IMG/VR virus record: IMGVR_UViG_3300030109_001049
Location: 1-26,795 of that record
DNA from: a virus
Reading direction: 5' to 3' (one strand)
Length of the DNA stretch: 26,795 nt
In this document: in pieces, positions 1-26,795 of the stretch
Layout: each line of letters opens with the position of its first letter
Numbering within the stretch: the stretch's first letter is position 1
Notes under the pieces: model-generated
The model's input: only the letters and a program-made list of their open reading frames with translations
Told to the model about the DNA's origin: nothing
The model's database searches: none
Translations under genes and position numbers: made by a program

Positions 1-1
1 T

Positions 2-3000
2 TTATCCAAAGGGAAATAGTTTATCATATTTTACTGCATTAGGTAGTAAATTAAATTGTGTTCCGAGATTTGTATTATTTGCAAATAAATTAGCATTTAC
101 GCCATCACCAATTCCTACTGGAGGAGGTAAATTAACTGCAGCCATTTCTTCAATACCTGTAATGGGGGCTATGTCTTGACCAGGTACAGCAGGTGGATTT
201 AAAGTAAATTCTATAAACTCTCTAAAAGTTTCAGGTCCTTCTCCTAGTTCAATTGCTTCAAGATCTGACCTTATGTCTTCGAATATATCAATAGCTGTTT
301 CAAATTGGTCTTCTACTTCAGCGGCTTTAACTTCATTTTCTTCATACAGTCTTTCAAGAATAGACTCAACTCTAGCCTCACTTATATTGGGAGCTACAAA
401 CTCTCCGTCCATCAGTGCTGCAGTTCTTTTTTTATTTTTTAATCGAATTCCTAGTTTTTCTTCAATGTCATCTATGTCGGCACCCATGTTTTCCATGTCT
501 TGAATTACTCTAAACATTCTACTTTGAGTGTCATAGTTATCAGTTAAAAATTCTACCATGTATCCTATTCGACCATCAAGATCTAAATTAGGATTATAGA
601 TATTAGCTGAAAATTTTTGATTAATATTTTTAATATCTTTTGCATAAGACGTTACAATAAAAGGTAAACTGTCCATTGGTTTTGCTTCTTCAATACGAAG
701 TCCTGACATCAATGCTAATAATTCAGTAGGACCATCATACGTCGTTCCAAAGTCTGTAAAGTCTTGAGTCACACCTTTCCAAACTCTTCTTGAACTTCTA
801 GATGCACCAGGTTCTAATTGTCCTATTAAATGACCAAGGGAAGCATCTATTTTTTCCATAGCTGTGTCTTGTTCAAAGAAAATAGTTCGACCATCTTTTG
901 TTTTACCATTTCTTATAGTTAAGTCAGCGACAGCTCCTGCACCAATAGACTCTGAAACAAAAGGTGTAAAAAATTCTGTAAGAGCTCCTGGAGTATCATT
1001 TAATGTATCATATATTAAAGCGTTGTAGACAATTCTACTTGCGTTTTGATTAGTTAATGTTCCATTACCATATGCATTCAATACAGCATTAACAGGTCTA
1101 ATCATTGAGTCGTATGGATTAGTGTATGAAAAATTAAAATATTTAAAGTTACCTTTGTCGTCTGATTCGGTTAATGGAATTAGTGTAGAGTTTTTTTGAT
1201 ATTCAGGAGCTACAGATCTTTTAAATGCCTCCATTTTTTCTTGAGACACACCTGTAATTTTTTCTGCAGCGGCTGCAATAATACTACCTGTGCCACCAAA
1301 TACTGAAGCTGCACCTATTAATCTTCTTGCACCCATTTGTCTAATTAAAGGATTATTACTAGTAAGCTCTCTTGCACCTATTTCAATTAAGTGTGCACTT
1401 GTTCTTAAAATTTCTGCAGGAAAAGCAATGAAATTACCAAGCGGCAAGTTTCGAATATTTTTAATAATTTGAGGAACCATACTATATGTTGGAATAGTAT
1501 TAGTAACTAGGTATGCAGAAATGTCTTTTACATTTTTAAAATTTTGAACAAGAGCTTCTTTTTGATTTAACAAAGATTGTTTAGTTGCGTCGTTCGCGGT
1601 TCGTAATGCGTCATCAATTTTAGCAATGTCATCATTTGCTTTAACTAATTGTGCTGCAACATCGTCTTGTTTACCTACAGTTCTATACCAATCTATAATG
1701 TTATCTCTGATAGCAGCATCACCTTTTAAACCTTTAGAGCTGTATTGAAACGCTTGACCGAGAGCATCTTGATAAAAATCATCTGCATATATTTTCCAAA
1801 CGTTGTCACCCCCTTGATACAAGTCAAAAGCTTTTTTAACTGTAGGGTTTTTCATCAATGCGGATAAAGTAAATTTTCCATTCTTAGCTTTTTCTAAAAT
1901 AGCTTTAATTTCATTAACCTCTATATTTTGATCAACAACACCTCGAGCTATTCTATCTTCCATTTTTTTAGCTACATCTGCAGCAGAAATAGTTCTTCCT
2001 GGAAAAATATCATCAGCTAAAAGTTTAAAAGAATCTGTTAGACTAACTCTGCCACCAATTAATCCACTAGCTAAAGCAAAGAAAGAAGCGGTCGATACGT
2101 TTCTTATCTGTGTCATGGGTGAGAAAACTGTTTTACCAATTTGACCTGCAGCTTTAACAGACATTAACGCACTGTATAATGGTATGTCATACATACGTGT
2201 TAGATATTCTTCCGTGCCTTTAACCGCATTTGCTATTTCTGGAGTAGTGTAAAGACCTTTACCTTGTGCACCACCATTAAATAATTTACTTTCAAACAAA
2301 TCAAAATTTTTACTACCAGGATTCATGTCTGCTTTAACAGACGTTAAATTATTAGTAGGTTTATTTAAAGCTCTTGCTTCTTCTAATGATCTAAAAGCAT
2401 AACCATTGGCTAATGCACTATCTGCAAACTTATCAAAGAAAGCTTTTTTGTGTACCTGTTTAGCTGTTTGTAAAAACGTATCAGTAACAGCTGCTCTATA
2501 ATCTTTTAATGGTTCTAAAAATGCGCCAGTTACTTTTTCTAGTCCTTCATCATCCATAACTTTTTTCATAATGGTAGGCACATCGCCACCTGCTTTGACT
2601 AGTTTTCCTTCTGATGTAAACACTTGAACTTCTTTTCCTTCTTGTATTACTTTTTTAGTAACATCTAAAAGCTCACCTCGTTTACCTATTTTAAATGTAT
2701 CTGCTATTAATCTAAATAAAGACTCAGGACTTCTATTACTTTCAATTAAAGATTTTTGTAATTGAGTCATACTATTATCAGCTAACAGTTCAATTGCTTC
2801 TGCTTGCGTAATATTTTTTTGTTTCATTATACTTTCAATAGTTTCAGGTTGTTCATTTAATATTTTAGGAACCGCATTCTTTTTAAAAAATTCTTTTGCA
2901 CCAGCTACTTTTTGTGGATCAAATTGATATGCTTTATTTTTCATTACACTAAACACTTGTTTTAAATATGCACCACCGTTGGCAACAATAGTTGCACCTA

Positions 3001-4372
3001 AATCTGCTAATGCATCATCCGTGCTTTCTGATAAAAGTCTGCCGTATTGTAAACCTAAATCATTAATATTTGTTTTTAAATCTTTAGCATTTTTTTGTGT
3101 ATTTTTAGGTAGTTGATTTAAAAATCCTAATGCTTCATCTGAATCTCCTAATACTTTTTTACCTGCATCATCTAATATTCTGGGTGCTTGAATATAATTA
3201 TATAATAAATCATTGTTTCTTAAATACATTGCATCATCAACTGCAGTAATGGGTTTAGGATATTTAAGTTTAGCGTCTTGTAAATATTTAGGTAGCTCTA
3301 ATACATCTGCACCTTTAGCTATTTCCTTAAACTGATCATCGATTTGATTCATTATTTTAACCAAACTTTTTTCATCTCTCTGTACTAAGTTTTCATATTT
3401 TCGTAATTCTACTGCCATACTATCACTTAATGGACCCGGAGATCTAAAAGCATTTTTTATATTATCTAATCTTTTTAAAAGTCTTTCTTTAAGTGGTGCG
3501 TTCGCATCTTTAGAATAAAGCTTCCAATCTTGCACTGGAGGTAAACCTAATCCTTCTCTTATCTTTGTAGATGAATTACCTAAAAATTTTTGTAAACCAA
3601 TAGCTCCTTTTTGTCCTGTCTCACCAGCAATTAATTTAGAAGCTGGATTAAATACTGCAAAATCTACTGCACGCAAAGCTTTGCCTCCAACATACGCTCC
3701 TACTTTAGCAGCAGGTATAAGACCGTACTTAACACCTAAAGTTCCTACCACAGGTAATGCAGCAGTTACTCCACCACCGATAATAGCACCTTCAGCACCA
3801 AACCTTATTTTTTCTTTAAAAAATTCTGAAGCCTTAGCTGATCCTTTTAGCTCGTCACCTTTATAAGCTTCACCAAATCCGAGTGTTTCAGCAAAGGTTG
3901 GCAAATCACCAGGCGTTGATACAGCAAAATCTGTAACACCACCTATACTTCCATAATAACCCGCACGTTTTGCAAGCTCTGCACTTTTAGCACCAATGGT
4001 TGGAAGACTATTTAGTTTTACAATTTGACTAGCTTTATTTAATTTTAAAACACCATTTGCTATTTTAACTGCAACACCTGCAGGTAATGCAAATTGACCT
4101 AAGATAGCTGTAATATCTCCAACAGCTGTATCTGTTTCAGGAGTTATTTTTTCAAAAATATTATCGATTGCACTAATTAAATTAGTGTCAGCCAGGTAGT
4201 CTACAGGCAGAGCTCCTAATTGTAATAAACCTTGAACGGCCTGACTAATACCTTTAACGGCACCTACAGGAATATCTGTAAGATAATCAATAGCACCTAC
4301 TCTTTCAGGACTAATGTTTTCTTCAGGGGGGTCAAAAAAACCGCCGAATATACTGTCGTCTTGTTCAGCCAT
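2..4372 (-). CDS. Very large internal virion / DNA-ejection protein (putative)
   Basis: A 1456-residue protein, the largest in the window and the last complete gene of the transcribed block. It is mostly helical in appearance, with long charged stretches interrupted by glycine/alanine-rich hydrophobic segments near residues 85-110, 195-230, 740-785 and 1020-1050. One segment includes a 'PMTQIRNVSTASFF' stretch of a kind I associate with phage ejection proteins. I see no lysozyme or transglycosylase catalytic motif at the N-terminus, unlike T7 gp16. Size, hydrophobic patches and position after the tail genes suggest an internal core protein that enters the cell envelope during DNA delivery; this is inference by analogy with T7 gp14-gp16 and P22 gp16/gp20. 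The start is well supported: AGGAGG lies a few bases before the ATG and the upstream gene stops 8 nt away. The stop codon lies at the very edge of the window. Confidence 0.6.
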   Translation of the reverse strand: MAEQDDSIFGGFFDPPEENISPERVGAIDYLTDIPVGAVKGISQAVQGLLQLGALPVDYLADTNLISAIDNIFEKITPETDTAVGDITAILGQFALPAGVAVKIANGVLKLNKASQIVKLNSLPTIGAKSAELAKRAGYYGSIGGVTDFAVSTPGDLPTFAETLGFGEAYKGDELKGSAKASEFFKEKIRFGAEGAIIGGGVTAALPVVGTLGVKYGLIPAAKVGAYVGGKALRAVDFAVFNPASKLIAGETGQKGAIGLQKFLGNSSTKIREGLGLPPVQDWKLYSKDANAPLKERLLKRLDNIKNAFRSPGPLSDSMAVELRKYENLVQRDEKSLVKIMNQIDDQFKEIAKGADVLELPKYLQDAKLKYPKPITAVDDAMYLRNNDLLYNYIQAPRILDDAGKKVLGDSDEALGFLNQLPKNTQKNAKDLKTNINDLGLQYGRLLSESTDDALADLGATIVANGGAYLKQVFSVMKNKAYQFDPQKVAGAKEFFKKNAVPKILNEQPETIESIMKQKNITQAEAIELLADNSMTQLQKSLIESNRSPESLFRLIADTFKIGKRGELLDVTKKVIQEGKEVQVFTSEGKLVKAGGDVPTIMKKVMDDEGLEKVTGAFLEPLKDYRAAVTDTFLQTAKQVHKKAFFDKFADSALANGYAFRSLEEARALNKPTNNLTSVKADMNPGSKNFDLFESKLFNGGAQGKGLYTTPEIANAVKGTEEYLTRMYDIPLYSALMSVKAAGQIGKTVFSPMTQIRNVSTASFFALASGLIGGRVSLTDSFKLLADDIFPGRTISAADVAKKMEDRIARGVVDQNIEVNEIKAILEKAKNGKFTLSALMKNPTVKKAFDLYQGGDNVWKIYADDFYQDALGQAFQYSSKGLKGDAAIRDNIIDWYRTVGKQDDVAAQLVKANDDIAKIDDALRTANDATKQSLLNQKEALVQNFKNVKDISAYLVTNTIPTYSMVPQIIKNIRNLPLGNFIAFPAEILRTSAHLIEIGARELTSNNPLIRQMGARRLIGAASVFGGTGSIIAAAAEKITGVSQEKMEAFKRSVAPEYQKNSTLIPLTESDDKGNFKYFNFSYTNPYDSMIRPVNAVLNAYGNGTLTNQNASRIVYNALIYDTLNDTPGALTEFFTPFVSESIGAGAVADLTIRNGKTKDGRTIFFEQDTAMEKIDASLGHLIGQLEPGASRSSRRVWKGVTQDFTDFGTTYDGPTELLALMSGLRIEEAKPMDSLPFIVTSYAKDIKNINQKFSANIYNPNLDLDGRIGYMVEFLTDNYDTQSRMFRVIQDMENMGADIDDIEEKLGIRLKNKKRTAALMDGEFVAPNISEARVESILERLYEENEVKAAEVEDQFETAIDIFEDIRSDLEAIELGEGPETFREFIEFTLNPPAVPGQDIAPITGIEEMAAVNLPPPVGIGDGVNANLFANNTNLGTQFNLLPNAVKYDKLFPFG

Positions 4373-4380
4373 TTAACCTC

Positions 4381-6066
4381 CTATGCTGTTTGTGCTGGTA
4401 ATACTAAATTGACTCCATACTTGGTATTAAATTTTACTACGTCGCCTTGAGTTCTAATGTATGCAAAGTCTGTTAAAGCTTCATTGCTATTAGCAATTAA
4501 TCTAATTACGTCATCTGTAATTTCTTTTGGTAGTCTATTTCTTAATTCATCATAAGATAATTTTTGTACTTGAGCCGTTGGTGTTTCACCTTGACCTACT
4601 GTTTCTGACACCTCAACAGATTCTTCTATTGGTGTACCTGTAGCTAATTTAATTCTTCCGCCATCTTTTTTAGTGTTAAGCCCTAACATTGTATCTAAAG
4701 CAGAAACTGATCTATCAAGTGCATTATTACCAGTTCCTAATAATAACTCTCTAATAGATATATAGTTTCTAAGATTTTTATTATATGCATCAGATCCTTT
4801 TTCTTGGTTAAGCATTTTTTTAACTAATTTATTTAATTTTTCTATGTAGCCTCCTGCAGCACTCAATCCTGTTAAACTACCATCCGTTTTACTTGGATTT
4901 AAAATTTTAATAGACTCTTTAATTATTTCTAGTTGAGCTCCAGCTGATTTTTTTTCAGTATCAGAATAAGTTCCTGTAGTATCATTAATGATCGCTGTTA
5001 AATTTTGTATTCGTTCAAAATTCTTTTGACTATCACTAGTTTTACCTGCAGCAATTTTAGCTTTTTCTATTTCTTTAGTTGCACTGTAAGCTAGTTTAGC
5101 AATATCTTTTTTATCTTTTTTCTTACCGACCATGATTTGAGCTAGAGATTTATTTAAGACTGCAGCTTTGTCTGCAATAGTTCCTGGTGTACCAATTGCT
5201 TCAGATAAAGCAATAGCTGCCATACCTTTACTGTCATCATCACCAATTAATTTTTGTATTCGATCAAATTCTGTTTGATAAATATCTTCAAAACTTTTTT
5301 CTTTTTCTTCTGGTTCATCTATTGTTTTTTTATCTTTATTAGGAACAACATCGTCTGCAATTTTTTGCATGTCTAAGTTTGCTTCAGGATCTCCCCTCAT
5401 AGTGATATCAGGATCTTCTGAAGATATTGGAGTTCTATCTTCATCTTTAATTTTTTGTAATGTTTCATCGCTTGCAAAGTTTTCTGTAAAACTAATAGGC
5501 GTTCCGTTTTCATTTAAATAGTTAAATACTTTTGTATACTCTTCAAAATCTCCTGGTCCAGCAGTTTCATCAAAGACTCCACTTTGATTCATAGATTTCA
5601 TATACTCTAATGCTTCCACAGTTTTAGCTTTATTCATTTGCATTAAACCGTATGTCGTTGCTGCCGGTATTGCTAAGGCAGCTGTTGCTGGCGCAGCAGC
5701 GGCACCTGTTCTTAAAGCACTAAATATACCTGTTGTTTTTGGTACCTTACTGTAAAGATTTTTTAATTGATTAATAAAAAAAGGATTAGATGAACCTGGC
5801 TGAGGATTTTTAAATATACTAGTTCCTCGTTTTAAAATATTTTTAGCCTTATCCATTTTAGTAAGTTCAGGTTTTACAGGTTGACCACCGCCTAGATTAA
5901 CAAATGCAGGTTTAATTGTTTGAAAGCCTGTTCTAGATCCTAAATTAGAACCTGTAAATATTCCTCCACCAATGTTTCCACCACCGGCATACATTTGTCT
6001 ATTAGAACTTAATTGAGCTATTCCAGTTGCTCCACCTCTTCTAAATGATGCTCTTTTTAAATACAT
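4381..6066 (-). CDS. Virion-associated protein with DGGRI motif (putative internal protein)
   Basis: A 561-residue protein of unknown exact function. The N-terminus is basic and glycine-rich (MYLKRASFRRGG, then glycine clusters near residues 28-35). An Ala-rich hydrophobic segment covers about residues 118-143. A long, charged, probably coiled-coil middle follows at about 250-350, and a KKDGGRIK motif lies at 466-473. The same DGGRI motif occurs twice in the 539-aa protein two genes upstream, which suggests that both act in the same structure. The start overlaps the stop of the 298-aa gene (TAATG), and a GGAGG ribosome-binding site lies just inside that gene's end. I infer a minor virion or ejection-complex component from the neighbours. 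It has no recognisable enzymatic motif and could also be a tail assembly factor. Confidence 0.55.
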   Translation of the reverse strand: MYLKRASFRRGGATGIAQLSSNRQMYAGGGNIGGGIFTGSNLGSRTGFQTIKPAFVNLGGGQPVKPELTKMDKAKNILKRGTSIFKNPQPGSSNPFFINQLKNLYSKVPKTTGIFSALRTGAAAAPATAALAIPAATTYGLMQMNKAKTVEALEYMKSMNQSGVFDETAGPGDFEEYTKVFNYLNENGTPISFTENFASDETLQKIKDEDRTPISSEDPDITMRGDPEANLDMQKIADDVVPNKDKKTIDEPEEKEKSFEDIYQTEFDRIQKLIGDDDSKGMAAIALSEAIGTPGTIADKAAVLNKSLAQIMVGKKKDKKDIAKLAYSATKEIEKAKIAAGKTSDSQKNFERIQNLTAIINDTTGTYSDTEKKSAGAQLEIIKESIKILNPSKTDGSLTGLSAAGGYIEKLNKLVKKMLNQEKGSDAYNKNLRNYISIRELLLGTGNNALDRSVSALDTMLGLNTKKDGGRIKLATGTPIEESVEVSETVGQGETPTAQVQKLSYDELRNRLPKEITDDVIRLIANSNEALTDFAYIRTQGDVVKFNTKYGVNLVLPAQTA

Positions 6067-6962
6067 TATTTTCCTCCAAAAATACTACCTAAGCCATAAG
6101 CACTTAATCCAGCGGATAGAGCTTGTGATAATGGTCCAACTGTTCCTGCTCCACCCATGGATTGGTTGGTTGTTGTTATTGGTGATCCGCTAGCTTGTGA
6201 TGCAATACCTGATCCAAAAGCCTGTATTCTACTTAATGGTTCGTTATAAGCTAACTGAGCTTGTTGTTGTGCTGCATCTAACTGAGCTTGTTGGAAAGCT
6301 AAGTTCCCTGTACCAGCTGCACCTAATTGTTGTACACCTGACGCTGCTAATGATGGTTGTAATGATGCTAAGTTTTTTTGTTGTTCAAATGCATTTTGTG
6401 CAAATTGATTTGCTTGAGTAAATCCTTGACCTAATAATTGAGCTTGTAATGCTGCTCTGTTTCTTGCAGCTGTATTAGCATATTCTGCTTGAGCTATACC
6501 TTCTCTAGCACCACCAAAAGCTCCAGCTTGAATAGCTGTAGCTGCTAATTGTGGAACACCTTTTGCAGTTTGCACATCAAACTCTTGTAACGTCGTATCA
6601 ATTACTTGTTGCTGATAAGGCGACATGAAAGATTGAAAAGCTTGTGGACCTGAATATGCAGCTGCTTGATCTAAGAAAGGTTGATACCCTGCAACACCCG
6701 TTCCTGCTCCTGCACCTGTCACAGCTCCTGTTGCATCAAATTGTAATTGACCAAGACCTGCTTGAGTTGCTGCTTGTTGTTGAGCTGCTTGAGTTAAAAC
6801 GTTTTGACCTGCAACTTGTGGTCCAAGTTCCGATAACGTTGGTACACCTAACGAGCCAGGAGGCCTACCAACTTGTTGTGTTAATAAATCTATATAGTTT
6901 TCCTGAGCTGCTTCTATTGCAGGGGATCGTCTTACTGTTTGTGTATAATCTGTTACTGCCAT
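6066..6962 (-). CDS. Ala/Gln-rich internal virion protein (putative)
   Basis: A 298-residue protein very rich in Ala, Gln and Gly. The middle (about residues 95-210) reads 'YQPFLDQAAAYSGPQAFQSF', a short 'MSPYQQQVIDTT' stretch and later 'GAFGGAREG'. I recognise this as a conserved core of a protein found in marine phage virion modules, although no biochemical function is known to me. The sequence is predicted helical. The C-terminus is hydrophobic and glycine-rich (ending LGSIFGGK), as in small ejection proteins such as P22 gp7. It is packed between two other putative internal proteins with TAATG overlaps on both sides, so the three are probably translationally coupled and used in one complex. 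The product name is inferred from composition and position. Confidence 0.55.
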   Translation of the reverse strand: MAVTDYTQTVRRSPAIEAAQENYIDLLTQQVGRPPGSLGVPTLSELGPQVAGQNVLTQAAQQQAATQAGLGQLQFDATGAVTGAGAGTGVAGYQPFLDQAAAYSGPQAFQSFMSPYQQQVIDTTLQEFDVQTAKGVPQLAATAIQAGAFGGAREGIAQAEYANTAARNRAALQAQLLGQGFTQANQFAQNAFEQQKNLASLQPSLAASGVQQLGAAGTGNLAFQQAQLDAAQQQAQLAYNEPLSRIQAFGSGIASQASGSPITTTNQSMGGAGTVGPLSQALSAGLSAYGLGSIFGGK

Positions 6963-8581
6963 TATGCTTTACCTACTTGTTCTGCTTGTTTCATTGTTTT
7001 ATATAATTTTTTAGAGCCTTCTTCAACGTCTCCTCCACCAATACCTCTAACAGCATCAGCAGTCATTACAAATTCGTTTTTAGATAACATTGCTGGAACA
7101 TCATCTGCTTTTTCTTTTACACCAACTGGTACAAAACCACCTTCGTCTCTATAGTCTCTTTCAATTACACCTGCTTTATTTTGTGTTAATTTACCTGTTG
7201 GCACATCTCCTATACCACCCACTGATCTAAACGTTTTACCTGTTAATTGAAATAGTTCTGCTTCAATATCAGATACATCTGCGTTAGCATCTTTTGCTAA
7301 TATACCATCTCTTAAAACTAATAATTCAGACACTCTGTTAGATCCACCTGCATACCCAATTCTACCGCCATCTGCTTTCATACCCATAATAGCAATTTCT
7401 TTTAATATTGCTGCATCGTTAGGATAAGATCCAGGATTATTTAATATTTTATATAGATTAGGCATTGTGTAAGATCTACTTGCTCCACCAGCACCTCCTA
7501 GTCTTCTAAATAAATATGATTTTTCTGCAGAACTAAATGTAATACCTGCCATAAGATTATCCATATCTTCTTTATCGTCACCTGCTTCAACGTCAATAGT
7601 CATGATACCTATTTCTGCATCTTCTGGTTCTGAACCAAACTTAAATCCTATTCTTCCGCCGTCTTTTTTACCAGCAAAAAAGTTAGTTAAATAACTTGCG
7701 TACTCTTCTTGTTTCTCTGCTTTTTTTAATTCATCATATTCTGCTTCAGTTAAATCTTCATCAACTCCCAGTTCAGCGGCTAGTGCTTTAGCTTCTATAT
7801 ATGAGGCTGAAAAAGCTAAGGCTCCCATTACCGCTGCTTTATCGACCGAGCCATCTTTATTTGTAAACATAGCCTTACCAAATTTTTTACTTTGATCTAG
7901 CACAGCATTACCTATCTGACTAAAATCTTTATTTTTAAAACCTTCTGTAACTGTTTGTATAAATCCTGGATTATTGTTAACTATTGTTTCTTTAGTAAGT
8001 GAACTAGCTACTGCTGGAGCATCAGCCGTAACAGAGGTTTCTAATAGTTTACTTGCTACAGGTTCAGAATCTGCTGTTGCAAAAGATTCAGTAATACTAC
8101 TTTTAACAGGTTCTGCATCTGCTGTAACATAATCGACTCCTTCAATACCTTCAGTTCCTCGGTTCGAGAAGAACTTACCAAGACCCGTGTCTGTACCTAT
8201 AGGGGAACTAAATCCTGATGTAAAACCACTAGGTGTAAAAGCACCACCTGATGCAAAAGGATTACCTTGGAATCCTGCACCACCAATGTATCTTGCAGCT
8301 TGTCCACCGCCATATGTTAATGCACCGCTTTTTAAAGAGTCACCAATACTACCAGTTTGATCAAAGCTACCAATACCGGCCATAGCACCTGCAAGAGCAG
8401 GGTTAAATGGAGCTACAAAAGGAGCAGCTTTAACTGCTATATCCGCTACTTCATTGGGTATAATTTTTCTTACAAATTTTTTAAGTTTACTACCTAAGCC
8501 AAATTTTTCTCTAGGGGCAACTTGCATGATGCCTCCGTTTGCTTGTAATTGTCTGTTCATTAAAGATCTAGATATTGCCAT
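6962..8581 (-). CDS. Virion protein with DGGRIG motifs and a 16-residue tandem repeat
   Basis: A 539-residue protein opening with MAISRSLMNRQLQANGGIMQ, a start style I associate with marine phage minor virion proteins. An amphipathic basic stretch (29-43) and a Gly/Ala-rich region (50-125) follow. Three tandem 16-residue units beginning TAD occupy 153-200. Two KxDGGRIGxxxG motifs lie near 306-316 and 403-412. The C-terminal 50 residues contain 'EGGFVPVG...DDVPAMLSKNEFVMTADAVRGIGGG'-type sequence (about 480-517), resembling a C-terminal motif seen in other phage structural proteins. No catalytic motif is evident. No clear Shine-Dalgarno precedes the ATG; the 56 nt upstream are AT-rich. I infer a structural or ejection-related role from the location at the head of the internal-protein group. 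Confidence 0.55.
   Translation of the reverse strand: MAISRSLMNRQLQANGGIMQVAPREKFGLGSKLKKFVRKIIPNEVADIAVKAAPFVAPFNPALAGAMAGIGSFDQTGSIGDSLKSGALTYGGGQAARYIGGAGFQGNPFASGGAFTPSGFTSGFSSPIGTDTGLGKFFSNRGTEGIEGVDYVTADAEPVKSSITESFATADSEPVASKLLETSVTADAPAVASSLTKETIVNNNPGFIQTVTEGFKNKDFSQIGNAVLDQSKKFGKAMFTNKDGSVDKAAVMGALAFSASYIEAKALAAELGVDEDLTEAEYDELKKAEKQEEYASYLTNFFAGKKDGGRIGFKFGSEPEDAEIGIMTIDVEAGDDKEDMDNLMAGITFSSAEKSYLFRRLGGAGGASRSYTMPNLYKILNNPGSYPNDAAILKEIAIMGMKADGGRIGYAGGSNRVSELLVLRDGILAKDANADVSDIEAELFQLTGKTFRSVGGIGDVPTGKLTQNKAGVIERDYRDEGGFVPVGVKEKADDVPAMLSKNEFVMTADAVRGIGGGDVEEGSKKLYKTMKQAEQVGKA
7982..8125 (-). repeat. Three tandem 16-residue coding repeats
   Basis: Residues 153-200 of the 539-aa protein consist of three consecutive units: TADAEPVKSSITESFA, TADSEPVASKLLETSV and TADAPAVASSLTKETI. 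The units keep TAD, a following P/V pair and a Ser/Lys/Thr pattern, but have diverged in DNA sequence, so this is an old duplication and not a fresh slippage tract. Confidence 0.75.
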
Positions 8582-8637
8582 AATTTAAATATATTTATAC
8601 TGTTGAGCAGGCATAGATATCCTGAAAATACTACACT

Positions 8638-9600
8638 TTATTTGATTTTTTTAGGCTCGTCAATAGATTTGAGCGCTCTGCTTCCTTGCCAAAGATCATC
8701 TCTAAATCTACCGCAATAAGAATACTCACCAATGTGTGTTATATAATCGTTAATATAAGCATATATCTTACCACCTAAATTTCGCCATCTTTGACAAAAT
8801 CCAAAATCTTCTCCAAAATATCTTTTAGTTTTAGGGTCATGTAAAGTGTCAAATAAATTGTACATATTTGGTTGTTTAACTTCTTTACCATTTATAATGG
8901 TTGGTTGAAATATTTCGAGATCTGGGTTAGCTTCCATTAAATCAGTTAATACTTTTCTTTTAATTAACATGCATCCCGTAGGAATATGAGTAAGTTCTAC
9001 CACACCATCTTGTGCTTCAACATTATTAGGATTATCTGTCTTTACTGGATAAGTATATCCTGAATGCATTAAATCATCAGGACCTTGAATAGCATCTTCT
9101 TTTTCATGCAGTCTTCTCCACATTTTATCCCAACTTAATGTTTTCATGGGATAAGGAACACCTATAATATCTTTATCTTTTTCTAACATTTTAAAAATAG
9201 TTTTTGCTTCAAAATCAATATCTGAATCTATAAACAATAAATGAGTATAATTGTCTTCATGATTTAACATACTCGCTACACATAAATTTCTACCTTGTGT
9301 AACTAAAGAAGATTTTAATAAAGTAAAACTTACTATCATGTTTTTTCTCATACACGCTTGTTGAAATTTTAAAACCGCTTGAGTGTAATGCATAGTAACT
9401 TCGCTATGACACGGGGTACATACCATAATCTTATAGGGCGAAACATTTCCTATATTTATTTCTGTAACCTCTGACTCTACTTTATTTGTTTTTATAGTTT
9501 GATAAGTATCTTCGTTATGAGTTATGGTTTTACTCGAAGATGTTTCATTAAACCAGATGGGTTCATTGTTTTTGCCCGAGGGCGTATTACTTTTTTGCAT
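8638..9600 (-). CDS. GT-A type glycosyltransferase
   Basis: A 320-residue protein with a GT-A style nucleotide-sugar transferase core. The core begins near residue 57 (YKIMVCTPCHSEV), and a DxD-type metal/nucleotide motif occurs in 'LLFIDSDIDF' near 122-131. Downstream 'IIGVPYPMKTL' and a C-terminal 'GEDFGFCQRWRNLGGKIY' segment, with an acidic pair placed like the catalytic/acceptor region of family-2-like enzymes, support the call. The first ~55 residues look disordered. The start overlaps the end of the GT-B gene by 14 nt and has GGAG upstream, so it is co-translated with its partner. It would transfer a sugar from an activated donor; the acceptor (virion protein, host surface glycan or modified DNA base) cannot be read from sequence. 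Confidence 0.8.
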   Translation of the reverse strand: MQKSNTPSGKNNEPIWFNETSSSKTITHNEDTYQTIKTNKVESEVTEINIGNVSPYKIMVCTPCHSEVTMHYTQAVLKFQQACMRKNMIVSFTLLKSSLVTQGRNLCVASMLNHEDNYTHLLFIDSDIDFEAKTIFKMLEKDKDIIGVPYPMKTLSWDKMWRRLHEKEDAIQGPDDLMHSGYTYPVKTDNPNNVEAQDGVVELTHIPTGCMLIKRKVLTDLMEANPDLEIFQPTIINGKEVKQPNMYNLFDTLHDPKTKRYFGEDFGFCQRWRNLGGKIYAYINDYITHIGEYSYCGRFRDDLWQGSRALKSIDEPKKIK

Positions 9601-10528
9601 TGATTGCTCCTTGTAAAAATCGGGCCCAAGACGTGCTTTGCTTACGCCAATTGTAATAAGTATTTACATATTTAGATTGATCTTTTAAATGTTCTTGAAT
9701 AGACGGTTCATGTAAAGTAGCTGCAGCTGCTTCAATACCATAAGCAAACTTTTCAGCTAAATTTCTATAATTAATATCATAAGGTATATACATTGGAAAC
9801 TCTGCACCTGTTTCAAACAAAGCTCCATAATTAGTAGTAATACAATAAAGACCTGCAGCCATAGATTCTAATAAAGATATGCAAGATGTTTCTTCAAAAA
9901 TACTTGGGTACACATACATATTATAATTGTGAATATTTTCTCTAATGTATTTATTTGGTTTGTAACCAATATAATTTACGTTAGGTAATTCTCTAGCTTG
10001 TTTATAAAGAGCTGTATAGTTATGATCATTCTGATCATAAAATTGTTTTCCATATATTTCTGTAGACGAATACACATCTAAACTAATTAAAGGATTTTTA
10101 ATTAATTGCATTGCACCTAACAATACACTTAGTCCCCGCCAGGGAGTATTTTGATGAATAATTTTTATAGGTTTGTTTTGTTCATAAGGTTTAGCTTTTC
10201 CTATTTTTTCTATTCCATTTTTAATAACTAAACATTTATGACACGGTAAACCAAACATCATTCTAAATTTTTCATAATTCCAATGTGAATTAAATACATA
10301 CCAATCGTACTTGTGATGATTAGCTTTATTCTTAAACCAAGGATGTAAATTAGGTTGATCGTAAGAATTTTTTTGCCAAAGTATATTTACTTTATTTGGA
10401 TCAATAGGAATTTTACCAGGAACACTAGTACATATTTGTACTTGATCTAACAACTCTTTTTTGACGTACTTAGTTAAAAATTCTAATTGTAACTCAGTGC
10501 CGCCTTTAGGGTTTTGGTTTGTTATCAT
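9587..10528 (-). CDS. GT-B type glycosyltransferase (GT4-like)
   Basis: A 313-residue protein with features of family-4 retaining glycosyltransferases. The N-terminus carries 'NPKGGTELQLEFL' (a GGxE/GT loop). A central 'IIHQNTPWRGLSVLLGAM' matches the start of the C-terminal Rossmann domain. The nucleotide-sugar binding region contains the EX7E-type motif in 'FEETSCISLLESMAAG' (about residues 214-229). It is shorter than many GT4 enzymes, with a reduced N-terminal domain. It overlaps the upstream 63-aa gene by 23 nt and the downstream GT-A gene by 14 nt, so the two transferases form a coupled pair. There is no strong Shine-Dalgarno before its ATG, which fits translational coupling. The acceptor is unknown; proximity to the 2OG-oxygenase-like cluster suggests sequential modification, which is only inference. 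Confidence 0.82.
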   Translation of the reverse strand: MITNQNPKGGTELQLEFLTKYVKKELLDQVQICTSVPGKIPIDPNKVNILWQKNSYDQPNLHPWFKNKANHHKYDWYVFNSHWNYEKFRMMFGLPCHKCLVIKNGIEKIGKAKPYEQNKPIKIIHQNTPWRGLSVLLGAMQLIKNPLISLDVYSSTEIYGKQFYDQNDHNYTALYKQARELPNVNYIGYKPNKYIRENIHNYNMYVYPSIFEETSCISLLESMAAGLYCITTNYGALFETGAEFPMYIPYDINYRNLAEKFAYGIEAAAATLHEPSIQEHLKDQSKYVNTYYNWRKQSTSWARFLQGAINAKK

Positions 10529-10697
10529 TTTTCATTGTTTTCTGTATCATGTCTAAACCTTTCGGAGAAACTTGCACAGTAACATCTTGTACTATATCTT
10601 CTCCTTCTACTTTCTTTTTAAACACTTCGTTTGTTTTAGTATTACGCCACGTAGTTATTGTAGTGCAATCTATCTTTATTATATTATCCGTTTTCAT
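10506..10697 (-). CDS. Small conserved-type phage protein, unknown function
   Basis: A 63-residue, hydrophilic, lysine-rich protein (MKTDNIIKIDCTTITTWRNT to KNDNKPKP). It looks like a beta-rich N-terminal part followed by a short helix ('SPKGLDMIQKTMK'). No family is recognised. It starts inside the end of the 116-aa gene (14-nt overlap, with a GAGAG stretch before the ATG) and overlaps the GT-B gene by 23 nt. A spurious ORF also exists on the opposite strand here. The minus-strand reading is preferred because it continues the overlapping gene chain and has a natural composition. Confidence 0.6.
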   Translation of the reverse strand: MKTDNIIKIDCTTITTWRNTKTNEVFKKKVEGEDIVQDVTVQVSPKGLDMIQKTMKNDNKPKP

Positions 10698-11034
10698 TCT
10701 CTCTGTTTATTAAAGCATAACTTATTAGACCTTGTATTTTATTACTGCCTGTAGCTGCTTGCACAGTTATAGCATCTCCTGCTTCTAAGTTCAAGCCTTG
10801 AGGTGAAGCATTTACTTGTGATTTACCAGGTACATCATCTCTAAAAAATTCATATTCAGTGCTTGAATCAGAAGAATCTACTAAATTCATGTTTACTAAA
10901 ATAGATGATGATGCATCATTGTTTGCACAATAAACACTTTTAACGATGATTGCTCCAGTGGTAGGGCAAGTAAGCACTGTAGCTTTACTTGTATCAACCT
11001 GTTTAAAACCTTGGTTTTTATATTGTATTGTCAT
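10684..11034 (-). CDS. Small beta-rich structural protein (putative)
   Basis: A 116-residue protein with alternating hydrophobic pattern and few charged residues: 'VLTCPTTGAIIVKSVYCANND', later 'LNLEAGDAITVQAATGSNKI'. This resembles small single-domain beta-sandwich proteins in marine phage virion modules, which may be head or tail decoration or tail-completion subunits; I know of no characterised member. The ATG lies in an ATGA overlap with the 54-aa gene upstream, and the gene overlaps the next one by 14 nt. The general size and jelly-roll-like pattern echo the 101-aa protein at 25166-25471, but no convincing alignment is visible by eye. Confidence 0.6.
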   Translation of the reverse strand: MTIQYKNQGFKQVDTSKATVLTCPTTGAIIVKSVYCANNDASSSILVNMNLVDSSDSSTEYEFFRDDVPGKSQVNASPQGLNLEAGDAITVQAATGSNKIQGLISYALINRENENG

Positions 11035-11195
11035 GATAAAAAATAATTAAATGCATCCTGTTCGTTTTTTAAATCCTCTTGAAAAGAAAAATTAAGTTGT
11101 TGTTTCATAGTTGTTACAGATTCAATAATTTGTCTTTGATTTTCTACATCATAGTCTTGTTGAGGTTCGGGTATATAATTAGTTAACTTAGCCAT
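11031..11195 (-). CDS. 54-residue small protein, unknown function
   Basis: A short ORF that fills what would otherwise be the only gap between the 60-aa and 116-aa genes. It begins MAKLTNYIPEPQQDYDVENQ, continues with a probable helix ('RQIIESVTTMKQQLNFSF') and ends AFNYFLS. The start codon overlaps the stop of the upstream gene (TAATG) and its TGA overlaps the next gene's ATG (ATGA). These are the same coupling signatures used throughout the block, and they are the strongest evidence that it is real. It is acidic and glutamine-rich, with no transmembrane segment. Function is unknown; chaperone or tail-assembly roles are possible. Confidence 0.65.
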   Translation of the reverse strand: MAKLTNYIPEPQQDYDVENQRQIIESVTTMKQQLNFSFQEDLKNEQDAFNYFLS

Positions 11196-11377
11196 TATGC
11201 TCTATTTATTTTTCTTAATGTTTTAGCAAAACGAGCTCTTTGTCCTAATTTGCCTTTTGCTTTAGCTGCTTTATTTAATTTAGCTAAAGGTATCTTTTCA
11301 CCTTTTTTAATATTTAAAGCTTTTCTTAAAGAACCTGGTTTCTTAATTGCTTTTTTAATGTTTAGTCTTTTCGTCAT
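11195..11377 (-). CDS. Very basic small virion/nucleoid-type protein
   Basis: A 60-residue protein with a very high Lys/Arg content. The pattern 'KPGSLRKALNIKKGEKIP', a 'KLNKAAKAKGKLGQRARFA' stretch and 'TLRKINR' is one I recognise from small proteins encoded in the structural modules of many marine and other phages. The LNIKK element appears twice (near residues 5-9 and 21-25). Charge and size suggest nucleic-acid binding or a packaged core protein, but this is inference. It starts immediately at the stop of the 636-aa gene (1-nt TAATG overlap) and couples to the 54-aa gene in the same way. Confidence 0.65.
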   Translation of the reverse strand: MTKRLNIKKAIKKPGSLRKALNIKKGEKIPLAKLNKAAKAKGKLGQRARFAKTLRKINRA

Positions 11378-13287
11378 TATCTTCTCCCGTCTGGTTGAGC
11401 ATCCATTCTAAAACTACCATAACGCCATGTTTGTCCTGCAGCATCGTTTTCTACTTTTAATGATAATAATCTTCCTCGTGCTCTAGTATCTACTTTTTCT
11501 GTAGTGCTGGTTATTGTAAAAGGTCCGAGTGGTGACCCTGTTTGAATATCAGAAGGAAAGTCAGAAATAAACAAAGTTACTTTTGAATCACCTACTAAAA
11601 ATTTATAGTCAGGCATAAATCTTTTCATTGACATAAATAATTCTCCGTCGTCAATATCAAAATCTCCTGATCTAATAAATGCTGCAATTGCTGTAGTTCC
11701 CGAACTGTTAACTTGGTCAGTTCCTATTTCATGAGCATAATATATTGATGCTCCATATTTATTTGTAATGCCTGATATTTCAGAAAAAGCTGGAGTGCTT
11801 GTTGCTTCATAGTCTGTTGCATAAGGTAAATTAAATACACCTTGATCTTGATAAGTAGTTCTGTCTAAAGAACTGGTAGTCCAACAGTTTTCTTGATAAT
11901 TATAAGTTACACATCGATCTATTTGTAAAGACTCCGATTTAGGATAAAACCAATTTACTTCTGTATATAAAGTATTAGGTGCTGAATAAACTGTAGAAGA
12001 CGCATCATAGTTAATTCCTAAATCTCCATTACGTGTAGTAAATACAAAATCTTCTACAAGACATGGCAGAGCTTTAACAGTACCGTCGTACATAAAAAAT
12101 CCACCTTCACCCGACATCCAATATACAGCACCATTAACGTAACTTGCTGCATGTTGAGCGATACATCCACAGTTTGTACCAACTTGTCTAACACTAAATG
12201 TAAATGGTGGACCTACAAATTGAATAACATAAGCAGCTAAATCAGTTAATACAAATACATAATCTTTACCTTGTAAAGCTGCAGTAATTTTATTTCCTGT
12301 ATCTAATCTAAATGTTCCCGCAGTATTAGTAGCTTTAGGCAAATAAGTATTAAGGTCTTCTTGATTAGAAAACCTTACAAACATGGGATCTTGAGTGTTA
12401 GGTGAAGCGATAGTAGTTTCGGTTCCAAAATGAAATAAGTGTCGATCTCTATCTGAAACTAATGTAAATCTAGTTGCAGTTGGATTTGCAGATGTAGAAA
12501 AACCAGATGTTGATTGCGAAGCTCTTATTGTTCGTGGATTAGTTGCTCCCGCGTTCCACGTAAAAGTTTTGCCGTTGAATACTGTTGCAACCAATACTTC
12601 TCCAAAATTATCTAAAGACCAGTTACCTGGATCTAGAGTTACATCACTTGTTCCTCGTTCTGTTCCCCATGTAGAATCACCCCACAAGTACGTGCTCCAT
12701 CCATAACCTTTAGTTTGAAAAGTAGGACCAACTTTAACGTATGGATTAATACTAGCGGATCCTGAAGCAGAGGCAGCGCCAGAGGCATTAACTCGCATTT
12801 GAATCGTAAAACTGTTTGCATTAGGAACAGTTAATATTTCAAAAGCTCCTTCAGTAAAATCAGTCGCTACGTATCCAGTAGGAGGAGTAACTGATGTAAA
12901 CGTTACATATCTTCCAATCTCTAATCCATGACCTGTTTTGTTAACTGTTACATTATTCTGACTAGAGAAAGTATCAAATGTGGCTCCAGTAATAGCTGTG
13001 TCTAAAGGAGTAATATCGTAAAAAGCTTCTCCGTAATATAAAAATAAACCTTGAGACGTTCCAATAGCAGTATATCGTTCACCTTTTAAACTAGTAAATG
13101 CTAATTGAGCTCTAGCTGCACCGGGTACAGTTTCATTAGCTTGTGTAAGTTGTGTCCAACCTCCTATTTTTTCTGGTGCTGTATATCTAAAGCGTACAAA
13201 GTCGCCATCTACCCATTGTCCTGGAAGAGCTGAAGGTACACTTTGTTTATTAAAACCTGCTGCAAATTTGACTTTTTTTAGTGCCAT
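11377..13287 (-). CDS. Tail hub/nozzle protein, P22 gp10 / T7 gp12-like
   Basis: A 636-residue protein opening 'LKKVKFAAGFNKQSVPSALP' and then 'DFVRFRYTAPEKIGGWTQL'. This N-terminus is typical of podovirus tail hub/nozzle proteins (P22 gp10 'DNA stabilization' type, functionally equivalent to T7 gp12). The body is beta-rich with repeated blades ('FGEVLVATVFNGKTFTWNAG', 'DRHLFHFGTETTIASP', 'KDYVFVLTDLAAYVIQFVGP', 'GAVYWMSGEGGFFMYDGT'), consistent with a beta-propeller. An inserted module at about 98-184 contains 'VTVNKTGHGLEIGRYVTF' and 'FEILTVPNANSFTIQM', a common interposed beta domain in phage proteins. It is separated from the connector genes by the fibre genes and the 2OG block. Only weak ribosome-binding sequence (TTTGAGAC) precedes the ATG. 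Confidence 0.7.
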   Translation of the reverse strand: MALKKVKFAAGFNKQSVPSALPGQWVDGDFVRFRYTAPEKIGGWTQLTQANETVPGAARAQLAFTSLKGERYTAIGTSQGLFLYYGEAFYDITPLDTAITGATFDTFSSQNNVTVNKTGHGLEIGRYVTFTSVTPPTGYVATDFTEGAFEILTVPNANSFTIQMRVNASGAASASGSASINPYVKVGPTFQTKGYGWSTYLWGDSTWGTERGTSDVTLDPGNWSLDNFGEVLVATVFNGKTFTWNAGATNPRTIRASQSTSGFSTSANPTATRFTLVSDRDRHLFHFGTETTIASPNTQDPMFVRFSNQEDLNTYLPKATNTAGTFRLDTGNKITAALQGKDYVFVLTDLAAYVIQFVGPPFTFSVRQVGTNCGCIAQHAASYVNGAVYWMSGEGGFFMYDGTVKALPCLVEDFVFTTRNGDLGINYDASSTVYSAPNTLYTEVNWFYPKSESLQIDRCVTYNYQENCWTTSSLDRTTYQDQGVFNLPYATDYEATSTPAFSEISGITNKYGASIYYAHEIGTDQVNSSGTTAIAAFIRSGDFDIDDGELFMSMKRFMPDYKFLVGDSKVTLFISDFPSDIQTGSPLGPFTITSTTEKVDTRARGRLLSLKVENDAAGQTWRYGSFRMDAQPDGRR

Positions 13288-13331
13288 AGTCTCAAATATA
13301 TAGGGTTTTTAATTTTTTTGGTAGTATTATA

Positions 13332-13934
13332 TTACAATTTTAACTCACTTAAAGTATTATCTGAACCCAATATTCCTTTATAAAAAGTATTAAAAGCAAG
13401 ACTTATTCTAGTATCATGATTTTTTTTGGTATCGACTCGATGAATTAATGATGATGGAAACATTATTAATTGGCCTGTTTTTACAGGAAGCCACCACGTA
13501 TCTGAATTCCACATATTATATTTTTCTATCTCGGGTTTAATCTGTTGATATTCTTTTGGATAAGAAAATTTAATGCTATCATCTGCATTTAAATAAAATA
13601 CACCTGATATAATTGAATTAGGATGAGCATGAGGATGATGATGCTCACCTTGTTCCATATAATTTATCCAAGATTGAGTTACGTATAATTCAACTTTATG
13701 TTTAGGTGATATAATTTTATCTAAATAGTTTTTACAGTTTTTATCTATAAAACTTTTTATACTTTTTAATTCTGGTTTATCTAAAATATAGGTATCTTTT
13801 GTAAAAGAGTTAAAGTTTTTATTTGTCTTGTTTTTTTGATTATCAACAAAACTTAATTCTTTTTTTGTAAATGGTCGATTTATTTCTGAAATATAAACAG
13901 GGGTTGGAAATAAGCTATGGGTATTATACTTCAT
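13332..13934 (-). CDS. 2OG-Fe(II) oxygenase-like protein (2OG-FeII_Oxy_5 / TIGR02466 type)
   Basis: A 200-residue protein taken from the ATG giving MKYNTHSLFPTPVYISEI. A 16-codon longer reading exists, but 'LFPTPVY' near the N-terminus is the family's usual opening, and the shorter start overlaps the upstream stop by only 11 nt. The core carries 'GEHHHPHAHPNSIISGVFYL' (His-rich metal-binding segment, residues 97-115), then 'LIMFPSSLIHRV' with the distal His165 and 'TRISLAFN' with Arg176 placed for 2-oxoglutarate binding. Family members are predicted Fe(II)/2OG-dependent oxygenases, mostly with unknown substrate. It is the last oxygenase of the cluster, and directly precedes the tail hub gene. 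Confidence 0.8.
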   Translation of the reverse strand: MKYNTHSLFPTPVYISEINRPFTKKELSFVDNQKNKTNKNFNSFTKDTYILDKPELKSIKSFIDKNCKNYLDKIISPKHKVELYVTQSWINYMEQGEHHHPHAHPNSIISGVFYLNADDSIKFSYPKEYQQIKPEIEKYNMWNSDTWWLPVKTGQLIMFPSSLIHRVDTKKNHDTRISLAFNTFYKGILGSDNTLSELKL

Positions 13935-14487
13935 CCCACAATGTTGTATCAACATTCCAAACGTGAGTATCTTCATTAACATTTAGATGAGAAGCCTGTG
14001 CATACCATTTTTGTTGGTCTTCATTCCATCTAATGTAATAAGGAGCTTGGTCAGGTTGTGTACCTATAACGTTTCCATCGTTATCTGTTATGTCTTGTCC
14101 TGCTAAAGGATTACTATATTCTGTAACTGTTGGATAATCTACTGGTGCTTTCCAACTAAAATCTTCATTACTTAAATGCCATGAAGCGTAAGGTTGTGGT
14201 TCTACAAATCTATCAGCAGTTTCTAAATAAACTCCTCCACGCCCTGTAGCTTGATTTCTAAAATTGTGATTATATGAATATTGTTTCCATACATTTTGCT
14301 CTTCAGAATACATATGTTTGTATAGATTTTTTACATATGTTTCGCCATCTACATGCATATCGTTTTCTCCTAAAGGACCGTTTGAAGTTGGTATATCATT
14401 AGAAGCAACAATACACTCTTGTACTTGCCATTCTAACTCTCCAGTAAATGGATTTGGTTGTTTCTCTAATCTTGCAAAATGTGCCAT
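13924..14487 (-). CDS. MAHFA-type marine phage protein, unknown role
   Basis: A 187-residue protein beginning MAHFARLE, with 'VWKQYSYNHNFRNQATGRGG' (about residues 66-85), 'QPYASWHLSNEDFSWKAPV' (about 98-116) and a C-terminal 'YIRWNEDQQKWYAQ'. I recognise this overall plan (MAHFA..., a 'QTSYN.NFR' core, then 'P.PS W.L......W.AP..YP') from a family common in marine cyanophage genomes. To my knowledge it has no established function, although it tends to occur near structural and tail genes. This copy carries an extra stretch between the APV motif and the C-terminal Trp motif. A clean AAGGAG lies before the ATG. It sits inside the 2OG-oxygenase group, so it might be a substrate or partner, or simply cargo of the same region. 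Confidence 0.65.
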   Translation of the reverse strand: MAHFARLEKQPNPFTGELEWQVQECIVASNDIPTSNGPLGENDMHVDGETYVKNLYKHMYSEEQNVWKQYSYNHNFRNQATGRGGVYLETADRFVEPQPYASWHLSNEDFSWKAPVDYPTVTEYSNPLAGQDITDNDGNVIGTQPDQAPYYIRWNEDQQKWYAQASHLNVNEDTHVWNVDTTLWDEV

Positions 14488-14526
14488 AATAATTCTCCTT
14501 ATATAATATTTAAAAATGCGTGTAAA

Positions 14527-15141
14527 TCATTTTTTACCTTTAAAAAACGCCGGTAGACCAAGCATGGGTCGGTCATCAAATATAACAGCATTCTTAGTTT
14601 TTTTGTTATAGTGTAAAAATACTTGTGCACAGTCGGCTCCCGTAAAAGGTTTTCTCCAGTGTTCTAAATCACATCCTTTGTATATCAACATATCTCCTGG
14701 ATTCAAATCTATTTTAACTCCTTTTTTGCCTTCTTTTCCTGTAGGTTCTAAATAGATAGGCCAATTTTGACCTCCTAAATTTAAAGTCGTAGATATATCA
14801 CAAGCCATTCTATCTTTATGTCTTTTTAAAACATCACCTTTCTTATATATTCGTCCATAAGAATAATTAGGATGCAGTTTTAAACCTGTTTCTTTTTCCA
14901 TAATGGGCTTGATGTGCTGTAATAAAGTTTCAAATACAGTATCAGAATATATACAAAACGTTTTAGGGACTTGAGTATCACCAAAAGAACCAAATAATTT
15001 TTCTTCTGGATTAATGTATCTATGATGTATTAAAACATGAGTTAAATACCTTCTGTTTAAAAAATAATTAAATAAAAAAGTACAAAAATTTTTATCTAAA
15101 ACTTTCTTTAAAACTTTATATTTATTTTTTTTAAAACTCAT
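14527..15141 (-). CDS. 2OG-Fe(II) oxygenase-like protein (HKD...EHW type)
   Basis: A 204-residue protein of a type known from marine phages and marine bacteria. 'YSYGRIYKKGDVLKRHKDRM' (94-112) supplies the HxD pair His108/Asp110 and is followed by 'CDISTTLNLG'. 'GDMLIYKGCDLEHWRKPF' (149-166) supplies distal His161, then 'CAQVFLHYN'. The usual Arg about ten residues after the distal His is Gln173 here, so the 2OG carboxylate contact must be made by another residue (for example Arg163 or Arg111) or is altered. The gene overlaps the preceding one by 4 nt (ATGA). The substrate is unknown. The fold assignment is confident; activity is inferred. Confidence 0.78.
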   Translation of the reverse strand: MSFKKNKYKVLKKVLDKNFCTFLFNYFLNRRYLTHVLIHHRYINPEEKLFGSFGDTQVPKTFCIYSDTVFETLLQHIKPIMEKETGLKLHPNYSYGRIYKKGDVLKRHKDRMACDISTTLNLGGQNWPIYLEPTGKEGKKGVKIDLNPGDMLIYKGCDLEHWRKPFTGADCAQVFLHYNKKTKNAVIFDDRPMLGLPAFFKGKK

Positions 15142-15641
15142 TTTATATCTTTATTGTAATAATTTAAATTAATTACTAACCTATTTTTTTCATCCGTGCA
15201 AGTGGTTCCTGTATGTTCATAACGTCCGTCAAAAATAACTACTCTATTTTCTCGACTTAATATTTCTCTACCATTTTTAAAAATAGTTTTACCATTATTG
15301 GTATTAACATAATAAATGGCTGTCCACCATTTATGGTTCCAATCAAAATCAGTATGGTGATCAAATTTTTTAATATTTTTAGTCCGCAATAAAAGATTAG
15401 CTTTTATTCTAGCTATTGCTGTAGCATTTAATTTTTTTATTAAAGGATCTAACATATTACAAAAATCAGAGTTTGTTCCTCCTGTTTGATAAAACAAATG
15501 TGAAAATTGAAATTCATCTTCTTTATTATTTCCAGTAACACAACTAAAGTACCAAGGAAAATAACCGCTGTTCATAGTATCATTTATTTTATTAAAACTT
15601 TCCCAATCTAAAAAATGATCATATATAAAAATATCTTTCAT
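15138..15641 (-). CDS. 2OG-Fe(II) oxygenase-like protein (small)
   Basis: A 167-residue protein with an intact facial triad. 'FDHHTDFDWNHKWWTAIYYV' (93-112) holds His96/Asp98 and a strand that pairs with 'KTIF'. 'NRVVIFDGRYEHTGTT' holds the distal His143, and 'EKNRLVINLNYY' holds Arg154, 11 residues later, suited to binding the 2OG C5 carboxylate. The N-terminus 'IFIYDHFLDWESFNKINDTM' is the helical start typical of prolyl-4-hydroxylase-like minimal enzymes. It is separated from the upstream oxygenase gene by 2 nt and overlaps the downstream one by 4 nt. No dedicated ribosome-binding site is clear, which fits translational coupling. The acceptor substrate is not predictable. Confidence 0.8.
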   Translation of the reverse strand: MKDIFIYDHFLDWESFNKINDTMNSGYFPWYFSCVTGNNKEDEFQFSHLFYQTGGTNSDFCNMLDPLIKKLNATAIARIKANLLLRTKNIKKFDHHTDFDWNHKWWTAIYYVNTNNGKTIFKNGREILSRENRVVIFDGRYEHTGTTCTDEKNRLVINLNYYNKDIK

Positions 15642-15643
15642 TT

Positions 15644-16252
15644 TTATTTAAAACTATATCCTAAATTCCACACGACTAAAGAATATCTAGTGCCTCGTGT
15701 AATGGGTGTAACTCTATGCCAAGTATCTGAAGGAAAAACTATTAAACTTCCTTTACCTCCTATTTCTTTTACCCTATGGGGTTTACATTTTTTTACATCT
15801 TGATGATCTCTAAAATCAAATTCAAAATGTCCTCCTTTATAATCTTTAGGATCCGATAAATTTATAGTCATAGATATTTTTCTAAGTTTATTATGTGTAT
15901 TTAAATTATTAGGAGTGTCATACGGTAAACTAGTATCTATGTGCCAGTTATAAAATTGATTAGGTCCGTATATAGTAAATTGAGCAGGCTCTGTCCAATC
16001 CCATTGAAAATTCCACTCTGCTTCTTTATTTGCTTGATGCACAAAAGGTTGAAGTTCTCTGTAAAGCCATTCTTCATCTAAAAAAACTACATCAGAGTTT
16101 CTATATTTTTTTGTATTTATTTGTTTTTTGTTTGTTATTTTTCTTACAGTTGCTTTTTTAACTTTGTGTCTTAAACCATACTTAATAACATCATCACAAA
16201 ATTTATCTGATACAGCTTTTTTAAAATAAAAATATTTATGTTTTAAAATCAT
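15644..16252 (-). CDS. PKHD-type 2OG-Fe(II) hydroxylase
   Basis: About 202 residues from the ATG giving MILKHKYFYF. A longer reading using TTG adds 20 residues but is unlikely, because the chosen ATG forms an ATGA overlap with the upstream stop. The protein has the layout of PiuC/PKHD-type prolyl-4-hydroxylase-like enzymes: 'FTIYGPNQFYNWHIDTSLP' with His104/Asp106, 'RKISMTINLSDPKDYKGGHF', 'GSLIVFPSDTWHRVTP' with distal His179, and 'RGTRYSLVVW' with Arg189. All four catalytic/cosubstrate residues are present, making this one of the most canonical enzymes in the cluster. Members hydroxylate proteins or small molecules; the substrate here is unknown. Confidence 0.87.
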   Translation of the reverse strand: MILKHKYFYFKKAVSDKFCDDVIKYGLRHKVKKATVRKITNKKQINTKKYRNSDVVFLDEEWLYRELQPFVHQANKEAEWNFQWDWTEPAQFTIYGPNQFYNWHIDTSLPYDTPNNLNTHNKLRKISMTINLSDPKDYKGGHFEFDFRDHQDVKKCKPHRVKEIGGKGSLIVFPSDTWHRVTPITRGTRYSLVVWNLGYSFK

Positions 16253-16872
16253 TGATGCATTTCCTCTCTCCAAGCTATTCCATTTTCTTGCCAATATACT
16301 GGCCACGTCCAACTTGTCATAGAATATTTAACTCCTGATGTAATAGGAGATACAGTGTGGGGATGCGTCACTTGACTAGGCCATATTAAAGCATGTCCTA
16401 CTGGTATTTTTTTATTATCGAATTTTTGTCTTGGAAGTTTAAGTACACCACCTTTAAAATTATCATTTAATTTAACTACCATTGTTATGTGACTTACATC
16501 ATTATGCAAATGTAATTCGTCTTTTTTACTACCATCATACCTAACAATAAATGGGTCAAACCAACCTATAACTTTCGTAGAGGGCCATTCTTTTTTTATC
16601 ATTTTAGAAATAGTTTGAGAATAATGTATAGTAAAATCTTCAAAAAATTTTTCTCCCGCAAAATATCTAGATCGCATAATATTAAAGTACAACGTTGAAT
16701 CTTTAGCAACTTTAGATTGATGCCAATAATTAAATTTATTTTTTAATTCATCTCCTATGTTACAAAGTTCTTTACAAAAAGATTCAGTAAATAAAGGTGT
16801 AATTAAAATATCTTTATGGTTTTTATATTTAATTCCTGCATCTTTGTGCACACCTTTTAAATAATCAATCAT
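16249..16872 (-). CDS. 2OG-Fe(II) oxygenase, PLOD/P4H-like
   Basis: A 207-residue protein resembling the catalytic domain of procollagen-lysine/prolyl hydroxylases. 'DELHLHNDVSHITMVVKLND' (118-137) includes His123/Asp125. 'FKGGVLKLPRQ' is the conserved turn after the beta-helix strand, 'GHALIWPSQVTHPHTVSPIT' carries distal His172 (His170 is nearby), and 'SGVKYSMTSW' follows. At the site where a 2OG-binding Arg is expected there is Lys182, also found in some family members. The start directly abuts the upstream stop (TAAATG) and the end overlaps the next gene by 4 nt. The similarity to collagen-type lysyl hydroxylases is interesting next to a Gly-rich fibre and two glycosyltransferases, but the substrate remains an inference. 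Confidence 0.84.
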   Translation of the reverse strand: MIDYLKGVHKDAGIKYKNHKDILITPLFTESFCKELCNIGDELKNKFNYWHQSKVAKDSTLYFNIMRSRYFAGEKFFEDFTIHYSQTISKMIKKEWPSTKVIGWFDPFIVRYDGSKKDELHLHNDVSHITMVVKLNDNFKGGVLKLPRQKFDNKKIPVGHALIWPSQVTHPHTVSPITSGVKYSMTSWTWPVYWQENGIAWREEMHQ

Positions 16873-17451
16873 TTAATAACACCAAGATACAAAAGAATAT
16901 CTTGTTCCTTTCTTTATAGGCTTAACTAAATGTGGATATAAAAATATAGAAGGAAAAATAATTAAATCTCCAGCTTTAAATTTAATTTCATAATCATCAA
17001 ACATTATAAATTCTCCACCTTTGTAGTCATCATTTAAGACCGCAACAATACTTAAAATTGGTATTCCTTTCGTTTCTCCATTAAATAAATCATGAATATG
17101 ATCTACATGTTTAGACATAATTTGATTTTTTTTATATCTGTTAAATCTAATTTTAGAAAATCCATTCCAACTATTAATGGTGTCTCCACCAATTTTATCT
17201 GTAATAATATATTTTTCTATTGCTTTCCAGGTTAGTTTCATTAACTCTTCTAAATAAGTTAATTTTTCTCCCCAACAAATATTAAGTTCTTTACTACCAT
17301 TTTTAACATAAGTATCACTCGCATCTTGAAAGTTTTGATATTTGTGTTGTTCCCAAGTTTTATCTTTTTTAAGTTCTTCTAAAGAAGTTTTTAAAATATT
17401 ATGAGGAATCCAATTATCTAACTGAAGTATGTAGTCTTTTAAATTTTTCAT
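16873..17451 (-). CDS. 2OG-Fe(II) oxygenase-like hydroxylase
   Basis: A 192-residue protein with a full set of signature residues. 'FSKIRFNRYKKNQIMSKHVD' (98-117) carries His115/Asp117. 'LSIVAVLNDDYKGGEFIM' is the standard beta-strand/turn, 'GDLIIFPSIFLYPHLVKPIK' carries distal His174, and 'KGTRYSFVSW' carries Arg184. The pattern is the P4Hc-like form seen in cyanophages and in SAR11 and other marine bacteria. The start is an ATGA overlap with the unknown 231-aa gene, and the stop abuts the start of the following oxygenase. It shares only motif-level similarity with its neighbours, so it is not a recent duplicate. Confidence 0.86.
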   Translation of the reverse strand: MKNLKDYILQLDNWIPHNILKTSLEELKKDKTWEQHKYQNFQDASDTYVKNGSKELNICWGEKLTYLEELMKLTWKAIEKYIITDKIGGDTINSWNGFSKIRFNRYKKNQIMSKHVDHIHDLFNGETKGIPILSIVAVLNDDYKGGEFIMFDDYEIKFKAGDLIIFPSIFLYPHLVKPIKKGTRYSFVSWCY

Positions 17452-18143
17452 TTAATAAATTTTTTAGGTCTTAATTTATTACCTAGCTTCATTAATTTCC
17501 AAGCTACATTAACAAAATAATTTTGTGGTTGAGAAGTTGCATGTGCTTTAAACAACTCCTCTGTCCATTTTAATCTTTTTAAATTAAAATCATCATTAAG
17601 CTTTTTACTTACAAATCTGACATAATATAAAGGCTGGTTTTCTTTTATTTTAATTGGTTTTTTATCGTTTAATATTTCAAAGGTAAAATCTACAGGTCTT
17701 TGCCAACTGTGAATATCAAAGGTTCCACTAATAAATCTTGTGTTACTTACTTCACCATGTAAGAAAGGAGGATAAACTTCTAGCCACACAGGTTCGTCTG
17801 CAACAAACATATACGAAACTAAAACAGAACATAAAGCTTTATCTGTATCTGTATATTGTCCAAATCTAGGGTCAACCATATGGTCTACAAAACCTTGTTT
17901 TTGACTTACCCAAATTCTTTTTTCTTCTCTAAAATATTTAATTTCAACGTCAAATGGAGATTTAATAACATAAAAATTTTTTAAAAAATTAAAGTTAGAG
18001 GGACATTGTTTAAATAAACTATTTGTTTTTTTGTAAAATCCTGAAATTTTTTCAGGAGTTTTTATCATTCTTTCTAAAGATTCAATAAGATGATATTTAT
18101 CAGAATAACTTTTTTTGAATGGTACCCAGCCTATTTTTGTCAT
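17448..18143 (-). CDS. Unrecognised protein inside the 2OG-oxygenase cluster
   Basis: A 231-residue protein from the ATG giving MTKIGWVPFKK. A TTG two codons upstream is the alternative, but the chosen ATG forms the ATGA overlap typical of this block. It contains 'FLKNFYVIKSPFDVEIKYF' (about 53-71), 'FGQYTDTDKALCSVLVSYMF', 'WLEVYPPFLHG', 'ISGTFDIHSWQRPVDFTFEI' and 'PLYYVRFV'. It has no HxD...H...R facial triad, so I do not call it an oxygenase. The aromatic, beta-rich composition would suit a small-ligand or carbohydrate-binding fold. I have the impression that similar proteins travel with phage 2OG oxygenases, so it may supply or bind their substrate. Function is unknown. Confidence 0.6.
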   Translation of the reverse strand: MTKIGWVPFKKSYSDKYHLIESLERMIKTPEKISGFYKKTNSLFKQCPSNFNFLKNFYVIKSPFDVEIKYFREEKRIWVSQKQGFVDHMVDPRFGQYTDTDKALCSVLVSYMFVADEPVWLEVYPPFLHGEVSNTRFISGTFDIHSWQRPVDFTFEILNDKKPIKIKENQPLYYVRFVSKKLNDDFNLKRLKWTEELFKAHATSQPQNYFVNVAWKLMKLGNKLRPKKFIK

Positions 18144-18688
18144 TCCCAATTTTCCCTGTTTCTAAAATTAAAAGCTATGGCATATTTAACAGTATCATCT
18201 ATTATTCTTTTTGTTTTATGTCTAAGATGTGCTCTAAATAAAACAATTTTATTTTTTATAATTTCTGTTTTTAAATTTAATTCAGGAAATTCTAAGTAGT
18301 GTCCTTTACAAGTATTTAAAAATAATACGCCTGATATACTGTTGCCAGAATGATCATGCAGGGCAGTAAAACAATTTCTTGTCATTTTATTTCCCCAAGC
18401 ATCTTTTAAATATGAATTACCCATTTTTGTATCTAAATTAAAATGATCTATGCAAAAAGAAAGTGCAGCATTTAGATCTAAATCGTAAATAAAATACGTC
18501 CAATCCGTCATTTCTCCACGAACATTAGTTCTATGGTTCATATTATTTGGAAGAGTAATACCGTGTTCTATTTCTCTAATTAATTTTTTTGTATTTATAT
18601 TTTCTAAAATACATTCATAAAAAAAAGTTGGTTTTTCTATATTTCTCTCTAAAATTAAATTAGTCTGTTTTACTCTAATAGCTTTCAT
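18140..18688 (-). CDS. Divergent 2OG-Fe(II) oxygenase-like protein (HxH variant)
   Basis: A 182-residue protein that leads the oxygenase block. 'FTALHDHSGNSISGVLFLN' (107-125) matches the metal-binding strand of the TIGR02466-like family, but with HDH (His111, His113) where HxD is usual. 'KIVLFRAHLRHKTKRI' gives distal His157, and 'KYAIAFNFRNR' places Lys168 where Arg is typical. The protein is either a variant enzyme or a degenerate, non-catalytic paralogue. Its ATG follows directly after a 16-nt hairpin with no Shine-Dalgarno, and a promoter-like sequence lies only a few bases upstream. It overlaps the next gene by 4 nt. It shares the 'SISGVxFLN' motif style with the last oxygenase of the cluster (13332-13934), the only visible within-cluster kinship. 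Confidence 0.65.
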   Translation of the reverse strand: MKAIRVKQTNLILERNIEKPTFFYECILENINTKKLIREIEHGITLPNNMNHRTNVRGEMTDWTYFIYDLDLNAALSFCIDHFNLDTKMGNSYLKDAWGNKMTRNCFTALHDHSGNSISGVLFLNTCKGHYLEFPELNLKTEIIKNKIVLFRAHLRHKTKRIIDDTVKYAIAFNFRNRENWE

Positions 18689-18704
18689 AATGTATTGCTA
18701 CATT
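18689..18704 (-). promoter_or_regulatory. GCAA-tetraloop hairpin directly before a start codon
   Basis: AATGTA and TACATT form a perfect 6-bp stem around GCAA (a GNRA tetraloop) on the minus strand, ending exactly at the ATG of the first oxygenase-like gene. It replaces any Shine-Dalgarno sequence. It could affect initiation, or it could be a chance palindrome in AT-rich DNA. Confidence 0.35.
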
Positions 18705-18730
18705 ATATAGATAAATAAAATCTTATTCAA
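18702..18730 (-). promoter_or_regulatory. Sigma70-like promoter for the 2OG-oxygenase block
   Basis: TTGAAT (18730-18725) and a perfect TATAAT (18707-18702) are separated by 17 nt on the minus strand. The -35 element lies inside the last codons of the Gly-rich gene. Predicted initiation near 18695 would leave a leader of only about 6-7 nt before the ATG at 18688, that is, an almost leaderless message. AT-rich DNA makes TATAAT common, so spacing plus -35 agreement is the main support. Confidence 0.45.
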
Positions 18731-19661
18731 TAGTTAAAGTACCAGTAGATAAAAAGGTAATTATTGCACTTCCATCTTGAGAAGCAGTTATTGAACCTTC
18801 TGGACTGACTGTAACAAGGGGCACTAAAGCAGTAGGGCATCTTAAATGAACTCTACCAGATCCTCCCGTTCCGTTTCCTCCGCCTTGAACTGGGCCGCCG
18901 CCTCCGCCGCCGCCTCCAGTATTTGCTGCAGCGTTTCCTCTTCCACCGGCTCCTCCGCCAGACCCTCCTGATCCGCCAGATCCGCTAGGTACGTTTCCAA
19001 ATCCACCGCCACCTCCACCAGAGAATGTTTGTGAACTTGGTGAAATAAATGTAGTTGAACTTCCAGGTCCTCCTGGTCCTCCAGAGTTAGAATGTGATCC
19101 TGCTGATCCAGAAGCTCCTCCGCCTCCGCCACCAGCCGCTCCATAGGCCGGTCCATCTAATGAACCTGGTGATTGACCACCTTGTGCGCCTTCAGGTGGA
19201 GAGTATCCACCAGCGTTTCCATTTCCTCTTGGATTAGAACCTACATATCCTCCCGGTCCAGATCCACCGCCTGCACCTCCAGGCTGACCAGCAGCGTTTA
19301 AATCAGGAGATCCTTGATTACCTCCGCCACCGCCTCCGGTTGCTTCAACCGCAAATGAAGAACCTGTAAATACTGAAGAATTACCACCAGATACACCTCT
19401 TCCAGATCCTTGTGCTGGTGGTACTGATCCAGATCCTCCAGCTCCAACTGTAATTGTGTATGTTCCTGTTTCGACTTCTTGTTGACCTTGGGGAATTGAA
19501 AATTCTCTCATTCCGCCGCCGCCTCCGCCGCCGCCGTAGTTAGAACCTCCAGCGCCTCCGCCAGCAACAATTAAATAACCAAATGGAATTTTATTTGCTG
19601 ATCCAGCTTGAAGACCAAATGCTCTTGATGCTGATGCTCCAAAACTTCCTAGTAGTGGCAT
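18723..19661 (-). CDS. Glycine-rich tail fibre / adhesin-type protein
   Basis: A 312-residue protein dominated by glycine. Gly runs occur at residues 43-50, 109-114, 177-182, 215-220 and 249-256, with Ser, Asn, Pro and Ala between them (including GGPGGPG near 194-200). The N-terminal frame 'FGYLIVAGGGAGGSNYG' and 'TGTYTITVGAGGSG' is the hallmark of phage Gly-rich fibre domains, and 'GGSGRVHLRCP' (266-276) matches the strand that closes such domains. A short beta-rich C-terminus (289-312) follows. These domains resemble the polyglycine-helix bundles of T-even gp38-type adhesins and probably form the distal receptor-binding part. GGAGGAG precedes the ATG. The gene is locally GC-rich compared with its surroundings because of GGN codons, with triplet tracts prone to slippage. 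Confidence 0.75.
   Translation of the reverse strand: MPLLGSFGASASRAFGLQAGSANKIPFGYLIVAGGGAGGSNYGGGGGGGGMREFSIPQGQQEVETGTYTITVGAGGSGSVPPAQGSGRGVSGGNSSVFTGSSFAVEATGGGGGGNQGSPDLNAAGQPGGAGGGSGPGGYVGSNPRGNGNAGGYSPPEGAQGGQSPGSLDGPAYGAAGGGGGGASGSAGSHSNSGGPGGPGSSTTFISPSSQTFSGGGGGGFGNVPSGSGGSGGSGGGAGGRGNAAANTGGGGGGGGPVQGGGNGTGGSGRVHLRCPTALVPLVTVSPEGSITASQDGSAIITFLSTGTLTIE
18894..18917 (-). repeat. 12-bp tandem duplication in Gly-codon tract
   Basis: GCCGCCGCCTCC occurs twice in immediate succession on the plus strand, encoding consecutive glycines (249-256) of the Gly-rich protein. A similar tract lies at 19513-19536, encoding residues 43-50. Gain or loss of a unit stays in frame and would only change the glycine run length. 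Confidence 0.8.
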
Positions 19662-19682
19662 AATCTTTCTCCTCCTAATTTA

Positions 19683-20753
19683 TTACGCAAACTGTGTTTG
19701 AGACGCTAATACTGTAAATGTCGCCGAACCAGTTTTAATAACTGTATATGAATAAACATCTAAGGAACTTGCATTACCAGAAGTTGGCGCAGATCCGCCT
19801 TGATATTCTGGAGTAACACTTGATCCATCAATTTGAACTGCACTATTGTAATAAGGTGTACTACCTTGTTTTACAATGTGTGCAATAGTTATTGATTCTC
19901 CTGTATCCATAATTGAATCTAAAGATGTAGAACCATCTCCTCTAATATTTAGAGTCCAGTTAGCTCCTGCATCTGAACTAAAGTTCCAAACTGCTTGTGT
20001 AAGAACATCGTAGTTAATTGTTCCTGTAGCGGCTGTTGCTTCAGTTGTAACTTTTTCTGCAACACTTTGAATTTTACCTTGGCCATTAAAAGTTGCTCTT
20101 CCATAACCTTTTGGTGTAATGTTTAAATCTATATTAGCATCTCCACCAGTTGCAGATAAATTTGGCGCATTACCTGTAGCTGCGTTAGCGACTGTAAATT
20201 CATTAACTGCAGAGCCAGTTGTTGAAAATTTAATTTGTTCGGCTGAATTTTCGTCTAAGATAGCTTTTGTGTTATCAATAATAATATTTTGTGCGTTAGT
20301 ATCTAAGTCTGCTGAAAGTTGTGGGGAGAAGTCAGACGATAACTCTGTAAATGCTGTATCAACAACATTTGTTCCATCCGAGTAAACCATTTTTGTGCCT
20401 TTGTCAGCTGCTGCCCAAGTTACTCCAGTTCCTGAAGCAGTTTTAAACGTCACTGTGTGAGAACCAGTAGTTCCGTTATCGACTACAAAAGTTTTTTCAA
20501 TTGAATCAGGGATAGTTACATTAACTGCTCCTCCGATTGTTCCTGTTAATTTTAATACTGCATTTTTACCGTTTGATAAAGCGCCGTTTGAAAAAGTTAA
20601 AGTTGCACCTGATGTAATACCTACGGCATCATAACCACCAATTGCTTGTTCTAAAATTAATAAGTTTGTGTTTGTAATTTGTCCCCAAGTTCCTGAATTT
20701 TCTCCAGTAGCTTGAACTGTAAGTTTTAAACTTGCTGATGTCGAATTCGCCAT
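19683..20753 (-). CDS. Tail fibre-like structural protein
   Basis: A 356-residue, low-charge, Thr/Ser/Asn/Gly-rich beta protein. The N-terminus 'ASLKLTVQATGENSGTWGQI' followed by 'TNTNLLILEQAIGGYDAVGI' is one I recognise from tail-fibre or receptor-binding genes of marine phages. A repetitive beta region follows ('VLKLTGTIGGAVNVTIPDS', 'KTFVVDNGTTGSHTVTFKTA'), then 'LDTNAQNIIIDNTKAI', a typical fibre spacer style. It ends with a 'YSYTVIKTGSATFTVLASQTQF' segment seen at the C-termini of such proteins. It lies between the 489-aa protein and the Gly-rich fibre, so the three probably form the host-recognition part of the tail. A GGAG ribosome-binding site precedes the ATG in the 58-nt intergenic gap. 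Confidence 0.65.
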   Translation of the reverse strand: MANSTSASLKLTVQATGENSGTWGQITNTNLLILEQAIGGYDAVGITSGATLTFSNGALSNGKNAVLKLTGTIGGAVNVTIPDSIEKTFVVDNGTTGSHTVTFKTASGTGVTWAAADKGTKMVYSDGTNVVDTAFTELSSDFSPQLSADLDTNAQNIIIDNTKAILDENSAEQIKFSTTGSAVNEFTVANAATGNAPNLSATGGDANIDLNITPKGYGRATFNGQGKIQSVAEKVTTEATAATGTINYDVLTQAVWNFSSDAGANWTLNIRGDGSTSLDSIMDTGESITIAHIVKQGSTPYYNSAVQIDGSSVTPEYQGGSAPTSGNASSLDVYSYTVIKTGSATFTVLASQTQFA

Positions 20754-20792
20754 ATTTTTATTCTCCGATTTTCTTAATTTATTAAAATTTTA

Positions 20793-20811
20793 TTATAGTG
20801 TCAAACTATAA
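20793..20811 (-). terminator. Weak stem-loop after the 489-aa gene
   Basis: TTATAGT and ACTATAA form a perfect 7-bp stem with a 5-nt loop immediately after the stop codon of the 489-aa gene. The stem is almost all A/T and no clean U-run follows, so it may only pause polymerase or protect the mRNA end. Confidence 0.25.
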
Positions 20812-22281
20812 TTATGCAGCGTTTGTATCGACTTCCTGCCATCCTGGAGGATCAACTGGTGCTGTGCCAGTGTTGACTTCGTTCCAAATCAATACATTTG
20901 TAGCGGTACCTAGGCTGAAAGTCAAGGCATTTCCAGAAGGAAATACATTACATTCTGTAAGTACATCTGCTACTGAATTCAATGCAGTTGTTAAACTGAT
21001 TCCTGTAACATCTACTGGTGTATTTAAATCTACTGTTTCAGCTCCTAATGTCAGAGCCATAGTCTGACCATAATTAGGATCAGCTATAAATTGACCATTA
21101 TTCCATCTTGAATTGCCCCAAGTAGCATCTCCCCAAGCCATAGTAGTATCACCGGCTCCGGTATTCGCATCTCCAGTAATTTCAAAATTATTTTGTCCTG
21201 GTATTGCTAAAAATGCGGCCATTGCTTGACCAGTGACTGTTGCATCTGGAGCTGGATCAACACCAGAAAAGTTTTCTGACATTGCCATTACCAAAGTATT
21301 TATTGGCTGATTACCATAGACTCCAAATCCCCAACTAGAATTACCCCAAGTAGAAGCTGATTTGGCTGATATTTCGGCAATTGTAATATTGTCTGCAATT
21401 ACTGTTCCTAAAGCAGCGGACATTGCAATACCTGAAGGTTGAGCAAACGCAGGATTAAAGTTTAATTGAGCAACCATTGGTAGACCTGTCAACTCCTCAA
21501 CAAAAGAAGCAAATGCTTCTACAGTCGCTGGAGCAGAAACAGTTAATGGATTACCTGTAGGTATTACATTTGAGTCACCATTAATTGTTGAACTACCAAG
21601 TCCTTCTGACATTGTCATTGCAATACCAGTTACTGCATGTAAGTTTCCTGATTGACCCCAAGTTTCTATACCCCAAGCATCAGAACTCCATCCTTGATTA
21701 ATTTCATTTATAATTGTTATGCCACTATTATTAAGTGACATCGAAAGAGCTTCACCATTATTCCAGTCACCAAAGCCCCATACATTAGCGCCCCAAGCAA
21801 CATTGTTAGGATTAGATACTTGAACTGTTAAATCTTGGTTTTGATTCCAAGCTCCTTGATTCCAAGAGTGAGCTCCCCATGAATTAACAACCATATCCAT
21901 GATGCCACCCATACCAATGCCATGGACGTAACATAAATAATAAAAATCTGTAAAAGAAGATGGGGTTACTTCTACGTATCGAGTTGTAGCCGCATTAAAT
22001 GTAGTGGTGTTAGTGTATTGAGAATAAGTAACGGCACCGTCTAAATAATAAGTTACACCAGAAGTTAGATATTGATCTTTGCTGGTAGTAGTAGAAAATA
22101 TTAAAGGGTGATTGTCATTAGTGCCTGCACTTTGATCAAAACGCAAAGTAGAATTTGCAACCCAATCAACTGTTCCAGGTCCTGTTGCATTTCGTGCACC
22201 GTCTAAATAAAATACGCTACCTGTGCCACCGCCATATAAGCTTCCACTTGCTACGGTAACCGTGTAAGTTTTATTTGCCAT
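20812..22281 (-). CDS. Tail structural protein with cupredoxin-like N-domain and Trp repeats
   Basis: A 489-residue protein. The first ~130 residues look like a small beta-sandwich with potential type-1 copper ligands: His58 in 'NDNHPLIFSTTT', and Cys117, His120 and Met124 in 'FYYLCYVHGIGMGG'. The related phrase 'HPFxFSTT ... YYYCxNHSGMGG' is familiar to me from marine phage structural proteins. Five Trp motifs of the form WGxxxWG follow, at about 135, 163, 203, 312 and 383 ('WGANVWGFGDW', 'WGDATWGNSRW'), alternating with beta segments such as 'ALSMSLNNSG' and 'QTMALTLGAE'. The C-terminus 'WNEVNTGTAPVDPPGWQEV' is typical of fibre-like ends. Probably a tail fibre or baseplate-like subunit; metal binding is inferred from motif spacing only. 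The ATG follows an AGGAGG that is itself in a small stem. Confidence 0.65.
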   Translation of the reverse strand: MANKTYTVTVASGSLYGGGTGSVFYLDGARNATGPGTVDWVANSTLRFDQSAGTNDNHPLIFSTTTSKDQYLTSGVTYYLDGAVTYSQYTNTTTFNAATTRYVEVTPSSFTDFYYLCYVHGIGMGGIMDMVVNSWGAHSWNQGAWNQNQDLTVQVSNPNNVAWGANVWGFGDWNNGEALSMSLNNSGITIINEINQGWSSDAWGIETWGQSGNLHAVTGIAMTMSEGLGSSTINGDSNVIPTGNPLTVSAPATVEAFASFVEELTGLPMVAQLNFNPAFAQPSGIAMSAALGTVIADNITIAEISAKSASTWGNSSWGFGVYGNQPINTLVMAMSENFSGVDPAPDATVTGQAMAAFLAIPGQNNFEITGDANTGAGDTTMAWGDATWGNSRWNNGQFIADPNYGQTMALTLGAETVDLNTPVDVTGISLTTALNSVADVLTECNVFPSGNALTFSLGTATNVLIWNEVNTGTAPVDPPGWQEVDTNAA

Positions 22282-22295
22282 AGGAGCTTCCTCCT
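22282..22295 (-). promoter_or_regulatory. Hairpin masking the ribosome-binding site
   Basis: On the minus strand AGGAG-GAAG-CTCCT abuts the ATG of the 489-aa gene. The AGGAGG Shine-Dalgarno lies in the 5-bp stem, so translation could be reduced until the stem is opened by ribosomes finishing the upstream 152-aa gene. Short stem; modest support. Confidence 0.35.
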
Positions 22296-22296
22296 A

Positions 22297-22755
22297 TTAG
22301 CCCGATATTCTTAGTATCGCTGCTGTTGATGTTGGCGCTGGAAACTGAATTGTAAAAGTTCCTGACGTAGCTGTTTTGTCTGCTCCAAAATCTAAAACAC
22401 AAACTGCATCAGTAGTTCCTGATCCGGCTCCTGCCGTTGTGTTATAAATTAAAGCACCTCTTGCAGTCAGAGTTACACCTGTAAACGATCTGTCTGCAAA
22501 ATCACATCTTGCTACACCTGCAGTCATAGAAGTTCCTAAGTTAACTAGAGCTCCGCCACCTTGTGTGTACTGACCAGTGTTTGCAACTTGACCACCTGTG
22601 CTATCGCCAGGATAGTTAGTAGTTGCAGAGTTTAGAGTTGCTGTTGAAGAGTAAAGAGCTAATTTGAACGTATCACCACCAGTTTGTTTAAAACTCATTG
22701 CTCCATCTAAAAGTTCTTTTTTAAATGAATTACAAATTGCTTGTGTTATTGCCAT
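22297..22755 (-). CDS. Marine phage tail-associated structural protein
   Basis: A 152-residue protein starting MAITQAICNSFKKELLDGAM, followed by 'TFKLALYSSTATLNSATTNY', 'GGALVNLGTSM', 'VARCDFADRSFTGVTLTARG' and a C-terminal 'SGTFTIQFPAPTSTAAILRI'. I recognise this layout as a widespread small beta-sandwich virion protein of marine phages, usually encoded among tail genes; its exact location in the virion is not known to me. AGGAG precedes the ATG with good spacing, and only 10 nt separate it from the upstream connector gene. The composition (few charges, many Thr/Gly/Ala) fits a structural subunit. Confidence 0.65.
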   Translation of the reverse strand: MAITQAICNSFKKELLDGAMSFKQTGGDTFKLALYSSTATLNSATTNYPGDSTGGQVANTGQYTQGGGALVNLGTSMTAGVARCDFADRSFTGVTLTARGALIYNTTAGAGSGTTDAVCVLDFGADKTATSGTFTIQFPAPTSTAAILRISG

Positions 22756-22765
22756 CGTTTATCTC

Positions 22766-23419
22766 CTATTGTTTTCCTATTCGAGGAACACCGCTTTGGT
22801 ATTCATCCCGTCTTCGTCTTCCCATTTGTTCGATTGAGAATCCTTTAACAGCCTCTTGATATTTTTTATCATATAACTGAAGCATGTCAATGGGTCCCTT
22901 TAAGAAACCATAAGCCTCTACTAGGCATGCATACAATAAGCCATTGGGAAATTTTTGACTTAGGTATGTAGTTGTATTTGTAGACGATAACCCGGCAGTT
23001 TTCAAGATATAATTTATTTGAATTGTGTAAGTCGCATCAGGGGTAGGGGCAAAAACTAAAGTCTTTTCATCCCAATAGCTATAATATTTTGGAACACCCG
23101 TCTCTCCTTTTGGATTATACTCAGACATAAAGTTAGTATCTCTATACTGTAAAAAATCTCTATTATCTGCTGCGGCTGTACCATCAGAATCTACAATTTG
23201 AGCGGATCTAACTATTAATAAATCTTCAGGGGTATCTATAAATCTCGTATTTAAAACTAAGCTAGCTGTTGCATATCTTCTATTATTATCAGAATCTACT
23301 TCTCTTAAGATTTTAAGTTCAGCATCTTGAATAAATCCATTTAAAATAGTATCCGTAAATACGTTACTTGATACTTCAGTATAATCTTTAATTTTTTGTT
23401 TTAGTTCTGTGTATGTCAT
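22766..23419 (-). CDS. Head-tail adaptor / tail tube protein, P22 gp4-like
   Basis: A 217-residue, largely helical protein with 'YTELKQKIKDYTEVSSNVFT' then 'NGFIQDAELKILREVDSDN' at the N-terminus. Middle strands 'ASLVLNTRFIDTPEDLLIVR' and 'KTLVFAPTPDATYTIQINYI' are followed by the helix 'FPNGLLYACLVEAYGFLKG' and a basic C-terminal tail ('QMGRRRRDEY'). This helix-strand-helix plan matches podovirus adaptor proteins of the P22 gp4 / T7 gp11 type, which form the ring below the portal. The start is an ATGA overlap with the 265-aa gene. The 313-aa protein two genes upstream has a similar plan, so the two may be distant paralogues occupying neighbouring rings. Confidence 0.65.
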   Translation of the reverse strand: MTYTELKQKIKDYTEVSSNVFTDTILNGFIQDAELKILREVDSDNNRRYATASLVLNTRFIDTPEDLLIVRSAQIVDSDGTAAADNRDFLQYRDTNFMSEYNPKGETGVPKYYSYWDEKTLVFAPTPDATYTIQINYILKTAGLSSTNTTTYLSQKFPNGLLYACLVEAYGFLKGPIDMLQLYDKKYQEAVKGFSIEQMGRRRRDEYQSGVPRIGKQ

Positions 23420-24213
23420 GCTCTATCATTAACGGGTCCAGCTAAACATTGAAACCCGCCTCCTGTTTCTGTACTGCTTGCAGCAGTTATTAAGTTAAAA
23501 GTAAAACTGTTATTTTGTGTAACAGTTGAAGGTTGACCCGCTTGTGGGACTACTGTTGGAACCATAGTCACGGAATAAGCTCCGTAGACTTTTGCTCCGC
23601 TTGAGTGCGCACCTGCGGGTGTGTTTTTGGGAGTCTGTCCTCTAAAAGGAGCAGCTGTTCCTCGAACACAATTTGATAAAACGTTTCCTGAATTACCGTT
23701 ATAAAAAATAGTTTCATTTTCAAATAAACCTGAAACAGAATTTATTTTTTCAATCATAATGTAACCTTGACTTGGAAAGGCAGAAGAGTCTGTTAAAGTT
23801 ATAGAAATATCTGTAGCAGTAATGTCACCATTTAAAGTTGTTTGTAATTGTAAAGTAGAAACTGAAACTCCACCTACTGGAGATTTAACATCATAAAATC
23901 TTATGAAGTCTCCTGTTCTATAATCACTAAATGGAAAACTTACTGAAACTTGAGTTGATGCAGCAGTCATTGTAAAAGGATTTTTAGGTAAAAAATCTGT
24001 AGTTGGAAATTCTGTTCTTGCCGGTCTTGGATGTGGTAATCCTTGAGGACTAGCAGTGTAGGGTTTAGGCTCTAGCTGTGGTTGCTTTGGTTCATACTCT
24101 GAAGTATGAACTCTTGCACCATTCCATTCTTTAACCATTTCAGTATATGGATATGCTAATCCAGATCTGTCTGAAATAAATAATGCGTATCTGCCTTTTG
24201 ATAAATTTCCCAT
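23416..24213 (-). CDS. Conserved tail/neck protein with degenerate zinc-ribbon-like N-terminus
   Basis: A 265-residue protein. The N-terminal 55 residues ('YALFISDRSGLAYPYTEMVK', 'EWNGARVHTSEYEPKQPQLE') resemble a phage family whose members read 'CDRCGF.Y...E...EWNGL.VC..C...RHPQL', but here every Cys position is replaced (ISDRS, HTSE). The metal site seems lost while the surrounding sequence is kept. Residues about 128-212 contain an interposed beta module ('ATDISITLTDSSAFPSQGYI', 'ETIFYNGNSGNVLSNCVRG', 'GAHSSGAKV') also found in the neighbouring 313-aa protein. The position between two adaptor-like proteins suggests a neck or tail component. Its stop overlaps the next gene by 4 nt and it begins 2 nt after the upstream stop. 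Confidence 0.6.
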   Translation of the reverse strand: MGNLSKGRYALFISDRSGLAYPYTEMVKEWNGARVHTSEYEPKQPQLEPKPYTASPQGLPHPRPARTEFPTTDFLPKNPFTMTAASTQVSVSFPFSDYRTGDFIRFYDVKSPVGGVSVSTLQLQTTLNGDITATDISITLTDSSAFPSQGYIMIEKINSVSGLFENETIFYNGNSGNVLSNCVRGTAAPFRGQTPKNTPAGAHSSGAKVYGAYSVTMVPTVVPQAGQPSTVTQNNSFTFNLITAASSTETGGGFQCLAGPVNDRA

Positions 24214-24215
24214 AG

Positions 24216-25157
24216 TTATATACTCGGATAATAAGTTTTAGGTGAAATGTAAACACTAGCTGAAGAACCATCTTCTTCTAGAGCTCTAGCCAATTCATCC
24301 TCATAAATTAATTTCATTTCTTGTATTCTCGGTTGTGCATATTTCATAGCTAGATAATACGACAAACCAGCTACCATGCAAGGTACAAATCTAAATGGTA
24401 CATCACTTGCATTTGTGTAATCTCCCACATCTTGTATTCTTTTTTCATAATAAAAATTTATTACATTTCCATTTTCTGATGAACCTGGTGTTAAATATAA
24501 AGTTATTAAAATATGATCTATAAATCTTTGAACAAAATATTGTGAAGGTTGTCCTGTAGCTGATTTATTGGAAAGAGCTTGAAACTGTGATCTATTAATT
24601 TTTTCTAACGGAGCATCTACATTAGAAGAATTTCTATAAGACATTTCTAAAATTTCTGTAGCTTGATTAACAAAATTAGTGACAGCATCTCCATTAGAGT
24701 GAGTCGCCGCAGTTGTTCCGTTTACTCCTCTTGTAACTCCTGTTAGCTCCAAAGAACTAAATCCAGTGTAAGAAATATTTTCTGATCCTACATTTATTGT
24801 GCCTGTATCAGGCATACGATCTTTAGAAGCAATTGTAATTCCAGTGGTTGCGCTTGTAGATGAAATAGCAGCAGTTAAAGTAGTAGTTACTCCATTGGAG
24901 TTTCCGTCAGACGTAGCTCTAAAAATTTTATATTCGTTTTGATTATTAACTAAAGTAATATTAGTGTTTGCTACTTCCCAAAAATGAAGCCCTCTATTTC
25001 CCCATTCTTGAAACATTATGTTTAACGATCTTCGGGCAGTTTTTAGATTATAACCGCTCATGTCAAATTGACCAAGTCTGTTGTAAGACTCTTCAATTAT
25101 CTCGTCAATTTTAAACGTTTTGTCAAACGTTGTAGTGCCTGAAGTAACGTTGGCCAT
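24216..25157 (-). CDS. Head-tail connector protein, P22 gp4-like, with inserted beta module
   Basis: A 313-residue protein. 'FKIDEIIEESYNRLGQFDMS' followed by 'TARRSLNIMFQEWGNRGLHF' and 'WEVANTNITLVNNQNEYKI' (residues 15-78) is a clear signature of podovirus connector/tail-accessory proteins of the P22 gp4 kind. The C-terminal 'DVPFRFVPCMVAGLSYYLAM' and 'RIQEMKLIYEDELARALEED' helices complete the fold. Between them lies an interposed beta module (about 92-162: 'TLTAAISSTSATTGITIASK', 'GTINVGSENISYTGFSSLEL', 'VTRGVNG', 'THSNGDAV'). It probably sits directly under the portal and starts tail assembly. The 5' neighbour ends 8 nt before this ATG. Confidence 0.72.
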   Translation of the reverse strand: MANVTSGTTTFDKTFKIDEIIEESYNRLGQFDMSGYNLKTARRSLNIMFQEWGNRGLHFWEVANTNITLVNNQNEYKIFRATSDGNSNGVTTTLTAAISSTSATTGITIASKDRMPDTGTINVGSENISYTGFSSLELTGVTRGVNGTTAATHSNGDAVTNFVNQATEILEMSYRNSSNVDAPLEKINRSQFQALSNKSATGQPSQYFVQRFIDHILITLYLTPGSSENGNVINFYYEKRIQDVGDYTNASDVPFRFVPCMVAGLSYYLAMKYAQPRIQEMKLIYEDELARALEEDGSSASVYISPKTYYPSI

Positions 25158-25165
25158 TTAAACTC

Positions 25166-25471
25166 CTAGCTATAAAATACAGAACAAACTGTTACGTGCT
25201 CAGTAGTAAAAGCAACTGTTAAGTCTGTTGTAAATAAAATTGGTCCAGGAAAATTAATTACTAAAGGTGATGCGCCTGAAGCTGTGCCTGTAGTTTTGTA
25301 TTTAAATCTTACTGTTCCAGAAGCTCCACCATCTTTTAAATGAAAGTCTCCTGCAGTTCCTGTTGTGTTTAATACAATTCCGTGAGCTCTTGTTCTTCCA
25401 GATTTTACAATCTTATTTTCTGTAGTAACGTTTGAATTAAATACATCACCACTAGATCCATATGTTTGCAT
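25166..25471 (-). CDS. Small structural protein, unknown
   Basis: A 101-residue Gly/Thr-rich protein (MQTYGSSGDVFNSNVTTENK to TTEHVTVCSVFYS), with alternating strands such as 'RAHGIVLNTTGTAGDFHLKD' and 'GTVRFKYKTTG', suggesting a single beta-sandwich domain. There is no recognised family or catalytic motif. It lies between the 179-aa capsid-associated protein and the first connector, where head completion or decoration proteins are commonly encoded. AGGAG with good spacing precedes the ATG, just after a UUCG hairpin. Confidence 0.55.
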   Translation of the reverse strand: MQTYGSSGDVFNSNVTTENKIVKSGRTRAHGIVLNTTGTAGDFHLKDGGASGTVRFKYKTTGTASGASPLVINFPGPILFTTDLTVAFTTEHVTVCSVFYS

Positions 25472-25492
25472 ATATTTTCTCCTTAAAATTTT

Positions 25493-25514
25493 ATGCGGGC
25501 CCGAAGGCCCACAT
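25493..25514 (-). terminator. UUCG-tetraloop hairpin between structural genes
   Basis: On the minus strand ATGTGGGCC and GGCCCGCAT form a 9-bp stem (one G-T wobble) around TTCG, closed by C-G, the extra-stable cUUCGg form. AAAATTTT, not a pure T-run, follows, so it may be a weak terminator, a processing site or an mRNA stabiliser just before the ribosome-binding site of the 101-aa gene. Confidence 0.5.
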
Positions 25515-25525
25515 CTAATTATTTA

Positions 25526-26065
25526 TTACGATCCACTAAAAGGCGTAGCGATTGTGCCACTACCAACTAGTACACCTTCAACCATGTAAGTGTTAGCTGC
25601 AGTTGCAGTAAACTTAATTCTTGAACCTTTTAAACCACCTGTTGTAGCAACAGATGCTCCAGCTTCTCCATTTAAGTTTACGATATCGTTTGCTGCTGTT
25701 GGTATAAAAGATTTTTTTGCACCATCATCAACACCGATCATAACTGAACCTATAAACTTGTCAGTTCCATCAGTTGAAATTGTTCCAGTGAAATCATCAA
25801 TGAAAAGCAATTCAAAAGTTGTACCAACTGTGCTTGGGTTGTTTGGATCTCTACCTGGTCCTGCTACTGATGAATCAGCTCCACCAACGATTGCTGGTAA
25901 AGTAATCGCAGTAGGTGTTCCAACAGGGTCCATAGTAACAATTCTGCCTGCATGATCAGCAACTGTTAAATCAGTAGCTAAAGTCAACGCAACAGTTGAT
26001 CCTGGTCCTATTGATTGAAATCCGTTACGTGATCGTACCGGACCATCGAATGTAGTATTTGCCAT
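25526..26065 (-). CDS. Capsid-associated / head decoration-type protein (putative)
   Basis: A 179-residue protein starting MANTTFDGPVRSRNGFQSIG. Its glycine, Thr and Ala-rich beta sequence ('VALTLATDLTVADHAGRIVT', 'TTFELLFIDDFTGTISTDG', 'GSRIKFTATAANTYMVEGVL') resembles a family of small virion proteins located directly after the major capsid gene in marine phages, often with the 'FxGPVRSxxGF' opening. A decoration or head-fibre role is likely but unproven. AGGAGG with 8-nt spacing gives a strong start. The gene is first after a non-coding stretch with a promoter-like sequence and a hairpin, so its output may be set separately from the capsid gene. Confidence 0.6.
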   Translation of the reverse strand: MANTTFDGPVRSRNGFQSIGPGSTVALTLATDLTVADHAGRIVTMDPVGTPTAITLPAIVGGADSSVAGPGRDPNNPSTVGTTFELLFIDDFTGTISTDGTDKFIGSVMIGVDDGAKKSFIPTAANDIVNLNGEAGASVATTGGLKGSRIKFTATAANTYMVEGVLVGSGTIATPFSGS

Positions 26066-26087
26066 ATTAATATCCTCCTAGTTTTCC

Positions 26088-26128
26088 GAACATAGTCTCT
26101 AGGCCGCCGACTATACGCGTCTATGTTC
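26088..26128 (-). promoter_or_regulatory. 5' leader hairpin with alternative pairings
   Basis: GAACATAG (26088-26095) and CTATGTTC (26121-26128) are perfect 8-nt inverted repeats around a 25-nt GC-rich core. A second pairing, ATAGTC (26092-26097) with GACTAT (26109-26114), competes with it. Both lie in the leader between the putative promoter and the AGGAGG of the 179-aa gene. No U-run follows, so this is not a simple terminator. Confidence 0.45.
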
Positions 26129-26152
26129 TGATTTTAATTGTATAGTAAGTTA

Positions 26153-26181
26153 ATTATATATTAGATTTTAGTAGAGTGCAA
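26153..26181 (-). promoter_or_regulatory. Sigma70-like promoter before the 179-aa gene
   Basis: A perfect TATAAT (26158-26153) with TTGCAC (26181-26176) exactly 17 nt upstream, on the minus strand, in the longest non-coding stretch of the window (26066-26225). Initiation near 26146 would give a leader of about 80 nt containing the hairpin. The -35 matches the consensus only in TTG, so support is moderate. Confidence 0.45.
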
Positions 26182-26225
26182 GAGAGCCTACGGTATTTAT
26201 GCATTTCAGCAATTGTAGCTTTAGA

Positions 26226-26435
26226 TTAAGTAGCTACAGAAACTTGTGGAGCTGCTCCGTCGACAGTATTCTGTCTGTGGGCAATAGCTGCTTCTTCCAG
26301 CTTGATCTCGGTGATGACGTGTTTAATCTTGTCATCAATTCTGACCATGTCAAGAGTATATCTACCATTAGACAGATGCTCCTGTTCCCACTTCAACTCC
26401 AAGGACCTTTTTTGTTTGTAAAGGTCTTGTATCAT
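26226..26435 (-). CDS. Small charged helical protein, unknown
   Basis: A 69-residue protein read from the ATG giving MIQDLYKQKR. A start five codons further upstream is possible, but AGGAGG ends 6 nt before the internal ATG and decides for it. The sequence is strongly helical and charged ('LYKQKRSLELKWEQEHLSNG', 'RIDDKIKHVITEIKLEEAAI'), looking like a short coiled coil. It overlaps the preceding 83-aa gene by 68 nt in another frame. No family is recognised. Its place after the capsid gene allows a role in head assembly, but that is only positional. Confidence 0.55.
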   Translation of the reverse strand: MIQDLYKQKRSLELKWEQEHLSNGRYTLDMVRIDDKIKHVITEIKLEEAAIAHRQNTVDGAAPQVSVAT

Positions 26436-26619
26436 CAACAACCTCCTCATAGGTTATTCTATTTAACGGGCCGAACATTCCCGTCTTTTCCCATTTTATA
26501 TCGTTTTCTCCTAGTTTGTCAAGTATAGCATTTTCTACACTTTTAGCATTATCTGCAGCTAATATAGTAAATTTGCCATGATAATCGTAGGCCCAGATAT
26601 TAATGAGAAGTTTTTTCAT
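26368..26619 (-). CDS. Small protein after the capsid gene, unknown
   Basis: An 83-residue protein starting MKKLLINIWAYDYHGKFTIL with a regular alpha/beta pattern ('KSVENAILDKLGENDIKWEK', 'NRITYEEVVDDTRPLQTKK'). No family is recognised. The ribosome-binding region is A-rich with no good Shine-Dalgarno, so expression may depend on read-through from the capsid gene 58 nt upstream. Its last 22 codons share DNA with the next gene. The N-terminal two thirds have natural amino-acid composition, which supports a real product. Confidence 0.5.
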   Translation of the reverse strand: MKKLLINIWAYDYHGKFTILAADNAKSVENAILDKLGENDIKWEKTGMFGPLNRITYEEVVDDTRPLQTKKVLGVEVGTGASV

Positions 26620-26641
26620 GTTTTTCTTTCTTATTTTTAGA

Positions 26642-26668
26642 TTGAGGCGGAACTATGTTCCGCCTCAA
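26642..26668 (-). terminator. Perfect 12-bp hairpin after the capsid gene
   Basis: TTGAGGCGGAAC and GTTCCGCCTCAA pair perfectly around a 3-nt loop, 9 nt after the capsid stop codon. The GC-rich stem stands out in this AT-rich DNA. There is no U-tract after it on the minus strand, so it may act as a leaky terminator, an RNase III-type processing site or a 3'-end stabiliser for the abundant capsid message, comparable in position to T7's late terminator after gene 10. Confidence 0.6.
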
Positions 26669-26677
26669 AATTATTTA

Positions 26678-26795
26678 TTAACTGATTCCAGGAGAACCGA
26701 AAATTCCTCTAAAGTCAGAAACACCAAATTGGTATCTTTCTCTAGCTTTGAATCTTAAGTTTCCAGTATCGAAGTCACCTTCCATCGCTGTTTTG
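26678..26795 (-). CDS. Major capsid protein, C-terminal fragment (putative)
   Basis: The last 38 codons of a gene cut by the window edge. The peptide reads KTAMEGDFDTGNLRFKARER, then YQFGVSDFRGIFGSPGIS and TAA. The 'LRFKARERYxFGxxDxRGIFGS' ending is a pattern I associate with the C-termini of major capsid proteins of marine podovirus-like phages. The location just before head and connector genes agrees. A large hairpin follows the stop codon, as expected for a very abundant message. The family assignment rests on this short tail only. Confidence 0.6.
   Translation of the reverse strand, partial: KTAMEGDFDTGNLRFKARERYQFGVSDFRGIFGSPGIS

Follow-up and report, generated by a model that had tools for sequence, protein, structure and literature searches.

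Why should a virus carry seven different oxygenase genes side by side among the genes for its virion? The window, by which we mean the whole 26,795-nucleotide stretch of DNA analysed here (IMG/VR virus record IMGVR_UViG_3300030109_001049), contains an island of nine co-directional minus-strand genes at 13332-18688, and seven of them are of the 2OG-Fe(II) oxygenase type (Table 1). The window appears to be part of a phage related to pelagiphages HTVC023P and HTVC027P, as its gene order resembles that of these isolates and the late module is common to all three; the downstream flanking protein STAB is 69% identical to its HTVC027P counterpart and 56% to that of HTVC023P over the whole query. From these relatives we infer a Pelagibacter host for the virus, which is known from a metagenomic record. 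Phages of the HTVC023P type have been described as widespread and abundant, and their host is an abundant ocean bacterium (PMC9599517).

Table 1. Positions and main matches of the island genes and their neighbours in the window.
Feature	Coordinates	Strand	Description
Gly-rich fibre/adhesin-like	18723..19661	-	PF21722 Gly_rich_2 30.5 bits; exchanged with island
Upstream flank U	19683..20753	-	356 aa
Gene A	18140..18688	-	182 aa; 2OG-FeII_Oxy_5 type, HxH...H...K; PF13759 27.7 bits (cut-off 27); phrog_81, E 3.9e-15
Gene b	17448..18149 (likely ATG start 18143)	-	233 aa; phrog_17480; weakly dUTPase-like fold
Gene C	16873..17451	-	192 aa; 2OG-FeII_Oxy_3, HxD...H...R; PF13640 48.9 bits
Gene D	16249..16872	-	207 aa; 2OG-FeII_Oxy_3; PF13640 39.4 bits
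Gene E	15644..16312 (likely ATG start 16252)	-	222 aa; PKHD-like 2OG-FeII_Oxy_3, HxD...H...R; PF13640 61 bits
Gene F	15138..15641	-	167 aa; 2OG type; PF13640 25.9 bits (cut-off 27); phrog_274 'DNA endonuclease V'
Gene G	14527..15141	-	204 aa; prolyl-4-hydroxylase-like barrel (model); PHROG label 'ferrochelatase'
Gene h	13924..14487	-	187 aa; phrog_7759
Gene I	13332..13982	-	216 aa; 2OG-FeII_Oxy_5 / TIGR02466, HxH...H...R; PF13759 75 bits and TIGR02466 72.3 bits, both over cut-off
Downstream flank STAB	11377..13287	-	phrog_3287 'virion structural protein'; 'stabilization protein' in a relative
Two glycosyltransferase-like genes, downstream	8638..10528	-	9587-10528 group 1 type, PF00534 46.5 bits; 8638-9600 weak Anp1-like, PF03452 16.4 bits (under cut-off)

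Oxygenase-type genes and their neighbours

The initial annotation had assigned seven of the nine genes to the 2OG type, and the open reading frames, the Pfam and PHROG searches, the ligand patterns and the fold of gene G all bear this out. Five of the seven exceed the curated Pfam 2OG cut-offs, gene F falls just under and gene G has no match; the best PHROG match carries a 2OG label for all but F and G. Gene E is also matched by PKHD-type hydroxylase models, below their cut-offs, and by PiuC in the PDB (E 9.5e-7). The closest solved chains to gene I are the uncharacterised proteins 3bvc and 2rg4.

The metal ligands are mostly conserved across relatives, with HxH replacing HxD in genes A and I. 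They comprise H111 (34/34), H113 (33), H157 (34) and K/R168 (34) in A; H115 and H174 (105/105), D (71) or E (33) at position 117 and R/K184 (105) in C; H124 (111/111), D126 (110), H199 (109) and R209 (109) in E; H96 (59/63), D98 (55), H143 (58) and R154 (55) in F; and H108, D110, H161 and also R163 (118/118) in G, in which there is no R/K at the usual spacing past the distal His and R163 sits at +2. Gene D retains HxD in only 10 of 15 sequences, and H172 and K/R182 in all 15. In gene I, H118 (179/183), H120 (180) and H181 (179) are accompanied by R192 in 94 sequences (F in 78), R or K being found in 99 of the 183. The seven genes are confirmed as 2OG-Fe(II) oxygenase-type, with a predicted dependence of activity on Fe(II) and 2-oxoglutarate.

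The diversity noted at the outset holds as well: at E<1e-3 blastp sorts the seven genes, within the fibre/tail module, into four groups (C-D-E, A-I, F and G), and the tandem duplication of one gene is therefore not supported. Short overlaps had also been described, and b/C and F/G do share 4 nt; C/D adjoin directly, and A/b and D/E would have a 4-nt ATGA in common if the first internal ATG is the start. The proposed position between fibre genes and the tail hub is correct on the fibre side; the downstream gene is STAB, with its match to a 'virion structural protein' family. All nine genes are under purifying selection (dN/dS), with values of up to 0.44 against the more distant loci L173 and L174 and 0.71 for gene I against L173, where identity is only 32%. 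There are no tRNA genes within the window, and scans of 11300-20800 gave about as many promoter matches (46, shuffled mean 43.3) and terminator matches (5, shuffled mean 3.6) as shuffled sequence.

The 'ferrochelatase' of these phages, represented here by gene G, is very probably another oxygenase. Gene G has no Pfam family at E<=1, hence no ferrochelatase domain match, and a PDB search with its profile returned one irrelevant match. Its AF2 model (pLDDT 93.2, pTM 0.88), the one model made among the seven oxygenases, is the double-stranded beta-helix anticipated for the family. The best Foldseek match is 4j25, a P. putida P4H (E 3.5e-8), and the best 50 matches listed are nearly all 2OG oxygenases. 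VIA gave Z-scores of 16.2 with 4j25 and 17.1 with SnoN, the latter spanning the whole protein, so that the fold resembles peptide prolyl hydroxylases but also small-molecule enzymes. If gene G is an oxygenase, the arguments built on an iron or heme partner gene in two earlier studies (PMC9599517, PMC11561400) need another look. Gene F likewise has no endonuclease V domain match, as Pfam at E<=1 gives two 2OG families only.

Genes b and h have no oxygenase match in the Pfam or PHROG searches. The model of gene b, based on 25 sequences (pLDDT 82.7), has a single Foldseek match at E<=0.001, a dUTPase at a weak TMq of 0.37, and no HxD is conserved; for both reasons gene b was not counted as an eighth oxygenase. 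Gene h, which gave only weak matches in a PDB sequence search (best E 0.075), sits directly after the fibre in most fibre-bearing relatives.

Size, exchange and content of the island in relatives

The initial annotation regarded so large an array as exceptional, and this did not survive comparison with relatives. From 158 sequences (the window, the loci of two backbone scans and four named phages), 80 had both flanks and 72 remained after de-duplication; removal of L085, L086 and L087, in which flank U lies away from its usual position, and of the window-like L004 left 68 islands, some of them near-duplicates. Between the same two flanks these islands carry 1-11 2OG genes (median 4.5), with at least five in 34 of the 68 and at least seven in 10. 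Family x2OG6 was excluded from these counts and from the repeated linkage test, because the ligand pattern occurs in only 3/19 of its sequences; it was included in the earlier per-gene linkage (n=46) and STAB/U runs. If only the seven families of the window are counted, the median is 4 (range 0-9) and at least seven genes are present in 8/68 islands. A seven-gene array is thus not exceptional for the HTVC023P-type group. Common arrays of equal size with a known function had been named as evidence against the original view: the arrays are common here, and the known function is the half that was not found.

The island is exchanged independently of its flanks. In L090, L095, L096 and L097 (the last three alike in the genes compared), the fibre and all nine island genes are 79-97% identical to those of the window, while identity is only 45-46% for STAB and, along part of the protein, 37-44% for the upstream fibre. 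The reverse is seen in L005, L008 and L009, where similarity to the window is 0.95-0.97 for STAB and 0.90-0.93 for U, but 0.06-0.23 for the 2OG set, and the fibre has no match. Furthermore, for 39 loci whose STAB match reaches 0.9 or above, 2OG-set sharing with the matched locus (0.20) is no higher than between random pairs (0.21).

In relatives the 2OG set tends to go with the Gly-rich fibre rather than with the flanking genes. Among 55 islands from the backbone scans (56 with a fibre-profile match and at least one 2OG gene, less one near-identical), rho between the 2OG set and the fibre is 0.285 (0.286 with STAB partialled out, p 3e-4, in a permutation test that treats loci as exchangeable although some islands are near-duplicates), compared with 0.03 for STAB and -0.16 for U. 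Without the window type the fibre value is 0.307 (n 53); for the STAB-scan loci with the window and the named phages (n 24) it is 0.21 (partial 0.21, p 0.018). STAB and U correlate at 0.67 in the STAB-only set and at -0.02 in the two-scan set, because the latter mixes loci chosen by either flank. An earlier value of 0.46 from 79 loci (STAB partial 0.08, p 0.024) is not relied on, since many of these loci were fetched by 2OG queries.

Proximity accounts for part of this link: across 46 islands the fibre is followed by the first 2OG gene (0.18, p 5e-4), whereas the last follows neither the fibre (-0.01) nor STAB (0.00). Also counting against the link, 13 of the 68 islands have no Gly-rich fibre, yet 2OG genes are present in every one of them, encoded on the opposite strand, and loci fetched by 2OG queries include pairs with like 2OG genes and unlike fibres. 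Of the two functions suggested initially, a fixed multi-step pathway is the poorer fit and an arsenal against different substrates the better one, because the set, number, order and strand of the genes vary between relatives and because 14 pairs with STAB similarity >0.93 have a 2OG-set similarity of only 0.05-0.43.

Genes for halogenases, carbamoyltransferases, sulfotransferases, methyltransferases or APS kinase are added in 19/72 islands, and halogenase, carbamoyltransferase and 2OG genes occur together; a halogenase was present in 3/10 records searched. Of 76 island ORF clusters scanned, about 20 are non-2OG tailoring enzymes, compared with 0/76 downstream controls. The figure used in Fisher's test (carbamoyltransferase 5, halogenase 4, Sulfotransfer_3 5, Methyltransf_24 5, APS kinase 1) assumes that no protein falls in two families. 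The 76 island clusters were drawn from 87 after manual omission of 11, of which seven came from named phages and four lay at contig ends, and the controls from 133, with long proteins and later list rows omitted; the two sets were clustered at 85% and 70% identity, and each contains some loci retrieved with 2OG queries. No NRPS/PKS family is among the 25/36 Pfam families listed in the island census. In the literature searched we found no report of near-identical flanks with unrelated enzyme sets, of a set tracking the fibre or of the added tailoring enzymes.

Possible substrates

Our preferred explanation, which we put forward tentatively, is that the island, placed within the virion genes of an HTVC023P-type pelagiphage, is an exchangeable set of tailoring enzymes, a swappable kit that would be expressed with the fibre and would chemically decorate the side chains of the receptor-binding apparatus. 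The enzymes would be made late along with the fibre, and each would use O2 and 2-oxoglutarate to hydroxylate exposed side chains or attached sugars, the targets being the fibre and protein h as its partner. Such decoration may alter receptor binding or recognition, and a cassette swap would then give the adhesin a new chemistry in addition to a new sequence. A change of viral receptor binding by this route would be invisible to a comparison of fibre sequences. In favour of this explanation are the ligand patterns, the purifying selection, the similarity of the gene G model to peptide prolyl hydroxylases, the cassette exchange and the further tailoring genes of the islands. The location of some 2OG genes of P-SSM2 among replication genes counts against fibre decoration, as do the halogenase and 2OG genes of Syn1 and S-SCSM2R, which do not immediately adjoin fibre genes.

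A more doubtful proposal is that interchangeable hydroxylases, with the halogenases, sulfotransferases, carbamoyltransferases and methyltransferases of relatives, mature the phage's own fibre, and that each cassette would confer its own non-standard side chains. Such maturation can be likened to the tailoring enzymes that mature a natural-product peptide.

The main rival, which we consider unlikely, is that together with the two glycosyltransferases the enzymes modify glycans or lipids of the host surface. By masking or altering the receptor they would block co-infection by other phages or keep progeny from becoming trapped on debris. The glycosyltransferase-like genes lie downstream of the island and a glycan is therefore a possible substrate; sugars are also common substrates of carbamoyl-, sulfo- and methyltransferases. 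There is a precedent in the pelagimyophage host recognition cluster with its fibres and glycosyltransferases, for which a surface change preventing co-infection was proposed (PMC7029224), and capsule decoration is one of two functions offered by Iyer et al. (2021) for a ten-gene cluster of cyanophage S-SSM6a (PMC7824862). However, no flippase or polymerase is among the 25/36 island families listed, and the position of the module among virion genes suggests late expression, which would leave little time to remodel a surface.

Synthesis or modification of a small molecule by the enzymes, for example an amino-acid or sugar metabolite that is halogenated, carbamoylated or hydroxylated, is improbable. 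A secondary metabolite was the other function proposed for the S-SSM6a cluster (PMC7824862), and the co-occurrence of halogenase, carbamoyltransferase and 2OG genes is in line with it, as is the best VIA match of gene G, SnoN being an antibiotic-pathway enzyme. On the other hand, the Pfam, PHROG and TIGRFAM-type model searches revealed no scaffold-building gene in the window island, and 53/72 islands lack every other enzyme class sought.

Slightly less probable again is hitch-hiking, in which a recombination hotspot between conserved flanks would gather genes that are useful, though unrelated, and not functionally linked to the fibre. The last 2OG gene, tracking neither neighbour, and the likeness of flanks where islands differ would both be expected of a hotspot; the non-random content of the island clusters, with their four tailoring kinds and APS kinase that the controls lack, and the purifying selection on the nine window genes would not.

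The least probable reading, that these are metabolic auxiliary genes which reduce 2-oxoglutarate levels or redirect the metabolism of nitrogen or iron, was proposed for cyanophages (PMC3037559) and is in keeping with the rise of iron transport genes in HTVC027P infection, where gp73 is mentioned (PMC12753301), and with the enrichment of 2OG and 'ferrochelatase' genes in seasonal viruses (PMC11561400), but a single enzyme would suffice for it, four groups side by side, their exchange and the accompanying tailoring enzymes go unexplained, and its iron partner is lost if gene G is an oxygenase.

Whatever the substrate, the island offers a compact, naturally assembled set of small oxygenases, halogenases and transferases whose substrates can be tested, and the related phages HTVC023P and HTVC027P are in culture.

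Comparable arrays in other phages

Wittmers et al. (2022) described eight non-orthologous 2OG AMGs and one or two 'ferrochelatases' in HTVC023P-type phages, the same group and gene kinds as in the window, and found the 2OG genes frequently nearby in a genome (PMC9599517). Unlike here, they called these genes nearby 'although not adjacent' and accepted the ferrochelatase as real; the sections of that paper on these genes mention neither fibre-linked exchange nor other tailoring enzymes at this locus.

The S-SSM6a cluster combines carbamoyltransferases, an amino-acid halogenase and several 2OG and cupin-like enzymes, much as the islands do, but belongs to a jumbo T4-like cyanophage (PMC7824862). 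The pelagimyophage cluster is likewise hypervariable, lies among virion genes of SAR11 phages and joins tail fibres to modifying enzymes; it differs in its size of about 45 kb, in its T4-like phages and in that several glycosyltransferases are its most conspicuous members (PMC7029224). Synechococcus phage S-SCSM1 has 24 published 2OG genes, which are similarly diverse, and four of them (240-243) directly precede tail fibre genes; its 228 kb T4-like genome differs from the window in that the 2OG genes are scattered, and host-metabolism reprogramming was proposed for them (PMC9602691). Also of note are the Kyanoviridae pelagiphages Mosig and HTVC008M, of another family, which have six and five 2OG-type genes, respectively, near neck or fibre genes, if those labelled 'ferrochelatase', 'endonuclease V' and phytanoyl-CoA dioxygenase are included.

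Gene content of the oxygenase island

The window comes from a virus record and spans 26,795 bases; its late module lies on the minus strand. Between its glycine-rich fibre gene and STAB, the downstream flank gene, there are nine genes, named A, b, C, D, E, F, G, h and I in the order of transcription. Of these, seven are of the 2OG-Fe(II) oxygenase (2OG) type. The initial annotation had these genes chained by short overlaps, and this arrangement was borne out, in part using likelier ATG starts. Judged by the STAB protein, two Pelagibacter phages, HTVC027P (69% identical) and HTVC023P (56%), are the nearest isolates. As their gene order is similar and their genomes are 58-61 kb long, the window is probably a fragment of a larger genome. 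The glycosyltransferase-like protein of the window, which has a weak Anp1 match, occurs in several relatives together with a neighbouring glycosyltransferase gene.

Features of the island and its surroundings in the window
Feature	Positions	Family
Gly-rich fibre gene	18723-19661	PF21722
A, 2OG type	18140-18688	
b	17448-18149	phrog_17480
C, 2OG type	16873-17451	
D, 2OG type	16249-16872	
E, 2OG type	15644-16312	
F, 2OG type	15138-15641	
G, 2OG type (very probably)	14527-15141	
h	13924-14487	
I, 2OG type	13332-13982	
STAB, virion structural gene	11377-13287	phrog_3287
Glycosyltransferase-like protein	8638-9600	phrog_1574

Five of the seven proteins pass the curated Pfam cut-off for 2OG families, F falls short of it by 1.1 bits, and G has no Pfam match. 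PHROGs labels five as 2OG, F as "DNA endonuclease V" and G as "ferrochelatase". The metal ligands are conserved in all 118 relatives of G, in 109-111 of the 111 relatives of E, in 104-105 of the 105 relatives of C (the acidic position being D or E, or H in one case) and in 55-60 of the 63 relatives of F. HxH replaces HxD in A (33 of 34 relatives) and I (about 180 of 183), and D is the weakest of the seven, with HxD in 10 of 15 relatives. Compared with the close relatives L090, L095, L017 and L094, the dN/dS of the nine genes is 0.04-0.34 where it is defined.

Because Pfam gives only 2OG families for F and the HxD...H...R motif is conserved, its PHROG label looks wrong at the sequence level. 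Gene 58 of phage Mosig (L304, 7612-8124), which lies within a 2OG array, carries the same label.

The "ferrochelatase" G is, judging by its predicted structure, very probably an oxygenase. A sequence search alone found no solved relative of G, whereas with an AlphaFold2 model built from 34 sequences (mean pLDDT 93.2, pTM 0.88) the top solved Foldseek match was the prolyl-4-hydroxylase of Pseudomonas putida (E 3.5e-8); SnoN, HygX, PHD-type prolyl hydroxylases and further 2OG enzymes ranked below it. The VIA-align scores for SnoN (Z 17.1, rmsd 2.9, 180 residues) and the P. putida enzyme (Z 16.2, rmsd 2.9, 161 residues) are a tie within the margin of the method. The basic residue found 10-11 positions past the distal histidine in C, E and F is absent from G, which has its own R163 at the unusual position +2. 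Arguments in Wittmers et al. 2022 (PMC9599517) and in a time series from 2024 (PMC11561400) depend on a ferrochelatase adjoining 2OG genes; the Phold paper (PMC12774648) mentions EGLN3-like proteins of the 2OG type across marine phages, and the word ferrochelatase does not occur in it.

Frequency and exchange of such islands

Islands were collected by two viral-contig scans queried with flank genes and not with oxygenases, each taking the best 80 of about 600 loci. This gave 72 de-duplicated islands between both flanks, the window and named phages included, and 68 after four were dropped. These 68 contain 1-11 2OG genes each (median 4.5); 34 of them have at least five and 10 have at least seven. 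The count in the window falls in the higher part of a range that is common here. When Pfam alone was used, the records L041, L145 and L013 gave 9, 7 and 5 distinct ORFs, some below cut-off, and custom profiles gave 10, 9 and 9. Among loci with STAB, 653 2OG genes are located upstream of it and one downstream, although 2OG queries had brought in many of these loci. A second type of island (13 of the 68: L068, L078, L051, L084 and nine others) carries its 2OG genes in the opposite orientation to STAB and lacks both the Gly-rich fibre and h.

Phages with multiple 2OG genes have already been published, as have several 2OG genes from this same group. Outside the group, the T4-like pelagiphages Mosig and HTVC008M carry 2OG arrays close to neck or fibre genes, HTVC033P has two 2OG genes and a G, and cyanophage S-SCSM1 has 24 2OG genes, four of which immediately precede fibre genes. 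Searches of open-licence papers turned up no account of an island exchanged with the fibre, of podoviral pelagiphages with mixed tailoring genes, or of the "ferrochelatase" as an oxygenase.

In four contigs (L090, L095, L096 and L097), the Gly-rich fibre and the complete set of nine genes are 79-97% identical to those of the window, whereas the outer genes are far less so (STAB 45-46%, upstream fibre 37-44%). L005, L008 and L009 show the converse: similarity is 0.95-0.97 for STAB and 0.90-0.93 for U, the upstream flank gene, but just 0.06-0.23 for the 2OG set, and the fibre is unmatched. Across 55 islands, the fibre is correlated with the 2OG set (rho 0.285, partial 0.286, p 3e-4), but neither STAB (0.03) nor U (-0.16) is. 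For the 39 loci with a STAB match of at least 0.9, the 2OG sets of locus and match are about as similar (0.20) as those of random pairs (0.21). Where the fibre match reaches at least 0.6 (15 loci), the 2OG set has a similarity of 0.67 to the best fibre match and 0.20 to the best STAB match. The fibre linkage declines along the island. As the first 2OG gene tracks the fibre (0.18, p 5e-4) and the last tracks neither flank (46 islands), the fibre and nearby genes tend to move jointly, whereas the far end is shuffled further. The island is a set of probable oxygenases, loosely tied to the fibre and replaced blockwise or piecemeal.

Tailoring enzymes and a proposed substrate

In relatives, the oxygenase set is accompanied by further side-chain or sugar tailoring enzymes. 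Among 76 scanned island ORF clusters without a name from the custom profiles, Pfam identified carbamoyltransferases (5), tryptophan halogenases (4), sulfotransferases (5), Methyltransf_24 (5), an APS kinase (1), more 2OG proteins (6), DUF6445 (3) and JmjC_2 (2), and also tail collar, peptidase and other families (among the 25 listed of 36 families). The 76 downstream control clusters gave one each of an amidase, a helicase and an S74 chaperone domain; tailoring enzymes thus number 20 versus 0 (Fisher p 4.5e-7). By profiles, 19 of the 72 islands have at least one such gene (carbamoyltransferase in 9, halogenase in 6, sulfotransferase in 4, methyltransferase in 2, APS kinase in 1). Amid its 2OG genes the L033 island has a carbamoyltransferase, a methyltransferase, a halogenase (364 bits) and a pair of sulfotransferase-like genes, one of which scores below cut-off. 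This locus (117-9969) has the richest tailoring set among the islands examined. In L013 (3431-5258), a sulfotransferase and an APS-kinase-like gene are separated by one gene, and the latter might supply the sulfate donor to the former.

Since the module is placed amid virion genes, travels with the fibre and includes G, which resembles peptide hydroxylases, we favour the virion's own receptor-binding proteins as the putative substrate. Expression of the island would then presumably be late. The 13 reversed islands, which have 2OG genes but no Gly-rich fibre, speak against modification of virion proteins, as do cyanophages in which some 2OG and halogenase genes are distant from fibres, although the P-SSM2 halogenase adjoins tail-fibre assembly genes. 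The main rival substrate is host glycans, which would agree with the glycosyltransferase genes downstream and with the precedent of the pelagimyophages. A small molecule or a role in central metabolism is less likely.

Gene b and a small protein at the STAB end

Neither Pfam nor PHROGs gives a match for a small protein of about 100-125 amino acids, which is encoded in L041 (6789-7166) and in 17 relatives and is often found at the STAB end of islands or close to it. Gene b is a member of a divergent phage family that is also represented in L255, L256, L257 and L270-L301. C49, G142, F144, W149 and R151 are invariant in 25 sequences, and the predicted structure weakly resembles dUTPase folds. Relatives of b occur in cyanophages and one roseophage.
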